In this document: positions 1 to 64,000 of the stretch, piece after piece | Numbering within the stretch: position 1 is the stretch's first letter | How the letters are laid out: each line of letters starts with the position of its first letter | From: Gemmobacter caeruleus | Lineage (GTDB): Bacteria; Pseudomonadota; Alphaproteobacteria; Rhodobacterales; Rhodobacteraceae | Assembly: GCF_008271655.1 (NCBI RefSeq) | Contig: NZ_VKKX01000033.1 | Coordinates: 372,001 to 436,000, forward strand | Direction: 5' to 3' | Length of the DNA stretch: 64,000 nt | Translations under genes and position numbers: made by a program | Notes under the pieces: model-generated | The model's database searches: none | Told to the model about the DNA's origin: nothing | Seen by the model: only the letters and a program-made list of their open reading frames with translations

Positions 1-470
1 AGGCGCAGATCGCCGTTTCTGTCAGCGAGACCAAGGTGCGCTTTGCCACGCCGACCATCACGCTGACCTCCAAGGTCATTGACGGCACCTTCCCCGATTA
101 CACCCGCGTCATCCCGATGAACAACACGCGGCGGCTGGAGGTCGATGCCTCGGATTTCGCCAAGGCGGTGGACCGGGTGGCGACCGTGTCATCGGAACGG
201 TCGCGCGCGGTGAAGCTGAGCCTCGACGAGGACCGGCTGGTCCTGTCGGTCAATGCCCCCGACAGTGGCGCCGCCGAGGAAGAACTGGCCGTGGCCTATG
301 GCGACGAGCGGCTGGAGATCGGGTTCAACGCGAAATACCTGCTGGAAATCGCGAGCCAGGTGGACCGCGAGAATGCGGTCTTCCTGTTCAACTCCTCGGG
401 CGATCCGACGCTGATGCGCGAGGGCAATGACAGTTCGGCGGTCTATGTCGTGATGCCGATGCGTGTCTGA
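1..470 (+). CDS. dnaN: DNA polymerase III sliding clamp (beta subunit), C-terminal part
   Basis: This is the 3' part of a gene that runs in from the left edge; the frame is open from base 3 and there is no need to start it at the GTG at 36. It encodes roughly the last 155 residues of the ring-shaped beta clamp, which tethers DNA polymerase III to DNA. The stretch with FPDYTRVIP, followed by the SERSRAVKLS region and the terminal YVVMPMRV, is the family's usual domain II/III ending. It is followed by recF, the standard order near the origin in many bacteria, although here a hairpin element separates the two genes, so they may not be read as one simple operon. Confidence 0.95.
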   Translation, partial: AQIAVSVSETKVRFATPTITLTSKVIDGTFPDYTRVIPMNNTRRLEVDASDFAKAVDRVATVSSERSRAVKLSLDEDRLVLSVNAPDSGAAEEELAVAYGDERLEIGFNAKYLLEIASQVDRENAVFLFNSSGDPTLMREGNDSSAVYVVMPMRV

Positions 471-490
471 CGACGCGCGGGCGGTGTGAC

Positions 491-547
491 CCGGGGGCTT
501 TGCGCCCCCGGACCCCCGCAGAGTATTTGCACAAGAAGCAAAGGAAG
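491..547 (+). repeat. Intergenic hairpin-plus-tail element, copy 1
   Basis: An 8-bp perfect stem (CCGGGGGC at 491-498, GCCCCCGG at 504-511) with a 5-base loop is followed by a C-rich stretch and a tail reading GAGTATTTGCACAAGAAGC. The same layout (GC-rich hairpin, CCCCGCAG/CCCCCGAG, then G(A)TATTT..ACA.ATGAAG) recurs near 12962 and 58928. The hairpin could end dnaN transcription, but there is no T-run directly after it. The end of the tail, AAGGAAG at 541-547, serves as the recF ribosome-binding site. Confidence 0.6.
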
Positions 548-553
548 CCGGGA

Positions 554-1651
554 GTGGCCGGGCTGGCGATCCTGTCCTTGCAGCTGTCGCATTTCCGCAG
601 CCATCAGGCGGCGCGGCTGGTGTTTGACGGCCGGCCGGTGGCGCTTGTCGGTGCGAACGGGGCGGGCAAGACCAATATCCTGGAGGCGGTGTCGCTTTTG
701 TCGCCGGGGCGGGGATTGCGGCGCGCGGCGGCCGAGGATCTGGCGCGACGGCCAGAGGCGATCGGCTGGAAGGTCGGCGCGACCGTGGCGGGGCTGAGCG
801 CGGCGCATGAGCTGGAGACCTGGGCCGAGGCCGGGGCAGCGCGGCAGGTGCGTATCGACGGCAAGGCCGCGCCGCAGGTGGCGCTGGCGCGGGTGTTGCG
901 CATGGTCTGGCTGGTGCCCAGTATGGACCGGTTGTGGATCGAGGCGGCCGAGGGGCGGCGGCGGTTTCTGGATCGCACGGTGCTGAGCTTTGTGCCCGAT
1001 CATGCCGAGGCGGTGCTGGCCTATGAAAAGGCGATGCGAGAGCGCAACCGGCTGCTGAAGGACGGGGTGGCAGATGCCTTCTGGTATGGCGCGCTGGAGG
1101 CACAGATGGCGCAGGCCGGCGCGGCGATCCGGCGCAATCGCGAACTGGCGGTGGCGCGGTTGATGGCGGCGCAGGAGGGGGCGGAGACCGCCTTCCCGCG
1201 CGCGGGGCTGGCGATCACCGAGGCCGAGCCCTGGGGCGAGGATCTGGCGCTGGCGCTGGCCGAGGGGCGTCGGCGCGATCTGGCGGCGGGGCGCACGCTG
1301 GTCGGGCCGCATCGCGCCGATCTGGCGGCGGTCTTTGAGGCCAAGGGCGTGGCGGCGGATCAATGTTCCACCGGCGAGCAGAAGGCATTGCTGATCAGCC
1401 TGATCCTGGCCAATGCCCGTGCCTTGGCTGCCGATCTGGGCCGGCCGCCGATCCTGTTGCTGGATGAGGTGGCGGCGCATCTCGATATGGACCGGCGCGC
1501 GGCATTGTATGATGCGCTATGTGCCCTGGGGGCGCAGGCGATCATGACCGGCACCGAGCCGGGCCTGTTTGACAGTCTGGGCGCGCGGGCGCAGCGGATT
1601 CGTGTAACGGATGAGGCGGGCCGGTCGGCCCTGCAAGCGGAGGCACCATGA
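554..1651 (+). CDS. recF: DNA replication and repair protein RecF
   Basis: RecF is an SMC-like ATPase that with RecO and RecR loads RecA at single-strand gaps. The N-terminus shows LQLSHFRSH followed by a Walker A motif GANGAGKTN, and the C-terminus shows the ABC signature region CSTGEQKALL and the Walker B ILLLDEVAAHLD. I choose the GTG at 554 because AAGGAAG lies 6 bases upstream and the protein then begins right before the family's first beta strand; the frame extends upstream to 500 but would run through the hairpin element. The product is 365 residues, a normal RecF length. The stop overlaps the next start by ATGA. Confidence 0.93.
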   Translation: MAGLAILSLQLSHFRSHQAARLVFDGRPVALVGANGAGKTNILEAVSLLSPGRGLRRAAAEDLARRPEAIGWKVGATVAGLSAAHELETWAEAGAARQVRIDGKAAPQVALARVLRMVWLVPSMDRLWIEAAEGRRRFLDRTVLSFVPDHAEAVLAYEKAMRERNRLLKDGVADAFWYGALEAQMAQAGAAIRRNRELAVARLMAAQEGAETAFPRAGLAITEAEPWGEDLALALAEGRRRDLAAGRTLVGPHRADLAAVFEAKGVAADQCSTGEQKALLISLILANARALAADLGRPPILLLDEVAAHLDMDRRAALYDALCALGAQAIMTGTEPGLFDSLGARAQRIRVTDEAGRSALQAEAP

Positions 1652-2073
1652 CCCCTCAACGTGTGACCCTGATCACGCTTGGCGTGGCCGATCTGGCAGC
1701 AGCCAAGGCGTTTTACGCGCGGCTGGGCTGGCAGGAGCATGGCGCCCAGGAAGGTGTGGGCTTCTATCAGATGAACGGCCTGGTGCTGGCGCTGTTCGGG
1801 CGGGCCGATCTGGCGGCCGATCAGGGCAGGCCCGGGGCCGAACTGGGCTGTGGCGCCGTCACGCTGGCGCAGAATTTCGCGACCGAGGCCGAGGTGGATG
1901 CCGCCTTTGACGCGGCGCTGGCGGCGGGGGCGAGCGCGCTCAAGCGGCCGGAAAAGGTGTTCTGGGGTGGTTACAGCGGCTATTGGGCCGATCCCGACGG
2001 CCATGTGTGGGAGGTCGCGATGAACCCTTTCTGGCCGCTGGCCGAGGATGGCAGCCTGTGGCTTGCGCCGTGA
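1648..2073 (+). CDS. VOC (glyoxalase/bleomycin-resistance fold) family protein
   Basis: A 141-residue protein with the vicinal-oxygen-chelate layout: an opening beta strand RVTLITLGVADLAAAKAFY, a central SGYWADPDGHVWEVAMNPFW segment, and the paired beta-alpha-beta-beta-beta repeats expected of this fold. The family uses metal-binding residues for diverse reactions (isomerisation, dioxygenation, drug binding), and the substrate cannot be read from sequence. The ATG overlaps the recF stop (ATGA), so translation is probably coupled to recF. It resembles the small 'glyoxalase' proteins often seen in Rhodobacterales genomes; no specific activity is claimed. Confidence 0.8.
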   Translation: MTPQRVTLITLGVADLAAAKAFYARLGWQEHGAQEGVGFYQMNGLVLALFGRADLAADQGRPGAELGCGAVTLAQNFATEAEVDAAFDAALAAGASALKRPEKVFWGGYSGYWADPDGHVWEVAMNPFWPLAEDGSLWLAP

Positions 2074-2251
2074 CGGCGATCCGGGCGAGAGGGGGCAAGG
2101 CGAGGCCACCGACCCGGCGGTGGATGCGCTGATGGCCGGCGAATTGCAGGCGGTGCAGGATTGGCTTTCCAACCCCCGCGCCACGGATTATCCCGATCAC
2201 CGGGCGGCGGCCCACCGGCTGCATTGCGATCTGACGAGGCGTTTCGGATGA
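2048..2251 (+). CDS. Small uncharacterised protein
   Basis: A short frame of up to 67 residues whose end overlaps the lysE-like start (ATGA at 2248-2251) and whose beginning overlaps the VOC gene by 26 bases if the ATG at 2048 is used; a TTG at 2063 or ATG at 2132 are alternatives. The C-terminal half, with VQDWLSNP, DYPDHRAAAHRLHCDLTRRFG, looks protein-like (charged, amphipathic) while the first 20 residues are low in information. I do not recognise a family. The close packing on both sides is the main argument that it is translated. Confidence 0.45.
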   Translation: MAACGLRRDGDPGERGQGEATDPAVDALMAGELQAVQDWLSNPRATDYPDHRAAAHRLHCDLTRRFG

Positions 2252-2868
2252 ATGTCACCTTCTGGCAGTTGCTGGTCTATGCCGGGGGCATGGCGGCGCT
2301 CTGGGCGGTTCCCGGCCCGGTCTGGGTGGCGTTGCTGGCGCGGGCCTTGTCGGGCGGGTTCCGGGCGGCCTGGCCCTTGGCCGTGGGCGTGGCGCTTGGC
2401 GATCTGTTCTGGCCGCTGACCGCCATTCTGGGGCTGAGCTGGATCCATTCGGTCTATGGCGATGTGCTGGGCATGCTTCGCTGGGTGGCGGCGGCGGTGT
2501 TTCTGGTGATGGGGGTGCTGCTGATCCGCAGCAAGCCGCGCCCCCCGGGCAGCGACAGCCGACTGACGCGGCCGGGGCTTTGGGCGGGCTTCTCGGTCGG
2601 GCTGGCGGCGGTGATCGGCAATCCGAAGGCGATCCTGTTCTATATGGGCGCCTTGCCGGGCTTCTTTGATCTGGCGCGGCTGACATTGCCCGACATCGTG
2701 GCGATCATTCTTGTCTCCGCGCTGGTGCCGATGGCGGGAAACCTTGCATTGGCGCTGTTTCTGGATCGCGCGCGGCGGCTTCTGTCCACGCCCGAGAATA
2801 TTCACCGGCTCAACCTTGCTTCGGGGGTGATGCTGATCGCCGTGGCCTGCGTGATCCCGTTCCTCTGA
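2248..2868 (+). CDS. LysE/RhtB family amino-acid exporter
   Basis: A 206-residue inner-membrane protein with about six hydrophobic segments. The start (MNVTFWQLLVYAGG), the early AVPGPVWVALLARALSGGFRAAW motif, the GVALGDLFW stretch and the mid-protein GFSVGLAAVIGNPKAILFYMGALP segment are hallmarks of LysE/RhtB translocators, which export amino acids or derivatives using the proton motive force. The substrate cannot be assigned. The ATG at 2248 overlaps the upstream small gene; the longer frame from 2161 would run antithetically through that gene and is not used. A weak CCCCA/TGGGG hairpin follows the stop. Confidence 0.88.
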   Translation: MNVTFWQLLVYAGGMAALWAVPGPVWVALLARALSGGFRAAWPLAVGVALGDLFWPLTAILGLSWIHSVYGDVLGMLRWVAAAVFLVMGVLLIRSKPRPPGSDSRLTRPGLWAGFSVGLAAVIGNPKAILFYMGALPGFFDLARLTLPDIVAIILVSALVPMAGNLALALFLDRARRLLSTPENIHRLNLASGVMLIAVACVIPFL

Positions 2869-2891
2869 CCCCCAAATCTTGTGGGGCAGGG

Positions 2892-5400
<2,509 letters not shown>

Positions 5401-5407
5401 GGCGGTC

Positions 5408-5431
5408 CGCGCCCGGTTCAGGCCGGGCGCG
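5408..5431. terminator. Hairpin between convergent gyrB and PAP2 genes
   Basis: A 9-bp stem (CGCGCCCGG at 5408-5416 with CCGGGCGCG at 5423-5431) and a 6-base loop sits just after the gyrB stop and overlaps the end of the opposite gene. There is no T-run on the plus side, so termination is only a suggestion from position and stem strength. Confidence 0.4.
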
Positions 5432-6452
5432 CCCAGCCGGCGCAGGCCCGCGCCGCCAGCGGGCCCGCCACCGCCCAGGCCATGACGGCCAGCACGGCCC
5501 CGGCGATGCCATCCACCGCATAGTGCCAGCCCAGCATGACCGAGCCGATAAAGGTCGCCAGCGCAAAGACCAGCGCGGCCCCGCCCAGCCAGCGGTTCGG
5601 CCAGAGCAGAAAGACCCAGAGCCAGGCCACCAGATTATGCATGCTCGGCATGGCCGAGATGCCGGAAATCGGTCCGTCCCAGTTCTGGAAATTGCGCCAG
5701 AACAGCGCCTGCATTCGCACCGACCAGTCAAACCCCGTCCGCCCGGCCGAGGCGTCCAGATGCGCCATCAGCGGCGCAAAGCTGTCATCGCCCAGCACCT
5801 GCTGGTAAAAGCAGGGCCCGGCCGAAGAAAAGACCGCCGCCAACAGATTTCCCGCCACCGCGAAGGACAGGATGAAGGCGATCAGGTAGCGTATCCGCCG
5901 CAGGTGGTGGCGGCTGAACATCAGCCAGGTGATCGACAGGATCAGGCAGACCAGCCAGGCCGGATAGATCAGGTTCAGCGCCGCCAGCATCCGGTCGCCC
6001 CCAAAGACCGGCAGCAGCCATTCATAGGGGTCACGCCCGGCAAAGATCAGCCGGTCCAGATCGCGAAACGGCTGGTCATGGGTAAAGGGCCGCAGCAGCG
6101 GGATCGACACCTTGACCGAGCCGAAGATGCTCAGCGATGCGGTGACGGCGACCAGGGTGACGATCGCATGGGCGCCGGTGGCCCGCGTCACCAGCCAGTC
6201 GCGCCCCTGCCGGGCCACCAGGCGCAGCGGATTCGGCGCGCGGTTCCACAGGGCGCGGAGCGTCTGCACCACCGTTGCCAGGATCAGCACCATGAGCGAA
6301 AGGGTCAGGGCCGACGTGGCATAAAACGCGCCGGTGTCGATATAGGGCCATGCGCCGGCCCGCAGAAAGGCCGCCGTGGCCAGCGCGAGATGCAGCGCAA
6401 GCAGGGCAAAGGCGGCGGCATAGCCCCGCAAAAGGCTGGTCAGTGCTGGCAT
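5418..6452 (-). CDS. PAP2-family membrane phosphatase (AUR1-like)
   Basis: A 344-residue multi-pass membrane protein. The C-terminal third carries the phosphatidic-acid-phosphatase motifs SAMPSMHNLVAWLW and GWHYAVDGIAGAVL (the catalytic histidines and the aspartate relay), as in lipid phosphatases and inositol-phosphorylceramide-synthase-like proteins. About six hydrophobic helices are visible. The chosen ATG at 6452 follows CAGGGGGCGC and begins a hydrophobic N-terminus (MPALTSLLRGYAAAFALLAL); the open frame continues upstream through the divergent serB gene and is not used there. Likely role: dephosphorylation of a lipid phosphate or undecaprenyl-pyrophosphate-type carrier, substrate unknown. 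Confidence 0.82.
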   Translation of the reverse strand: MPALTSLLRGYAAAFALLALHLALATAAFLRAGAWPYIDTGAFYATSALTLSLMVLILATVVQTLRALWNRAPNPLRLVARQGRDWLVTRATGAHAIVTLVAVTASLSIFGSVKVSIPLLRPFTHDQPFRDLDRLIFAGRDPYEWLLPVFGGDRMLAALNLIYPAWLVCLILSITWLMFSRHHLRRIRYLIAFILSFAVAGNLLAAVFSSAGPCFYQQVLGDDSFAPLMAHLDASAGRTGFDWSVRMQALFWRNFQNWDGPISGISAMPSMHNLVAWLWVFLLWPNRWLGGAALVFALATFIGSVMLGWHYAVDGIAGAVLAVMAWAVAGPLAARACAGWARPA

Positions 6453-6567
6453 GCGCCCCCTGTCATGATCCCCGCCGGGCGGCGGCCCGGTGCGGGGCTG
6501 GCATCCTTGCGGGAATTCCCCTATTCCAGCCACAGATTGCCGCAGCGTGAAAGACCGAAGTGCCGCC

Positions 6568-7443
6568 ATGTTCACCGTGACCCTTCTGACCGATCCCGAA
6601 ACCCCGGTGCTGGACCGCGCCACGGCCGAGACGCTGCGCAATGCCTGGGGCGGCGGCGCCTTGCGCTGGCTTGACCCGGGGGTCGCGGCGGAATTCGACA
6701 TGCCCGCGCTGCCGGAAAACCGCTGGCAGGTCTGGGAGGACATGCAGGCGCTGCGCGTCGATCTGGTGGTGCAGCCGACCGAGGGGCGACGCAAGCGCCT
6801 GCTGCTGGCCGATATGGACAGCACGATGATCCGGCAGGAATGCATCGACGAGCTGGCCGACGAGGCCGGCGTGGGCGCCTATGTCGCCGATATCACCGCG
6901 CGCGCCATGAATGGCGAGCTGGATTTCGAGGCCGCGCTGAAGGAAAGGGTCGGGCTGCTCAAGGGCCTGCCCGAGGCGGTGATCGAACGGGTCTATCGCG
7001 ACCGCATCACCTTCATGCCCGGGGGCAAGGCGCTTCTGGCGACGATGAAGGCGCAGGGCGGCTATGCGGCGCTGGTTTCGGGCGGGTTCACCGCCTTTAC
7101 CGCACGGGTGGCGGCAGCGCTTGGCTTTGACGAGAACCGCGCCAATACGCTCTTGGCTGAGGGCGGGGCGCTGACCGGCGCGGTCGGCCTGCCGATCCTG
7201 GGCAAGCAGGCCAAGCTGGACGCGCTGGAGGAAATCGCGGCGCGGCTGGGTCTCGACATGGCGCAGACCATGGCGGTTGGCGATGGTGCCAATGATCTGG
7301 CGATGCTGAACCGGGCCGGGGCGGGGGTGGCGCTGCATGCGAAACCTTCGGTCGCGGCGCAATGCGATATCCGCATCAACCATGGTGATCTGACCGCGCT
7401 CCTGTTCATCCAGGGCTATGCGCGCGAGGAGTTCGCGGCGTGA
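6568..7443 (+). CDS. serB: Phosphoserine phosphatase
   Basis: A 291-residue HAD-superfamily enzyme for the last step of serine synthesis. The HAD motif I reads LLLADMDSTMI (nucleophile DxDST), motif II is SGGFTAFT, the conserved lysine falls in ILGKQAKLDAL and motif III is AVGDGANDLAML. The roughly 80-residue N-terminal extension is typical of alphaproteobacterial SerB. The ATG at 6568 (MFTVTLLTD) is preferred over upstream ATG 6490, which lies in the divergent intergenic region. The stop overlaps the next gene's GTG start (GTGA), so the two are probably coupled. Confidence 0.93.
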   Translation: MFTVTLLTDPETPVLDRATAETLRNAWGGGALRWLDPGVAAEFDMPALPENRWQVWEDMQALRVDLVVQPTEGRRKRLLLADMDSTMIRQECIDELADEAGVGAYVADITARAMNGELDFEAALKERVGLLKGLPEAVIERVYRDRITFMPGGKALLATMKAQGGYAALVSGGFTAFTARVAAALGFDENRANTLLAEGGALTGAVGLPILGKQAKLDALEEIAARLGLDMAQTMAVGDGANDLAMLNRAGAGVALHAKPSVAAQCDIRINHGDLTALLFIQGYAREEFAA

Positions 7444-7919
7444 TCCTGCGCCCGGCAACCCGCGCCGATGCGGCGGCAATGACGGCGCTGCTGAACCGCA
7501 TCATCGCCATCGGCGGCACAACGGCGCATGAGCAGCCGTTTTCCGAGGCGGCGGTGATCGCGCATTACATCGAAGGCGATGAGCCGATCTGTTGCCATGT
7601 GGCCGAGGATCCGGCGGGCCTGATCGGGTTCCAGTGCGTCGGGAACAATGCCGCGCTGCCAACAGGCTGGGGCGATATCGGCACCTTTGTCGATCCGTCG
7701 CGGCAGCGCAGCGGGGCCGGGGCGGCGCTGTTTGCCGCCACCGTGCCGACCGCCCGGGCGGCGGGTCTGCGGGTGCTGAACGCCACGATCCGGGCCGACA
7801 ACCGGCCGGGCCTGGGCTATTACGCCCGGCGTGGTTTTGTCGATTATACCGAAGACCCTGATTTTAGACTAAAATCAGGGGCACGGGTCGGGCGGGTGTC
7901 GCGCAGGTTCGATCTGTGA
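7440..7919 (+). CDS. GNAT-family N-acetyltransferase (phosphinothricin-acetyltransferase-like)
   Basis: A 159-residue acetyltransferase. ILRPATRADAAAMTALLN at the start, GDIGTFVDPSRQRSGAGAALF (acetyl-CoA pyrophosphate loop, R/Q-x-x-G-x-G/A type) and IRADNRPGLGYYARRGF near the end are the usual GNAT landmarks; the sequence resembles the phosphinothricin/methionine-derivative acetyltransferase branch. It starts at a GTG overlapping the serB stop and its own stop touches the TSUP start. The last 25 codons contain a perfect 25-bp palindrome encoding PDFRLKSG, which looks inserted relative to my memory of the family's ending. Confidence 0.85.
   Translation: MILRPATRADAAAMTALLNRIIAIGGTTAHEQPFSEAAVIAHYIEGDEPICCHVAEDPAGLIGFQCVGNNAALPTGWGDIGTFVDPSRQRSGAGAALFAATVPTARAAGLRVLNATIRADNRPGLGYYARRGFVDYTEDPDFRLKSGARVGRVSRRFDL
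7856..7880. repeat. Perfect 25-bp palindrome inside the GNAT gene
   Basis: Arms CCCTGATTTTAG (7856-7867) and CTAAAATCAGGG (7869-7880) are exact reverse complements around a single central A. The AT-rich core is foreign in this GC-rich context. It is read in frame as part of the GNAT protein. Only one copy was noticed in the window. Confidence 0.75.
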
Positions 7920-8677
7920 TGTTCGAGGTCTCTTACGATCTGGCGGCGATGTTGATCGCGGCGGCCTTTGCGGCGGGGTTTGTCGATTCCATTGCCGGGG
8001 GCGGCGGGCTGATCACCTTGCCGGCGCTCTTGCTGGCGGGGGCCAATCCGGTGCAGGCGCTTTCGACCAACAAGGTGCAGGGCAGTTTCGGCGCGGCGAC
8101 GGCGGCGTTTTCCTATGCAAGGGCCGGGCATGTGGATGTGCGGCGCCAGATCGGCGCGGCCGCAATCGCCTGTGCGGCCTCTTGCGCCGGGGCCTTGCTG
8201 GTGTCCTGGTTGCCGACCGAGCTGCTGCGCATGGGGTTGCCGGTGCTGCTGATCGGTATCGCCCTGTTCTTTGCGCTGAAACCGGGGCTGAGCGACGAGG
8301 ATCGCGTGGCCCGGGTCAGCCCGGCGGTCTTTGCGGCGACGGTGGTGCCCTTTGTCGGCTTCTATGATGGCTTGCTGGGGCCGGGCGCGGGCGCGTTCTA
8401 CATGATCGGTTTCGTGCTGGTCGCGGGATATGGCGTGCTGAAGGCCACGGCGCATACCAAGTTCCTCAATTTTGCGTCGAATGTCGGTAGCCTTGCGGTC
8501 TTTGCCATGCAGGGGGCGCCCTGGTGGGCGATCGGGCTGGCCATGGGCGCGGCGCAGGTGGCCGGTGCGCGCATCGGGTCGCGGTTGGCGATGCGGATCG
8601 GCGCGCGGATCATCAAGCCCCTGCTGGTGTTCAGCGCTTCAGCCTTGGCGCTGCGGTTGATCTGGCAGATGTGGTAA
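7919..8677 (+). CDS. TSUP-family (TauE/SafE) membrane transporter
   Basis: A roughly 252-residue membrane protein with about eight hydrophobic segments. GFVDSIAGGGGLITLPALL near the N-terminus, STNKVQGSFGAATAAFSY, and the second-half repeat GFYDGLLGPGAGAFYMIGF with HTKFLNFASNVGSL are diagnostic of the TauE/SafE/YfcA family, which moves sulfur-containing or organic anions. The substrate is not determinable. An ATG at 7919 touches the preceding stop; a GTG at 7916 is in frame one codon earlier. It follows serB and the GNAT gene with no gap, so all three probably share a transcript. Confidence 0.85.
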   Translation: MFEVSYDLAAMLIAAAFAAGFVDSIAGGGGLITLPALLLAGANPVQALSTNKVQGSFGAATAAFSYARAGHVDVRRQIGAAAIACAASCAGALLVSWLPTELLRMGLPVLLIGIALFFALKPGLSDEDRVARVSPAVFAATVVPFVGFYDGLLGPGAGAFYMIGFVLVAGYGVLKATAHTKFLNFASNVGSLAVFAMQGAPWWAIGLAMGAAQVAGARIGSRLAMRIGARIIKPLLVFSASALALRLIWQMW

Positions 8678-8748
8678 ACCGGCGCGGCGGGGCTTGTCAG
8701 GCCCGGCTTTTGCCGTGACACCAGAGGGAGCGAACCTGGCGGGGTGCC

Positions 8749-9666
8749 ATGCGTCTGATTGTTCTTCTGCTGTTGATGGGGCTGGCCGCTGCGCTGGTCT
8801 GGCGGTTTGCGCCGGCGCGCAGCCTGGGCGAGGCGGCCTTTGCCGCGCGCTATGCCAACCCACCCGCGCCACGCCGACCGGCGGCAGTCTATCATCTGGG
8901 GCACAGTCTGGTGGGCCGCGACATGCCGGCGATGCTCGCACAGCTGATGGGCAACCGCTTTCACAGCCAGTTGGGTTGGGGGGCCTCTCTGCGGGATCAT
9001 TGGCGCGACGAGGTGCCCGGCTTTGCCGAGGAAAACCGCCCGCCCGCCTTTCGCCCGGTGCGCGAGGCTCTGGCCTCGGGCGCGTATGACGCGCTGATCC
9101 TGACCGAGATGGTGGAGCTGAAAGACGCCATCCGCTATCACGACAGCGCCCGGTCTCTGGCGCTTTGGGCCGATCTGGCGCGGCAGGGACGCCCGGATAT
9201 CCGGGTGTATCTCTATGAGACCTGGCACCGGCTGGATGACCCCGCCGGGTGGGAGGCGCGGATCGCCGCCGATCTGCCCGCCCTGTGGGAGGGCGCGGTG
9301 CTGCGTCCGGCGCTGGCGCGGGGCGATGCGACGATCCATGTCATTCCGGCCGGGCAGGTGCTGGCGGCGCTGGTGGCGCGGATCGAGGCGGGCGCGGTGC
9401 CGGGGCTGACGCGGCGCGCGCAGCTGTTCGGGCGCGATGCGGAGGGGCTGTCCGACCCGATCCATCTGTCGGATCTGGGGAATTACGTCGTGGCGCTGAC
9501 CCATTTCGCGACGCTGACCGGGGAAAGCCCGCTGGGCCTGCCGCATCGTCTGCGGCGTGCCGATGGCAGCCCGGCTGACGCCCCCACGCCCGAGGCCGCG
9601 CGGATCATGCAGGAGGTGGTCTGGCAGGTGGTGACCGGCTATGCTCCCTCTGGTGTGCGGCGGTAA
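8749..9666 (+). CDS. Exported SGNH-hydrolase-like protein
   Basis: A 305-residue protein with an N-terminal hydrophobic segment (MRLIVLLLLMGLAAALVWRF) that looks like a signal anchor. It then has YHLGHSLVG, in the position of SGNH block I but with GHS rather than GDS, a central VYLYETWH, and DPIHLSDLGNYVV with the DxxH of block V. These fit a periplasmic or membrane-anchored esterase or acyltransferase fold acting on polysaccharide; catalysis is not proven because block I is unusual. The next gene's N-terminal domain is a clear paralogue. It is the first gene of the EPS locus on this side. Confidence 0.65.
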   Translation: MRLIVLLLLMGLAAALVWRFAPARSLGEAAFAARYANPPAPRRPAAVYHLGHSLVGRDMPAMLAQLMGNRFHSQLGWGASLRDHWRDEVPGFAEENRPPAFRPVREALASGAYDALILTEMVELKDAIRYHDSARSLALWADLARQGRPDIRVYLYETWHRLDDPAGWEARIAADLPALWEGAVLRPALARGDATIHVIPAGQVLAALVARIEAGAVPGLTRRAQLFGRDAEGLSDPIHLSDLGNYVVALTHFATLTGESPLGLPHRLRRADGSPADAPTPEAARIMQEVVWQVVTGYAPSGVRR

Positions 9667-9678
9667 GGGGTCTGGTTC

Positions 9679-12114
9679 ATGTCGATCTTCGCGGTTCTGG
9701 CGGAAATCCTGTTCGTGGGCCACAGCCTTGTCGGGCCGGATCTGGCGCCGATGGTGCAGGCTGGGTTGGCCGCGCAGGGGCAAGAGGCGGTGGTCGAGGC
9801 GCAGGTGATCAACGGCGCGCCGCTGGCCTATCAATGGGATCACGCGGCCGAGGCCGAGGCCGAGGGCGTGGATGGCAAGGCGCGGTTGGGCAGCGGCGCG
9901 GTTGGCACGCTGATCCTGACCGAGGCGATTCCGCTGGCAGGCGCGATCGAATGGAATGACAGCGCCGGGCAGGTGGCGAAATGGGCGGGGCTGGCCTGGT
10001 CGGCCAATCCGCAGACACAGGTTCTGATCTATGAGACCTGGCACAGCCTGAAATCCGGCACCGGCGCGGTGGTGGAACATGATCCGGGCGCCGACATCCC
10101 CTGGGCCGACCGGATCGCGGCCGATCGCGCGGCGTGGCAATCGCTGGCCTCTGCCGCCGAGGCGCTGCGCCCGCCTGAGGCGCCGCCCACCCGCATCGTG
10201 CCCGCCGGGCAGGCCATGGCACTGGCGGCACGGGCGGCGGCGGCGGGCGAATTGCCGGGGGTCGCGCGGATCGAGGATCTGTTCGCCGATGACATTCATC
10301 CCAATGCCAAGGGGCTTTATCTGGTGGCGGCGACGCATGTCGCCGCGCTGACCGGGCAAAGCCCCGAAGGCTTGCCCGCGCGGCTGGGGCGCAGCTGGCA
10401 AAACCGCGAGGCGCGGATCAGCCCCGAACTGGCGCTGGCGCTGCAACGCATTGCCTGGCAGGCGGCGCAGGGTCAGCAGGAACAGGTGGTGCCCGCCCCG
10501 GCGCCCTTGCCGAATGCCGCGCCCCCGCCCGCCGCGCCAGCCTTGACGGCGCTGCACAATCCGGCGCTGGCCTTTGGTCTGGCGGGGGTGAATGACTGGT
10601 CGGTGCAGCAGCCCTTTCTGGATGTGATGAAGACCGCCCGGCCCTGGACCGCCCATATCGGCGATCAATGGGGCGGCATGGATGAGGCGGCGCTGGCGCG
10701 TGACGGCTGGCTGGACGGCAATGGCTGGCCGAATGCCATTCCGCCGGGGATCAATGGCATTTCCACGCTGGTTCTGACCGATCTGCCCCCCGATGCCGCC
10801 GGGGTGGCGGGGCATTACCTGATGCGCTGGAAGGGGCGCGGCCAGCCCGAGATCAGCGGCCGCGCCACCGCCATCGCGCCCGAGGGCGGCGGCCTTGGGT
10901 TTGACTACAGCCCCGGCGAGGGCGCGGTGATCGTGACGCTGCGCGCGGTCGATCTGGCCGACCCGATCCGCGACATCACGCTGGTCCGGGCCGACCGGGC
11001 CGCCGCGCTGGATGCGGGGGAGCTGTTCAACCCCGACTGGCTGGCGCGCCTGCGCGGGGCGCGGATGATCCGCTTCATGGACTGGATGATGACCAATGAT
11101 TCCACGCTGGGCACGGTGGAAGACAGCCCCAAGCTGGCGGATTACACCTGGGCGCGCAATGGTGTGCCGGTGGAGGTGATGGTCGCGCTGGCCAATGAGC
11201 TGGAGGCCGAGCCCTGGTTCACCCTGCCGCATCTGGCCGATGACGATCTGGCGCGGTTCTACGCCGAAACCGTGCATGATCTGCTGAAGCCCGGCCTGCG
11301 CGCCTGGGTCGAATATTCCAACGAGGTCTGGAACTGGCAATTCGCGCAGGCCCGCTGGGCCGAGGAACAGGGCAAGGTGCGGTGGAAACAGGATGGCACC
11401 TGGACGCAGTTCTATGCGCTGCGCGCCTCGGAGATCGCGGCAATCTGGGCCGAGGTCTTTCGCGACCGGCCCGAGGGGCTGGTGCGGGTGCTGGCCACGC
11501 AGACCGGCGGGCTTGGCGCCGAAACCGCCATTCTGGACGCGCCGCTGGTGGTGGCCGAGGGGCGGCCGGCACCGAAGACCGGCTTTGATGCCTGGGCGGT
11601 GACCGGCTATTTCGCGGCGCTTCTGGGCAGCGAGGCCAAGGCGCCGATGCTGCATGACTGGCTGGCCGAAAGCGCCGCGGCCGATCCCGCCCGGCCCTAT
11701 GCGCTGGCCAATGCCCGCGCGGCCGAGGAATTGCGCGATGGCCGCCATTCCGGCCTGACCGAGGATACGTTGCAGGATGTGCTGACCCGCGTCCTGCCCT
11801 ATCAGGCCGAGGTGGCGCGCAAGGCGGGTCTGCGGCTGGTGATGTATGAGGGCGGCAGTCATGTCGTGGGCTATGGTCCGATCGTGGAGGATGCCGCGCT
11901 GACCGCGTTTTTCACCCAGTTGAATTACAGCCCGGAGATGGGCGCGCTTTACCGGGATCTGCTGGCCGGCTGGGCGCGGCTGAGCGATGCGCCGTTCAAC
12001 GCCTTTGTCGATATCTATACGCCGGGCAAATGGGGAAGCTGGGGCGCGCTGCGGCATCTGGGGGATGAAAATCCGCGCTGGCAGGCGCTGGCCGAAGGGT
12101 GCGGCGCATGCTGA
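9679..12114 (+). CDS. SGNH-like domain fused to a glycoside-hydrolase-like domain
   Basis: An 811-residue protein. Residues 1-270 are paralogous to the preceding gene (FVGHSLVGPDLAPM, LIYETWHSL, DDIHPNAKGLYLVA). A Pro/Ala-rich linker (around 275-290) leads into a domain of about 520 residues that looks like a TIM-barrel glycoside hydrolase: WVEYSNEVWNWQF contains an Asn-Glu pair (E549) like the acid/base of clan GH-A, and LVMYEGGSH late in the domain could supply the nucleophile Glu. I recognise this type from proteins loosely annotated 'cellulose-binding'. The N-terminus is only weakly hydrophobic. Role is likely trimming or modifying the EPS. Its stop overlaps the next start by 7 bases. Confidence 0.6.
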   Translation: MSIFAVLAEILFVGHSLVGPDLAPMVQAGLAAQGQEAVVEAQVINGAPLAYQWDHAAEAEAEGVDGKARLGSGAVGTLILTEAIPLAGAIEWNDSAGQVAKWAGLAWSANPQTQVLIYETWHSLKSGTGAVVEHDPGADIPWADRIAADRAAWQSLASAAEALRPPEAPPTRIVPAGQAMALAARAAAAGELPGVARIEDLFADDIHPNAKGLYLVAATHVAALTGQSPEGLPARLGRSWQNREARISPELALALQRIAWQAAQGQQEQVVPAPAPLPNAAPPPAAPALTALHNPALAFGLAGVNDWSVQQPFLDVMKTARPWTAHIGDQWGGMDEAALARDGWLDGNGWPNAIPPGINGISTLVLTDLPPDAAGVAGHYLMRWKGRGQPEISGRATAIAPEGGGLGFDYSPGEGAVIVTLRAVDLADPIRDITLVRADRAAALDAGELFNPDWLARLRGARMIRFMDWMMTNDSTLGTVEDSPKLADYTWARNGVPVEVMVALANELEAEPWFTLPHLADDDLARFYAETVHDLLKPGLRAWVEYSNEVWNWQFAQARWAEEQGKVRWKQDGTWTQFYALRASEIAAIWAEVFRDRPEGLVRVLATQTGGLGAETAILDAPLVVAEGRPAPKTGFDAWAVTGYFAALLGSEAKAPMLHDWLAESAAADPARPYALANARAAEELRDGRHSGLTEDTLQDVLTRVLPYQAEVARKAGLRLVMYEGGSHVVGYGPIVEDAALTAFFTQLNYSPEMGALYRDLLAGWARLSDAPFNAFVDIYTPGKWGSWGALRHLGDENPRWQALAEGCGAC

Positions 12115-12932
12115 GCGTGATCATCCCGGCCTCGAACGAGGAGGCGTTTCTGGGCGATTGCCTGACGGCGCTGTTTGCCTCGCAGCCCGTGCCGGGCGGG
12201 GCCGAGGCGGTGGTGGTGGCCAATGGCTGCCGCGACCGCACCGCCGATCTGGCACGCAGCTTTGCCGGTGCGGCGCGGCGGGCCGGCTGGCGGCTGGAGG
12301 TGCTGGATCTGCCCAAGGGCGGCAAGCCGGGCGCGCTGAATGCCGGCGACGCGGCGGCACGGGGCGAGATGCGCGCCTATCTGGATGCCGATGTGGTGGT
12401 GACGCCGGCCCTGATGGCGCAAATCGCGGCGGCGCTGGCGACCGGGGCGCCGGTTTATGCGGCGGGGACGGCGGTCATTCCGCGCGCGCGGTCGGCGGTC
12501 ACGCGGGCCTATGCGCGCTTCTGGCAACGCCTGCCCTTCGCGCGCAGCGTGGCGCCGGGCTATGGGCTGTTTGCGGTGAATGCGGCGGGGCGGGCGCGAT
12601 GGGGCGATTTTCCCGCGATCATTTCCGACGATACCTTTGTGCGACTGCAATTCCGCCCGTCCGAGCGGGTGCAACTGGCCGCGACCTATGCCTGGCCGAT
12701 GATCGAGGGATTTGACGGGCTGGTGCGGGTGCGGCGCCGGCAGGATGCCGGCGTGGCCGAGATCGTCGCGCGCTGGCCCGAGCTGATGGCGCATGAGGCC
12801 AAGGCGCCGCTGGGGCCGGGGCAGATCCTGGCGCTGGCGCTGCGCGACCCGGTGGGGTTTGCGGTCTATGCGGCGGTGTCGGTCGCGGTGCGGCTGCGCC
12901 GGGCCGGGCCGGGCTGGACGCGGGGGCGCTAG
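12108..12932 (+). CDS. Family 2 glycosyltransferase
   Basis: A 274-residue GT-A enzyme. MLSVIIPASNEEAFLGDCL, VVVANGCRDRTADLA and AYLDADVVV (DxD, nucleotide-sugar/metal binding) are the family landmarks; SDDTFVRLQF later provides the acidic acceptor-side motif. A hydrophobic C-terminal stretch (ALALRDPVGFAVYAAVSVAV) may associate it with the membrane. The ATG at 12108 overlaps the previous gene by 7 bases and is preferred to the GTG at 12099. Donor and acceptor sugars are unknown; context says EPS repeat-unit assembly. Confidence 0.85.
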   Translation: MLSVIIPASNEEAFLGDCLTALFASQPVPGGAEAVVVANGCRDRTADLARSFAGAARRAGWRLEVLDLPKGGKPGALNAGDAAARGEMRAYLDADVVVTPALMAQIAAALATGAPVYAAGTAVIPRARSAVTRAYARFWQRLPFARSVAPGYGLFAVNAAGRARWGDFPAIISDDTFVRLQFRPSERVQLAATYAWPMIEGFDGLVRVRRRQDAGVAEIVARWPELMAHEAKAPLGPGQILALALRDPVGFAVYAAVSVAVRLRRAGPGWTRGR

Positions 12933-12961
12933 GGCCTGCGCGCTGCGCGCCTGGCCGGCCG

Positions 12962-13020
12962 CCGGAGGGGTTTTGCACCCCTCCGGACCTCCCCGCAGGA
13001 TATTTTTGAACAGATGAAGG
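12962..13020 (+). repeat. Intergenic hairpin-plus-tail element, copy 2 (terminator-like)
   Basis: A 9-bp perfect stem (CCGGAGGGG at 12962-12970, CCCCTCCGG at 12978-12986) is followed by CCCCGCAGGATATTTTTGA and ACAGATGAAGG. It lies between convergent glycosyltransferase genes and shares its tail with the elements near 491 and 58969. Part of the ORF-free spacer 12933-13026. Confidence 0.65.
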
Positions 13021-13026
13021 GCAGGG

Positions 13027-13803
13027 TCAGGGATTGGCGCCGAGATCGAGCCAGCCACAGCGGCGGGCCAGTTCCTCGACCGGGGTGGCGGTGCCGACCG
13101 ACATTTCGGCACGCAGCTTGAGCGAGCGGCGCGCCATCCAGAGGTCGCGGCGCAGATGCAGGCCGGAATGGCTGATCTTGGTGATGGGGGTGCGCAGCGG
13201 CAGGCGGGTGGCCCATTTGCGCTGCATCGCGCGATAGCAGTCGCGATAATCCGGGCCGAGCGCGGCATGGAAGCGGTCATTGTGCAGGCAGGGCAGGCTG
13301 GCCGCCCAGGCGCCCAGACCGCGTGCGCGGGCCTGGGTCACGATATCGGTGCCATACATGTGCCAGCCCGGCAGATCGGTGTCGAAGCGCAGCCCCGAGG
13401 CGCGGCGCAGCACGATGACCATTTCGTCATAGCTTTGCACCGCGACCGGGACGAGCGGCACCCGTCCGATGATCTGCCCCAGCGAGGAGGACCAGACCGG
13501 CCCGTAATGCGCGCTGTCCAGCCCGACGCCGAAGGCGCCGATCAGTGCCCAGTCGGGATCCATCGCCGCGATTTCGGCGATGCGGGCGGCGAGCAGGCGA
13601 TCCCAGCCTTGCGGGAAATAGACATCCTGATGGGCGAGGACCACGATATCGGCCGTCGTGGCATCAAGCGCGCGGTTATAGGCGATGGCGGCCGAGGGGG
13701 CATTCCATTCCAGGTGCAGGCGATGGTCGGCCAGCAGGGGCGAGCGCGCCAGATTGTCGGCCAGCACCGTTTCGGAATTGCAGGCGGCGGCCAGGTCGAA
13801 CAT
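13027..13803 (-). CDS. StrF-like glycosyltransferase (Glyco_tranf_2_5 type)
   Basis: A 258-residue protein. The segment IVVLAHQDVYFPQGWDRLL, with the HQDVYF signature, and the following WALIGAFGVGL stretch place it in the StrF-like branch of GT-A glycosyltransferases, in which HQDV stands where a DxD motif is usually found. GWHMYGTDIVTQARARGL supplies the C-terminal acidic motif. The ATG at 13803 overlaps the stop of the upstream GT4 gene (ATGA), so the two are translated together. Probably one sugar-adding step of EPS assembly; specificity unknown. Confidence 0.72.
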   Translation of the reverse strand: MFDLAAACNSETVLADNLARSPLLADHRLHLEWNAPSAAIAYNRALDATTADIVVLAHQDVYFPQGWDRLLAARIAEIAAMDPDWALIGAFGVGLDSAHYGPVWSSSLGQIIGRVPLVPVAVQSYDEMVIVLRRASGLRFDTDLPGWHMYGTDIVTQARARGLGAWAASLPCLHNDRFHAALGPDYRDCYRAMQRKWATRLPLRTPITKISHSGLHLRRDLWMARRSLKLRAEMSVGTATPVEELARRCGWLDLGANP

Positions 13804-14993
13804 CACGCGCTCCGGATCAGCTGGGCGAGCTTGGCGGCCTCGCGGTCCACGTCGTGACGGATCAGCACGCGGGCGCGCGCCGCCTGTCCCATGCGCAGCA
13901 GTCGGGCATGGGGGGTTTCGGCCAGGGTGTCGATCGCATCGGCCAGGGCCTGCACATCGCCTGCCGGCACCAGCCAGCCGGTTTCGGCGGTGACCAGTTC
14001 GGGGATGCCGGCAATGCTGGTGGCGATGACCGGGCGGCCGGCTGCCATGGCCTCCATCACCACCATGGGCAGGCCCTCGGCGAAGGAGGGCAGGATCAGG
14101 GCCTGCGCCTCGTCGAGTTCGGTCTTGATCTGGGTCTCGTCCAGCCAGCCGGTCAGGGTGACGTGGCGGCGCAGGGTCAGTTCCTCGATCATTGCCTCGA
14201 TCTCGCCGCGCAATTCGCCGTCGCCGACCAGGGTCAGCCGCAGCCCCGGATGCTGGCGCGCGGCCTGGGCGACGGCCTGGATCAGCAGGGGAAAGCCCTT
14301 TTGTTCGGAAAAGCGGCCAATCGCGACAAGGCGCAGCTTTTCGGGCAGCGGCGCGGGGGTGGGAAAGTGCGCGGGTTCGATGCCGCAATGGATGACCTTG
14401 AGGCGCGGCCAGATCTCGACCGGGGTCCAGCGGCAGAGCTGGCTGCGGCCATAGCTGGAGACCGCCACGCTGAAGGCGGCGCGGCTGGATTTCTCGCCCA
14501 GCGACAGCGCGCGGGGGGCGTCGAATTCCTCGGGGCCATGCACGGTATAAGACCAGCGCGGCCCGCCCAGAATATGCGCGAGGCAGGCGACGGTCGAGGA
14601 ATTGGTGCCGAAATGCGCGTGCAGGTGACGGATGCCCAGTTCGGCGCAGCGGCGGGTGATCTCTACCGCCTCGACGAAATAGAACAGATGCTTGAGCCGC
14701 AGCCGCGCCCGCGCGCCCATGCGCAGCGTGCAATCGAGCGCCGCGACCGAGCGCAACGGATGGCGCAGCAGCCAGAGCAGCGCCGACAAGAGCAACGTCA
14801 GCCGGTTGCGTTCCAGCACATGTTCGGTGATCTCGTCCTCGGCCTTGTCCTCGGCGTCCTTGAGGTTGCGCCGGTCGGAGCGCATGGCAAAGCGATGCAC
14901 CTCGAAACCCAGCCGCTCCAGCGCCTGAATCTCGCGGCGGATGAAGGTGTGCGACGGCCGCGGATAGGTGTTTACAAGATAGGCAATCTTCAA
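13803..14993 (-). CDS. Family 4 glycosyltransferase
   Basis: A 396-residue GT-B enzyme of the WcaL/colanic-acid type. The N-terminal domain begins MKIAYLVNTYPRPSHTFIRREI and includes LHAHFGTNSSTVA; the C-terminal nucleotide-sugar domain has LVAIGRFSEQKGFPLLI, LVGDGELR and the E-x7-E motif PSFAEGLPMVVMEAMAAGRPVIA. These are the standard GT4 retaining-enzyme features. It is transcribed away from the flippase gene with about 114 bases between starts and is coupled to the StrF-like gene downstream. Confidence 0.9.
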   Translation of the reverse strand: MKIAYLVNTYPRPSHTFIRREIQALERLGFEVHRFAMRSDRRNLKDAEDKAEDEITEHVLERNRLTLLLSALLWLLRHPLRSVAALDCTLRMGARARLRLKHLFYFVEAVEITRRCAELGIRHLHAHFGTNSSTVACLAHILGGPRWSYTVHGPEEFDAPRALSLGEKSSRAAFSVAVSSYGRSQLCRWTPVEIWPRLKVIHCGIEPAHFPTPAPLPEKLRLVAIGRFSEQKGFPLLIQAVAQAARQHPGLRLTLVGDGELRGEIEAMIEELTLRRHVTLTGWLDETQIKTELDEAQALILPSFAEGLPMVVMEAMAAGRPVIATSIAGIPELVTAETGWLVPAGDVQALADAIDTLAETPHARLLRMGQAARARVLIRHDVDREAAKLAQLIRSA

Positions 14994-15072
14994 GATCGGG
15001 TTCCGGCTGCAACAGGTCGTTCATATCAGCATCTTTTGACTGACAGAAGCATGTGGCCGAAGAATGGCGCGA

Positions 15073-15101
15073 TTGACCCTTTCCCATGGCGCGCCTAGGG
15101 T
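15073..15101 (+). promoter_or_regulatory. Possible promoter giving a near-leaderless flippase mRNA
   Basis: TTGACC (15073-15078, 5/6) and TAGGGT (15096-15101, 3/6) are 17 bases apart. If real, transcription would begin at about the A of the ATG at 15108. The -10 match is weak and this stays a guess. Confidence 0.25.
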
Positions 15102-15107
15102 CCGCGC

Positions 15108-16442
15108 ATGACCGAGTTGCGTGCCCCGCTGTTTTCCCGTGTCCTGCGAGGCTCTGCGCTGACCGCGGGTTCCTATGCCTTTTCGCAGGCGCTGCGGCTG
15201 GCCTCGAACCTGATCCTGGCCCGCCTGCTGTTCCCCGAGGCCTTTGGCCTGATGGCGCTGGTATCGGTGTTTCTGGTGGGCCTTGCGATGTTTTCCGATG
15301 TGGGCATCGGACCGGCCATCGCGCAAAGCCCGCGCGGCGACGAGCCGGGCTTTCTGGATACGGCCTGGACGATCCAGGTGGTGCGGGGCGGGTTGCTGTG
15401 GCTGCTGACCTGCCTGATGGCCTGGCCCGCCGCCTGGTTCTATGAGGCGCCGGAGCTGTTGCACCTGCTGCCCGTGGCGGGGCTGACGCTGCTGATCGGC
15501 AGCTTCAACCCGACGCGGATCGACACGGCGAACCGGCATCTGCTGCTGGGGCGGCTGACCGCGCTGGATCTGGTGGCGCAGATCATCGGGATCATCGCCA
15601 TGGTCGTGCTCGCGGCGGTGCTGCGATCGGTCTGGGCGCTGGTGATCGGTGCGCTGATCGGCAGTTTCGCCAAGCTGGTGCTGACGCATTTCGGCCTGCC
15701 CGGGGCGCGCAACCGCTTTGCCTGGGAAGGCGAGGCGGGGCGTGCGCTCATCCATTTCGGCAAGTGGATCTTTCTGTCTACCGCCTGCGGGTTCCTGCTT
15801 TCGCAGGGCGACAAGGCCATTCTGGGCGCCTATCTCGATCTGGATGAGCTGGGGGTCTATAATATCGGCTATTTCCTCGCCTCGTTTCCGGTGATGCTGG
15901 GCGGGGCGGTGACCGGGCGGATCCTGATCCCGATCTATCGCGACCACCCGCCAGCCACGAGCGCCGAGAATTTCCGCCGGATGCGGCGGCTGCGCTTTGC
16001 CCTTTCGGGCGGCATGCTGGCTATGCTGGGGGTGATGGGGCTGATCGGGCAGCCGCTGGTTGGCCTCATGTATGACGCGCGCTATGTTCATGCCGGGATC
16101 ATCGTCGTGGCCATCGCGGCGGTGCAATTGCCGCAGGTGATCGGCATGACCTATGACCAGTCGGCCTTGGCCGCGGGGGATTCGCGGAACTATTTCCTGG
16201 TCATGGCGCTGCGCGCGGCCTTGCAGACCGGGTGTTTCTGGCTGGGCGCGGCGACGCATGGCCTGCTGGGCGCCTTGGCGGGGCAGTTTCTGTCCAACCT
16301 GCTGGCCCATGCGCCGATCGTCTGGCTGGCGCGGCGGCATTCGGCCTGGGATGCGCGCCATGACCTTTTGTTCGGGCTGCTCGCGGTGGTGCTGCTGGCG
16401 CTGATCCTGTGGTGGAATGCGGCGGGCTTTGGCCGGCTTTAA
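15108..16442 (+). CDS. Oligosaccharide flippase (MOP superfamily, WzxC/AmsL-like)
   Basis: A 444-residue integral membrane protein with about twelve to fourteen hydrophobic segments, e.g. SQALRLASNLILARLLFPEAFGLMALVSVF near the start. LLFPEAFGLMAL, SDVGIGPAI and the SQGDKAILGAYL segment are typical of the polysaccharide-transport (PST) branch that flips undecaprenyl-linked repeat units across the inner membrane. It lies between glycosyltransferases and the ExoY-like initiator. No purine-rich ribosome-binding site is evident just before the ATG (GGGTCCGCGC precedes it). Confidence 0.88.
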   Translation: MTELRAPLFSRVLRGSALTAGSYAFSQALRLASNLILARLLFPEAFGLMALVSVFLVGLAMFSDVGIGPAIAQSPRGDEPGFLDTAWTIQVVRGGLLWLLTCLMAWPAAWFYEAPELLHLLPVAGLTLLIGSFNPTRIDTANRHLLLGRLTALDLVAQIIGIIAMVVLAAVLRSVWALVIGALIGSFAKLVLTHFGLPGARNRFAWEGEAGRALIHFGKWIFLSTACGFLLSQGDKAILGAYLDLDELGVYNIGYFLASFPVMLGGAVTGRILIPIYRDHPPATSAENFRRMRRLRFALSGGMLAMLGVMGLIGQPLVGLMYDARYVHAGIIVVAIAAVQLPQVIGMTYDQSALAAGDSRNYFLVMALRAALQTGCFWLGAATHGLLGALAGQFLSNLLAHAPIVWLARRHSAWDARHDLLFGLLAVVLLALILWWNAAGFGRL

Positions 16443-16579
16443 CACCGAATTGCCCCGGTGCCGCTCTGTTCGTGCCGCGATTTCGCCCCAATCCGTGCCT
16501 AGCTTCGGTTTCAGGACGGCAGGTGCGGAAGGCAGAGGGTCTGCACCGGTCGTCCTGGCGGTCAAGAGGGGACGGTGGA

Positions 16580-16783
16580 ATGGCGATCGGTGTCATGATT
16601 TCTGGGATCCTGAGCGGGCTGACGGGCGTCGTCTGGATGCTGTTGGCCGGACACCCGGTGCTGCTGGCGCTGCTCTGCTATCCTCTTCTGGGGTTCCTGG
16701 GGGCGGCCGCCTTCATCGCGCTGACGCTGTCGCGCGGTGTGTCGCTGACCACCCCCGAAGCCGAACCCGCCCACGCCCACTGA
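16580..16783 (+). CDS. Small membrane protein
   Basis: A 67-residue protein made of two hydrophobic helices, MISGILSGLTGVVWMLLAG and VLLALLCYPLLGFLGAAAFIALTL, with a short polar tail ending in AHAH. The ATG at 16580 follows GAGGGGACGGTGGA; the open frame upstream to 16409 overlaps the flippase end and is less likely. No family recognised. It may be a Rhodobacterales-specific accessory of the EPS locus, but nothing beyond location supports that. Confidence 0.6.
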   Translation: MAIGVMISGILSGLTGVVWMLLAGHPVLLALLCYPLLGFLGAAAFIALTLSRGVSLTTPEAEPAHAH

Positions 16784-17234
16784 CCCCTACGAAGGCGCGA
16801 TGCAGGATTGTCGCGTGGCACGGAACATTCGATCCGTCGCGACAAGTTGAAAGCTGGCCGACATGAGCCGATGACGAAAGCCGGGTGCATTGCGCCCGGC
16901 TTTCGTCTTGGTGCGAATCACTCCGCCCGTGGCTGGGTGTCCGGGATGCGGTGTCACAACCACTGATTGAGCCCCCCGCAATGTGGCAGGATCATGGCGT
17001 GAGTGAGGCAAAAATTCCCCCTCAGATTCAGCCTTAAACGACCTGTAAGGTTACCATTGGCTGTCGCCAAGCCTCCATCTGACCAAGTAAAATGGTCCTT
17101 GGGGGCGTTACATGTTGAGTAATCGCAATGTTCTGCAAGTTACCTGTCCGTTGGGGTCGTTTCCAAAGAAATGGCGTAAAATCAAGTTTTTGCGCGCCTG
17201 ATATCGGCGCAGGACTGTTCACGGGGCTGGCACA
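16784..17234. other. 451-bp intergenic region upstream of the ExoY-like gene
   Basis: It holds a strong terminator-like hairpin (separate entry) and then about 300 bases of noticeably lower GC content leading to the ExoY-like start, e.g. around 17040-17190 (GTAATCGCAATGTTCTGC, AATGGCGTAAAATCAAG). No convincing coding frame on either strand. TAAAAT at 17177-17182 could be a -10 element but no good -35 sits at 16-18 bases. This is the most likely regulatory region for EPS initiation in the window. Confidence 0.5.
16873..16907 (+). terminator. Strong hairpin after the small membrane protein gene
   Basis: A 13-bp perfect stem, GACGAAAGCCGGG (16873-16885) with CCCGGCTTTCGTC (16895-16907), and a 9-base loop. 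The run TTTCGTCTT overlaps the 3' arm, giving a partial T-tract. It probably ends the flippase transcript. Confidence 0.65.
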
Positions 17235-17948
17235 ATGACGATGGGGTATCCTCGTTTCCAGGGCGTTCGCCCTGTTCTTGCCGATGTGCCGCCGGTCATG
17301 CTGGCCGCCGCCAATCTGCGGGTGCGTCCGGTGGCGCCGCAGGGGTTTTATCGCCGCTATATCAAACGCGCGCTTGACGTGACGGCGATCGTTCTCGCCG
17401 CGCCTTTCGTGGTGCCGCTGGTGGCGACGCTGGCCTTTGCGGTGTCGCGTGACGGGAGCAAGCCCTTTTACAGCCAGCAGCGTGTCGGCCGTCACGGCCG
17501 GGCGTTCCGCATGTGGAAGCTGCGCTCGATGGTGCCCGATGCCGATGAGCGGATGGAGCAGTATCTGGCCGAGAACCCCGCCGCCCGCGCCGAATGGGAC
17601 GAGACGCAAAAGCTCAAGAACGATCCGCGGGTCACGCCCTTTGGTCGCTTCCTGCGCAAAAGCTCGCTCGATGAACTGCCGCAGCTGTGGAACGTGTTTA
17701 CCGGCGACATGAGCCTGGTCGGCCCGCGTCCGATGATGCTGAACCAGCAGGCGCTGTATCCCGGCATGGCCTATTACGCGCTGCGGCCCGGGATCACCGG
17801 CTATTGGCAGACCGCGGGGCGCAATCGCACGACCTTTGAGGCGCGCGCCGATTATGATGCCGAATATGAGGCCGGGCTGTCGCTGGCCACAGACCTGAAC
17901 ATTCTGGTGCGCACCGTGGGCGTCGTGATGAACGGCACCGGCTGCTGA
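17235..17948 (+). CDS. ExoY-like polyprenyl-phosphate sugar-1-phosphate transferase
   Basis: A 237-residue initiating glycosyltransferase. After a roughly 35-residue N-terminal stretch comes RALDVTAIVLAAPFVVPLVATLAF (the single re-entrant membrane helix), then the cytoplasmic catalytic part with FRMWKLRSMVPDA, LRKSSLDELPQLWNVF and GDMSLVGPRPM and GITGYWQTAGRN. These match the short ExoY/PglC-related class that transfers a sugar phosphate to undecaprenyl phosphate as the first step of repeat-unit synthesis. It has its own long upstream region and a strong terminator, so it looks monocistronic. Confidence 0.92.
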   Translation: MTMGYPRFQGVRPVLADVPPVMLAAANLRVRPVAPQGFYRRYIKRALDVTAIVLAAPFVVPLVATLAFAVSRDGSKPFYSQQRVGRHGRAFRMWKLRSMVPDADERMEQYLAENPAARAEWDETQKLKNDPRVTPFGRFLRKSSLDELPQLWNVFTGDMSLVGPRPMMLNQQALYPGMAYYALRPGITGYWQTAGRNRTTFEARADYDAEYEAGLSLATDLNILVRTVGVVMNGTGC

Positions 17949-17970
17949 TCCACGCGCCGGGATGAAAAAG

Positions 17971-17995
17971 GCCGCCGGTTTTCCGGCGGCTTTTT
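17971..17995 (+). terminator. Intrinsic terminator of the ExoY-like gene
   Basis: An 8-bp GC stem GCCGCCGG (17971-17978) / CCGGCGGC (17983-17990) with a TTTT loop, followed by TTTTT and preceded by AAAAAG. The A-tract upstream suggests it works in both directions, also ending the opposing Wzz gene. Confidence 0.85.
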
Positions 17996-18017
17996 CAATT
18001 GTGCGGGGCGGCTGGGC

Positions 18018-19289
18018 TCAGCCCAGGGCCTGTCGGGCGCGGCCGCGCAGCCAGGTGACCGCCCGTTCTGTCAGCGTGGCCTCGCGCGGGGCGCGCAGGC
18101 CCAGATCGGGCAGCACGATGACCGGGTGGATATCCATCTCGCGCTGCATCTGCGCGGCGCTGCGCAGCACCGGGTTCATCAGATCCAGAAACAAGGCTGC
18201 CGCGATGGCACCGACCAGGCTGGCCACCGCCCCGGCGATCACGATCTTCTTGCGGCCGCCGCCGCTGGTATAGGCCGGGGTGATCGCGCGTTCCAGCAGG
18301 GTGAAATGCTCGGCATGGTTTTCCTGTTCCAGCCGCAGCGCGGTTTCGGCCTCGACCTTGCGGGCGGTGACGGCCTCGAACTGGGTCTGGAGCTGTTCAA
18401 GCTGCCGGTCATAGGCGCTCAGCGTGCGTTCCACCTCGGGCGATTGGGCAGCGCGGGCATCCAGCGCGGCGCGTTGCTGCTCCAGCCCGGCCTTCTGCCG
18501 CTCCAAGACGGATTTCTGCGCGGCCAGATCGTCGATCCGGCGGCGATCGGTCTCGCGCAGGCGTTGCTTGGCCTGAAGTGCCGCCTGTTCCGCCTCGATC
18601 GCCAAGAGGCCCTGCGCCACGCGGCGCAGATCGGTGTCGATGGCGCTGCGTTCGTCGGAGGAGCCGCCGCCGACCGCGGCGATATTGGCGTTCTTGTAGG
18701 CGGCAAGCTCGGCCTCCAGCACCGCGATCTGCTGCGATACGCGCGCCTCCTCGGCCTGGAAAAAGCCCAGCGTTTCGCGCGCGCGGTCGTTCTGCCGGGC
18801 GACTGACATGTCCAGCACGCTTTGGGCGAAATCATTGGCGACGCGCGCGGCATGGTCGGCGGTATCCAGCCGCGTGGTGATCAGCAGCGCCGAAACCGAA
18901 GCGGCCGAGCCAAAGGTCTGTTCCCCCGCCCCGGCGACACTTTGAAAGGTGACGGCCTCGCGCAGGGCAAAGACCTTTTGTTCCGCGGTCATGCCGGGGG
19001 CCTGGGCGAACAGCCCGTGCCGGTCGATCATCGCCAGCAGGTTTTCGCGCGTCGTCAGCCGTTGTTCGATGGCCTGAAGGTTGGCGGCGGTCTGGCTGCG
19101 GGTCTGCTGTTCCTGCCCGGCGATGACCGGGGTCTGCACCTGGATGACGGCTGCGGTTTCGTAATACTGGCTGCGCGACAGCGCGAACATCAGCGCCAGG
19201 ATCGTGCCGAGCAGAACCAGCGCGGCGATCAGCAGGCGCCGGCGGATCACCAGGTTCAGGAATTCGTCAAAGGTTTGAATCGGCCCCAT
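18018..19289 (-). CDS. Wzz/GumC-type polysaccharide chain-length protein
   Basis: A 423-residue inner-membrane protein: N-terminal helix RRRLLIAALVLLGTILALMFAL (about residues 17-38), a large periplasmic region with long coiled coil (around residues 140-330, rich in E/Q/A/R heptads), and a second helix KIVIAGAVASLVGAIAAALFLDLMNPVLRS near 360-385 with the proline-glycine-poor ending before it. Such PCP co-polymerases set EPS chain length together with a Wzy polymerase and a BY-kinase. The kinase partner is the adjacent gene rather than a fused domain. The ATG lies 6 bases after the kinase stop, so the two form one operon. Confidence 0.88.
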   Translation of the reverse strand: MGPIQTFDEFLNLVIRRRLLIAALVLLGTILALMFALSRSQYYETAAVIQVQTPVIAGQEQQTRSQTAANLQAIEQRLTTRENLLAMIDRHGLFAQAPGMTAEQKVFALREAVTFQSVAGAGEQTFGSAASVSALLITTRLDTADHAARVANDFAQSVLDMSVARQNDRARETLGFFQAEEARVSQQIAVLEAELAAYKNANIAAVGGGSSDERSAIDTDLRRVAQGLLAIEAEQAALQAKQRLRETDRRRIDDLAAQKSVLERQKAGLEQQRAALDARAAQSPEVERTLSAYDRQLEQLQTQFEAVTARKVEAETALRLEQENHAEHFTLLERAITPAYTSGGGRKKIVIAGAVASLVGAIAAALFLDLMNPVLRSAAQMQREMDIHPVIVLPDLGLRAPREATLTERAVTWLRGRARQALG

Positions 19290-19295
19290 CGGTCT

Positions 19296-20216
19296 TCACT
19301 TCTTGCCATAGCGATAGCGGCGCAGGCTGCGTTCCTGCGCGCGGTTCATGATGACCCCCATCAGGGTGGCGCGCCCCTCGAACAGGCGTTCGCAGGCGCG
19401 GATGTCGTCGGCGGTGGTGCGGGTCGCATCGGCCACCAGTAGCACCGCATCGACATGCGGCAGGACCGAAATCACGTCGTCGGACCCAAGCGCCGGCGGC
19501 AGATCCAGCACGATGACGCTTGGCTCCAGCAGCCGGGTCAGCGCGCGCAATGTGTCGGCCGTCTGCGGCGCCAGCAGGGTTTCGGCGGCATCGCCCACCG
19601 GCTCGGCATTCAGGGCCAGCGCGAGATTGCCGCCGACGCGGCGCAGATGGCTTTCCAGCGGCTGTTCGCCGGTCAGCACCTCGCGCAGCGGATTGGAGGC
19701 CACGCCCATCATCCGCGCCAGATCGGGGTGGCGCAGTTCCAGGTCCATCAGCACCGTCCGGGCCGAGGGCAGCCGTGCCAGCGACAGCGCCAGATTGCCG
19801 GCGACCAGGCTCTTGCCGCAGCCATGGGTGGGCGAGGTGACGGCGATCCGGTGCCAGCCGCGTTCCTGCATCGCTTGCAGCAGGCGGGTGCGCAGGATGT
19901 CGAATTGCGCGGTCACCTCATGCTGTCCTGTCTGTAGAAACAAACCGTTTCCGGCCAGATGGGCGGCGTCAAGCGTGATCGGGCTGAGGGATTCCCACGC
20001 CTTTTCAGGGCGATGCGGCGGCGCGATCGGGGGGGTATAGATCTCGGGCGTGGTGTTGCGCGCGGGTTGCGGGTTGTGCAGCGCGGGCAGTTCGCGGCTG
20101 CGAAACAGGGAAATGCCGGTCGGACGACGGGGGCGATCCGTCTCCAATCGTTCCGAGAAATCCGAATCGCTGCGCATGGAACCCACCATATCCGCGACGG
20201 AACTGCCCTCGGACAT
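19296..20216 (-). CDS. BY-kinase-like EPS regulator (CpsD/ExoP C-terminal type)
   Basis: An ATPase of about 306 residues. After a variable 110-residue N-terminal stretch come the P-loop VTSPTHGCGKSLVAGNLALSLA, the Walker A' VLMDLELRHPDL and Walker B VIVLDLPPALG of bacterial tyrosine kinases, and AVLLVADATRTTADDI. The C-terminus RYRYGKK has only two tyrosines instead of the usual long tyrosine cluster. I start at ATG 20216 because AGGA sits 6 bases upstream; ATG 20237 (MTKHRILM) is an equally open alternative. It would cycle phosphorylation with the Wzz-like protein to control polymerisation. Confidence 0.82.
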   Translation of the reverse strand: MSEGSSVADMVGSMRSDSDFSERLETDRPRRPTGISLFRSRELPALHNPQPARNTTPEIYTPPIAPPHRPEKAWESLSPITLDAAHLAGNGLFLQTGQHEVTAQFDILRTRLLQAMQERGWHRIAVTSPTHGCGKSLVAGNLALSLARLPSARTVLMDLELRHPDLARMMGVASNPLREVLTGEQPLESHLRRVGGNLALALNAEPVGDAAETLLAPQTADTLRALTRLLEPSVIVLDLPPALGSDDVISVLPHVDAVLLVADATRTTADDIRACERLFEGRATLMGVIMNRAQERSLRRYRYGKK

Positions 20217-20526
20217 CAATATCCTGTGTTTCGTCATCAATCGCACCGGGCTCCAGTTCGCGCGGCGCGGTTGACGCCGGGCTTTGCGCATTCATCCCGC
20301 ATTGCTGCGGGTCAAGGTCCGTAACGCCACAGAACCCACGGGCTGACCGCAGGCAGAGTGAATCGTCCGGGCCCCCGCCCAGTCATCGGAATATAGAGGA
20401 TTTCTTAACAAATTGAAAGGCTCGGCGGGGTTTGGCGGCGTAGGGTCAGGGGGGCGGCGCGGCGTTTTGCACTGGACAAACCGGGGCCGGGCCGCTTCCC
20501 TTTGCGGCAGAGCAGCGGGGTTGGTA

Positions 20527-21483
20527 ATGGTGCAGGATCGGGTCGATGCGGTGGTGATCGGGCGCAATGAGGGCGCGCGGCTGCTGGCCTGTCTCGACAG
20601 CCTGCGCGGTCAAGTCGGGCGGCTGGTCTATGTCGATAGCGGATCGACCGACGGCTCGGTCGCGGCGGCGCAGGCGCGCGGGGCCGAGGTGGTCACGCTT
20701 GACATGACGCAGCCCTTTACCGCCGCGCGGGCGCGCAATGCCGGCCTGGCGCGGCTGGCCGAGGATCCGCCGGCGCTGGTGCAGTTCGTGGATGGCGATT
20801 GTGCCCTGGATGCCGGCTGGCTGGCGGCGGCGCGGGCGGCGCTGGCGGCCGATCCGTCGGTCGTCGTGGTCTGCGGACGTCGGCGCGAGCGGCACCCGGA
20901 GCGGTCGGTCTACAACCGGCTCTGTGACCGCGAATGGAACACCCCCCCGGGCGAGGCGACGGCCTGTGGCGGCGATGCGTTGATGCGGCACGCGGCGGTG
21001 GTGGCCGTCGGTGGCTATGACCCGACGCTGATCGCGGGCGAGGAGCCCGATCTCTGTCTGCGGCTGCGGCGCGCGGGCGGGCGTATCCTGAGGATCGACG
21101 CCGAGATGACCTTGCATGATGCGGCCATGCTGCGCTTTGGCCAGTGGTGGCGGCGCAGCCGTCGCGCGGGCCATGCCTTTGCCGAGGGGGCCTGGCGGCA
21201 TCGCCACGGGGCCGAGCGGTTCTGGCAGGCCGAGACGCGGCGCGCGCTGCTTTGGGGCGCGGTTCTGCCGGCGGGGGCGGTGCTGGCCGGAACGCTGTTG
21301 CACCCGGCGGGCTGGTTGCTGCTGTTGCTCTGGCCGGCGCAGGTGCTGCGGCTCTGGCCCCGGATGGGGGCCGAGGCCGCGTTCTTTACCGTGCTGGGCA
21401 AGTTGCCCGAGGCGCAGGGGGTGATCGGCTATCACCTTGATCGGTGGCGCGGGCGGCGTCAGGGCCTGATCGAATACAAGTGA
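20527..21483 (+). CDS. Family 2 glycosyltransferase
   Basis: A 318-residue GT2 enzyme. DAVVIGRNEGARLLACLDSL, YVDSGSTDGSVAAA and QFVDGDCALDAGWL (DGD) mark the nucleotide-sugar domain; AGEEPDLCLRLRRAGGRI is the acceptor-side motif. Two hydrophobic stretches (LLWGAVLPAGAVLAGTLL, GWLLLLLWPAQVLRLW) at the C-terminus suggest membrane association, and the end YHLDRWRGRRQGLIEYK is typical of EPS glycosyltransferases. ATG 20527 is preferred over the upstream open frame because the residues before it are unlike the family. Divergent from the kinase gene by about 300 bases. Confidence 0.87.
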   Translation: MVQDRVDAVVIGRNEGARLLACLDSLRGQVGRLVYVDSGSTDGSVAAAQARGAEVVTLDMTQPFTAARARNAGLARLAEDPPALVQFVDGDCALDAGWLAAARAALAADPSVVVVCGRRRERHPERSVYNRLCDREWNTPPGEATACGGDALMRHAAVVAVGGYDPTLIAGEEPDLCLRLRRAGGRILRIDAEMTLHDAAMLRFGQWWRRSRRAGHAFAEGAWRHRHGAERFWQAETRRALLWGAVLPAGAVLAGTLLHPAGWLLLLLWPAQVLRLWPRMGAEAAFFTVLGKLPEAQGVIGYHLDRWRGRRQGLIEYK

Positions 21484-21496
21484 TCCCGGGCGCGGC

Positions 21497-22246
21497 TCAG
21501 CCGCGCGAGCCGAGCGCCTTGAGCGCCTCGCCGGGCAGCAGCTTGAAACAGGCCCAATAGCGCGGCGCCAGCCGGCCGGGATTGGTCATCATCCGCCAGA
21601 CCCATTCCATCGCGATCTTCTGCACCCAGACGGGCGCGCGGGTCTGGGTGCCGGCAAGAAAATCCAGCCCGGCCCCGATCGAGGCAAAGCCGACATGCGG
21701 CGCGATTTCGCGGCCCCGCGCGGCCAGGATTTCCTGTTTGGGTGCGCCCAGGGCGAGGAAGGCAAGGCCGATCCCGTCACGCTCCAACCCCTGCAAGAGC
21801 GCGGCCGCCTCGGCGCCGGTCGGATCGAACCCCATGGGCGGGGCGATCATGCGGGCGATGCTCAGCTTGGGCAGGCTGGCTTGCAGGCTGACGGCGGCGG
21901 CGGTCAGCGCGGCCTCGGTCGAGCCGATCAGGGCGACCTTGACGCCACATTGCGCGGCGACGCGGGCCAGCGGCAGCACCATTTCCGACCCCGGCACCAG
22001 CGAGACCGGGCGCCGCGCCAGCCGCGAAAGCCAGACAATCGGGTTGCCATCGGCCACGACCAGATCCTGCGCGGCATAGGCATGCCGGAATTCGGGCATG
22101 GTGCGGAGCTTGACCAGATGATCCAGGTTGATGGTGGCCAGCGCAAAGCCTTCACCCGCGGCGAGGCGCGCCTTGACGGCGGTCAGCAGCGCGGCCGCAT
22201 GCGGCACATTGACGGAAACGGGGGTATCTTCGAATTGAAACTGCAT
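21497..22246 (-). CDS. WecG/TagA/CpsF-family glycosyltransferase
   Basis: A 249-residue enzyme of family GT26. ALATINLDHLVKLRTMPEFRHAY, VVADGNPIVWLSRL, VALIGSTEAALTAAA, and the ending LALGAPKQEILAARGREI plus IGAGLDFLAGTQTRAPVWVQ and EWVWRMMTNP are the family's characteristic blocks. Such enzymes add ManNAcA, ManNAc or glucose-type residues to lipid-linked intermediates. ATG 22246 (MQFQFEDTPV) is used; the frame is open further upstream but those residues are not family-like. Convergent with the previous GT2 gene, divergent from the polymerase. Confidence 0.9.
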   Translation of the reverse strand: MQFQFEDTPVSVNVPHAAALLTAVKARLAAGEGFALATINLDHLVKLRTMPEFRHAYAAQDLVVADGNPIVWLSRLARRPVSLVPGSEMVLPLARVAAQCGVKVALIGSTEAALTAAAVSLQASLPKLSIARMIAPPMGFDPTGAEAAALLQGLERDGIGLAFLALGAPKQEILAARGREIAPHVGFASIGAGLDFLAGTQTRAPVWVQKIAMEWVWRMMTNPGRLAPRYWACFKLLPGEALKALGSRG

Positions 22247-22496
22247 GGCTGGCACTGGCAAAAGGGTCTCTGGGAATGCCGCAGGGTCGCGGCTTGCCCC
22301 GCATAGCATGGAATTGCGGCAAATTCAGCGCCGCAGCCTGAAAAAACACTCTGTTTCCGCGCGGCGCATGGACAGGGGGGGCGGGCTTGACGTAGCGCTC
22401 GGCCATGACCCGTGCCCGCTTTTTGCCCCTTTTTCCTGTCATGATGACCGCGCCCGCAGGCCTGGCCCTGCTGCGGCGCCGGGAAGGAGGCCAACC

Positions 22497-23909
22497 CTGA
22501 TCACGCCGAACCCGCTTGCCTGGCTGATGCTGGCGGTCTGGCCGCTGGTCATGCTGCTGCTGTTCCGGCGGCTGCCGGCGGATCGTGCGCTGATCTGGTC
22601 GGTGCTGGGGGGCTATATGGTGCTGCCGCCGGCCATCGCCTTCAACCTGCCGGTGGTGCCCGACATCACCAAGGACAGCCTGCCGGGGCTGGTGGCGCTG
22701 GCCATCGTGCTGTTCGTGCTGAAGGACCGCCTGTCGTTCTGGCCCGAAAGCTGGCTGGGCCGGGGGTTGATCGTGCTGTTCGTGCTGTCGCCCTTTGGCA
22801 CCGTGCTGACCAACCCCGAGCCGGTGCCGATCGGGCCGGGCATGCTTCAGGGCATGCGGCTTTATGACAGCGTGGCGGCGGTCACCAACCAGATGATCGA
22901 GATCCTGCCGCTGTTCCTGGCGCGGCGCTATCTGGGCACGCCCGAGGGGATGCGCGCCATTCTGGTGGCGCTGGTCGCGGCGGGGCTGGCCTATTCGCTG
23001 CCGATGATGATCGAGGCGCGATTGTCACCGCAGCTCAATGTCTGGATCTATGGCTATTTCCAGCATGATTTCTTTCAGACCATCCGCAATGGCGGCTTTC
23101 GTCCGGTGGTGTTCATGCCGCACGGGCTTTGGGTTGCGTTCTTTGCGCTGATGGCCTTTGCGGCGGCGCTGGTCTTTCTGCGGCTGGGGCCGGTGGCGGC
23201 GCGGCCACGGCAATTCGCGACGGTGCTTTATCTGGGCGTCATGCTGGCGCTGTGCAAAAGCATGGGCGTGCTGATCGACGCGGCGGTGCTGCTGCCGCTG
23301 ATCCTGTTCGCGCCGCGCCGCTGGCAGGTCTATGTGGCCTTTGTGCTGGCGCTGGTGGTCATCACCTATCCGGCGCTGCGCGGTCTGCATCTGCTGCCGC
23401 TGGACGAGGTGACGAATTTCGCGCGCGGCTTCTCGGCCGACCGGGCCGGGTCGTTCCAGTTCCGGCTGAACAACGAAGAGGCGCTGCTGGTTCATGCGGC
23501 GGAAAAACCGTGGTTCGGCTGGGGCGGCTATGGGCGCAACCTGCTGTATGACCCGCTCACCGGGGCGCGGCTGTCGATTGCGGACGGGGCCTGGATCATC
23601 ACGCTGGGGCTTTATGGCTGGGCGGGCTATGTCGCGCAGTTCGGGCTTCTGGTGCTGCCGCTCTTGCTGCTGGGGCGCGAGGTCTGGCGCGGCGCGGGGC
23701 CGGCCTCGCCCTGGGTGGCCGGGGTGGCGCTGATCTTTGCGGCCAATCTGATCGACCTTTTGCCGAACGGGACGCTGGTGCCCTTTACCTGGCTGCTGGC
23801 CGGCGCGATCCTCGGTCAGGCCGAGCTGCTGTCGCGGCAACGCGCGCTGCGCCGTCAGCGCGATATTGCAACCCATTGGCAGGCCGGGCAGGGCCGCACG
23901 GTGATCTGA
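22497..23909 (+). CDS. Wzy/O-antigen-ligase-like membrane protein
   Basis: A roughly 470-residue membrane protein with ten or more hydrophobic helices, a large loop near residues 290-340 (NFARGFSADRAGSFQFRLNNEE) and the motif KPWFGWGGYGRN, which resembles the conserved loop of O-antigen polymerases/ligases (ExoQ-like). It is the only candidate polymerase in the locus. The start is unclear: AAGGAGG at 22484-22490 is followed 6 bases later by CTG (22497), with no ATG, GTG or TTG at that distance. The in-frame ATG at 22527 is 36 bases from the ribosome-binding site; an upstream in-frame ATG exists at 22369. Confidence 0.75.
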   Translation: MITPNPLAWLMLAVWPLVMLLLFRRLPADRALIWSVLGGYMVLPPAIAFNLPVVPDITKDSLPGLVALAIVLFVLKDRLSFWPESWLGRGLIVLFVLSPFGTVLTNPEPVPIGPGMLQGMRLYDSVAAVTNQMIEILPLFLARRYLGTPEGMRAILVALVAAGLAYSLPMMIEARLSPQLNVWIYGYFQHDFFQTIRNGGFRPVVFMPHGLWVAFFALMAFAAALVFLRLGPVAARPRQFATVLYLGVMLALCKSMGVLIDAAVLLPLILFAPRRWQVYVAFVLALVVITYPALRGLHLLPLDEVTNFARGFSADRAGSFQFRLNNEEALLVHAAEKPWFGWGGYGRNLLYDPLTGARLSIADGAWIITLGLYGWAGYVAQFGLLVLPLLLLGREVWRGAGPASPWVAGVALIFAANLIDLLPNGTLVPFTWLLAGAILGQAELLSRQRALRRQRDIATHWQAGQGRTVI

Positions 23910-23918
23910 GGGCCGCGC

Positions 23919-24908
23919 ATGAAGGTGGATATCGGGATCTTTGCCCATGATGAGGCCGCGGGGATCGCGGCGGTGGTCGCGGCCTTTCTGGCGCAGCGCC
24001 GCGACGGGCTGGATCTGCGCGTGCTGGTGCTGGCCAACGGGTGCCGCGACGCGACGGCGGCGCTGGCGCGGGCCGCCGGGGCCGAGGTGGCAGACCTGCC
24101 CGAAGGCGGCAAGAGCCGCACCTGGAACCGTTTCGTGCATGACCTGTCGCGCCCCGATGCGGCGATGCTGGTCTTTGCCGATGCCGATATCGAATTGCCC
24201 GAGCCGGATATGGTGCTGCGGCTGGTGCAGGGGCTGGCGGCGCGGCCCGGTCTGCATGTGATGAATTCGCGCCCCATGAAGGATATCGTGGCCCGCCCCG
24301 AGGGGCTGAGCCTTCAGGACCGGCTGATTGCCCTGGCCGGCGGCACACTGGATAATTGGCGTCGCGCGATCTGTGGCCAGCTTTATGCCATGCCGGCCGC
24401 GCGGGCGCGGGCGCATTGGATGCCGGTCGGCCTGCCGGTGGAGGATGGCTTTCTGCGCGCCATGGTGTTGACCGACGCACTGACGCTACCCGAGGATCTG
24501 ACGCGGATCGACGGTGCCGATGTCTGGCATGTCTATGCGTCAGAGCGGGGTCTGGCCGCCTTGATCCGGCATCAGGTGCGCATCGTCATCGGCTCGGCGA
24601 TCAATCTTGCGGTCTTCGACGCGCTGCGCGCCCGGCCCGCCGAAACCCGGGCCGCCGATCTGCGGGCGGCGGCGGCACAGCCCGGCTGGTTGCCCGCCCT
24701 GTTGCGGGCGCGGTTGCCGCGTTGGCCTTATGGCTTTGTTCCGCTTCACTTTCTGATCAAGCGCAGCCAGAACCTGCTGCGCGACCCGCGCCGGCTGCGC
24801 AGTCCCAAGGGAGTGATGCTGCTGGTGGCGGGCTTTGGTTTTGATCTGGTTGTCTATGTGCTGGCGCAAATCCGCATGGCGCGGGGCACCGGCGCCGGCC
24901 ACTGGTAG
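23919..24908 (+). CDS. Family 2 glycosyltransferase
   Basis: A 329-residue GT2-type enzyme: VDIGIFAHDEAAGIAAVVAA, VLANGCRDATAALARAAG, and MLVFADADIELPE (DAD). GLPVEDGFLRAMVLTD is the acceptor-side acidic motif. A C-terminal hydrophobic segment (GVMLLVAGFGFDLVVYVLAQI) probably anchors it. Compared with typical GT2 enzymes the loop LPEGGKSRTWNRFV replaces the usual KGKxxALN motif with the same spacing, so it is likely still a transferase. It lies 9 bases after the polymerase gene, in one transcript with it. Confidence 0.82.
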   Translation: MKVDIGIFAHDEAAGIAAVVAAFLAQRRDGLDLRVLVLANGCRDATAALARAAGAEVADLPEGGKSRTWNRFVHDLSRPDAAMLVFADADIELPEPDMVLRLVQGLAARPGLHVMNSRPMKDIVARPEGLSLQDRLIALAGGTLDNWRRAICGQLYAMPAARARAHWMPVGLPVEDGFLRAMVLTDALTLPEDLTRIDGADVWHVYASERGLAALIRHQVRIVIGSAINLAVFDALRARPAETRAADLRAAAAQPGWLPALLRARLPRWPYGFVPLHFLIKRSQNLLRDPRRLRSPKGVMLLVAGFGFDLVVYVLAQIRMARGTGAGHW

Positions 24909-24916
24909 CGCTGCCT

Positions 24917-24941
24917 GCCGCAATCTGCCGCGCATTGCGGC
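24917..24941 (+). terminator. Hairpin after the glycosyltransferase gene
   Basis: GCCGCAAT (24917-24924) pairs with ATTGCGGC (24934-24941) around a 9-base loop, immediately after the GT2 stop. No T-run follows, so if it terminates it does so weakly. The remaining spacer to 25101 contains an AT-richer stretch (CCCTTTCTTTACGTTAAGG near 25018) that may contain the PKS promoter. Confidence 0.35.
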
Positions 24942-25101
24942 GCAAATGTGGCGGTTCTGTGGCATTGTGTCCCTGAAGGGGACGATTGGCGGATGGCTCC
25001 CCCTCGGGTATCGTCAACCCTTTCTTTACGTTAAGGTCTGACGGTGGGCTCCGCATGACTCGGTGGCGGAGTGGTGCGCAGATAGAGTGTGGCGGGTTTG
25101 A

Positions 25102-28100
25102 ATGACGGATGCTGAAAGGCCGCGGTCCGAAGTCGCGGAAACGGATATTGCGATTGTCGGCATGGCGGCGCACCTTCCCGGTGCGGCCTCGATCAATGAC
25201 TATTGGCAGAATCTGCGCGCGGGCGTCGAAAGTATCCGCCATCTGTCCGAGGCAGAGCTGATTGCCCATGGCGAAAGCCCGGCAAAGATGCGCCACCCCA
25301 ATTATGTGCCCGCCGCCGCCCCGCTGGACGGCTTTGCCGATTTCGACGCCGATTTCTTTGGCTTTTCCCCGAAAGAGGCGGCGATCCTCGACCCGCAGCA
25401 CCGGCAGTTCCTGGAGGTCGCCTGGGAGGCGCTGGAGAATGCCGGCCACATGCCCGAAGGGTTTGGCGGCGCGATCGGCGTCTATGCCGGCTGCGGCATG
25501 GGGTCGTATTTCTATTTCAACCTGTGTTCCAACCGCGACCTGGTCGAGAATACGGGCATGTTCCTGCTGCGCCATACCGGCAATGACAAGGATTTCCTGT
25601 CCACCCGCGTCAGCCATATCCTTGATCTCAAGGGGCCGTCGATCAATGTGCAGACCGCCTGTTCCACCAGCCTTGTCGCGCTGCATTACGCGGCGCAGGC
25701 GCTGTTGTCGGGCGAATGCGACATGGCGCTGGCGGGGGGGGTGACCATCGAATTGCCGCAGGCCCGTGGCTATGTGTTCAACGAGGGCGAGATCCTGTCG
25801 CCCGACGGCCATTGCCACGCCTTTGACCATCGCGCGCAGGGCACGGTGTTCGGGTCGGGCGCGGGCTGTGTGGTGTTGCGCCGGGCGGCGGATGCGATCC
25901 GGGACGGCGATCATATCTGGGCCATCGTGAAGGGTTCGGCGGTCAATAATGACGGTGCGGCCAAGGCCGGCTATCTGGCGCCCTCGGTCGAGGGGCAGGC
26001 GCGCTGCGTGGCCGAGGCGCAGGCGGTGGCGGGCGTCCCGTCCGATACCGTCGATTATGTCGAATGTCATGGCACCGGCACCTATCTGGGCGACCCGATC
26101 GAGGTGGCGGCGCTGACTCAGGGCTTTGCCGAAAGCGGGCAGGGCGTGGGCACCTGCCGCATCGGCAGCGTCAAGACCAATATCGGCCATCTCGATACCG
26201 CCGCCGGGGTGGCGAGCCTGATCAAGGTCGCGCTCAGCCTGCATCACCGCGAGATGCCGCCCTCGCTGGGCTATGAGGCGCCCAATCCGGCGATTGATTT
26301 CGAGACCTCGCCCTTTCGGGTGAATGACCGGCTGACCGCGTGGGAGGCAACCGCCCATCCGCGCCGCGCCGGGGTGAACAGCCTGGGCGTGGGCGGCACC
26401 AATGCCCATGCGGTGCTGCAAGAGGCGCCCGACCGCGCGGCCAGCGAAGAAAGCCTCTGGCCGTTTCAGCCCATCGTGATTTCCGCCCGGTCGAAGGCGG
26501 CGCTGGATGCGCAGGCGGCGCGGCTGGCGGCGCATCTGCGCGCGCATCCGGAACAGCCGCTCGCCGATGTGGCCTATACGCTGAAAGAGGGGCGCCGCGC
26601 GTTTGAAAAGCGCCGCGTGCTGGTCGCCGAAAGCCATGAACAGGCGGCCGATCTGCTGGAGGGCAAGGATCCGCGCCGTGTGTTCAATCATGAACCACTG
26701 GACGCGCCCGAGGTGGTGTTCATGTTCCCCGGCGGCGGCGCGCAATATGCCGGCATGGCGCGCGATCTTTATGATACCGAACCGGAATTCCGCGACTGGA
26801 TGGATCGCGGCCTTGCCGTGCTGCAACCGAAGCTCGATTACGATATCCGCGCGCTCTGGCTGCCCGAACCGGGTGATGAGGCGGCGGCGAATGACCGGCT
26901 CAAGCGGCCTTCGGTGCAATTGCCGCTGATCATGATCACCGAATATGCGCTGGCAAAGCTGTATGAAAGCTGGGGGATCAGCCCGGCGGCGCTGATCGGG
27001 CATTCCATGGGCGAAAACACCGCCGCCTGTCTGGCCGGGGTGATGTCGTTCGAGGATTGCATCGGGCTGGTGCATCTGCGGGGTCAGTTGTTCGATACCG
27101 TGCCGCCGGGCGGCATGCTTTCGGTGCCGCTGGACGAGGCGGCGCTGCGCCCGCGCCTGACCGGCGATCTGGATCTGGCCAGCGTGAACGCGCCGGGCCT
27201 TTGCGTCGTCTCCGGCCCCGATGCGGCGCTGGCCGAGCTGGCCGCGACGCTGGCGGCCGAGGAGGTGGAGACGCAGCGCATCGCCATCGACATCGCGGCG
27301 CATAGCCGGATGCTCACGCCGATCCTGACGCGCTTTGGCGATTATCTGCGCGCGATCCCGCTGCATGCGCCGGCACTGCCGGTGATCTCCAACGCGACGG
27401 GCCTGCCGCTGACGGCGGAACAGGCGACCAGCCCGGAATACTGGGTCAGCCATCTGCGCAATACCGTGCAGTTCCGGCAGGGCATGGCGCATCTGATGGC
27501 CGATCCGAACCGGGTCTACCTGGAAATGGGCCCAGGGCGGGCGCTGTCATCGCTGGCCCAGGCCAATGGCGTGCCGCAGGGGCAGGTCATCGCGGCGCTG
27601 CGCCACCCCGAACAGCGCATGGCCGATGACCAGTGGCATATCGCCAGCATGGCCCGGCTCTGGGCTTGCGGCGTGGCGGTGGACTGGGCGCCGATCTGGG
27701 CCGAAGCGCGGCGCAACCGCGTGCCGCTGCCGGGCTATGCCTTCCAGCGCAAGACCTATTTCATCGAACCCGCGCAGCCCGCACTGGCCGAGGCAGATAC
27801 CGCGCCCGAGCGGATCGAGGATCTGGCGCAATGGGGCTGGCAGCCGGTCTGGCGGGCGCAGGACGCCGAGCCGGCCGAGGAGGACAGCCCGCATGGCTGG
27901 CTGGTCTTTGCCGATGAGGCCGGGCTGGCCGCGCCGGTGATCGCCGGGCTGCGCGACCGGGGCCATCATGTGACCGTCGTGCGCAGCGGCGACGCCTTTG
28001 CCCGCGATGGTGAGGGGGGCTACATCCTCAACCCCGAACGCGGGCGCGAGGGGTATGACGCGCTGATCCGCGATCTGGTGGCGCAGGGCCGCGCGCCCGA

Positions 28101-31100
28101 CCGGATCGCGCATTTCTGGCTGGTGACGGATCGCGAGACATTCCGCCCGGGATCGAGCTTTTTCCATCGCAATGTGGAGCAGGGCTTTTATGCGCTGATG
28201 TTCCTCGGACAGGCGATGGCCGAGGAAAACCTGCCGATGCCGATCCATCTGACGGTGGTGACGACCGGCGCCGCGCAGGTGGCGGACGAGGGCCTGCCCT
28301 GGCCTGAAAAGGCCACCATCTCGGGGCCGGCGCGGGTGATGCCGCGCGAATTGCCGGGGCTGACCTGCGCCACGCTGGATGTGGTCTTGCCGCCCCTGCC
28401 CAAGGGGCGGCGGGCAGTGCGCGATGGGGCGGCGCTGGAACGGCTGGCCGATCAGGTTCTGGACGATCTGCTGGCCGAGCCGGCGAACCGCGTCGCGGCG
28501 CTACGGGGCGATCGGCGTGTGGAACGCGGGCTGCGCAAGCTGCGGCTGCCGCCGGCGGCCATCGACCTGCCGCAGGGCGCGCCGGTGCTGATCACCGGCG
28601 GGTTTGGCGGCATCGGCCTGACCCTGGCGGAGCGGCTGGCGACCAGCTGCAAGGCGCGCATCCTGCTGGTGGCGCGGCGTGAATTGCCGCCGCGCGACCA
28701 ATGGGCGGCGCATCTGGCACGCCATGGCGCGGCGGATGCCGTGGGGCGGCGCATACTGGCCGTGCAGCGGCTGGAGGGGTTGGGCGCGCAGGTCATGGTG
28801 GCGCGCGCCGATGTCTGCAATGCGCAGGAGATGCGGGCGGCCATCGCGGCGGGCGAAACCGCTTTTGGCCCCTTGCGGGCGGTGATTCATGCGGCGGGGG
28901 TGGTGGATGACGGCCCGCTTCTGACCAAGAGCCCGGCGGCGGTCGAGGCGGTCTTTGCGCCCAAGCTGCACGGAACCCATGTGCTGCATGACCTGTTCCC
29001 GGACGGGTCGATTGATCTGATGGTGCTGTTTGCCTCTACCTCCACGGTCACCGGGCCGGCGGGGCAGGTCGATTATGTGGCGGCCAACGATTATCTCAAT
29101 GCCTATGCGCAGGGCCGCAAGGGCGGCAAGACCCGGGTTCTCGCGTTGAACTGGGGCATCTGGGCGGATGTCGGCATGGCGGCAGAGGCCCTCGCCGATC
29201 GCAGCGGCAGCGCCCCGGCGGCGCCGCGTCTGCCGGTTACGCGCCCGATGCTGGACAGCACCACCTATGATGCCACCGGCGCCCGGTTGTTCGAGACGCG
29301 GCTGACCACGGATCGCTGGCTGCTGGACGGGCACCGCACGACGGCCGGGCAGGCGCTGATCCCCGGCACCGGCTATCTGGAGATTGCGGCCGAGGCCGCC
29401 GCGGAGGAGGGTTGGAACGCCTTTGAACTGCGCGACCTGACCTTTTTCCGCGCGCTGGAGGTGGCGGATGATGCCGCGCGCGACATGCGGGTGCGGCTGC
29501 GCCCCTCGGATGAGGGATTCGGGCTGGAGGTGCGGTCGGGCCATGACATCCGGGGCCGCACCGGCTTTGCGCTCAATGCCCAGGCGCGGCTGATACCGTT
29601 GCGCGGCGCGGCGGGCCGGGTCGATCTGGCCGCTATTGCCGCGCGCTGCGGTGCGGCCGAGGAAGATCCGCGTGGCATCCGCACCTGGCAAGAGGCGCAT
29701 CTGGCCTTCGGGCCGCGCTGGCGGGTGCTGAACCGCATGGCGCTTGGCGCGGGCGAGGGGCTGGCGATGCTGACCCTGCCCTTGGCGGCGCAGCCCGATC
29801 TGGCGCAGGGCTGGCTGTTGCATCCGGCGCTGCTGGATATCGCGACGGGCTGGGCGATGGGGCTGATCGAGGGCTATCAGCCCGATCACCTCTGGGTGCC
29901 GGTCTCCTATGGCCGCGTCCGGGTCTGGGCGCCGCTGCCCGCGCGCCTGCACAGTTGGGTGCGCAATGCCGCCGCCAATCGCGGCGCGGGGCCGGTTGCG
30001 GTGTTCGACATCACGCTGGCCGATGAAACCGGCGCCGTGGTGATGGAGATCGAGGGTTTCACCATTCGCCGCCTGGAAAGCGGCTTTGTTGCCCCCGCCC
30101 CGGCGGAGCGCGAGCTGGAATTTGACGGCGCCGCCGGGGCGAAGCCCGCCTCGGCGCAAGAGGAGCGGTTGTTGCACAACCTGGCGCAGGGCATCCGCGC
30201 CGCCGAGGGGGCCGAGATGTTCGGCCGCGCGCTGGCCACCGGGGCGGCGCAGGTCATCGTCTCGTCGCTCGATCTGCCGGCGCTGATCCGTCAGGCCGAC
30301 CGGGCCGAGGCGACGCGCCCCGAGGGGCAGACCTTCGCGCGCCCCGATCTCGACAGCGCCTATGTGGAGCCGCGCAACGATCTGGAACGCACGCTGGTCG
30401 GGTTCTGGCAGGATCTGCTGGGGGTGGGGCAGGTCGGGGTCGAGGACGATTTCTTTGCCCTGGGCGGCCATTCGCTGATCGCGGTGCGGCTGTTTGCCAT
30501 GGTGAAAAAGGCGTTTCGCGTCGATTTCCCGATCTCGGTCCTGTTCGAGGCGCCGACGATTGCCGGCTGTGCCGCGCTGATCGCAGACCAGATCGGCCCG
30601 CAAGAGGGCAGCGCCGCCCCCGTGCGCGAAGCCGCGCCGCGCCGCCGCTTTACCCATCTGGTGCCGATGCATGAAGGTGCGGGCGGGCCGAAGCAGCCAT
30701 TCTTCCTGGTCGCGGGCATGTTCGGTAATGTGCTGAACCTGCGGCATCTGGCGCAGCTTCTGGGCGGCGACCGGCCGTTCTACGGCTTGCAGGCGCGCGG
30801 GCTGTTCGGTGAGGATCAGCCGCATGACACCCTGCCCGAGGCCGCGCGCGATTATATCGCCGAGATGCGGCAGGTGCAGCCCAAGGGGCCCTATCTGCTG
30901 GGCGGTTTTTCCGGCGGCGGGCTGACGGCCTGGGAAATGGCCCGCCAGCTCGAGGCCGAGGGCGAGGATGTGTCGATGCTGGTCCTGCTCGACACGCCGC
31001 TGCCGCTGCGCCCGCCGCTGTCGAGGCTGGACAAGGCCATGATCAAATGGGCCGAGCTGAAGGCGCGTGGGCCGGGCTATGTGATTGACTGGGCGCGCAA

Positions 31101-31491
31101 TCGCTGGGCCTGGGAAATCGCGAAACGTCGGGGTGCCGACGCCACCGAGGTCGCGCATCAATTCCACAATGCCGAGATCGAGGCCGCCTTCCGTGCCGCG
31201 ATCGCGGTCTATGCGCTGCCGCTGCGCAAGGGGCCGACGGTGTTGTTCCGCCCGCCGCTGGATCGGCGCTGGCAGGTCTCGAACGGGCAATGGGCCTCGG
31301 GTGCCAAGGAATATGTCTTTGCCGACAATGACCTGACGCGCTTTGCCCCGATGCTGCGGGTGCAAGAGGTGCCGGGCGATCATGACAGCATGGTGCTGGA
31401 GCCGAATGTCCGCGTGCTGGCCGCACGCCTGCGCGAGGTGATCGCCGGGGCAGAGGAGGCCGCGCCCGAACTGCGCCGGGCGGCGGAATGA
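25102..31491 (+). CDS. Type I polyketide synthase, KS-AT-KR-DH-ACP-TE
   Basis: A 2129-residue single-module PKS. Ketosynthase about 12-435 with catalytic C187 (QTACSTS), H323 (ECHGTGT) and H363 (KTNIGHLD). Acyltransferase about 540-850 with S635 in GHSMGE and H734; its second motif is AAHSRM, so substrate preference is unclear. A structural half and catalytic ketoreductase about 890-1360: ITGGFGGIG at 1164-1172, S1312, Y1325, N1329, and VVDDGPL suggesting a B-type ketoreductase. Dehydratase about 1375-1690 as a double hotdog with H1411 (HRTTAGQALIPG, one residue longer than the usual motif) and D1579 (HPALLD). ACP with S1791 (GGHSL). Thioesterase with S1937 (GFSGG), D1964 and H2094. There is no loading module, methyltransferase or enoylreductase. 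KR before DH is not the usual cis-AT order. The stop is coupled (ATGA) to a glycosyltransferase. Confidence 0.93.
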   Translation: MTDAERPRSEVAETDIAIVGMAAHLPGAASINDYWQNLRAGVESIRHLSEAELIAHGESPAKMRHPNYVPAAAPLDGFADFDADFFGFSPKEAAILDPQHRQFLEVAWEALENAGHMPEGFGGAIGVYAGCGMGSYFYFNLCSNRDLVENTGMFLLRHTGNDKDFLSTRVSHILDLKGPSINVQTACSTSLVALHYAAQALLSGECDMALAGGVTIELPQARGYVFNEGEILSPDGHCHAFDHRAQGTVFGSGAGCVVLRRAADAIRDGDHIWAIVKGSAVNNDGAAKAGYLAPSVEGQARCVAEAQAVAGVPSDTVDYVECHGTGTYLGDPIEVAALTQGFAESGQGVGTCRIGSVKTNIGHLDTAAGVASLIKVALSLHHREMPPSLGYEAPNPAIDFETSPFRVNDRLTAWEATAHPRRAGVNSLGVGGTNAHAVLQEAPDRAASEESLWPFQPIVISARSKAALDAQAARLAAHLRAHPEQPLADVAYTLKEGRRAFEKRRVLVAESHEQAADLLEGKDPRRVFNHEPLDAPEVVFMFPGGGAQYAGMARDLYDTEPEFRDWMDRGLAVLQPKLDYDIRALWLPEPGDEAAANDRLKRPSVQLPLIMITEYALAKLYESWGISPAALIGHSMGENTAACLAGVMSFEDCIGLVHLRGQLFDTVPPGGMLSVPLDEAALRPRLTGDLDLASVNAPGLCVVSGPDAALAELAATLAAEEVETQRIAIDIAAHSRMLTPILTRFGDYLRAIPLHAPALPVISNATGLPLTAEQATSPEYWVSHLRNTVQFRQGMAHLMADPNRVYLEMGPGRALSSLAQANGVPQGQVIAALRHPEQRMADDQWHIASMARLWACGVAVDWAPIWAEARRNRVPLPGYAFQRKTYFIEPAQPALAEADTAPERIEDLAQWGWQPVWRAQDAEPAEEDSPHGWLVFADEAGLAAPVIAGLRDRGHHVTVVRSGDAFARDGEGGYILNPERGREGYDALIRDLVAQGRAPDRIAHFWLVTDRETFRPGSSFFHRNVEQGFYALMFLGQAMAEENLPMPIHLTVVTTGAAQVADEGLPWPEKATISGPARVMPRELPGLTCATLDVVLPPLPKGRRAVRDGAALERLADQVLDDLLAEPANRVAALRGDRRVERGLRKLRLPPAAIDLPQGAPVLITGGFGGIGLTLAERLATSCKARILLVARRELPPRDQWAAHLARHGAADAVGRRILAVQRLEGLGAQVMVARADVCNAQEMRAAIAAGETAFGPLRAVIHAAGVVDDGPLLTKSPAAVEAVFAPKLHGTHVLHDLFPDGSIDLMVLFASTSTVTGPAGQVDYVAANDYLNAYAQGRKGGKTRVLALNWGIWADVGMAAEALADRSGSAPAAPRLPVTRPMLDSTTYDATGARLFETRLTTDRWLLDGHRTTAGQALIPGTGYLEIAAEAAAEEGWNAFELRDLTFFRALEVADDAARDMRVRLRPSDEGFGLEVRSGHDIRGRTGFALNAQARLIPLRGAAGRVDLAAIAARCGAAEEDPRGIRTWQEAHLAFGPRWRVLNRMALGAGEGLAMLTLPLAAQPDLAQGWLLHPALLDIATGWAMGLIEGYQPDHLWVPVSYGRVRVWAPLPARLHSWVRNAAANRGAGPVAVFDITLADETGAVVMEIEGFTIRRLESGFVAPAPAERELEFDGAAGAKPASAQEERLLHNLAQGIRAAEGAEMFGRALATGAAQVIVSSLDLPALIRQADRAEATRPEGQTFARPDLDSAYVEPRNDLERTLVGFWQDLLGVGQVGVEDDFFALGGHSLIAVRLFAMVKKAFRVDFPISVLFEAPTIAGCAALIADQIGPQEGSAAPVREAAPRRRFTHLVPMHEGAGGPKQPFFLVAGMFGNVLNLRHLAQLLGGDRPFYGLQARGLFGEDQPHDTLPEAARDYIAEMRQVQPKGPYLLGGFSGGGLTAWEMARQLEAEGEDVSMLVLLDTPLPLRPPLSRLDKAMIKWAELKARGPGYVIDWARNRWAWEIAKRRGADATEVAHQFHNAEIEAAFRAAIAVYALPLRKGPTVLFRPPLDRRWQVSNGQWASGAKEYVFADNDLTRFAPMLRVQEVPGDHDSMVLEPNVRVLAARLREVIAGAEEAAPELRRAAE

Positions 31492-32492
31492 CCGCCGCGG
31501 TTCTCACCGTGATTCTCAACTGGCGCACGCCGGAGATGACGCTGCGATCCTGCGCCGCCGCCTTGCAGGCCATGGCGGGCATTTCCGGTGCAATCACTAT
31601 CGTTGACAACGATTCCGGCGATGGCTCGTTCGAGCGGTTGCAGGCCGAGGTTGCCGCGCGCGGCTGGGGTCACGGCGCGGTGCCGGTGCGGGTGCTGCAA
31701 TCGGGCCGCAATGGCGGCTTTGGCGCCGGCAACAATCACGGGATCAGGGCGGGGCTGCCGGGCGGGGCGCGGCCCGATTATGTCTATATCCTGAATTCCG
31801 ACGCCTTTCCCGCGCCCGGGGCGATCCGGGCGCTGCTCGATCATCTGGAAAGTCACCCCGCGACCGGCTTTGCCGGCAGTTTCATCGCGGGCGAAGATGG
31901 CGCACCGCATCGCACCGCCTTTCGCTTCCCCTCGATTCTGGGCGAGCTGGAGGGCGCGGCGCGCTTTGGCCCGATCTCCCGGCTGTTGCGCAATCATATT
32001 GTCGCGCAGCCGCTGCCGGAACGCACCGGGCGGGTGGATTGGCTGGCCGGGGCGAGCGTGATGATGCGGCAGGATGTGCTGGATCGAATCGGCCTCTTTG
32101 ATGAGACGTTCTTTCTCTATTACGAGGAAACCGATCTTTGCCTGCGGGCAGCGCGGGCGGGCTGGCCCACGGATTATGTGGTGGAAAGCCGGGTGATGCA
32201 TATCGGATCGGTCTCGACGGGCATGAAGACCTGGGCGCGCATCCCGCAATTCTGGCTGGATAGCCGCCGCCACTTTTTCACCAAGAATCATGGGCATATC
32301 TATGCCGCCGCGGCCACGCTTGCCCATCTTGGGGGCGGGCTGCTCTGGCGGTTGCGCGTGTTGGTGCAGCGCAAGGACCGGGGCGATCCGCCGCATTTCC
32401 TGCGAGACCTGATCGTGCATTCATTGCGTCGGGCTGGGCGGGGCAGGCCGGGGGTAACCCCGGCATTGAACAAGGTCAGCCCCGAAGGATAG
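31488..32492 (+). CDS. Family 2 glycosyltransferase coupled to the PKS gene
   Basis: A 334-residue GT2 enzyme of the WbbL/rhamnosyltransferase type: LTVILNWRTPEMTLRSC, IVDNDSGDGSFE, GRNGGFGAGNNHGIR, YILNSDAFPAPGA (the DxD position reads NSD) and the acceptor motif DETFFLYYEETDLCLRARRAG-like segment near residue 205 (seen as YYEETDLCLRAARAGW). Its ATG overlaps the PKS stop and the NRPS starts 36 bases later behind AAGGAG, so it is part of the assembly-line transcript. It could glycosylate the polyketide/peptide product or belong to EPS assembly; sequence alone does not decide. Confidence 0.88.
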   Translation: MTAAVLTVILNWRTPEMTLRSCAAALQAMAGISGAITIVDNDSGDGSFERLQAEVAARGWGHGAVPVRVLQSGRNGGFGAGNNHGIRAGLPGGARPDYVYILNSDAFPAPGAIRALLDHLESHPATGFAGSFIAGEDGAPHRTAFRFPSILGELEGAARFGPISRLLRNHIVAQPLPERTGRVDWLAGASVMMRQDVLDRIGLFDETFFLYYEETDLCLRAARAGWPTDYVVESRVMHIGSVSTGMKTWARIPQFWLDSRRHFFTKNHGHIYAAAATLAHLGGGLLWRLRVLVQRKDRGDPPHFLRDLIVHSLRRAGRGRPGVTPALNKVSPEG

Positions 32493-32528
32493 GGGCATCG
32501 CCGCCTTCAGGGGCGGAAGGAGTGTGAG

Positions 32529-35500
32529 ATGAACCCGTTTTCCTGTTTCCTCATCGGCAATGAGAGTTTGACCCGCGAATGCGCCGCGCTGTTGCTCGCG
32601 CGCGGGCATCGCATCGCGGCGCTGGTCACCCGCAACCCCGATCTGCGCGCCTGGGCCGAGGCAAAGGGCCTTGCCGTCATCGCGCAGCAGGCGGGATGGG
32701 CCGAGGCCCTGCCGGGGCAGGTGGACTGGCTCTTGTCGGTGGCCAACCTCTCATTGGTGCCCGAGGCCGCCTTGCGGCGCGCGGCGAAGGGCGGGGTCAA
32801 TTTCCATGACGGGCCGCTGCCGCGCCATGCCGGGCTGAACGCGCCGGTCTGGGCCATTCTGGGCGGCGAGGCGGAGCATGGTATCGCCTGGCACCGCATC
32901 ACCGGCGGCGTGGATGAGGGCGCCATTCTGGTGCAGCGCCGCTTTGCCATTGCCGCGACCGATACCGCGCTGACGCTGAACACCCGCTGTTTCGAGGCGG
33001 CGCTGGACAGCTTCCCCGAGGTGATGGCGGCGCTGGAGGCCGATGCGCCGGGCGTGGCGCAGGATCTGGCCGGGCGCAGCCTGCATCTGCGTGCCGACCG
33101 TCCGGCGGCGGCGGGGCGGCTGGATTTCGCCCAAAGCGCGCCGCAGGTCGCGGCACTGGTGCGGGCGCTGGATCATGGCAGCTACTGGAACCCGCTGACC
33201 ACGGCAAAGCTGTGGGATGGGCGGCGTTATGTCGTGGCCGGCGGGGCCGAGGAAGTGCCGGGCAGCGGTGTGCCGGGGCAGGTGCTGGCGGCGACCGAGG
33301 ATTCGGTGGTGGTGGCCTGCGCTTCGGGCGCGGTGCGGCTGTCGCGGCTGACCTGCCAGAAGGGCTTTCCGGTCTCGGGTCTCAGCCTGCCGAACCCGCT
33401 GCTATCGGCAAGCCCGGCCGAGGCCGAGGCGCTGACCCGCGCGTTGGCGGCTGTGGTGCCGAAAGAGATGGCGCATCGCAAGGCGCTGCGGGCGCTTGAC
33501 CCCGCCGAGGTGCCGGGCGCGACCGGCGCCGAAGGCGCGCCGCTTTGGGCGGCGGTGCCGCTGGCGCTGCCCTCGCTGGAACTGGCGGGTCTGGCGGCGG
33601 TGCGGCTGTCGGGCAAGCCGGTGGCGGATCTGGCCTTTGGCGCGGCCCATGCGGGCGAGGGGATCCTGTCGGATTGGGTGCCGCTGCGGGTGGCGGCCGA
33701 GGGTGCGTTGCCCGAGGCGCTGGCGCGCGTTGCGGCGGATTTGCAGGGGGCTGCGGCGCATCCGGCCTTTGCGCTCGACCTGCTGGCGCGCGACCGGGCG
33801 CTGTTCGGTCTGGTGCCGCCGGCCTTCGGCCTTGGCCTTGCGCCGGTGCAGGGCACGGTGGTCACGCTGGCCCCCGACGCGCTGCATTATGACACGAGCC
33901 GGCTGAGCGCCGATCAGGCCGAGGCATTGGCCGCCCGTCTGGCAACCTTTGCCGCCGCCGCGCAGGGCGATGCGCGGGTGGAACATCTGCCGGTGCTGAC
34001 TGCGGCAGAGCGTGAGGCCGCGCTGGTCGCCCCGAACCGCACGGCGAAAACCTATGATGCCGCGCAATGCGTGCATCAGGCGTTTGAGGCGCAGGTGACG
34101 CGCAGCCCCGAGGCGGTGGCCGTGGTGTTCGAGGGCGAGAGCCTGACCTATGCCCAGTTGAACGCCCGCGCCAACCGCGCCGCGCATGTGCTGGCCGGCA
34201 TGGGCGTCGCGCCCGGCACGCTGGTCGGCCTGCATTGCCGCCGTTCGCTGGACCTGTTGGTGGGGGCGCTGGCGATCCTCAAGGCCGGCGGGGCCTATGT
34301 GCCGATGGACCCGGCCTATCCGGCCGAGCGCACGGCGCTGTTCATCGAAGACAGCGCCTGCCCGGTGATCGTGACGCAGGCGGCGCTGGCCGGGGCCTTG
34401 CCCGGTGGCCCGGCGCACCTGTGCCTCGATACCGACCCCCGGCTGGTAGATGCGCCCGAGACCGACCCGCAAAGCGGCGTTGGCGGCGGCGATCTGGCCT
34501 ATATGATCTATACCTCGGGCTCGACCGGCCGGCCCAAAGGGGTGATGGTCGAACATCGCAATGTCGCGAATTTCTTTGCCGGCATGGATGACCGGATCGA
34601 CCATGCGGCGGGGGCGGTCTGGCTGGCCGTCACCTCGCTTTCCTTCGACATTTCGGTGCTGGAGCTGTTCTGGACACTGGCGCGCGGCTTCAAGCTGGTG
34701 CTGACCAGCGATGAAAACCGGGCGCTGGTGTCGAACGGGCGGATCGGGTCGGCCAAGGGGATGGAGTTCTCGCTCTATTACTGGGGCAATGACGACGGCG
34801 CGGGGCCGAAGAAATACGAATTGCTGCTGGAGGGCGCGAAATTCGCCGACAGCCACGGTTTCTGCGCGGTCTGGACGCCAGAGCGGCATTTCCACGCCTT
34901 TGGTGGCCCCTATCCGAACCCGGCGGTGACCGGCGCGGCGGTCGCGGCGGTGACGCGGAATATCGGCGTGCGGTCCGGCTCGGTCGTTTTGCCCTTGCAT
35001 CACCCCGCCCGGGTGGCCGAGGATTGGGCGGTGATCGACAATCTGACCAATGGGCGGGCCGGGCTGGCCGTCGCCTCGGGCTGGCAGCCGGATGATTTCG
35101 TGCTGCGCCCCGAAAACACCCCGCCGAACAACCGCGCCGCGATGTTCGAGGGGATCGAGCAGGTCCGCCGGCTCTGGCGGGGCGAGGCCGTGGATTTCCC
35201 GACGAAAACCGGCACATTCGCGGTGCGCACGCAGCCGCGCCCGGTATCGAAGGAATTGCCGGTCTGGATCACCACCGCCGGCAACCCCGCCACCTGGCGC
35301 GAGGCGGGCGAGATCGGCGCCAATGTGCTGACCCACCTGCTTGGGCAAAGCATCGACGAGGTCGGCGACAAGATCCGCATCTATCACGAGGCGCTGCGCA
35401 AGGCGGGCCATGATCCGGCGGATTTCAAGGTCAGCCTGATGCTGCACACCTATGTCTGCCGCGACCGCGATCAGGCGCGGCGGGTGGCGGAAAAGCCGAT

Positions 35501-37043
35501 GAAGGATTACCTCGCCTCGGCCGTCGGGCTGGTGCAGCAATATGCCTGGGCCTTTCCGGCGTTCAAGAAACCGCAGGGCATTGAAAAACCGCAGGATATT
35601 GACCTGCGCACCCTGTCCTCCGACGAAAGCGCGGCGATCCTCGATTTCGCGTTTCAGCGGTATTTCGAGGATTCGGGCCTGTTCGGCACGGTCGAGGATG
35701 CGCTGGACCGGGTGGAAGACCTCAAGCGTATCGGCGTGACCGAGGTCGCCTGTCTGATCGACTATGGCATCGCGCCCGAGGCGGTGATGGAGGGGCTTTA
35801 TCCGCTGGCCGAGGTGCTGCGCCGCGCCAATGCGGGCGGCGAACCTGCCGCGGATGATTTCTCGATCGCGGCACAGGTGATCCGCCACAAGGTCACGCAT
35901 ATGCAATGCACGCCCTCGATGGCGCGGATGATCCTGATGAATGCCGAGGCCGGCATGGCGCTTGGTCAGGTCAAGACCCTGATGCTGGGCGGCGAGGCAC
36001 TGCCGGGCGCCTTTGTGCGCGATCTGCGCAAGGTGACCGGCGCGCGCATCCTCAACATGTATGGGCCGACAGAAACGACGATCTGGTCCACGGTGGAGGA
36101 AGCGGGCGAAGGCGAGGGGGTGGTGAATATCGGCACGCCCATTGCGAATACCCAGGTCTATGTGCTGGATGACCGGCAGCAACCCGTGCCGCCCGGCGTG
36201 GCGGGCGAGTTGTGGATTGGCGGTGATGGCGTGACGCGCGGCTATTGGCAGCGCGACGATCTGACGGCCGAGCGCTTTCTGCCCGATCCGTTCCGGGCGG
36301 GCGGGCGGATGTATCGCACCGGCGATCTGGTACGGCTGCGGGGGGATGGCAAGCTTGATTACCTCGGGCGGGTGGATTTCCAGGTCAAGCTGCGCGGCTA
36401 CCGGATCGAGCTGGGCGAGATCGAAAGCCGGCTGGAGGAACAGCCCGGCGTGACGCAGGCGGTGGTGCTGGCGCGCGAGGATCAGCCGGGCGATCTGCGG
36501 CTGGTGGCCTATGTCACCGGCACCGCGCAGGAGGCGGCGCTGAAATCCGCGCTGGCCGCCAGCCTGCCCGACCATATGGTGCCCGCCCATGTCGTCACGC
36601 TGGAGCGGTTCCCGCTGACGCCGAACCGCAAGGTCGATCGCAAGGCCCTGCCGGCCCCGCAAGCGCAGGCCGTGGCGGTGCTGCACGAGGCGCCGCAAGC
36701 CGGGCTTCAGGCCCAGATCGCCGAGGTCTGGCAGCGCGTGCTGGGCGTGCCCAAGGTGGGGGCCAAGGACAATTTCTTTGCGCTTGGCGGGCATTCCCTG
36801 CTGGCGGTGCAGGCGCATCGGGAATTGCGTGACGGGCTGGGGCTGGCGAAGCTGTCGATCACCGACATCTTCCGCTTTCCCGTGCTGTCGGCCCTTGCGG
36901 CGCATCTGGGCGATGGGGCGCGGCCGGCGGCGCCCCCGGCCAATGCGGGCGTCGCGCCCGAGGCGGCGGCTGCGGCGCGGGCGGATGCCCGGATGGATGC
37001 CATGGCGCGGCGCCGGGCGATGCGGGCGGGCCGGGATGGCTGA
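32529..37043 (+). CDS. NRPS: formyltransferase - relic condensation lobe - adenylation domain with embedded luciferase-like monooxygenase - PCP
   Basis: A 1504-residue hybrid protein. Residues 1-300 are a methionyl-tRNA-formyltransferase-like domain with the catalytic N91, H93 (VNFHDGPLPRHAG) and D129 (GVDEGAIL). Residues about 330-490 resemble only the C-terminal lobe of a condensation domain (DWVPLRV; HPAFALDLLARD) and lack HHxxxDG. The adenylation domain starts near 510; motif A3 (YMIYTSGSTGRPKG) is near 660 and A4 (FDISVLE) near 706. A luciferase-like monooxygenase occupies about 735-1100 (GMEFSLYYWGNDDG; WTPERHFHAFGGPYPNP). The adenylation domain resumes with MYGPTETT near 1177, YRTGDLVR and NRKVDRKAL (A10 lysine). 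The PCP serine is S1423 (GGHSLL). The code read by eye (D-I-L-Q-M-G-M-I-W-K) is close to glycine. The PPTase gene overlaps its end by 8 bases. Confidence 0.92.
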   Translation: MNPFSCFLIGNESLTRECAALLLARGHRIAALVTRNPDLRAWAEAKGLAVIAQQAGWAEALPGQVDWLLSVANLSLVPEAALRRAAKGGVNFHDGPLPRHAGLNAPVWAILGGEAEHGIAWHRITGGVDEGAILVQRRFAIAATDTALTLNTRCFEAALDSFPEVMAALEADAPGVAQDLAGRSLHLRADRPAAAGRLDFAQSAPQVAALVRALDHGSYWNPLTTAKLWDGRRYVVAGGAEEVPGSGVPGQVLAATEDSVVVACASGAVRLSRLTCQKGFPVSGLSLPNPLLSASPAEAEALTRALAAVVPKEMAHRKALRALDPAEVPGATGAEGAPLWAAVPLALPSLELAGLAAVRLSGKPVADLAFGAAHAGEGILSDWVPLRVAAEGALPEALARVAADLQGAAAHPAFALDLLARDRALFGLVPPAFGLGLAPVQGTVVTLAPDALHYDTSRLSADQAEALAARLATFAAAAQGDARVEHLPVLTAAEREAALVAPNRTAKTYDAAQCVHQAFEAQVTRSPEAVAVVFEGESLTYAQLNARANRAAHVLAGMGVAPGTLVGLHCRRSLDLLVGALAILKAGGAYVPMDPAYPAERTALFIEDSACPVIVTQAALAGALPGGPAHLCLDTDPRLVDAPETDPQSGVGGGDLAYMIYTSGSTGRPKGVMVEHRNVANFFAGMDDRIDHAAGAVWLAVTSLSFDISVLELFWTLARGFKLVLTSDENRALVSNGRIGSAKGMEFSLYYWGNDDGAGPKKYELLLEGAKFADSHGFCAVWTPERHFHAFGGPYPNPAVTGAAVAAVTRNIGVRSGSVVLPLHHPARVAEDWAVIDNLTNGRAGLAVASGWQPDDFVLRPENTPPNNRAAMFEGIEQVRRLWRGEAVDFPTKTGTFAVRTQPRPVSKELPVWITTAGNPATWREAGEIGANVLTHLLGQSIDEVGDKIRIYHEALRKAGHDPADFKVSLMLHTYVCRDRDQARRVAEKPMKDYLASAVGLVQQYAWAFPAFKKPQGIEKPQDIDLRTLSSDESAAILDFAFQRYFEDSGLFGTVEDALDRVEDLKRIGVTEVACLIDYGIAPEAVMEGLYPLAEVLRRANAGGEPAADDFSIAAQVIRHKVTHMQCTPSMARMILMNAEAGMALGQVKTLMLGGEALPGAFVRDLRKVTGARILNMYGPTETTIWSTVEEAGEGEGVVNIGTPIANTQVYVLDDRQQPVPPGVAGELWIGGDGVTRGYWQRDDLTAERFLPDPFRAGGRMYRTGDLVRLRGDGKLDYLGRVDFQVKLRGYRIELGEIESRLEEQPGVTQAVVLAREDQPGDLRLVAYVTGTAQEAALKSALAASLPDHMVPAHVVTLERFPLTPNRKVDRKALPAPQAQAVAVLHEAPQAGLQAQIAEVWQRVLGVPKVGAKDNFFALGGHSLLAVQAHRELRDGLGLAKLSITDIFRFPVLSALAAHLGDGARPAAPPANAGVAPEAAAAARADARMDAMARRRAMRAGRDG

Positions 37044-37662
37044 TCACGGGCGTTTGCAACAAGTGGCGCGGGCGCTCTTGCCGCGCGCCGTCGGGCTGGG
37101 CGTCACCGATCCGCGCGGCGATCACCCGGCCTTTCCGGGCGAAACCGCGACGGGCCTGCCGCAGCGGCTGGCCGAGTTTCGCGCCGGGCGGGCCGCGTTG
37201 CGGCTGGCCATGGCCGAGATCGGCCTTCCGCCCCTGCCGGTCCCCATGGGCGAGGATCGCGCGCCGGTCTGGCCGCCGGGGATGATCGGGTCGATCAGCC
37301 ATAGCGCGGATCTGTGCCTTGCCGCCGTCACCGTGCCGTCGCCGCTGCGCGGGATCGGGGTCGATCTGGAACCTGCCCTGCCGCTGGATCCGGCATTGCG
37401 CCCTGTCGTGCTGCGGGCCGAGGAACAGGGCGTGACCGACCATCAGGCCAAGCTGGTCTTTGCCGCGAAAGAGGCCGCCTACAAGGCGCAATATGGCATC
37501 AGCCGCACGCTGTTCGATTTCCATGTTCTGTCGGTGCGGCTGGAGGATGGCCGGTTCGAGGCGCGCTTCCGCGAGGAGATCACCCCCTTCCCCAGCGATT
37601 TCACGCTGCGTGGCCGCTGGGCCGAGATTGAGGGGCATTTCCTCTGTGTCGTGACGCTCTGA
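37036..37662 (+). CDS. Sfp/EntD-type 4'-phosphopantetheinyl transferase
   Basis: A 208-residue enzyme that moves phosphopantetheine from CoA onto the serine of carrier domains. MIGSISHSADLCLAAV, RGIGVDLEPALPL (Mg-binding D-x-E) and VFAAKEAAYKAQY (the WxxKEA-type block) are the three diagnostic motifs, in the EntD-like arrangement. The ATG at 37036 overlaps the NRPS end by 8 bases. Having the activating enzyme as last gene makes the PKS-GT-NRPS-PPTase set self-sufficient for priming its ACP (S1791) and PCP (S1423). Confidence 0.92.
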   Translation: MADHGRLQQVARALLPRAVGLGVTDPRGDHPAFPGETATGLPQRLAEFRAGRAALRLAMAEIGLPPLPVPMGEDRAPVWPPGMIGSISHSADLCLAAVTVPSPLRGIGVDLEPALPLDPALRPVVLRAEEQGVTDHQAKLVFAAKEAAYKAQYGISRTLFDFHVLSVRLEDGRFEARFREEITPFPSDFTLRGRWAEIEGHFLCVVTL

Positions 37663-37698
37663 TCTTTTCGCAGCGGCGCGGGCGCGGTATACAAACGT

Positions 37699-38778
37699 AT
37701 GCGACAGACATTGACCGAGATCTATGAATCCCGTGTGGCCGAGGGCCGCCTGAGTGCCGACCCGGCGCAGCACGCGGTCTTGCCGCTGCTGGAGGAGTTG
37801 CGGCAATGGCTTGAGGCGAATGCGAACCGCAAGCTGGGCCTGTTTGCCGGTCTGTTCGCCCGGCCGGTGACGCCGCCCAAGGGGCTTTACCTCTGGGGCG
37901 GGGTGGGGCGCGGCAAGTCGATGGTGATGGACCTGTTTGTGGAAAACCTGGCCATCCCGCAAAAGCGGCGGGTGCATTTCCATGCCTTCATGCAGGAAAT
38001 CCACAAGGGCATGCACGCGGCGCGGCAACGTGGCGTGGAGGACGCGCTCAAGCCCGTGGCCGAAGCGGTCGCGCACGATGTGCGTCTGCTGGCCTTTGAC
38101 GAGATGCAGATCACCGACATCACCGATGCGATGATCGTGGGGCGGCTGTTCCAGTTGCTGACCGAACAGGGGGTGGTGGTGGTCACGACCTCCAATCGCG
38201 TGCCGGAGGATCTGTACAAGAACGGGCTGAACCGCGCGCTGTTCCTGCCCTTCATCGACTGGATCCGCGACCGTTTCACGGTGCATGAGCTGGAAAGCCC
38301 GAATGATTACCGCCAGCACCGGCTGCAAGGGGCGCAGGTCTATTTCCATCCGGCGGGGCAAAGCGGGGCGGCGATCGGGGCGATCTGGCGCGATCTGTCG
38401 GGCGGCGCGGCGGGTGAGCCGCTGTTGCTGGAGGTGAACGGCCGCAAGGTGGAGCTGCCGCTTTTCGCCAATGGCGTCGCGCGGTCAACCTTTTGGGATC
38501 TCTGCGCCAAACCCTTGGGCGCGGCCGATTATCTGGCCATCGCCCAGGCGGTGCGGGTGCTGATCCTGGAGGATATCCCGCAGCTTTCGGCCAGCAATTA
38601 CAACGAGGCCAAGCGCTTTGTGACGCTGATCGACGCGCTCTATGAGGCGAAGGTGCGGCTGATCTGCTCTGCCGCGGATGTGCCTGAGCGGCTCTATATC
38701 GAGGGCACCGGCGCGTTTGAATTTGAACGCACCGCCAGCCGCCTGCGCGAAATGCAGGCCGCGACCTGGGGCCAATAG
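37699..38778 (+). CDS. zapE: AFG1-like ATPase, cell-division protein ZapE
   Basis: A 359-residue AAA-type ATPase. Walker A is LWGGVGRGKSMVMDLF, Walker B LLAFDEMQITDITDAMI, and TTSNRVPEDLYKNGLNRALFLPFI followed by HRL and a C-terminal RLYIEG segment are typical of the AFG1/ZapE family (in E. coli, ZapE acts at the constricting Z-ring; in mitochondria, the AFG1/LACE1 homologue acts in protein turnover). Length is as expected. It lies 36 bases after the PPTase gene but on the housekeeping side of the locus. Confidence 0.93.
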   Translation: MRQTLTEIYESRVAEGRLSADPAQHAVLPLLEELRQWLEANANRKLGLFAGLFARPVTPPKGLYLWGGVGRGKSMVMDLFVENLAIPQKRRVHFHAFMQEIHKGMHAARQRGVEDALKPVAEAVAHDVRLLAFDEMQITDITDAMIVGRLFQLLTEQGVVVVTTSNRVPEDLYKNGLNRALFLPFIDWIRDRFTVHELESPNDYRQHRLQGAQVYFHPAGQSGAAIGAIWRDLSGGAAGEPLLLEVNGRKVELPLFANGVARSTFWDLCAKPLGAADYLAIAQAVRVLILEDIPQLSASNYNEAKRFVTLIDALYEAKVRLICSAADVPERLYIEGTGAFEFERTASRLREMQAATWGQ

Positions 38779-38837
38779 GCCCCTTGCGGGGTGCCGGGTG
38801 GTGGCGCATGCTGCGCGCATTGCAACCGGAGGGTTTG

Positions 38838-40448
38838 ATGCGCCTGTTTTCATCCGTCAGTTTTCTGGTCCTGACCCTGGCCGCGCCGGCCCTGGCCGAG
38901 GTGGTCTCGGCGGGCTCGACCATCACCGCCGTCACGCTTTTCCCCGAAGGGGCCGAGGTCACGCGGCGGGTGCAGGTCGATCTGCCGGCGGGGGCGCATG
39001 AATTGCGCATCGCCGATCTGCCGCAGGGGATTGATCCCGGGCTGATCCGTCTGGCAGCGACCGAGGGCACCGGGCTGGGCGCGTTTTCAGTGCAGCAGGA
39101 CGGGCTGGCGCCGGGCGAGACGGTCGCGCTGCCCGCACTGGATCAGGCGGTGGCGGCGGCACGGGCGGCGCGCGATGCGGCGGATCAGGCCCTGGGCGCG
39201 GTGATGGCCCGAATTGCGGCGGCCGAGGCGCGCGAAGGTTTCCTGCGCGGGCTGGAGACCGAGGGCGGCAGCCAGACGCCCGAGGGGCTGGCCGCGATGG
39301 CGCGCATGGTCGGGGTCGAGGTGCTGGCCGCGCGGCAGGAAATTCTGGCGCTGAACGCCGAGCGTGCGCCGCTCGATCTGGCGCTGTCCGAGGCCGACGC
39401 GCGACTGGCCGAGACGCTGGCCGCCCGTGATGACGCCCGCACGCGACTGGCCGATGCCGCCTTGCTGGTGGTGGCGGTGTCGCAGCAGACCGCCGGCCCG
39501 GCCGAGATCACGCTGCGGCATTTCGTATCCGATGCGACATGGCGCCCGGTCTATGATGTGAACCTGACGCGCAAGCCGGCACCGGCGCTCATCCTGACGC
39601 GCGGGGTGCTGGTCAGCCAGAATAGCGGCGAGGACTGGCGCGATGTGGCGCTGACCCTCTCCACCTCGCGGCCGTCGGATCAGGCGGCGCCGTCCGAACT
39701 GTGGCCCGATCTGCGCCGCGTCGAAAAGCCCCGACCGGTGATGCCGCTGGCGCGCGCGGCCGAGGCCGAAATGATGGGCGACGCCGTTGCGCTGGAGGCC
39801 GCGCCCGTGCCGATGGTCGTGGCGCAGATGCTGGAGGGTGAGGTGGTGCAGTATCGCGCGCCGATGCCGGTCAGCGTGGCGACCGGGGTGCAGGATCTGC
39901 GCATCGCCCTGTCGGAACTGGCGCTGACCCCCGAGGTCGAGGCCCGCGCCGTGCCGCGCTATGACAGCACCGCCTTCCTGATGGCTCATGCGGTGAATGG
40001 CGCCGAGGCGCTGCTGCCCGGCACCGCCTATCTCTTGCGTGACGGGGTGCTGGTCGGGTCAACCGATCTGGGTCTGATCGCGGCGGGCGACAAGATCGAC
40101 CTGCCCTTCGGCCCGATCGACGGGCTGCGCCTGACGCGCGAGATGCCGCGCAATTCCGAGGGGGATGCAGGGTTCTTTGCCTCGGGCACCGCGCGGAAAG
40201 AGGCGGCGGTGCTGCGGGTGGAGAACCTGACCGATGAGGTCTGGCCGATCCATCTGGTCGATCAGGTGCCCTATTCCGAACAGGAGGAGCTGGAGATCAG
40301 CTTTGTCGCCACCCCCGCCCCGGACGAAACCGACCCCGAGGGCCGGCGCGGCCTGCTGGGCTGGCATTTCGACCTTGCCCCCGGCGACACGCGCGAGGTG
40401 ACGCTGGAGGCCGATCTGCGCTGGCCCTCGGGGATGGAGCTGCGCTGA
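38838..40448 (+). CDS. DUF4139/DUF4140 (mucoidy-inhibitor-A-like) exported protein
   Basis: A 536-residue protein with a signal peptide (MRLFSSVSFLVLTLAAPALAE, likely cut after ALA). The mature start EVVSAGSTITAVTLFPEGAEVTRRVQVDLPAG is the DUF4140 N-terminal unit, and the large DUF4139 domain follows after an Ala-rich helical spacer (about residues 90-220): ISYPM-type region FVSDATWRPVYDVNL and VLVSQNSGEDWRDVALTLSTSRP. Family members are predicted periplasmic beta-rich proteins of unknown function. ATG 38838 follows GGAGGG; upstream frame sequence is not used. Converges on the carbonic anhydrase gene. Confidence 0.85.
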   Translation: MRLFSSVSFLVLTLAAPALAEVVSAGSTITAVTLFPEGAEVTRRVQVDLPAGAHELRIADLPQGIDPGLIRLAATEGTGLGAFSVQQDGLAPGETVALPALDQAVAAARAARDAADQALGAVMARIAAAEAREGFLRGLETEGGSQTPEGLAAMARMVGVEVLAARQEILALNAERAPLDLALSEADARLAETLAARDDARTRLADAALLVVAVSQQTAGPAEITLRHFVSDATWRPVYDVNLTRKPAPALILTRGVLVSQNSGEDWRDVALTLSTSRPSDQAAPSELWPDLRRVEKPRPVMPLARAAEAEMMGDAVALEAAPVPMVVAQMLEGEVVQYRAPMPVSVATGVQDLRIALSELALTPEVEARAVPRYDSTAFLMAHAVNGAEALLPGTAYLLRDGVLVGSTDLGLIAAGDKIDLPFGPIDGLRLTREMPRNSEGDAGFFASGTARKEAAVLRVENLTDEVWPIHLVDQVPYSEQEELEISFVATPAPDETDPEGRRGLLGWHFDLAPGDTREVTLEADLRWPSGMELR

Positions 40449-40457
40449 GGCGCGCGG

Positions 40458-41105
40458 TCAGATCGCGACGAAGCCGTGCTGGGCCGGATCGTAATGTTCC
40501 AGCCCGCCTTCGCCGATATCGTTCCACAGGCCATGCAGGGTGAGCAGCTCACCCTCCACCGCCTCGCGCACGAAGGGGAAGGTCATCAGGTTTTCCAGGC
40601 TGACCAGCACCGCCTGCTTTTCCAGCGCGCGGGCGCGATCGTCATCCGACAGATGGGCGATGCGTTCATAGCCGGGGCGCAGGATATCCATCCAGCGGCC
40701 AACGAAGCTTGATTTTTCAAGCAGTTGCGGTGCCTTGCCGGAACACATGTCATCGCAGCCCTTGACGCCGCCGCAATTGGAATGGCCGATCACGATGATA
40801 TGCGCGACCTTGAGCGCGGTCACCGCATATTCCACCGTCGCCGAGGTGCCGTGATTGCCGCCATCGGGGCTGTAGGGCGGCACGAGGCCGGCGATGTTGC
40901 GGTGGATGAAGAACTCGCCCTCATCCGCGCCGAAGATCGAGGTCACATGCTGACGCGAATCGCAGCAGGAGATGATCATCGCACGGGGGTGCTGCCCATG
41001 GGCCGCCAGACGCCGATACCAGGATTTGTTGTCTTGATAGGTGGTGGCCTTCCAGCCGGCATAGCGGCTGATCAGATAGGAGGGCAGGGGCTTGGCGAGT
41101 TCCAT
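40458..41105 (-). CDS. Beta-class carbonic anhydrase
   Basis: A 215-residue zinc enzyme interconverting CO2 and bicarbonate. The zinc ligands and dyad are clear: SCCDSRQHVTS (C and D-R dyad) and VIGHSNCGGVKGC (H and C). FFIHRNIAGLVPPY and the GTSATVEYAVTALKVAHIIV stretch complete the family pattern. I place the start at ATG 41105 (MELAKPLPSYL) because GGAG sits 6 bases upstream; ATG 41117 is possible. Divergent from the next small gene. Confidence 0.92.
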   Translation of the reverse strand: MELAKPLPSYLISRYAGWKATTYQDNKSWYRRLAAHGQHPRAMIISCCDSRQHVTSIFGADEGEFFIHRNIAGLVPPYSPDGGNHGTSATVEYAVTALKVAHIIVIGHSNCGGVKGCDDMCSGKAPQLLEKSSFVGRWMDILRPGYERIAHLSDDDRARALEKQAVLVSLENLMTFPFVREAVEGELLTLHGLWNDIGEGGLEHYDPAQHGFVAI

Positions 41106-41244
41106 CACATGCTCCATCGTGGATTTTGCCGTATCTAGTTTGCAATCGCAGAAAATTCGAGTGTTTTCTTTGGCGCGCCGCAACCTTTTGTTCAGCCTCG
41201 CCCCGCAGGATGGCCATGGGTGTTCCCTTGGGTTGGGTGTGAAA

Positions 41245-41625
41245 ATGATGGGAAATGTGACGGTCTTGCGACCGAAGGATCAACTACGCCAGAACGCGGA
41301 GCCGGTGGCGGCCATGTATCGCGATCTGGGCACGGTGCAGGCCGAACAGGTGGTGACGCGGGCCCTGGGCGAACTTGCCCTGGCCATGTCGGGCCTGGCG
41401 GCGCAGGTGCGCGCGCATGAGATGCAGGATCTTTCGCGGCAGTTGCGGCGCTTGCAGCGCTTGTCGGAGCAGTTGGGCATGCTCAGCCTGGCGCAGGTGG
41501 CGGGGGATCTGCGGGTCTGTCTGGATCAGGCCGATGCCACCGCCTTTTCGGCGGTCTGGGCGCGGTTGCTGCGGGTGGCGGAGCGGTCCTTGGTGGTGGA
41601 CAAGGCACTGCTGGAGACAAGCTGA
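41245..41625 (+). CDS. Conserved-looking small helical protein, function unknown
   Basis: A 126-residue (or 125, starting at the next ATG) soluble protein, predicted all-helical from its A/L/Q/R-rich composition: VTRALGELALAMSGLAAQVRAHEMQDLSRQL, then LRRLQRLSEQLGMLSLAQVAGDLRVC. It has the length and helical layout of a four-helix HPt-like module but I see no phospho-accepting histidine in the right place. It lies just upstream of the aminopeptidase gene. No ribosome-binding site is convincing; a GTG at 41239 is an alternative start. Confidence 0.6.
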   Translation: MMGNVTVLRPKDQLRQNAEPVAAMYRDLGTVQAEQVVTRALGELALAMSGLAAQVRAHEMQDLSRQLRRLQRLSEQLGMLSLAQVAGDLRVCLDQADATAFSAVWARLLRVAERSLVVDKALLETS

Positions 41626-41681
41626 CTTGCGGGCGGCGATGGATGGGCTAGGCTTCGGACCGACTGACAGGAGGTTCGTCC

Positions 41682-43058
41682 ATGAAGCCCGCCTTTGCCG
41701 ATCCGCAAGCCGCGTCGCGCCCTTTGCATGCCGTGGCGCCCGAGGGGCTGGAGGTGTGGCTGGCTGCGCAGCCGGCGCCGGTGGCGGCCTGGGTGCAGGA
41801 TGCAGGCTTCAAGGCCGGTCTGGGCGAGGCGCTGCTGCTGCCCGGTGCGGCAGGTGTCGGCGCGGCGGTGATCGGGCTGGGCACGGCGCGCGCGCGGTCG
41901 CGGCAACGCTTTGGTCTGGCAAAGGCCGTCGGGCAGTTGCCGGCTGGTGATTGGCATTTCGTCGGTCTTCCGGCGGAAATGGCCGATGAGGCGGCCTTGG
42001 GCTGGCTGCTGGCGCAGTATCGGTTCGACCGTTACAAGCCCGCCAGCACGGCGGTTCAGCCGGCGCTGAAATGCCCCGAAGGGGTGGATGCCGCGCGCCT
42101 TCTTGCCATGGCCGAGGGTGAATATCTGACCCGCGACCTGATCAATACCCCGGCGCAGGATATGGGTCCGGCAGAGCTGGAGGCCGCCTTCCTCGCACTG
42201 GCCGATCAATTCGGCGCCGCCACGCAGGTCATCGCCGGGGCGGAGCTGGAGCAGGGTTTCCCGATGATCCATGCCGTCGGCAAGGGTTCTGATCGGGCGC
42301 CGCGCCTTTTGTCGCTGCGATGGGGCCAGGCGGGGCCGAGCCTGACGCTGGTTGGCAAGGGGGTCTGTTTCGACACCGGAGGGCTGAACCTCAAACCCTC
42401 GGCCGGCATGCAGTTGATGAAAAAGGATATGGGCGGTGCTGCGACGGTCATGGGCCTGGCGCTGATGATCATGCGGCTGGGCCTGCCGATCCGGCTGCGC
42501 GTCATTGTTCCGGCGGTGGAAAACAGCGTGTCGGGCCGGTCGATGCGCCCGAAGGATATCCTGCATTCGCGCAAGGGGCTGACGGTTGAGGTGAATGATA
42601 CCGATGCCGAGGGGCGGCTGGTGCTGGGCGATGCCCTGGCTTGGGCGGCCGAGGAAAACCCCGAAACGCTGGTGTCGATGGCCACGCTGACCGGGGCCGC
42701 GCGGGTGGCGGTGGGGCCGGATCTCGCGCCCTATTACACCGACGATGCCGGGATCGCCGCCGCGGTGGAGGCGGGCGCGCGTGCCGGGGCCGATCCGGTC
42801 TGGCGCCTGCCCTTTCACGACGCCTATGAAAGCGTGATCGAGCCCGAGATTGCCGATCTCGACAATGCGCCGGGCTTTGGCTTTGCCGGGTCGATCACGG
42901 CGGCGCTGTTCCTGCGCCGCTTTGCCGACCATCCGCGCTATCTGCATTTCGACATTTACGGCCATACGCCGACCGCCGCGCCGGCCCGGCCCAAGGGTGG
43001 TGTGGGGCAGGGCGCGCGGGCCTTGCTGCTGGCGCTGCCCGCCCTGCTGGGGATCTGA
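41682..43058 (+). CDS. M17 leucyl aminopeptidase family protein
   Basis: A 458-residue two-domain metallo-aminopeptidase. The C-terminal catalytic domain carries VGKGVCFDTGGLNLKPSAGM, KKDMGGAATVMG, and the signature NDTDAEGRLVLGDAL, which supply the two-metal ligands and bicarbonate-binding arginine; the N-terminal domain (about 1-150) is the usual variable alpha/beta part. The family forms cytoplasmic hexamers that remove N-terminal residues from peptides. Good ribosome-binding site (AGGAGG) before the ATG. The NlpC/P60 gene begins 2 bases after its stop. Confidence 0.92.
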   Translation: MKPAFADPQAASRPLHAVAPEGLEVWLAAQPAPVAAWVQDAGFKAGLGEALLLPGAAGVGAAVIGLGTARARSRQRFGLAKAVGQLPAGDWHFVGLPAEMADEAALGWLLAQYRFDRYKPASTAVQPALKCPEGVDAARLLAMAEGEYLTRDLINTPAQDMGPAELEAAFLALADQFGAATQVIAGAELEQGFPMIHAVGKGSDRAPRLLSLRWGQAGPSLTLVGKGVCFDTGGLNLKPSAGMQLMKKDMGGAATVMGLALMIMRLGLPIRLRVIVPAVENSVSGRSMRPKDILHSRKGLTVEVNDTDAEGRLVLGDALAWAAEENPETLVSMATLTGAARVAVGPDLAPYYTDDAGIAAAVEAGARAGADPVWRLPFHDAYESVIEPEIADLDNAPGFGFAGSITAALFLRRFADHPRYLHFDIYGHTPTAAPARPKGGVGQGARALLLALPALLGI

Positions 43059-43060
43059 GG

Positions 43061-43885
43061 ATGGACCGCCGCTTGACCCCCGCCAATGACCGTGCCGCGC
43101 TGGATCATCTGCGCGGCCAGGTTGACGCGCCCCGTTTCGTGCCGGGCGAGGCGGCCTCGGTCGCGGTGCCGTTGGCCGATCTGCTCAAGGCGCCGGGCGG
43201 CGCGCGCGACCGCCAGCTGATCTGGGGCGAGGCGGTGACCGTCATCGACCGGCATGAAGGCTGGGCCTTTCTGCGCGCCGAAAAGGATGGCTATTGCGGC
43301 TATCTGCCCGAAGGCGATCTGGGCCCCCACCAGACCGTGACGCATTGGGTGGCCAGCCCCGGCACGCATCTTTATGACGGGCCGAAGGTGCAGCATCGCG
43401 CGATTGCGCGGCTGTATCTGGGCGCGCGCCTGCGGGTGACGGGGTGGGTCGGCGCCTGGGCGGAAACGTCGATGGGCTTTGTGCCGGCGGGGCATCTGCG
43501 CGCGATTGGCGATACGTTGGACGATCCGGCCGCGGTGGCGCAGGGCCTACTGGGCACGCCTTACCTCTGGGGTGGCAACAGCCGTGCGGGGATCGACTGT
43601 TCGGGGCTGGCGCAGGTGGCGTTTCTGGCCTGCGGTCTCGGTCTGCCGGGGGACAGCGATCTTCAGTCCGGCTGCGGCAGCGCGATTGCCGAGGGCGCGC
43701 CGCTTTGCCGCAATGACCTGTTGTTCTGGAAGGGGCATGTCGCCATCGCCCTGTCGCCGGATCGCATGATCCATGCGACCGGCGCCTTCATGGCGGTGGT
43801 GGAGGAGGGGATCGAGCCCGCAATCGCGCGCATCCTTGCGGCGGGCGACGGGCCGGTGACGCATCGGCGGCGCATCTTGGGCTGA
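43061..43885 (+). CDS. NlpC/P60-family cysteine peptidase
   Basis: A 274-residue protein. Two SH3b-like segments fill the N-terminal half (EAVTVIDRHEGWAFLRAEKDGYCGYLP; ARLRVTGWVGAWAETSMGFVP) and the C-terminal NlpC/P60 domain carries the triad: C in GIDCSGLAQ, H in WKGHVAIAL and H in MIHATG. Such enzymes cut gamma-D-glutamyl-diaminopimelate or related peptide bonds. No signal peptide is visible (MDRRLTPANDRAALDHL), so it may act on imported muropeptides in the cytoplasm, consistent with its coupling (2-base gap) to an aminopeptidase gene. Confidence 0.9.
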   Translation: MDRRLTPANDRAALDHLRGQVDAPRFVPGEAASVAVPLADLLKAPGGARDRQLIWGEAVTVIDRHEGWAFLRAEKDGYCGYLPEGDLGPHQTVTHWVASPGTHLYDGPKVQHRAIARLYLGARLRVTGWVGAWAETSMGFVPAGHLRAIGDTLDDPAAVAQGLLGTPYLWGGNSRAGIDCSGLAQVAFLACGLGLPGDSDLQSGCGSAIAEGAPLCRNDLLFWKGHVAIALSPDRMIHATGAFMAVVEEGIEPAIARILAAGDGPVTHRRRILG

Positions 43886-43959
43886 TCCGGGCAGTTGATC
43901 GCGGGGGGCTGCGCGGGCATGCTGGTCGCGGGCCTGTTGAACGGGGGGAGGAACGCGCG

Positions 43960-44721
43960 ATGCTGGGGTTTCTGGGGGTTGGCCATCTGTCGGCGGCGCT
44001 GCTGGCGGGGCTGGTGCGGGCCGGGCATGCGCCCGAGCGCATCCTGCTGTCGCCGCGCGGGCGGGCGGCGGAACTGGCGGCGCGGCATGGCTTTGGTCTG
44101 GCGCGCGACAATGCCGATCTGGTGAAGCGCGCGCGGCTGGTGGTGCTGGCCGTGCGGCCTGCCGATGCGCCGGGGGCGGTGAGCGGCCTGCCCTGGCAGG
44201 CGGATCAGCTGGTGATTTCGGCCTGTGCCGGGGTGCCGATGGCCGCGCTGGAGGTTGGACCCGCGCGGCTGATGCGCATCATGCCGGTGACTGCGGCCGA
44301 GGTGGGCGCCAGCCCGACCGCCTGCTTTCCCGATCTGGAGGAGGCGCGCGAGGTGCTGGAGGCCTTTGGCCCCGTGGTGCCGCTGACCAGCGAGGCAGAG
44401 TTCCAGTTGGCGACCGTCACTTCGGCGGTTTACGGCTGGGTGCAGGATCTGGTGCGCCAGACCGCCGATTGGTCGGCGGCGCAGGGGCTGGATCCGGCGG
44501 TGGCGCGGCGGCTGAATGCGCTGATGTTCAGCGCGGCGGGGGCGCTGGTTGCCGGCAAGCCGCAACCGATGGACCAGATGCTGCACGAATTGGTGACGCC
44601 CGGGGGCATCACTGAACGCGGCTTGCAGGTGCTGGCCCAGGGCGGCGTCGCCGATCAGTGGCGCGCCGCCTGCGACGCGGTTCTGGCCAAGCTGGAAGGC
44701 GCGGGCACGCTGCGCGGTTGA
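43960..44721 (+). CDS. Divergent pyrroline-5-carboxylate-reductase-like protein
   Basis: A 253-residue oxidoreductase with a Rossmann start MLGFLGVGHLSAALLAGLV (GxGxxx) and the C-terminal dimerisation motif ELVTPGGITERGLQVL of the ProC family. Two conserved ProC spots are changed: the usual MPN(T)P is MPVTAAEVGAS, and the SGPAY(F) region reads TSAVYGWVQDL. It may be a bona fide but divergent ProC or a relative with another imine substrate. It points toward putA on the opposite strand, 18 bases away, so it may take part in proline/P5C balance. Ribosome-binding site GGGGGGAGG precedes the ATG. Confidence 0.7.
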   Translation: MLGFLGVGHLSAALLAGLVRAGHAPERILLSPRGRAAELAARHGFGLARDNADLVKRARLVVLAVRPADAPGAVSGLPWQADQLVISACAGVPMAALEVGPARLMRIMPVTAAEVGASPTACFPDLEEAREVLEAFGPVVPLTSEAEFQLATVTSAVYGWVQDLVRQTADWSAAQGLDPAVARRLNALMFSAAGALVAGKPQPMDQMLHELVTPGGITERGLQVLAQGGVADQWRAACDAVLAKLEGAGTLRG

Positions 44722-44739
44722 CCGCGTGCCCGGCAGGGA

Positions 44740-47700
44740 TCAACCCGCCAGCAGCGCGGCATTGCCGCCTGCCGCCGTGGTGTCGACGCAAAGGTGACGT
44801 TCATGCGCGACATGGGCGATGTCGGGCAGGGCTGTGATCAGTTGCACGATCTCGCCCTCACGCGCGGCCAGGGCCTCGGCGCAGGCGCGGGCGGCCTGGG
44901 CGTCACCCCACCACAAGGCGGCGGAAAAGCCCCCGAGGTCACGCAGGGTCTGCGGCGCGATGGCGCCCTCGGCCGACACGGCCACCCCGCCCAGCGATTG
45001 CACCGCCGCGACCTGTGCCGCCGCCGCCATGGCACCCGGCCCAAGGCACAGGACCGGCGGGCGGGTGTGCAGCGACAGGCGGTTCAGCTCTCCCGTCGGG
45101 CCTGGCATCAGCCGTTCGGCGATCTTGCGCGCGGGCTGTTCGGCCAGACGGCGCGAAAGATCGGCCAGATCGGCGCCGCGCGGCCAGTCGCCCGGCAGGA
45201 CCGGCGCCGCCGCTGGGGCGTAGAAGCGCGCCAGATAGCTCGGTCCGCCCGCCTTGGGGCCGGTGCCGGAAAGTCCCTCACCGCCAAAGGGTTGGCTGCC
45301 GACCACCGCGCCGATCTGGTTGCGGTTCACATAGATGTTGCCGACATGGATCGCGTCGGTCACCTCTTGCACGCGGCCGTCGATGCGGGTGTGCAGCCCG
45401 AAGGTCAGCCCAAAGCCGCGCGCATTGATCGCGGCGACGACATCGGACAGGTCCTCGGCTCGGAAAGTCGCCAGATGCAGCACGGGGCCAAAGATCTCGC
45501 GCTCCAGATCGGCGATGCTCTTGACCTTCAGCAGCGTCGGCGGAATGAAGGTGCCCGCCTGCGGCACTGGCAGTTGATGCAGGATCTGCCCCTGTTTGGC
45601 GGCCAGATATTCGGCGATGCCGGTCTGTGCGCGAGCGTCGATCACCGGGCCGACATCGGTGGACAGCGCCCATGGATCGCCCACGCGCAATTCGTTCATC
45701 GCGCCCTTGATCATCTCGATCACATGTGGGGCAATGTCTTCCTGCACGTAGAGACAACGCAGCGCGGAACAGCGTTGCCCGGCGGAACGGAAGCTGGAGG
45801 CGACGATGTCGCGGACCGCCTGTTCCGGCAGGGCGGTGGAATCGACGATCATCGCGTTCAGCCCGCCGGTTTCAGCGATCAGCGGCGTGCCGGGGGCCAG
45901 ATGGGCGGCCATGTTGCGCGCGATGGTCTGCGCGGTTGCGGTCGATCCGGTGAAGACCAGCCCCGCCACGCGCGGATCGCTGGCCATGGCGGTGCCGACC
46001 ACGCTGCCGCGCCCGGGCAGGAGTTGCAGCGCGCGGACCGGAACGCCGGCCTCATGCAGCAGGCGCACGCCCAGCGTGGCGATCTGCGGGGTGGATTCTG
46101 CCGGTTTCGCGATGACCGCATTGCCGGCCATCAGCGCGGCGGCAATCTGGCCGGTAAAAATGGCCAGCGGAAAGTTCCACGGGCTGATCGCCGCGATGAT
46201 GCCGCGCGGCGCGGCGGTCGCGCCTTCGCCCTCCGTCGCGTAGTAACGCAGGAAATCCACCGCCTCGCGCAGTTCGCCCACGGCGTCGGGCAAGGTCTTC
46301 CCCGCCTCGCGCGCCAGGGTGGCAAAGATCGTGCCAAAGTTCGCCTCATACAGATCGGCGGCCCGGCGCAGCACAGCGGCGCGCTCGGCGGGCGGCGCGG
46401 TCCAGACCTGCGCATCGTCAATCGCCCGGCGCACGGTTTCGGCATCGACATGGAGGCCCTGACCGATCACGGCGCCAGTGGCGGGGTTCAGGATGTCGTG
46501 CGCCTTGCCGGTGGCCGGGCGCAGCGTCAGCGCGGCGGCCTCCGCCCCCGCATCGCGGGCTGCGTCGATCACGGCCAGCGTGCCGGCATCCGACAGGTCG
46601 AACCCGGCAGAGTTGCGGCGGGCCGCGCCGAACAGATCGGCCGGCGCCACCAGCGAGGCCGGCGCCCGGGCCGTGGCCAGCGCGGCAAAGGGATCGCGTG
46701 CCACTTCCTCCGGCGGGATCGTGTCATCCACGATCTGATGCACGAAGGACGAATTCGCGCCGTTTTCCAACAGGCGCCGCACCAGATAGGCCAGCAGATC
46801 GCGATGCGCGCCGACCGGGGCATAAATCCGGCAGCGGCCCTTGGTTTCGGCCAGCACGATGTCATGCAAGCGTTCGCCCATGCCATGCAGCCGCTGGAAT
46901 TCAAACGCCACACCGCCCGCCATTTCCAGCACCGCCGCCACGGTCTGCGCGTTATGGGTGGCGAATTGCGGATAGATGCGGTCGGCATAGCCGATCAGCT
47001 TTTTCGCATGGGCGATGTAGCTGACATCCGTCGCGGTCTTGGAGGTGAACAGCGGAAAGCCCGGCAGCCCTTCGACCTGGGCGCGCTTGATCTCACTATC
47101 CCAATAAGCACCTTTCACCAGCCGGACCATGATCTTGCGATCCAGCCGCGTGGCGGTGGCATACAGCCAGTCGATCACCGCACCGGCGCGCTTGCCATAG
47201 GCCTGCACCACCACGCCAAAGCCGTTCCAGCCCGCCAGCGACGGGTCGGACAGCACCGCCTCGATCACCTTCAGCGACAGGACCAGCCGGTCCTGTTCCT
47301 CGGCGTCGATGTTCATGCCCATGCCGCCGGCCTTGGCCTCTTGCGCCAGTTTCAGCACGACGGGCACCAGTTCGGCCAGCACGCGATCTTCCTGCGCGAC
47401 CTCATAGCGGGGGTGCAGCGCCGACAGCTTGATCGAGATGCCGGGATTGGCCTCGACCGAGCCTTTGGTGCAGGCGCGCGCGATGGCGGCGATGGCCTTG
47501 GAATATTCCTGCGCGTAGCGTTTCGCGTCATGGGCGGTCATCGCGGCTTCGCCCAGCATGTCATAGCTGTAGGTGAAGCCCTGCGCCTCGCGTTTTTCGG
47601 CGCGTTCCAGCGCGGCGTCGATGGTCTGGCCCAGCACGAATTGCCGGCCCATTTCCTTCATCGCGCGGCCGACGGCGGTGCGGATCACCGGCTCGCCCAG

Positions 47701-48144
47701 GCGCTTCACCAGCCCGCGCAGCGTGCCGGCCAGGCCGGGCTGATCGGCGTCCAGCACCTTGCCGGTCAGCATCAGCGCCCAGGTCGAGGCGTTCACCAGG
47801 CTTGACGATGCCTCGCCCATATGGCGGCCCCAGTCCGACGGCGCGATCTTGTCCTCGATCAGCGCGTCGATGGTTTCGCGGTCGGGCACGCGCAGCATGG
47901 CTTCGGCCAGGCACATCAGCGCCACGCCTTCGCGGGTGGACAGGCCGTATTCCGACAGGAAATGTTCCATCAGCGTGGGCTTGGCCTCGCTGCGGATGCG
48001 GCGCACCAGATCGGCGCCGCGGGCCGAGATGCGGTCGCGCAGCGGTTGGTCCAGCGCGGCCTGCGCGACAAGCTGGTCCAGCAGCGCCGCTTCGGGGCGG
48101 AACTTGGCGTCAAGGTCGAAAGCGGCGAGATCGGCATGAGTCAT
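44740..48144 (-). CDS. putA: Bifunctional proline dehydrogenase / P5C dehydrogenase
   Basis: A 1134-residue bifunctional enzyme oxidising proline to glutamate. The N-terminal part (to about residue 480) is the FAD-dependent proline dehydrogenase barrel (YSYDMLGEAAMTAHDA; MVRLVKGAYWDSEIKRAQ; FEFQRLHGMGERL). The second half is an aldehyde dehydrogenase domain with SPWNFPLAIFTGQIAAALMAG, ETGGLNAMIVD and the catalytic C792 in GQRCSALR. The C-terminal ~150 residues form the extra domain seen in longer PutA. There is no N-terminal ribbon-helix-helix DNA-binding domain, so it should not autorepress; a divergent Lrp-type regulator is next door. Confidence 0.95.
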   Translation of the reverse strand: MTHADLAAFDLDAKFRPEAALLDQLVAQAALDQPLRDRISARGADLVRRIRSEAKPTLMEHFLSEYGLSTREGVALMCLAEAMLRVPDRETIDALIEDKIAPSDWGRHMGEASSSLVNASTWALMLTGKVLDADQPGLAGTLRGLVKRLGEPVIRTAVGRAMKEMGRQFVLGQTIDAALERAEKREAQGFTYSYDMLGEAAMTAHDAKRYAQEYSKAIAAIARACTKGSVEANPGISIKLSALHPRYEVAQEDRVLAELVPVVLKLAQEAKAGGMGMNIDAEEQDRLVLSLKVIEAVLSDPSLAGWNGFGVVVQAYGKRAGAVIDWLYATATRLDRKIMVRLVKGAYWDSEIKRAQVEGLPGFPLFTSKTATDVSYIAHAKKLIGYADRIYPQFATHNAQTVAAVLEMAGGVAFEFQRLHGMGERLHDIVLAETKGRCRIYAPVGAHRDLLAYLVRRLLENGANSSFVHQIVDDTIPPEEVARDPFAALATARAPASLVAPADLFGAARRNSAGFDLSDAGTLAVIDAARDAGAEAAALTLRPATGKAHDILNPATGAVIGQGLHVDAETVRRAIDDAQVWTAPPAERAAVLRRAADLYEANFGTIFATLAREAGKTLPDAVGELREAVDFLRYYATEGEGATAAPRGIIAAISPWNFPLAIFTGQIAAALMAGNAVIAKPAESTPQIATLGVRLLHEAGVPVRALQLLPGRGSVVGTAMASDPRVAGLVFTGSTATAQTIARNMAAHLAPGTPLIAETGGLNAMIVDSTALPEQAVRDIVASSFRSAGQRCSALRCLYVQEDIAPHVIEMIKGAMNELRVGDPWALSTDVGPVIDARAQTGIAEYLAAKQGQILHQLPVPQAGTFIPPTLLKVKSIADLEREIFGPVLHLATFRAEDLSDVVAAINARGFGLTFGLHTRIDGRVQEVTDAIHVGNIYVNRNQIGAVVGSQPFGGEGLSGTGPKAGGPSYLARFYAPAAAPVLPGDWPRGADLADLSRRLAEQPARKIAERLMPGPTGELNRLSLHTRPPVLCLGPGAMAAAAQVAAVQSLGGVAVSAEGAIAPQTLRDLGGFSAALWWGDAQAARACAEALAAREGEIVQLITALPDIAHVAHERHLCVDTTAAGGNAALLAG

Positions 48145-48254
48145 GGGGGCACCCTCTGGCGTTTCCTCAGCATATACCGGAATCGCATTGGTCGATGCGC
48201 CTGTTTGTGGCAGTTTCCCTAGGCGATATGACCATGAAACGGGGTGTTTTCACG

Positions 48255-48719
48255 ATGAGCGATGTTCTGGACCCGATCAACCGCAGGATTCTGGCCGAAC
48301 TGGTGGCCAATGCGCGGATTCCCGTCAGCGAATTGGCGGCGCGGGTGGGCCTGTCCAAGACCCCCGTCGCGCTGCGGATCCGCCAGATGGAGGAGATGGG
48401 CCTGATCACCGGCTATCGCGCGATCCTGTCGCCGCTGCGGCTGGGCCTGACCCATGTCACCTATGTCGAGGTGAAGATGAGCGATACGCGGCAGACCGCG
48501 CTGGATCGGTTCAATACCGGGGTCCGCGCCATTCCCGAGGTCGAGGAATGTTACATGATCGCGGGGGGGTTCGATTACCTGCTGAAGGTGCGGTCGCGCG
48601 ACATGACGCATTTCCGGCAGATCATGGCGGACCGCATTTCGGCGCTGCCATTCATTCATGCGACCTCCAGCTATGTGTCGATGGAGGCGGTGATCGAGCA
48701 GAACTGGATGGCGGTCTGA
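48255..48719 (+). CDS. putR: Lrp/AsnC-family regulator, probable activator of putA
   Basis: A 154-residue protein: N-terminal helix-turn-helix (LDPINRRILAELVANARIPVSELAARVGLSKTPVALRIRQME) and a C-terminal RAM ligand-binding domain (THVTYVEVKM; VEECYMIAGGFDYLLKVRSRDM). In Rhodobacter capsulatus an Lrp-like protein, PutR, encoded divergently from putA activates it with proline; the same arrangement here supports the name. I use ATG 48255 (MSDVLDPINRR); in-frame ATGs at 48228 and 48234 would add 7-9 residues. The 110-base divergent spacer should hold the operators. Confidence 0.85.
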   Translation: MSDVLDPINRRILAELVANARIPVSELAARVGLSKTPVALRIRQMEEMGLITGYRAILSPLRLGLTHVTYVEVKMSDTRQTALDRFNTGVRAIPEVEECYMIAGGFDYLLKVRSRDMTHFRQIMADRISALPFIHATSSYVSMEAVIEQNWMAV

Positions 48720-48838
48720 CCGGGTCGTGATGCGCGGCCGGGCCGCCCGGCTTGACGGCGGCCGGCGCTTTGTGCAGTCTTTCCCAAAGCGCTTTGAATG
48801 GCTGTCGCCCAGGCGCGTTCTTCCGAAAAGGGGCTGTG

Positions 48839-49624
48839 ATGTCGATCCGAGTGACCGTCTGGGGCGAGAATGTCCATGAACACGAGAATCGCGTTGTGGC
48901 GGGCGTCTATCCCGACACGATGCATGGCACGATTGCCGCGGCCCTGAACCGCGAGGAGGGGATCACCGCCCGGAGCGTGACCCTGCAAGACCCCGATCAC
49001 GGCCTGACGCCCGAGCGGCTGGCGGAAACCGATGTGCTGATCTGGTGGGGCCATGCCGCCCATGGCGAGGTGCGCGACGAGATCGCGGAGCGGGTCTGCA
49101 ATGCGGTCTGGGCGGGCATGGGGGCGATCTTTCTGCATTCGGCGCATTTCGCCAAGCCGTTCAAGCGGTTGATGGGGGCGCCCTGCAACCTGACCTGGCG
49201 CGAGGCGGGCGAACGCGAACGGCTCTGGGTCACCAGCCGCCACCACCCGATCACCCGCGGCCTGCCGGATCATTTCGAACTGGAACATGAGGAAATGTAT
49301 GGCGAACCCTTTGGCGTGCCCGAGCCGCTGGAGACGGTCTTTGTCTCGTGGTTCGCCGGCGGCGAGGTGTTCCGCTCGGGTCTGACCTGGCGGCGGGGGG
49401 CGGGCAATGTGTTCTATTTCCGCCCGGGGCATGAAACCTATCCCACCTATCACGATGCCAATGTGCAGCGCGTGATCGCCAATGCGGTTCGCTGGGCGCA
49501 TAACCCCCTGCCGCGCATCGCCGATCCCGGGGCTGCGCCCAATGTGCCGGTCAGCGCCGCGCTGGAACCGATCGAGGAACGCGGCCCCCGGCTTCATGCC
49601 GAGGGCGAGGCGGGGTATCGCTGA
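48839..49624 (+). CDS. ThuA-like (trehalose-utilisation type) protein
   Basis: A 261-residue protein of the ThuA-like, class-I-glutamine-amidotransferase-like fold. IRVTVWGENVHEHENRVV at the start, VLIWWGHAAHGEVRDEI, GAIFLHSAHFAKPFKRLMG and FYFRPGHETYPTYHDANVQRVIANAVRW are its recognisable blocks. In rhizobia thuAB acts in trehalose/sucrose 3-keto-sugar catabolism. The gene is coupled to a ThuB-like oxidoreductase (TGATG), strengthening the assignment. No transporter genes are adjacent. Start ATG 48839 follows AAAAGGGGC. Confidence 0.85.
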   Translation: MSIRVTVWGENVHEHENRVVAGVYPDTMHGTIAAALNREEGITARSVTLQDPDHGLTPERLAETDVLIWWGHAAHGEVRDEIAERVCNAVWAGMGAIFLHSAHFAKPFKRLMGAPCNLTWREAGERERLWVTSRHHPITRGLPDHFELEHEEMYGEPFGVPEPLETVFVSWFAGGEVFRSGLTWRRGAGNVFYFRPGHETYPTYHDANVQRVIANAVRWAHNPLPRIADPGAAPNVPVSAALEPIEERGPRLHAEGEAGYR

Positions 49625-50673
49625 TGGTGCGGCTGCTGATCGTGGGCACCGGCGGCATGGCGGCATCGCATGCCAAGGCCTTTGCCGCCATTCCGGGTGT
49701 CGCGCTGGTGGCCGGAGTGGACCGCGACCCCGCGCGGCTGGCGGCGTTTCAGGCCGCGCATGGCATCGCGCGGGGCTTTGCCTCGGTCGAGGCGGCGCTG
49801 GCCTGGGGCGGGTTCGATGCGGTGACCAATGTCACCCCCGATGCGGTTCATTGCGCCACGACGTTGCCCTTTCTTGCCGCCGGCAAGCATGTGCTGTGCG
49901 AAAAGCCCTTGGCCACGTCAGAGGCCGATGCCGCCCGCATGGCCGATGAAGCGCGGGCGGCGGGGGTGGTGGCCATGGTCAACCTGACCTATCGCAATGT
50001 CCCCGCGCTGCAACAGGCGGCGCTTATAGTGCGGGCGGGCGCGATCGGCGCGATCCGGCATTTCGAGGCGAGCTATCTGCAAAGCTGGCTCACGCAGGAC
50101 GCCTGGGGTGCCTGGGACCGCGAAAGCCAGTGGCTCTGGCGGCTCTCCACCGCGCATGGGTCAAAGGGGGTGCTGGGCGATGTGGGGATCCATATCCTCG
50201 ATTTCACCACCTTCATTGCCGGGCAGGAGGCGGCGCAGGTGTCGTGCCGGCTGGCGACCTTTGACAAGGCGCCGGGCGGGCGGATCGGGGATTATGTGCT
50301 GGATGCCAATGACAGTGCCACCATGCAGGTCACACTGGCGAATGGCGCGCTTGGCACGGTGGCGGCGACGCGCTTTGCCTCGGGTCATCTGAACGATCTG
50401 CGGTTGCGGATTTATGGCACCGAAGGCGGGCTGGAGGTGCGGTTCGAGGGCGGCGAAAGCCGGCTGCGCGCCTGTCTTACGCCCGATCTGAAAGCCGCGC
50501 GCTGGCAGGATATCGACTGCCCGCCGGTGCCCACGGTCTATGAACGCTTCATTGCGGCGATCCGCGGTGACGGCCCGGCCGAGCCGGATTTCGCCCGTGG
50601 TGCCGTGTTGCAGCGGCTGCTGGACCGGGCCGAGGCTTCGGCTGCGGCGGATGCGCGCAATCTGGCGATCTGA
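49624..50673 (+). CDS. Gfo/Idh/MocA-family oxidoreductase (ThuB-like position)
   Basis: A 349-residue NAD(P)-dependent sugar oxidoreductase. Rossmann start VRLLIVGTGGMAASHAKAFA, the HVLCEKPLATSEADAARMADEA block with the family's EKP lysine, and the C-terminal beta-sheet domain (GVLGDVGIHILDFTTFIAG with the G-D-x-G-x-H catalytic-site pattern) are clear. It starts at an ATG overlapping the ThuA-like stop. The likely reaction is oxidation/reduction of a sugar hydroxyl at C1 or C3; substrate not determinable. Confidence 0.88.
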   Translation: MVRLLIVGTGGMAASHAKAFAAIPGVALVAGVDRDPARLAAFQAAHGIARGFASVEAALAWGGFDAVTNVTPDAVHCATTLPFLAAGKHVLCEKPLATSEADAARMADEARAAGVVAMVNLTYRNVPALQQAALIVRAGAIGAIRHFEASYLQSWLTQDAWGAWDRESQWLWRLSTAHGSKGVLGDVGIHILDFTTFIAGQEAAQVSCRLATFDKAPGGRIGDYVLDANDSATMQVTLANGALGTVAATRFASGHLNDLRLRIYGTEGGLEVRFEGGESRLRACLTPDLKAARWQDIDCPPVPTVYERFIAAIRGDGPAEPDFARGAVLQRLLDRAEASAAADARNLAI

Positions 50674-50686
50674 AGGGGGAGTGACG

Positions 50687-51835
50687 ATGGAACCGAGGCT
50701 TCGGCTGGGCATGGTGGGCGGCGGGCAGGGGGCCTTCATCGGTGCTGTGCATCGGATTGCCGCGCGGATGGATGACCACTTTACCCTGCTGGCGGGGTGC
50801 TTTTCGTCGGACCCCGAGCGCGGCCGCGCTTCGGCCGCGGATCTGCGCATCGACCCGGCCCGCAGCTATGCCAGCTTTGAGGCCATGGCCCGGGCCGAGG
50901 CGCGGCGCAAGGACGGGATCGAGGCGGTGGCGATCGTCACCCCCAACCATCTGCATGCGCCGGTGGCCCGGGCCTTTCTCAAGCGCGGTGTGCATGTGAT
51001 CTGCGACAAGCCGCTGACCGCGACGCTGGCCGAGGCCAAGGCGCTGCGGGCGCAGGCCGAAAAGGCCGGGGTGATCTTTGCGCTGACCCATAATTACACC
51101 GGCTATCCCATGGTGCGGCAGGCGGCTGCCATGATCGCGGCGGGCGAACTGGGCGAGATCAGGCTGGTGCAGGTGGAATATGCGCAGGACTGGCTGGCCG
51201 AACCGCTGGAGGCGACGGGCCAGAAACAGGCCGATTGGCGCACCGATCCCGCCCGCAGCGGGCTGGGCGGCGCCACGGGCGATATCGGCACCCATGCCTA
51301 TCATCTGGCGCGTTTCGTGACCGGCCTGCCGCTGGAAAGTCTGGCCGCCGATCTGCACAGCTTCGTGCCCGGGCGGCGGTTGGATGACAATGCCCATGTG
51401 ATGCTGCGTTTTGACGGGGGGGCGCGCGGGATGCTGTGGTGCAGCCAGGTGGCCACCGGCATGGAAAACCGGCTGGTGCTGCGAGTCTTCGGCACGAAAT
51501 CCGCGTTGGAATGGAGCCAGGAAGACCCCAATTACCTCTGGGTCGGGCCATTGGATCAGCCGCGCTATCGTCTGACGCGGGGCGGGGCGGGCAGTGGGGC
51601 CGAGGCCGCGCGGCTGAGCCGCGTGCCGGCGGGCCATCCGGAGGGCTATCTTGAGGGCTTCGCCAATCTTTACGCCGAGGCCGCGCGCGCCATGGTCGCC
51701 CGCCGCGCCGGCGTGGCGCCCGATGCGGCGGTGCGCTTTCCCGGCCTGTCGGACGGGGTGGAGGGCGTGGCCTTTGTCGATGCCTGCGTGCGGTCGTCGC
51801 GCCGCAACGCGGCCTGGGTGCGGCTTGGCCTCTGA
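50687..51835 (+). CDS. Second Gfo/Idh/MocA-family oxidoreductase
   Basis: A 382-residue relative of the preceding gene but not a recent duplicate. LRLGMVGGGQGAFIGAVHR (nucleotide-binding loop), AIVTPNHLHAPVARAFLKRGVHVICDKPLTATLAEAK (DKP lysine block) and GGATGDIGTHAYHLARFVTGL mark the domains. This G-G-G-Q-x-x-F-I-G type is common in inositol/keto-inositol-like oxidoreductases. AAGGGGGAG precedes ATG 50687; GTG 50681 is an alternative. Thirteen bases separate it from the previous gene, so the three genes 48839-51835 form one operon. Confidence 0.88.
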   Translation: MEPRLRLGMVGGGQGAFIGAVHRIAARMDDHFTLLAGCFSSDPERGRASAADLRIDPARSYASFEAMARAEARRKDGIEAVAIVTPNHLHAPVARAFLKRGVHVICDKPLTATLAEAKALRAQAEKAGVIFALTHNYTGYPMVRQAAAMIAAGELGEIRLVQVEYAQDWLAEPLEATGQKQADWRTDPARSGLGGATGDIGTHAYHLARFVTGLPLESLAADLHSFVPGRRLDDNAHVMLRFDGGARGMLWCSQVATGMENRLVLRVFGTKSALEWSQEDPNYLWVGPLDQPRYRLTRGGAGSGAEAARLSRVPAGHPEGYLEGFANLYAEAARAMVARRAGVAPDAAVRFPGLSDGVEGVAFVDACVRSSRRNAAWVRLGL

Positions 51836-51843
51836 GGCACAGG

Positions 51844-52536
51844 TCAGACGGCGTTGACCGCGTAATCCTGCGTGCCGGACCAGACCAGATCCCAGCTTGC
51901 GCCCGGGCGCACGTTCTGGATCGCTGTCGGGGCAAAGGCCACCAGGCAGCGCCCGCGGGCCGCGCGCACCGACGGGTAGATCAGCCCGCGATGCCCCTCA
52001 CGCGCCAGGGTCTGCGCCAGGGCCTGCCCCTGCGGATAGCCGGTCGCCGGATCGGGATGCAGCGCCGGGTGATCGGGGTTGTCGGTCAGGTCCGGGAAAT
52101 CGCCGATGAAATCCGCCAGCAATTCGACATAGCGCGCGCGGTCGTGAAACAGGCCGATGAAGGCCAGTTCGCGCGTGCGGTGATACGCCACCTCGGCGAC
52201 CGAGGTCAGGCTCTCCCAGCTGCAATACCACGCCCCCCGCGTTTCATCGTTGAAGCGGTTGCCGCCGGCGCGGGTATAGGTGAAGGCCGCGTTGACATGA
52301 CTTTCGCCGTAAAGCCGCAGGTCGTTGCGCCGCCGCGCCCAGGCCAGTTCGCGGTGATCCAGATGCAGGTTGCGGCCGCGTTCGGCCTGAAGGCGCGCGC
52401 TGGTCAGGCCCTCGATCTCGGCCAGGATGGCCAGTTCGTCCTCGCTGTCCACCAGCCCGCGCAGGGCGGGCGGCTTGTGATAGGTGGCGGGGATCAGCCG
52501 CACCAGGGCGCGGTCACGGATGGCGGTGATCTTCAC
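51844..52536 (-). CDS. RES-domain toxin
   Basis: A 230-residue RES-family protein. ALVRLIPATYHKPPALRG, GNRFNDETRGAWYCSWESLTSVAEVAYHR (the R-x(n)-E-S core after which the domain is named is read here as RFN...ES) and GLIYPSVRAARGRCLVAF fit the family. Known RES toxins (MbcT, ParT relatives) degrade or use NAD+ and arrest growth. It begins with a GTG overlapping the antitoxin stop (GTGA) and follows the usual antitoxin-then-toxin order. Longer than minimal RES toxins (about 150), as in the RES branch with an N-terminal extension. Confidence 0.88.
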   Translation of the reverse strand: MKITAIRDRALVRLIPATYHKPPALRGLVDSEDELAILAEIEGLTSARLQAERGRNLHLDHRELAWARRRNDLRLYGESHVNAAFTYTRAGGNRFNDETRGAWYCSWESLTSVAEVAYHRTRELAFIGLFHDRARYVELLADFIGDFPDLTDNPDHPALHPDPATGYPQGQALAQTLAREGHRGLIYPSVRAARGRCLVAFAPTAIQNVRPGASWDLVWSGTQDYAVNAV

Positions 52537-52922
52537 GCGCCGCCCCGCAGCGCATCGAGATAGGCGCGCACCCGCAGGAATTGCGGCAGGCCGTCCTCGA
52601 TCATCGTGTCGATCGGCCGGGCGCCGTTGAACAGCGGGCCCTGATTGGGCAGCGCGATCCAGCGGGGCGCGATCTCGTCGCTGAAATAGAGCGCCAGCGC
52701 CTTGTAGATGCCGACCAGTGCCGACAGGCGCAGCAACTGGTCATGGGTCAGGTCGCCGGCAAAGCCGGGCTTGCGCGCGCGTTTCCAGGTGCTTTCCGAC
52801 ATGTCGGCCAAGGCGGCGGCCTCGGCCAGTGGCAGGTGCCAGGCCTCGGCGATGCGGGCAAAGGCCTTGAGCGCGACCGCAGCGCGGCTGTCAGCGGGGG
52901 ATTGGGGCAGGGCAAGGGTCAT
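52533..52922 (-). CDS. Xre/MbcA/ParS-type antitoxin (DUF2384)
   Basis: A 129-residue protein with an N-terminal helix-turn-helix-like section (ALKAFARIAEAWHLPLAEAAALADMSESTWKRAR) and the C-terminal DUF2384 antitoxin part (DQLLRLSALVGIYKALALYFSDE; NGARPIDTMIEDGLPQFLRVRAYLDALRGG) that wraps the toxin's active site. AGGAGG lies 8 bases before the ATG. Upstream is an exact inverted repeat suited to autoregulation. The pair forms a type II toxin-antitoxin module. Confidence 0.9.
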   Translation of the reverse strand: MTLALPQSPADSRAAVALKAFARIAEAWHLPLAEAAALADMSESTWKRARKPGFAGDLTHDQLLRLSALVGIYKALALYFSDEIAPRWIALPNQGPLFNGARPIDTMIEDGLPQFLRVRAYLDALRGGA

Positions 52923-52952
52923 GGATCATGCCTCCTGCCCTGCAATATGGAT

Positions 52953-52980
52953 CATATGGCCAGAAATACAAGGCCATATG
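52953..52980. promoter_or_regulatory. Inverted repeat, candidate operator of the toxin-antitoxin operon
   Basis: CATATGGCC (52953-52961) and GGCCATATG (52972-52980) are perfect 9-bp inverted arms 10 bases apart, 31 bases upstream of the antitoxin ATG on the minus strand. Each arm contains the palindrome CATATG. Position and symmetry fit the binding site of the Xre-type antitoxin complex. Confidence 0.6.
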
Positions 52981-52983
52981 GCA

Positions 52984-55650
52984 TCAGATAAAGCTGAAAT
53001 CAGCGGCAGTGATCAGGGTATGGGCCAAATTCTCGATGATGATGACATTGGTGCCAAAGCTGACGCGCACATGGGCGCCCATATCCGCCACCGTGACGCC
53101 GGCGAAAGAGGTCGCGCCGCTGTCGATCACGATCCGGTCGAGACCATCTTCCCAACCGCGGATTGTGTCGGTGCCGTCGCCTGCGTTGAACAGGAACCGG
53201 TCCGTGCCGGCGCCGCCCAGCATCAGGTCATTCTGGGTGCCGCCATTCAGCGTGTCATTGTCGGCGCCGCCAAACAGGCTGTCATTGCCGGCCCGACCGT
53301 TCAGGATGTCATTGCCGCCGCGCGCATCGAGATAATTGCTGGCGCCATTGCCGCTGATGGTATCGGCCAGTTCGCCCGAGATCACCTGTTCCATGTTGCG
53401 GATGATGTCGGTGCCCTGGCCGGTGACCTGCGCCCCGGTGACTGACAGATCGACCCTGATCGCCGCCGTGCCATACATGTTCAGCACGTCGAAATCGGCG
53501 CCGCCGTCGATCAGGTCATTGCCGTTGCCGCCCAGCATCATGTCATTGCCGGCACCGCCATAAAGGCTGTCATTGCCGTCAAGGCCGTTCAGCGTGTCAT
53601 TGCCGCCGCGCGCATCGAACAGGTTGGCGGCGGTATTGCCGGTCAGCCGGTCGTTCATGTCGCCGGAGATCACCCGCTCCACATTGCGGATGATGTCGGT
53701 GCCCTGGCCGGTGACCTGCGCGCCGGTCACGCCGAGGTTCACCGAGATCGCCAGCGGCACGAACATGATCAGCGTATCGGTATCGGCGCCGCCGTCGATC
53801 AGGTCATCGCCATCGCCGCCGACCAGGATGTCATCGCCGACCCCGCCATACAGGCTGTCATTGCCCTGCCTGCCGTCCAGCGTGTCATTGCCGGCGCGGG
53901 CGTCCAGCAGGTTGCCGGCCGCATTCCCCCACAGCTTGTCGTTGAAGTTGCCCGTGATGGCATTTTCCACGTTCAGGATGGTGTCGGTGCCCTGCCCGGT
54001 ATTCTGCGCCGTCGCCAGGCCAAGATTGACCGAAACCGAGGCGTTCTCCCACAGGATCAGCAGGTCGGTATCGGCGCCGCCGTCGATGAGGTCATCGCCA
54101 TAGCCGCCGATCAGCGTGTCGTTCCCCCCGCCGCCCAGAAGGCTGTCATTGCCGTCCTGGCCGTTCAGGTTGTTGGCGCCGGCCGATCCGGTGATGCTGT
54201 CGTTGAACTTGGTGCCCAGCACGTTCTCGATGTTGAACAGCTCGTGCAGGAACATCGGCACAGAGATGCCGCCGCCGAGATCCTGCCAGGCACCGGCCGA
54301 GTTGCCGGCAAGGTTGATATGCACCACCCCGCCGACGATGCTGGCGGCATTGGCCAGTTCGGACAGCACGTTGCGGTAATCGGCGGTATCGGTGTCGGCG
54401 CCGCCATCCAGCCGGTCAAAGCCGCGCCCGGCGACCAGCGTGTCATTGCCGTCGCCGCCATAGAGCGAATCGTCGCCGTCATAGCCGGTCACGCCATCGG
54501 TGCCGCCTTGCAGATAGTCGGCGCCGCCCCAGCCCACCAGCGTGTCAGAGCCCGCATTGCCATGCAGGCTGTCCATGCCGCTGCCGCCATTCAGCCGGTC
54601 ATCGCCGCTGTTGCCATGGACAAGATTGTTGCCCTCGCCGGCCCAGATCACCTCATTCACAGTCGCGCCATAGATCGTGTCATTGCCGCCGGTGCCGTCG
54701 GTGGTCAGCTGGTCCATCTCGCCCGAGTAATTGTTCCAGTTCTGGAAGGTCACGGTCGCAAGATTGGTGACGACGCCCGCAATCGCGGTGATGCGCAGCG
54801 CGTCGCGGTCGTTCGATCCGCCGATGACCGTTTGCACCGTCGAGACGCCGCCCACCTGATTGGCGTTCAGCACGATCTCGCCCCAGGTGATGCGCACGGC
54901 CTCGATGTTGAAAAAGCTGACATTGCCGTAATCATGGCGCGGTTGCAGGCCCAGGCCGCTGGCAAAGGTGCCGGTCAGCGCCCAGGTGTCGAAATCGGCG
55001 CCGCCATCCAGGTAATCGGGGCCTTCATAGCCGACGAAGGTATCATTGCCCGCGCCACCATAGAGATCGTCGCCCGCCGCGCCCCCGATCAGCGAATCGT
55101 TGCCCGCCCCGCCATAGAGCCCGTCCGAGCCGCCATAGCCATACATCGTGTCATTGCCGTTATAGCCGAACAGCACCTCGGTTCCGGCATTGCCCTGAAT
55201 GAGGTCATTGCCGGACAGCAGCGCATCGACAAAGGGCGTCTCGCCGGGGAGAAAGCTGTTGGCAAAGCTGTTGATCGCTTCGTTGTTGAAGGTCGTCTTG
55301 TTGGAATTCACCGCGAAGGAAATCCCGTCGAGCGAGTTGTAGATCTTGCCGGTCACGTCGATCACGTCGATCCGGTTGATGATGCTGCCGGCCATGACAT
55401 AGGGCTTCAGCACACCGAAGGAATTATACAGGTTCTGGATGTTGAAATGGCCGTAGAGCCGGAAAAACAGCTGCGGAAAGCCGGAAACGCCGGACATCTG
55501 GATCGTCAGATAATCCATGTTGTAGGCCGCGCCATTCCAGGCGCCCTGCACCAGTTCCACGATACTGGCATAGGTCCAGTTGCCCATGGCCGATTGATCG
55601 AAATAGGTGGTCCCGTCAGGGCTGCGATTGACAACGGTGAAACTGGACAT
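52984..55650 (-). CDS. RTX (hemolysin-type calcium-binding) repeat protein, predicted type I secreted
   Basis: An 888-residue protein. The first ~140 residues are a non-repeat head. From about residue 150 on, GGxGxDxLxGG-type nonapeptides (e.g. GYGGSDGLYGGAGNDSLIGG) bind calcium and form beta-rolls, in several clusters separated by beta-rich spacers such as ISVNLGVTGAQVTGQGTDII. The C-terminal ~55 residues (FAGVTVADMGAHVRVSFG, ending FSFI) look like a type I secretion signal. There is no N-terminal signal peptide, as expected. No ABC-type secretion genes are in this window. GGAGG precedes the ATG at 5 bases. Likely extracellular; function unknown. Confidence 0.9.
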   Translation of the reverse strand: MSSFTVVNRSPDGTTYFDQSAMGNWTYASIVELVQGAWNGAAYNMDYLTIQMSGVSGFPQLFFRLYGHFNIQNLYNSFGVLKPYVMAGSIINRIDVIDVTGKIYNSLDGISFAVNSNKTTFNNEAINSFANSFLPGETPFVDALLSGNDLIQGNAGTEVLFGYNGNDTMYGYGGSDGLYGGAGNDSLIGGAAGDDLYGGAGNDTFVGYEGPDYLDGGADFDTWALTGTFASGLGLQPRHDYGNVSFFNIEAVRITWGEIVLNANQVGGVSTVQTVIGGSNDRDALRITAIAGVVTNLATVTFQNWNNYSGEMDQLTTDGTGGNDTIYGATVNEVIWAGEGNNLVHGNSGDDRLNGGSGMDSLHGNAGSDTLVGWGGADYLQGGTDGVTGYDGDDSLYGGDGNDTLVAGRGFDRLDGGADTDTADYRNVLSELANAASIVGGVVHINLAGNSAGAWQDLGGGISVPMFLHELFNIENVLGTKFNDSITGSAGANNLNGQDGNDSLLGGGGNDTLIGGYGDDLIDGGADTDLLILWENASVSVNLGLATAQNTGQGTDTILNVENAITGNFNDKLWGNAAGNLLDARAGNDTLDGRQGNDSLYGGVGDDILVGGDGDDLIDGGADTDTLIMFVPLAISVNLGVTGAQVTGQGTDIIRNVERVISGDMNDRLTGNTAANLFDARGGNDTLNGLDGNDSLYGGAGNDMMLGGNGNDLIDGGADFDVLNMYGTAAIRVDLSVTGAQVTGQGTDIIRNMEQVISGELADTISGNGASNYLDARGGNDILNGRAGNDSLFGGADNDTLNGGTQNDLMLGGAGTDRFLFNAGDGTDTIRGWEDGLDRIVIDSGATSFAGVTVADMGAHVRVSFGTNVIIIENLAHTLITAADFSFI
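53330..54190 (-). repeat. Three tandem 288-bp modules inside the RTX gene
   Basis: The block encoding DLIDGGADxD followed by the NLG...TGQGTD...N.E spacer and an RTX cluster recurs with an exact 288-bp (96-residue) period: the GCCGTCGAT landmark occurs at 53503, 53791 and 54079 on the plus strand. Boundaries given are approximate. Nucleotide identity is visibly high, indicating recent duplication or gene conversion. Confidence 0.7.
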
Positions 55651-55741
55651 TTTTGCCTCCGGGCTAATGCCGAAGGCTTAATCCGCGGCGCGGCGGCGCG
55701 CATACTCCACAAATGGTATGGATCGCAAAGAGTTGCGGCGC

Positions 55742-56527
55742 CTATCCGTCCAGCGTGGCCCCGGCGCCGATCTGGTGCGAGATGCGCGCGCAGGTTTCCA
55801 GCAGCAGCGCCCGCGTTTCCTCCAGCGGCACGACCGAAGTGCCGGTCAGGCGGCGGATGAAGGGCACGGTGACGGCCGCCACCACGCGGCCGCGAAAATC
55901 GAAGATCGGCGCCGAAAGGTTCTGCACCCCTTCGATGGTGAAAGAGGGCGCCTCGCAGAAACCGGCGGCGCGCACGGCGGGCAGGTCGCGTCGAAAGGCG
56001 GTCTCGCGCTCGGGATCGGGCGGGGTGATCTCGGCCAGCAGGGCATCCAGCCGGTCCTGTGCCATCCAGGCCGCCAGCACCCGCCCCGAGGCGGTTTCAT
56101 ACAGCGGGATATGCGCGCCCAGCCGCACGCTGGTCAGGTTGTTGTCGGGGCAATCGACCTGGGCGATGACCAGCACCCGGCCGCCGTGCAGGATGCCCAT
56201 ATGCAGCGTCTGGTTCACCCGGTCGGCCAGACGCTGCATCGCCTCGCCCGCAAGCGCGGTCAGGCGGCGTGTCGGCGGGTGGCGATGCGCGATCTCGAAC
56301 AGGCGCGGGGTCAGTTCATAGCGGTCGCCATCGGCGCTGACCTCCACATAGCCGCGTTTGCGCAGCACCATGAGCATGCGAAAGATCTCTGACGTGGTGC
56401 GCCCCAGTTCCTTGGCGATCTCGATCTGGCTCAGGCCCTGCGGGTCGCTGGCCAGCAGTTCCAGGATATCCAGCCCCTTGGACAGGGCAGGGGCACGATA
56501 CTTGTCTTCTTCTTCGGATTCCGACAT
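55742..56527 (-). CDS. IclR-family transcriptional regulator
   Basis: A 261-residue regulator: N-terminal winged helix (LSKGLDILELLASDPQGLSQIEIAKELGRTTSEIFRMLMVLRKRGYV) and a C-terminal GAF-like effector domain (HMGILHGGRVLVIAQVDC; PLYETASGRVLAAW; FTIEGVQNLSAPIFDFRGRVVAAVTV). ATG 56527 (MSESEEEDKYR) follows AGAGGGGCCG; the upstream open frame overlaps the divergent gene and is not used. It faces the leaderless solute-binding-type gene across an AT-rich spacer and is the likely regulator of that gene and of the CoA-transferase. Confidence 0.9.
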   Translation of the reverse strand: MSESEEEDKYRAPALSKGLDILELLASDPQGLSQIEIAKELGRTTSEIFRMLMVLRKRGYVEVSADGDRYELTPRLFEIAHRHPPTRRLTALAGEAMQRLADRVNQTLHMGILHGGRVLVIAQVDCPDNNLTSVRLGAHIPLYETASGRVLAAWMAQDRLDALLAEITPPDPERETAFRRDLPAVRAAGFCEAPSFTIEGVQNLSAPIFDFRGRVVAAVTVPFIRRLTGTSVVPLEETRALLLETCARISHQIGAGATLDG

Positions 56528-56671
56528 CGGCCCCTCTTTGCGCTTTGACGCAATAGACCGGGAAATTGCCTGTTGCGCAATCGTCCCGCAGCGGGATTTC
56601 GTTTGATATATAAAATTACCTTTTACTTGCGAACGCATCGCGCTAGTCTGGCGACAGGGATGGAGGACGGC
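56528..56671. promoter_or_regulatory. Divergent regulatory spacer between IclR and solute-binding-type genes
   Basis: A 144-base spacer, much AT-richer than its surroundings around 56598-56625 (TTTCGTTTGATATATAAAAT). It contains the 8-bp palindrome TTGCGCAA (56573-56580) and CCCGCAGCGGG (56585-56595). TATAAA at 56609-56614 could be a -10. Probable IclR operators lie here, but I cannot fix their borders. Confidence 0.45.
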
Positions 56672-57793
56672 ATGACAGCGATCACGCTGAAAGGCATGAC
56701 ATGGTCGGACCCGCGCGGCTATGACCCGGTGGTGGCGGCGGCGCGGGATTTCGCGGCGCGGCATCCGGGCGTGACGATCGCCTGGGACAAGCGGAGCCTT
56801 CAGGGCTTTGAAACCACGCCGGTGGATGAACTGGCCACGACCTATGACCTGATGGTGATCGACCACCCACATGTCGGCGCCATCGTCGCGGAAGACTGTC
56901 TTCTGCCCTTTGACGCGCCCGAGGTGGCGCGGCTGGCCTCGGAAACCGTGGGCAAAAGTCATGCGAGTTACTACTACGCCGGCCGGCAATGGGCGCTGGC
57001 AATCGACACCGCCGCGCAGGTGCAGGCGATCCGCCCTGACCGGCGGCCCGCCCCGGCGACCCGCTTTGCCGAGGTGCTGGAGGCCGCGCGCGCGGGTCGT
57101 GTGCTGTGGCCGCTGCGCCCGCCGCATGTGTTGATGAGCTTTTTCACCCTGGCCGCCAATCTGGGCACGCCCTGCGCGGTGCTGCCCGGGCCGCTCTTGC
57201 CCGGGGCCGTCGGGGCACAGGTGCTCGCGGCGATGCAGGCGCTGGCCGATGCGGTCGATCCCGCCTGCCACGGAATGGACCCGATTGCCGCGCTTGATGC
57301 GCTGGCCGATAGCGCGCGCCACGATCTGATCCCGCTGACCTATCTTTACGCGACCTATGCGCGTGACGGCTATCGCGCGGCGCCGATCCGGTTTCACGAC
57401 ATCGCGGCGCTTGGGCAGAGCGGGCCGCTCGGCTCGGCCCTGGGGGGGACGGGGATCGCGGTTTCAGCCCGGACCCGGCACCCGGATCTTGCGATGCGCT
57501 TTGCGCTCGAACTGGCGGGGGCCGCGATGCAGCGGGGGCTTTACGCCCAGAATAATGGCCAGCCCGGCAATGCGCTGGCCTGGGGCGATGCGGCGGTGAA
57601 TGCGGCGGTGAACGGCGCCTATCATCAGACCCGCATGACGCATGAGGCCGCCTGGCTGCGCCCGCGCCATGCCGGCTATATGGGCTTTCAGGAGGAGGGC
57701 TCGGCTATCCTGGCCGATGCGCTGCGCGGCAAGACCACGCATGCCGCCGCGCTGATCGCCCTCGATCACCGCTTTCAGGAGAGTTTCGGATGA
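56672..57793 (+). CDS. Solute-binding-protein-like protein without signal peptide
   Basis: A 373-residue protein resembling family 1-type ABC solute-binding proteins: LKGMTWSDPRGYDPVVAAARDFAARHPGVTIAWDKRSLQGF at the start, DLMVIDHPHVGAIVAEDCLLPFD, and HTMLALAMRFALELAG-like helical C-terminal lobe (seen as HPDLAMRFALELAGAAMQRGLY). There is no leader peptide: the protein starts directly with the first beta strand. GGAGG lies 6 bases before ATG 56672; ATG 56660 would add four residues. It overlaps the CoA-transferase by ATGA and no ABC permease is nearby, so it may act in the cytoplasm as a binder or have a new role. Confidence 0.75.
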   Translation: MTAITLKGMTWSDPRGYDPVVAAARDFAARHPGVTIAWDKRSLQGFETTPVDELATTYDLMVIDHPHVGAIVAEDCLLPFDAPEVARLASETVGKSHASYYYAGRQWALAIDTAAQVQAIRPDRRPAPATRFAEVLEAARAGRVLWPLRPPHVLMSFFTLAANLGTPCAVLPGPLLPGAVGAQVLAAMQALADAVDPACHGMDPIAALDALADSARHDLIPLTYLYATYARDGYRAAPIRFHDIAALGQSGPLGSALGGTGIAVSARTRHPDLAMRFALELAGAAMQRGLYAQNNGQPGNALAWGDAAVNAAVNGAYHQTRMTHEAAWLRPRHAGYMGFQEEGSAILADALRGKTTHAAALIALDHRFQESFG

Positions 57794-58920
57794 TGTTGCC
57801 GCTGGAAGGCCTGCGCGTGCTGGATTTCAGCCAGTTCCTTGCCGGGCCCTATGCCGCGCTGAAACTGGCCGATCTGGGCGCCGATGTGGTGAAGGTAGAG
57901 CGTGCGGGCCAGGGTGACCTGTCGCGCTATCTCTATCTGACAGATACAAGGATCGGCGGCGAAAGCACCATTTTCCACGCGATCAATCGCAACAAGCGCT
58001 CGGTAGCCATCGACCTGAAATCCGATAGCGATCGCGCGGCGGTGGCCGAACTGATCCGCGGGGCGGACGTGGTCTTGCAGAATTTCCGTCCCGGCGTGAT
58101 GGAACGCCTGGGCTTCGGCTATGAGGCGGTGAAGGCGCTGAACCCGAAGATCGTCTATGGCTCGGTCACCGGCTATGGCAGCGCGGGGCCCTGGGTCGAT
58201 CTGCCGGGGCAGGATCTGCTGGCGCAAGCGCGGGCGGGGGTGATGTGGCTCAATGGCGGGGCGGAGGACGGGCCGGTTGCCGTGGGCCTGCCGATTGCCG
58301 ATATCCTGGCGGGTGCGGCTCTGGCGCATGGGGTGCTGGCGCTGCTCTTGCGCCGGGAAAGGGCGGGCATCGGCGGACAGGTCGAAACCTCGCTGATCGA
58401 GGTGCTGGCGGATTTGCAATTCGAACTGCTGACCACCTGGTTCAACGATGGGGGGCGGATGCCCAGACGCTCGGCCCAGAACCCGGCACATGCCTATCTC
58501 GCGGCGCCCTACGGGGTCTATCGCACGGCAGATGGTCATGTCGCCATCGCCATGGGCAAGCTGGACCTGCTGGCGCAGATCACCGGGCTGGACGCGGCGA
58601 TCGCCGGCCTCGATGCCTTTGCCGAACGCGACCGCATCAAGGCGGGCCTCGCCGCGCGGCTGGCAACGCGGCCCACGGCGGACTGGATGGCGGCCTTTGT
58701 CGCCGCCGATATCTGGGCCGCCCCGGTGATGGACTGGCAGGAACTGACCAGCTCCGGCATGCTTGATCTGCTGGAGATGGTTCAGGAGGTGCGCCGCGGC
58801 GATGTGGCGCTGCGCACCACGCGCCTGCCGATGCGGATCGACGGCACCCGCCCCGCCTCGCCCCGCGCGGCGCCGGCGCTTGGCGATGCCAATGACCTTC
58901 TGTCGCGCGGCTGGGGCTGA
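57790..58920 (+). CDS. CaiB/BaiF family CoA-transferase
   Basis: A 376-residue class III CoA-transferase. VLDFSQFLAGPYAALKLADLGADVVKVERAG, NRNKRSVAIDLKSD, DVVLQNFRPGVMERLG, and GLPIADILAGAALAHGVLALL with the catalytic aspartate (D171 counting from the first Met) are the family's blocks. The enzymes move CoA between carboxylates. It is coupled to the preceding gene and ends at a facing pair of hairpin elements. Substrate unknown; a second ATG is one codon downstream of the first. Confidence 0.92.
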   Translation: MMLPLEGLRVLDFSQFLAGPYAALKLADLGADVVKVERAGQGDLSRYLYLTDTRIGGESTIFHAINRNKRSVAIDLKSDSDRAAVAELIRGADVVLQNFRPGVMERLGFGYEAVKALNPKIVYGSVTGYGSAGPWVDLPGQDLLAQARAGVMWLNGGAEDGPVAVGLPIADILAGAALAHGVLALLLRRERAGIGGQVETSLIEVLADLQFELLTTWFNDGGRMPRRSAQNPAHAYLAAPYGVYRTADGHVAIAMGKLDLLAQITGLDAAIAGLDAFAERDRIKAGLAARLATRPTADWMAAFVAADIWAAPVMDWQELTSSGMLDLLEMVQEVRRGDVALRTTRLPMRIDGTRPASPRAAPALGDANDLLSRGWG

Positions 58921-58927
58921 GGTCGCA

Positions 58928-59036
58928 GGGGGGCTGTCTGCCCCCCACGGCCCTTCGGGCCTCCCCCCGAGGATATTTGTCAACAGATGAAGGGCAAGGC
59001 GCGCTTCTGCCCCTTCATCTGTTCATAAATATCCTC
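58928..59036. repeat. Facing pair of hairpin-plus-tail elements (copies 3 and 4), bidirectional terminator
   Basis: A G6/C6 hairpin (58928-58933 with 58941-58946) is followed by GAGGATATTTGTCAACAGAT GAAGGGCA-type sequence at 58969-58996. The reverse complement of the same tail, differing at only a few bases, lies at 59008-59036, so the two copies form a 28-29 bp inverted repeat with an 11-base gap. They separate the convergent CoA-transferase and FAH genes and are members of the family also found at 491 and 12962. Confidence 0.7.
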
Positions 59037-59065
59037 AGGGGGTGAATTGAGCCGCAGGCTCAAGA

Positions 59066-59083
59066 GGGGGCGCGAGCGCCCCC
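59066..59083 (-). terminator. Hairpin after the FAH-family gene
   Basis: GGGGGCG (59066-59072) pairs with CGCCCCC (59077-59083) around CGAG; flanking CAAG(A) and CTTG extend the stem imperfectly. It lies just past the stop of the minus-strand operon and belongs to the copy 4 element. Confidence 0.55.
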
Positions 59084-59093
59084 TTGTCTTGCG

Positions 59094-59933
59094 TCAGGCG
59101 TCGCTCTCGCAGACCTGTCTTTGGCTGCCCAGCCCCTCGATCCCGAGTTCCACCACATCGCCGGCCTTGAGATAGCGCGGCGGCTTCATGCCGAGGCCGA
59201 CACCGGGCGGGGTGCCAGTTGAGATGATGTCGCCCGGATGCAGGGTGAAGAATTGCGACAGGTAGGAGATCAGGAAGGGCACCTGATAGACCATGGTGGC
59301 GGTCGAGCCATCCTGCATGGTCTGGCCGTTCACCTTGAGCCACATATGCAGGTCATTGGGGTTCGCCACCTCATCCGGGGTCACCAGCCAGGGGCCGGTG
59401 GGGCCGAAATTGTCGGAGGACTTGCCCTTGGACCACTGGCCGGCGCGTTCGATCTGATAGGCGCGTTCGGACACGTCGTTGATCACGCAATAGCCCGCGA
59501 CGTGATTCAGCGCCTCGGCCTCGGTCACATATTTCGCGGGCTTGCCGATGACGAAGCCCAGCTCCACCTCCCAATCGGTCTTTTCCGAGCCGCGCGGGAT
59601 CAGGATCGGGTCATCCGGCCCGCAGATGGCGGAGGTGTATTTGGCAAAGATCACCGGTTCGGGTGGCACTTCCATGCCGCTTTCGGCGGCGTGGTCGGAA
59701 TAGTTCAGCCCGATGCAGATGAACTTGCCGGTGCCGCCGACGCAGGCGCCGAGGCGCGGGTTGCCTTCGACCAACGGCAGGGTTTCCGGGTCGAGGGTGG
59801 CGAGGCGGCCGAGGTCGGCCAGCACCGCGCCCGCGATGTCGGGCACATGGGCCGAGAGGTCGCGCAGCCGGCCGGCGGCGTCGAGCATCCCGGGTTTCTC
59901 GGCGCCGCGTGCGCCGTAACGGACGAGTTTCAT
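59094..59933 (-). CDS. Fumarylacetoacetate-hydrolase-family enzyme, probable 2,4-diketo-3-deoxy-L-fuconate/rhamnonate hydrolase
   Basis: A 279-residue FAH-superfamily protein. FICIGLNYSDHAAESGMEVPPEPVIFAKYTSAICGPDDPILIPRGSEKTDWEVELGFVIGKPA carries the metal-binding glutamates (seen as shorter motifs FAKYTSAI and DWEVELGFVIG); GYCVINDVSER and PGDIISTGTPPGVGLGMKPP are further family blocks. Enzymes of this branch hydrolyse 2,4-diketo-3-deoxy sugar acids to pyruvate and L-lactate, the last step of non-phosphorylative L-fucose/L-rhamnose oxidation. The neighbouring SDR fits the step before it. Last gene of the operon. Confidence 0.85.
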   Translation of the reverse strand: MKLVRYGARGAEKPGMLDAAGRLRDLSAHVPDIAGAVLADLGRLATLDPETLPLVEGNPRLGACVGGTGKFICIGLNYSDHAAESGMEVPPEPVIFAKYTSAICGPDDPILIPRGSEKTDWEVELGFVIGKPAKYVTEAEALNHVAGYCVINDVSERAYQIERAGQWSKGKSSDNFGPTGPWLVTPDEVANPNDLHMWLKVNGQTMQDGSTATMVYQVPFLISYLSQFFTLHPGDIISTGTPPGVGLGMKPPRYLKAGDVVELGIEGLGSQRQVCESDA

Positions 59934-59954
59934 GGGTCTTCCTTTCCGAAAGGC

Positions 59955-60683
59955 TCAGGTGGTCCAGCCACCGTCGATGACATGTTCGGTGCCGGTGGTG
60001 AAGGCGGATTCGTCGGCGGCCAGATAGCAGACCAGGGCCGCGATTTCATCGGCGCGGCCAAGGCGGCCCATGGCCTGACGGGCGATGAACGCCTTCATGG
60101 CGCCTTCGTAATCGCCCGTAGCGCGCAGGCGTTCATGAAGGCTGGGGCTATCGACCGTGCCGGGGCAGATGGCGTTGCAGCGGATGCCGCGGGTGACGTA
60201 ATCGGCGGCCACGGCGCGTGTGAGGCCGACCACAGCCGCCTTGGAGGCCGAATAGACCGCGCGGTTGATCGGCCCTTTCTTCGGCCCTGCCACCGAGGAC
60301 ATGTTGATGATCGACCCCGCGCCCTTTTCCAGCATCCCCGGCAGCACGGCGCGGATCATGCGGAACTGCGCCTTGGCGTTCAGGTCAAAGGCGAAATCCC
60401 ATTCGGCCTCGGTCGCCTCCAGCACGGTGCCGTTATGGACGACGCCGGCGCAGTTGAACAGAATGTCCACCGGGCCGATCTCGTCCATCAGGGCGGCGAT
60501 GGCGGCGCCATCCAGCACGTTCAGCGCGCGGGTGGTGAGGCCCGGCATGTCGGCCAGCAGCGCGGGGTTTACATCGGTCGCGATGACCTCGGCGCCCTCG
60601 GCCGCCATGCGCAGCGCCGAGGCGCGGCCGATCCCTTGCCCCGCCGCCGTGACCAGCGCGCGTTTACCTTGCAGTCTTTGCAT
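59955..60683 (-). CDS. Short-chain dehydrogenase, probable L-2-keto-3-deoxy-fuconate/rhamnonate 4-dehydrogenase
   Basis: A 242-residue classical SDR. The cofactor motif is TAAGQGIG (Ala in place of the first Gly), FNCAGVVHNGTV follows, and the catalytic Ser-Tyr-Lys lie in INMSSVAG and YSASKAAV. ICPGTVDSPSLHERL and TGTEHVIDGGW complete it. From memory it is strikingly close to the DHRS6/BDH2 type, the branch that includes the Xanthomonas L-2-keto-3-deoxyfuconate 4-dehydrogenase. That enzyme makes the diketo substrate for the adjacent FAH-family hydrolase. Confidence 0.85.
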   Translation of the reverse strand: MQRLQGKRALVTAAGQGIGRASALRMAAEGAEVIATDVNPALLADMPGLTTRALNVLDGAAIAALMDEIGPVDILFNCAGVVHNGTVLEATEAEWDFAFDLNAKAQFRMIRAVLPGMLEKGAGSIINMSSVAGPKKGPINRAVYSASKAAVVGLTRAVAADYVTRGIRCNAICPGTVDSPSLHERLRATGDYEGAMKAFIARQAMGRLGRADEIAALVCYLAADESAFTTGTEHVIDGGWTT

Positions 60684-60693
60684 CTTTCCCTCC

Positions 60694-61887
60694 TCAGGCG
60701 GCGCCGGGCAGACAGGCCGGGCCGATCGGCTCGAATGACTTATAGGTCAGGATGAATTCGCGGTGACCCAGATCTTCGGATTTCGTCTTGGCGCCCCCGG
60801 CCACGGCCACCACCAGATCGCGGATCTCCTGCCCGACCTCGGCGATGGAGCGCGCGCCCTCGATGATGTCGCCGGCGTTCACGTCCATGTCGTCGGCCAG
60901 GGCGCGATAGGTATCGGGGTTGGCGCAGATCTTGATGACCGGCGAGATGGCGGAGCCGACGACCGAGCCGCGCCCGGTGACGAACAGCGTCAGATGCGCG
61001 CCCGAGGCGATCATTTCCACGATTTCGGCATTGTCGCTGATGTTCGGAAAGCCGAAGCGCACCTCGCCATCGGGCACGACATCCATCAGGTAAAGCCCGC
61101 CCTGCGGCGGCACGTCGCCGGGTTTGATCAGGCCGGAAATCGGGCTGTCACCGGATTTCACATAGGCGCCCAGCGATTTTTCCTCGATGGTGGAAAGGCC
61201 CCCGGCGGCGTTGCCGGCGGCAAAGCTGCCAAAGCCCAGCGTCGCGTAATAGCGTTCGGCCTTTTGCACGCTGTCGCGCAGGGCCTGCCCCAGTTCGGGG
61301 GTGATGGCGCGGGCTGCCATGATCTCCTCGCAACCGATCAATTCGCCGGTTTCTTCAAAGATGCAGGCGGCGCCCTCGGCGACCAGAAGGTCAAAGGCCC
61401 GCCCCGCCGCCGGGTTGCCGGAAATGCCCGAGGTGCCGTCCGACCCGCCGCAGACGGTGCCGATGATGAGTTCATTCACCGCCATGGCGACGCGCGGAAC
61501 CCCGGCGATCTGCGTCAGCGCCCCGGCCACCCAGTCGCGCCCGGCCTGCACCGTGGCCCGCGTGCCGCCGGATTTCTGGATCACCAGCGTTTTCACCGGA
61601 CGGCCCGAGGCATCGACGGCGTTTGCCGCGCGCACCTTGTCGAAACTTTCGCAGCCAAGGCTCACGAACAGCACGGCGCCGACATTGGGGTGGGTGCAGA
61701 GCCGCTCCATCATGCGGGCGGCGTATTCGTTGGGAAAACAGCCAGGAAAGCCGATTAGCTGCACATCCTGATCGCGGAAGGCCGCGACGATCTCGCTGGC
61801 GACGAAATGCGCGCATTCCACCAGATAGGCCACCACCACCGTATTGCGGATGCCCTTGCGCCCGTCGGCGCGCAACCAGCCCTTCAT
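60694..61887 (-). CDS. UxaA-type sugar-acid dehydratase, large subunit
   Basis: A 397-residue protein equal to the C-terminal part of altronate/galactarate-type dehydratases: it begins GWLRADGRKGIRNTVVVAY (the family's R-x-D-G-x-x-G-x-R-N start), followed by GFPGCFPNEYAARMMERLCTHPN, SLGCESFDK (a candidate metal ligand cysteine), KSGGTRATVQAGRDW, CGGSDGTSGISGNPA and FVTGRGSVVGSAISPVIKICANP. The SAF-domain subunit is a separate upstream gene, coupled by ATGA. Probably dehydrates an aldonate such as L-fuconate or L-rhamnonate to the 2-keto-3-deoxy acid; which one is inference from the neighbours. Confidence 0.85.
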   Translation of the reverse strand: MKGWLRADGRKGIRNTVVVAYLVECAHFVASEIVAAFRDQDVQLIGFPGCFPNEYAARMMERLCTHPNVGAVLFVSLGCESFDKVRAANAVDASGRPVKTLVIQKSGGTRATVQAGRDWVAGALTQIAGVPRVAMAVNELIIGTVCGGSDGTSGISGNPAAGRAFDLLVAEGAACIFEETGELIGCEEIMAARAITPELGQALRDSVQKAERYYATLGFGSFAAGNAAGGLSTIEEKSLGAYVKSGDSPISGLIKPGDVPPQGGLYLMDVVPDGEVRFGFPNISDNAEIVEMIASGAHLTLFVTGRGSVVGSAISPVIKICANPDTYRALADDMDVNAGDIIEGARSIAEVGQEIRDLVVAVAGGAKTKSEDLGHREFILTYKSFEPIGPACLPGAA

Positions 61888-62198
61888 CGTGAAACCCCCG
61901 CGCTGATCCCGTCGGCATCCTGCAAGGCGTGGGTCGCCGTATAGGCCGAGCGGATATTGTGGATATGCACATGCGCGCCGGGTGCAATGTCTTCGGTCGC
62001 GATGCCGATGGGCATGCCGTATTTCAGGATCGTCTCCCCCGCCGCGATGGCATGGCGGGCGATCTTGTGCGCCATGGGAATGGGGCGGGCCAGGCGCACC
62101 GGGCCGCTGTCCAGCGTGATCTCCAGCCCTTCGGGTGCGTTCATGCGGGCGACCAGCACGTTATCGGCGTCATGCAGCAGCAGGAAGGGGCCGGTCAT
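61884..62198 (-). CDS. UxaA-type dehydratase, small SAF-domain subunit
   Basis: A 104-residue protein with the SAF-like fold: LLLHDADNVLVARMNAPEGLEI, the conserved histidine-containing PMAHKIARHAIAAGETILKYGMPIGIATEDI and GAHVHIHNIRSAY. Together with the large subunit it forms the split version of altronate dehydratase (as in sulfolactate lyase SuyAB). ATG 62198 overlaps the MaoC-like stop (ATGA); an in-frame GTG lies three codons earlier. Confidence 0.85.
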   Translation of the reverse strand: MTGPFLLLHDADNVLVARMNAPEGLEITLDSGPVRLARPIPMAHKIARHAIAAGETILKYGMPIGIATEDIAPGAHVHIHNIRSAYTATHALQDADGISAGVSR

Positions 62199-62641
62199 GG
62201 GCGACACTCCACCATATAGATATGATCGGCGACCAGCGCGGTTTCGCCGGTCTGCTTGGTGACGGTCAACCGTTCGGTGACGCGGCCGAAACCGGGGCGT
62301 TTTTCCATCAGCTCTTTCCCGATGATTTCGACCGTGCTGCGGATCGTGTCACCGATGAAGACGGGTTTGACGAAACGCATGCGGTCATAGCCGTAGGAAA
62401 AGGCGACCGGGTTGATGACGGTCGCCGTCAGGCCGACGCCGATGGTAAAGACCATGGTGCCATGGGCGATGCGCTGGCCAAAGGGCAGGGTCTTGCAGAA
62501 TTCGGCATCCAGGTGATGCGGAAAGAAATCGCCCGAATGGCCGGCATGGACCACGAAATCGGTTTCCGTGATGGTGCGGCCGACGGTCTGCCGCGACTGG
62601 CCGATGTCGTAATCTTCGTAATAGCTGACCTGTTCAAGCAT
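62195..62641 (-). CDS. MaoC-like hotdog-fold dehydratase
   Basis: A 148-residue single-hotdog protein. YYEDYDIGQSRQTVGRTITETDFVVHAGHSGDFFPHHLDAEF carries the hydratase-2 D-x(4)-H pattern region (GDFFPHHLD), and FGQRIAHGTMVFTIGVGL is the MaoC motif 2. Typical substrates are enoyl-CoAs, so its presence in a sugar-acid operon is unexpected; it may hydrate or dehydrate a non-CoA acid. ATG 62641 overlaps the preceding Gfo/Idh/MocA end by 8 bases; the frame is open upstream but those residues are not family-like. Confidence 0.82.
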   Translation of the reverse strand: MLEQVSYYEDYDIGQSRQTVGRTITETDFVVHAGHSGDFFPHHLDAEFCKTLPFGQRIAHGTMVFTIGVGLTATVINPVAFSYGYDRMRFVKPVFIGDTIRSTVEIIGKELMEKRPGFGRVTERLTVTKQTGETALVADHIYMVECRP

Positions 62642-63671
62642 CGGGGCTTTCCTTGATCCTATGCGCCGGGGCGGCGGCGCTGTCATAGGCGGCTTCGACC
62701 AGCGCCATGGTGTGCCAGGCATCTTCGGCGCTGCCTTCCAGCGCGGGGTCAAGGCCACAGGCGAAACGCTGCACCTGCGTCATGCGGCCGACGAAGGCCG
62801 CGATGAACCAGTTGCCGGTCAAGGGCACCTGTTGCCAGTCGCCGCCGGTATTCAGCCAAAGCTCGTCCGGCTCGCCCTTGGGGTAATCGAGGTTCACGCC
62901 CAGCTTCAGATAAGCCGCGCCTTTGGTGCCGCAGATGCGGAACTCGCAGGCCTGAAACTTGCGGCCGAAGGCGTGGTTGTGGTTGATCGACAGGCTGCAC
63001 CGCTTGCCCGGCCCGTAATCGAGGATCATCGCGCTGCGGGTGTTCGACACGGTGGAGGACGGATGCCCCGTCGTGCGGGCGAATACGCCCTGCGGGTTGC
63101 CCATCAGATCGCGGATGAAATCGAGGTAATGGATGGAATGCAGCAGGATTTCCACGCGCGGCAGGGTCGCGAGGAATTCCCACAGGTGCCAGGGCGTATC
63201 GAGCGCCAGCCAGGCGTCGAAATCCACCACCTCGCCCAAGAGCCCGCGCGCGATGGCATCCTTCAGCGCCAGCGCCATGGGCGCGAAGCGGAGCTGGAAA
63301 TTCACCGCCGCGCGCAACCGGCGGGCGCGGACGATGCGCAGGATCTCGGTCGCTGCCGCCAGATCCGAGCCCATGGGTTTCTGGATCAGCACCACCGCCC
63401 CTTCGGGCAGTTCGCGCAGAATGCCGGGGATCGCGGCGGGTGGAACGGCCAGATCAAAGATCGCGTTAGGCACGGCGACCGCCTCGGCCAGCGTCACCGC
63501 GCGGCCAAGCGCGGCGGCCTTGGCGCTATCGGGGTCGTGGATCCCCGCCACCGGAAAGCCCGCCTGCGCATAGGCCGGCAGATGCGCGTCGCGCACGATG
63601 GACCCCGCGCCGAAGATGACGATGGGCTTCGGCTGCGCGGGCGGCGCAAGGGTCTGGCGCAGGTCAGTCAT
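62634..63671 (-). CDS. Gfo/Idh/MocA-family oxidoreductase
   Basis: A 345-residue oxidoreductase: KPIVIFGAGSIVRDAHLPAYAQAGFPVAGIHD (Rossmann loop), GAVVLIQKPMGSDLAAATEIL (QKP lysine block) and a substrate domain with RVEILLHSIHYLDFIRDLMG where a histidine takes the usual catalytic position. It may oxidise the free sugar (L-fucose/L-rhamnose type) to the lactone, which would complete the pathway in this operon, but that is inference. Overlaps the mutarotase stop by 8 bases at its start. Confidence 0.82.
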   Translation of the reverse strand: MTDLRQTLAPPAQPKPIVIFGAGSIVRDAHLPAYAQAGFPVAGIHDPDSAKAAALGRAVTLAEAVAVPNAIFDLAVPPAAIPGILRELPEGAVVLIQKPMGSDLAAATEILRIVRARRLRAAVNFQLRFAPMALALKDAIARGLLGEVVDFDAWLALDTPWHLWEFLATLPRVEILLHSIHYLDFIRDLMGNPQGVFARTTGHPSSTVSNTRSAMILDYGPGKRCSLSINHNHAFGRKFQACEFRICGTKGAAYLKLGVNLDYPKGEPDELWLNTGGDWQQVPLTGNWFIAAFVGRMTQVQRFACGLDPALEGSAEDAWHTMALVEAAYDSAAAPAHRIKESPDA

Positions 63672-63993
63672 GGTGAAACACCTCGATCATTTCGGCCCAC
63701 CATTCGCCCTCGGCCCGGGTCTCCAGCGGGCGTTGCAGCGGCATGCAGACCGCCCACCAGCGTTGGGTTTCCGGGTCTTCGGCCATTTTTGCCATATCGG
63801 CGGCGAAATCGGCCCCGTGATATTCGAAATAGGAAAACAGCAGGTTTTCCGGTTCCTTGAGGAAGATCGAGTAATTGCGGATACCGCATTCGGTGATCTT
63901 GCGCAGGACGCCCGGCCAGACCTCGGCGTGAAGGCGGCGGTATTCGGCCTTGCCCTCCGCGCTCAGCCCCAGAACAGATCCGTGTCGCTGCAT
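63664..63993 (-). CDS. rhaM: L-rhamnose-mutarotase-family protein
   Basis: A 109-residue dimeric alpha/beta-barrel protein of the RhaM family, which interconverts alpha and beta anomers of L-rhamnose (and relatives). QRHGSVLGLSAEGKAEYRRLHAEVWPGVL, CGIRNYSIFLKEPENLLFSYFEYHG and the catalytic-region ending QRWWAVCMPLQRPLETRAEGEWWAEMIEVFHHD are the family blocks. ATG 63993 gives the normal length. It is the first gene of the operon seen here; promoter and any further upstream gene lie outside the window. Confidence 0.85.
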   Translation of the reverse strand: MQRHGSVLGLSAEGKAEYRRLHAEVWPGVLRKITECGIRNYSIFLKEPENLLFSYFEYHGADFAADMAKMAEDPETQRWWAVCMPLQRPLETRAEGEWWAEMIEVFHHD

Positions 63994-64000
63994 GTCAGAC

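Follow-up and report, generated by a model that had tools for sequence, protein, structure and literature searches.

A formylating NRPS and a one-module PKS encoded beside an exopolysaccharide locus in Gemmobacter caeruleus and its relatives: a possible supply of acyl groups for the polymer

The initiation module of the linear gramicidin synthetase LgrA consists of a formyltransferase (F) fused to adenylation and carrier domains (A-PCP), and a PDB sequence search with the full-length nonribosomal peptide synthetase (NRPS) described here ranks LgrA chains (6mfz) first. In myxothiazol and melithiazol biosynthesis, an FMN monooxygenase (MOx) resides in a glycine A domain between motifs a4 and a5; according to the sections of the source that treat it, glycine is hydroxylated, and subsequent C-N cleavage leaves a glyoxylyl residue (PMC10204066). 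The closest solved MOx relative by sequence is the PuwE monooxygenase of puwainaphycin (PDB 6KET, E 1.5e-106); the relevant section of the puwainaphycin report assigns the MOx and an aminotransferase to the 3-amino-2-hydroxy acyl group (PMC4219810). In solanimycin biosynthesis, a glycine module with an FMO (SolF/SolG) is described, in the part of the text devoted to it, as yielding alpha-hydroxyglycine. Althiomycin was dropped as a MOx precedent for oxime formation, since the pertinent part of its literature attributes that step to Alb2, a distinct enzyme. Finally, an orphan "NRPS-like/T1PKS" cluster was reported in 18 species among 37 genomes, including Roseibaca; in Roseibaca domitiana, it comprises an NRPS gene of 4527 nt, a gap of approximately 1 kb and a T1PKS gene of 6333 nt, as given in the portion of the paper concerned (PMC10584327). 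Judging by these sizes and spacing, it is very probably the same cluster as the one analyzed below; it was reported without a product, and the words "polysaccharide" and "formyl" are absent from the main text. Among the matches listed for open-licence PMC papers, no report linking such a cluster to exopolysaccharide (EPS) was found.

The analyzed window, a stretch of 64,000 nucleotides from Gemmobacter caeruleus, contains at positions 25102-37662 a four-gene cassette for a polyketide synthase (PKS), a GT2 glycosyltransferase, an NRPS and a phosphopantetheinyl transferase (PPTase), which follows an EPS locus. The features of both are as follows.

8749..9666, + strand: SGNH hydrolase/acyltransferase-fold protein whose N-terminal helix is a putative membrane anchor
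9679..12114, + strand: protein whose N-terminal region is related to the SGNH protein and whose C-terminal region (~273-805) is conserved; no Pfam match
12099..12932, + strand: GT2 of the EPS locus
13803..14993, - strand: GT4, EpsE-like, below the NCBIfam cut-off
15108..16442, + strand: Wzx-type flippase
17235..17948, + strand: bacterial sugar transferase (initiating phosphoglycosyltransferase)
18018..19289, - strand: Wzz-type chain-length determinant
19296..20291, - strand: EPS tyrosine-kinase-like ATPase
20413..21483, + strand: GT2 of the EPS locus
21497..22309, - strand: WecG/TagA/CpsF-family GT
22245..23909, + strand: Wzy-like polymerase, Wzy_C below the cut-off
23919..24908, + strand: GT2 of the EPS locus
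25102..31491, + strand: type I PKS, 2129 aa, KS-AT-structural KR-KR-DH-ACP-TE (Pfam/NCBIfam)
31488..32492, + strand: GT2 glycosyltransferase with a probable role in the EPS repeat unit (Pfam/NCBIfam)
32529..37043, + strand: NRPS loader, 1504 aa, formyltransferase-A(Gly) with inserted FMN luciferase-like monooxygenase-PCP and a basic C-terminal tail
37036..37662, + strand: Sfp-type 4'-phosphopantetheinyl transferase (4PPT_N/ACPS domains)

The open reading frames and junctions that the initial annotation gave for the cassette agree with these coordinates and with the domain profiles: the PKS and GT2 genes overlap in an ATGA, and the NRPS and PPTase genes by 8 bases. The initiating transferase, flippase, Wzz protein and several GTs score above their Pfam cut-offs, as in a Wzx/Wzy-dependent EPS locus; the Wzy-like protein, with 24.9 bits for Wzy_C vs a cut-off of 31.7, represents a conserved family. 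The proposed seven kilobases of same-strand EPS genes directly before the PKS hold as to content; however, the genes for Wzz, the kinase-like ATPase and the WecG-type GT are on the minus strand, and 193 bases lie between the last EPS gene and the PKS start. A holdfast identity of the EPS, suggested by resemblance, was considered and set aside.

Searches with Pfam and NCBIfam models identified in the NRPS the N- and C-terminal Formyl_trans domains, AMP-binding, the luciferase-like monooxygenase TIGR04020 (473.7 bits vs a cut-off of 244.45) and PP-binding, the same F-A(MOx)-PCP layout as originally read from the sequence. The F domain precedes A-PCP and has the catalytic N91, H93, and D129, which are kept in 93, 91, and 92 of 95 aligned homologues, respectively, and the MOx (residues 747-1096) is inserted between A4 (706-714) and A5 (1176-1182). 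With code positions set by hand on GrsA numbering, the A domain reads DILQMGMIWK, a glycine code, and all 95 aligned homologues (one cut short) have a glycine code as well. The exact code DILQLGMIWK, from which the window NRPS is one residue off, occurs in 22 of the 95 and is given for four MOX-bearing glycine domains in the relevant part of a survey (PMC12283262). Glycine is therefore the predicted substrate by A-domain code, a substrate absent from the initial annotation. No condensation domain was found in the NRPS by the Pfam/NCBIfam domain search, in line with the earlier claim; at E<=0.001, the genome has a single PF00668 match, and it lies outside the window. A degenerate condensation domain in the linker (residues ~284-507) was set aside when the linker alone gave no Pfam match at E up to 10. 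In contrast to LgrA, the window NRPS thus combines the F domain with a glycine code and a MOx inside the A domain, has no condensation domain that we could find, and is taken to feed a PKS. It also differs from the myxothiazol/melithiazol modules, which release the upstream chain as an amide, in being a formylating starter module. The PuwE MOx, as far as the puwainaphycin account describes it, lies between PKS and NRPS modules rather than within a glycine A domain, whereas the solanimycin FMO lies between a8 and a9, the word "formyl" is absent from the solanimycin text, and the SolG model NF041803 gives 495.1 on the window NRPS vs a cut-off of 2200.

The PKS carries KS, AT, KR, PS-DH, PP-binding, and Thioesterase domains (Pfam/NCBIfam) with a complete catalytic set (KS C/H/H, AT S, KR S/Y/K, DH H/D, ACP S, TE S/D/H) kept in 88-90 of 91 aligned homologues. 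The AT motif is IAAH and is conserved; we assume malonyl as the extender. The DH (1382-1660) follows the KR (1162-1356) instead of preceding it as in the canonical order, which is an unusual arrangement. In the window, the PKS gene lies ahead of the NRPS gene; in G144, G574, G632, and a plasmid of Aliiroseovarius M344, the NRPS gene is immediately 5' of the PKS gene. In addition, the NRPS ends in a basic tail (median charge +5 over the last 30 residues, 95 proteins) and the PKS begins with an acidic N-terminus (median charge -3, 81 proteins). An NRPS-to-PKS working order is well supported by these sequence features, and the proposal of an NRPS loader, a one-extension PKS and TE release gains support from gene order elsewhere and from the charges of the termini.

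Among 295 same-family genomes (one per genus), 109 encode an NRPS relative, so more than one in three of the genera sampled carries the cluster; judged by its named relatives, the family is Rhodobacteraceae broadly defined, with the marine roseobacters included. As had been suggested, we checked whether the cassette is conserved beside EPS genes elsewhere: of 97 family regions, 90 have at least two EPS gene families within 20 kb of the NRPS and the other seven have fewer than two in view, vs none of 20 control stretches (the entire control set) drawn from 20 genomes that also supplied regions, as counted by tblastn independently of gene calls. One or more EPS families are in view in 72 of 80 named loci, and three or more in 64; the 24.7-kb locus L152 shows none. 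In Aminobacter and Shinella (Hyphomicrobiales), EPS genes adjoin a divergent PKS/NRPS-PPTase arrangement. The cassette is thus not a local oddity, and its link to EPS genes is well supported at the sequence level; it withstands the refuting condition set in the initial annotation, a routine occurrence of the cassette apart from EPS genes. A Wzy relative was found in 112 of the 295 genomes, 101 of them NRPS-positive; relatives of Wzy, the GT and the 9679-12114 protein all track the NRPS over this sample, with co-occurrence p-values that ignore shared ancestry. Sixteen gene families recur in at least 10 of 99 regions and comprise the cassette, EPS genes, and SGNH proteins, one of them, sugar-oxidoreductase/epimerase-like, having been named by eye. 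A reading of G574 as a non-EPS locus was dropped, as Pfam identifies genes for Wzz, GT4, epimerase, and DegT proteins in its vicinity; the locus counts as 0 in the EPS-family tally, none of the window's EPS genes having a counted match there.

The GT2 encoded between PKS and NRPS has relatives in 116 of the 295 genomes, 104 of which are NRPS-positive. Five family cassettes (G292, G285, G191, G217, and G185) and those of Aminobacter and Shinella have no GT at this position; in G191 and G285, a 65%-identical GT is encoded elsewhere on the contig, at distances of about 5 and 13 kb. Homologues with 32-38% identity are present in 12 NRPS-negative genomes, and in nine of these genomes a Wzy homologue lies no more than 10 kb away. 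Since cassettes without the GT exist and its homologues lie near Wzy in NRPS-negative genomes, the most plausible role of the enzyme is that of an EPS glycosyltransferase; a role in small-molecule tailoring is disfavoured, and the possibly glycosylated product suggested earlier loses ground.

The SGNH protein has the serine and D-x-x-H of its fold (GHSL with S53, D236, and H239), and the top-ranked Foldseek relatives of its structure model are SGNH hydrolases, including acetylxylan esterases and PatB O-acetyltransferases; it probably faces the periplasm. Its neighbor, the 9679-12114 protein, has GHSL and D-x-H in the N-terminal part, as read by eye. SGNH relatives occur in 58 of the 295 genomes, all 58 NRPS-positive; 53 of the matches are strong and five weak, some of the latter falling on the 9679-12114 protein in its related N-terminal region, and 51 of the 109 NRPS-positive genomes gave no SGNH match. 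Because EPS genes and, in about half of the genomes, SGNH genes co-occur with it, the cassette is not self-contained as initially described and belongs to a larger set.

We propose, with about even confidence, that the cassette supplies acyl groups to a Wzx/Wzy-type EPS locus, its TE moving the acyl group to an EPS precursor. The PPTase would arm both carrier domains; the NRPS would activate glycine, its F domain formylating the amine and the FMN monooxygenase probably hydroxylating the glycyl alpha-carbon. The unit would pass from the PCP to the KS for one extension, reduction, and dehydration, giving a C4 acyl group, putatively 4-formamido-but-2-enoyl or a 4-oxidised derivative. The TE would transfer this group to a sugar in the EPS precursor, resulting in covalent attachment to the polysaccharide. 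The SGNH protein may later trim or move this group in many lineages. Against EPS decoration, the TE could simply hydrolyse. If the proposal is true, assembly-line chemistry is tied to cell-surface polymers, and the product should be sought in purified polysaccharide, beyond culture extracts alone.

The cassette of G097, the sole genome sampled for its genus, lacks the MOx and has replacements of the catalytic residues of F, PCP, KS, AT, KR, and DH, while A(Gly), ACP, and TE are intact and normally conserved. Because these three are kept while the other catalytic sites are lost, the pattern appears to fit ACP-to-acceptor transfer of an acyl, here glycyl, group better than a free signal; slow decay of the line is possible in this one genome, whose PKS is split over two reading frames. 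The reduced G097 line might also serve as a minimal system of three domains for study in vitro. The fuller account, in which the PKS-NRPS line makes an EPS building block, a formylated, oxidised C4 acyl group placed by the TE and edited by SGNH proteins outside the cell, with one lineage reduced to an A(Gly)+ACP+TE glycyl transferase, seems to us tentative, at slightly less than an even chance.

TE domains often hydrolyse or cyclise their products. The product might accordingly be a free diffusible small molecule (a signal, metal ligand, or antibiotic) whose genes lie beside EPS genes for shared regulation, an explanation that we consider unlikely, though a serious one. Related NRPS-PKS pairs in G632, G144, and Aliiroseovarius M344 were seen with no EPS genes in view, therefore the acyl unit can belong to a free compound; moreover, the G144 PKS reading frame extends into an additional A-PCP-TE unit, an arrangement known from ordinary natural-product assembly lines. 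However, none of the 16 families recurring in the 99 regions resembles a dedicated small-molecule exporter or resistance gene, SGNH proteins are nested within the NRPS-positive genomes, and G097 would yield only free glycine, yet retains A, ACP, and TE.

A further variant, which we regard as improbable, concerns the acyl structure: hydroxylated N-formylglycyl would break down to formamide and a glyoxylyl thioester, as in myxothiazol and melithiazol, and the PKS would make a 4-oxo-but-2-enoyl aldehyde, a possible cross-linker of an adhesive polysaccharide. The MOx position between A4 and A5 matches those systems, as far as they are described in the source (PMC10204066), and a survey, in its section on such domains, has the MOX cleaving the glycine backbone and gives the glycine code shared by the 22 homologues (PMC12283262). 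However, the F domain is kept with its triad, a wasteful arrangement if formamide were lost, and alpha-hydroxyglycine survives in solanimycin B, according to the passage describing that compound. Hitch-hiking of the cassette in a mobile EPS island with no functional tie, as several plasmid-borne copies might suggest, is highly improbable given linkage in two orders, several gene orders, and divergent layouts, and given that the Wzy, GT, and 9679-12114 relatives follow the NRPS over the 295 genomes.

The four cassette genes were recovered by an ORF check at the positions, and with the overlaps, claimed by the initial annotation:

25102..31491, plus strand, polyketide synthase (PKS)
31488..32492, plus strand, GT2 glycosyltransferase
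32529..37043, plus strand, NRPS
37036..37662, plus strand, PPTase

Profile searches assigned the domain order KS-AT-(structural KR)-KR-DH-ACP-TE to the PKS and formyltransferase (F)-adenylation (A)-monooxygenase-A-PCP to the NRPS, which is followed by the PPTase gene. The monooxygenase (TIGR04020, NRPS residues 747-1096) is inserted into the A domain, after motif A4 and before A5, and its closest solved sequence relative is the PuwE domain (6KET, E 1.5e-106). A domain search found no Condensation domain in the NRPS, in agreement with the earlier view that it has no working one; the only match in the genome lies outside the window, on its contig but some 37 kb beyond the window end (G000:C23:473506-474678, L001). 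The Wzx/Wzy-type exopolysaccharide (EPS) locus described upstream is present, with a Wzy that scores under the Pfam cut-off, but its genes occupy both strands and not one. At 9679-12114, an 811-aa protein has a C-terminal part that tracks this EPS locus and has no Pfam match; no PDB sequence match was obtained at E<=1.

With A-domain code positions set by hand, each of the 95 aligned homologues has the specificity code DILQ(M/L/F/Y)G(M/L/F)(I/V)WK, one of them ending before the last residue. DILQMGMIWK, the code of the window NRPS, is present in 52 of the 95, and another 22 carry DILQLGMIWK, the code of four MOX-bearing glycine-activating domains in a bacterial A-domain survey (PMC12283262). 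The N, H and D residues of the F domain are kept in 93, 91 and 92 of the 95 homologues, respectively; for the catalytic residues of the PKS the figure is 88-90 of 91. Judged by these residues, the assembly line is intact and widely conserved, with a loader coded for glycine. For myxothiazol and melithiazol, a monooxygenase at the same place in the A domain is described as hydroxylating the glycyl alpha-carbon, after which the product splits, whereas the hydroxyglycine of solanimycin B survives (PMC10204066); by analogy there are therefore two possible starters, N-formyl-alpha-hydroxyglycyl or glyoxylyl. We infer the structure of the product and its attachment, in which the cassette would supply an acyl group for the EPS.

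The initial annotation proposed transfer from the NRPS to the PKS. In the window, the PKS gene lies ahead of the NRPS gene; the NRPS comes first, collinear with the PKS, in G144, G574, G632 and Aliiroseovarius M344, and in G144 the PKS frame runs on into an additional A-PCP-TE unit. The NRPS C-terminal tails are basic, with a mean charge of +4.5; 51% of 94 reach +5 or higher, against 12% among 770 other genes. The N-terminus of the PKS is acidic (median -3, 81 proteins). A docking pair would be expected to show such charges, and the NRPS may dock onto the PKS in this way.

Using the NRPS as query (E<=1e-100), we identified relatives in 109 of 295 same-family genomes (one per genus, own genome included), mostly one per genome and usually 52-70% identical over the full length. 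In 385 genomes drawn across the class there were seven matches at E<=1e-150, five in the same family (own genome among them) and two in other families (G574 and G632, 43-47%). Named relatives, of which 80 out of at least 354 confirmed were used, include among those listed Cypionkella, Paracoccus, Shimia, Sulfitobacter, Roseovarius and Leisingera from the same order, and Aureimonas, Devosia, Rhizobium, Agrobacterium, Bosea and Methylorubrum from outside it. The orphan NRPS-like/T1PKS cluster reported in 18 species among 37 genomes (PMC10584327) is very probably this cassette, and a candidate match is the PKS and NRPS gene pair of Phaeobacter inhibens, whose locus numbers differ by two (PMC4062626). 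A published link of such a cluster to EPS was not found in the open-licence literature searched.

EPS genes also accompany the cassette in relatives. When the count is limited to homologues of eleven window EPS genes within a 20-kb stretch around the NRPS, 90 of 97 family regions have at least two EPS families and 79 at least three, against none of 20 control stretches, each taken from a different one of these genomes; the seven regions with fewer than two are G144, G292, G294, G276, G126a, G217 and G185. The order PKS-GT-NRPS-PPTase, without other matches among the four, is found in 75 of 99 regions (the 97 plus G574 and G632). There are two main layouts, one with Wzy upstream and often an SGNH gene downstream, the other with Wzx upstream and Wzz downstream. 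Hyphomicrobiales loci mostly have the PKS divergent from NRPS-PPTase, with EPS genes still present: neighbours are O-antigen ligase family, polysaccharide export, flippase and GT genes on Aminobacter pUSP1, and flippase, WecB-type GT and EPS polyprenyl glycosylphosphotransferase genes in Shinella; additional loci of this order also have EPS genes. The 80 named loci show at least one EPS family in 72, two or more in 69 and three or more in 64; several of the other eight are short contigs, but L152 (24.7 kb) and L220 (24.5 kb) are not. Two orders thus show the assembly line linked to EPS loci by gene neighbourhood, and in about half of positive genomes it co-occurs with the SGNH protein (window 8749-9666), five of the SGNH matches being weak.

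Two cassettes are naturally reduced. The G085 cassette (G085:C42, L050/L051) has neither monooxygenase nor DH, and its KR is dead, with S, Y and K all gone; residues are kept in F, A, PCP, KS, AT, ACP and TE. The G097 cassette (G097:C17, ~149200-160000, L048/L049), still within an EPS locus, has lost the monooxygenase and shows changes in F (N>A, H>R, D>A), PCP (S>W), KS (C>D, H>Q, H>D), AT (S>G, H>T), KR (Y>R) and DH (H>Y); KR S and K and DH D are still present, and the residues of A (Gly code unchanged), ACP and TE are kept. Its F, PCP, KS, AT, KR and DH are unusually diverged relative to other homologues (z -2.9 to -7.7); no such divergence is seen in A, linker, structural KR, ACP and TE (z -1.2 to +0.3). 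The PKS is split into frames of 1208 and 779 aa, and the NRPS occupies one of about 1100 aa, with no further stops. This is the only NRPS copy found in its genome, which is the only genome of its genus in the sample, and the cassette may be in slow decay. On the simplest reading of this one genome, we suggest that glycine would be loaded onto the PKS ACP and then transferred by the TE, which would perhaps make the cassette a natural minimal version; given that A, ACP and TE are kept, mere release of a free acid by the TE would make little sense.

G574 and G632 have no EPS families in the 20-kb homology count; Pfam searches around G574 revealed Wzz, GT4, epimerase and DegT genes. No EPS genes are in view around the G632, G144 and M344 plasmid cassettes, which on gene content form a related, separate non-EPS subgroup. 

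Among individual loci, G126 has two cassette copies, one arranged as NRPS, minus-strand SGNH gene and PKS, the second with changed F-domain H and D. A MAG labelled Myxococcales (L193) carries a minus-strand PKS plus NRPS-PPTase with EPS genes alongside, and its 55% identity suggests mis-binning or transfer. A Streptomyces sp. NBC_01343 plasmid (L226, 12588-18382) encodes a relative of the NRPS that is annotated as MupA/Atu3671-family (1758 aa from its coordinates). A flavin reductase gene comes next, a hint that such a partner may be required; the cluster also has LysW/aminoadipate-type genes, and the annotation of the 31 kb seen lists neither PKS nor EPS genes. In the M344 plasmid (L234, 12438-27050), G144 and G632, the related NRPS is followed by a PKS or PKS-NRPS and by an alpha/beta hydrolase, which L234 annotates as acetylxylan esterase and which in G144 and G632 falls into the same gene cluster family.
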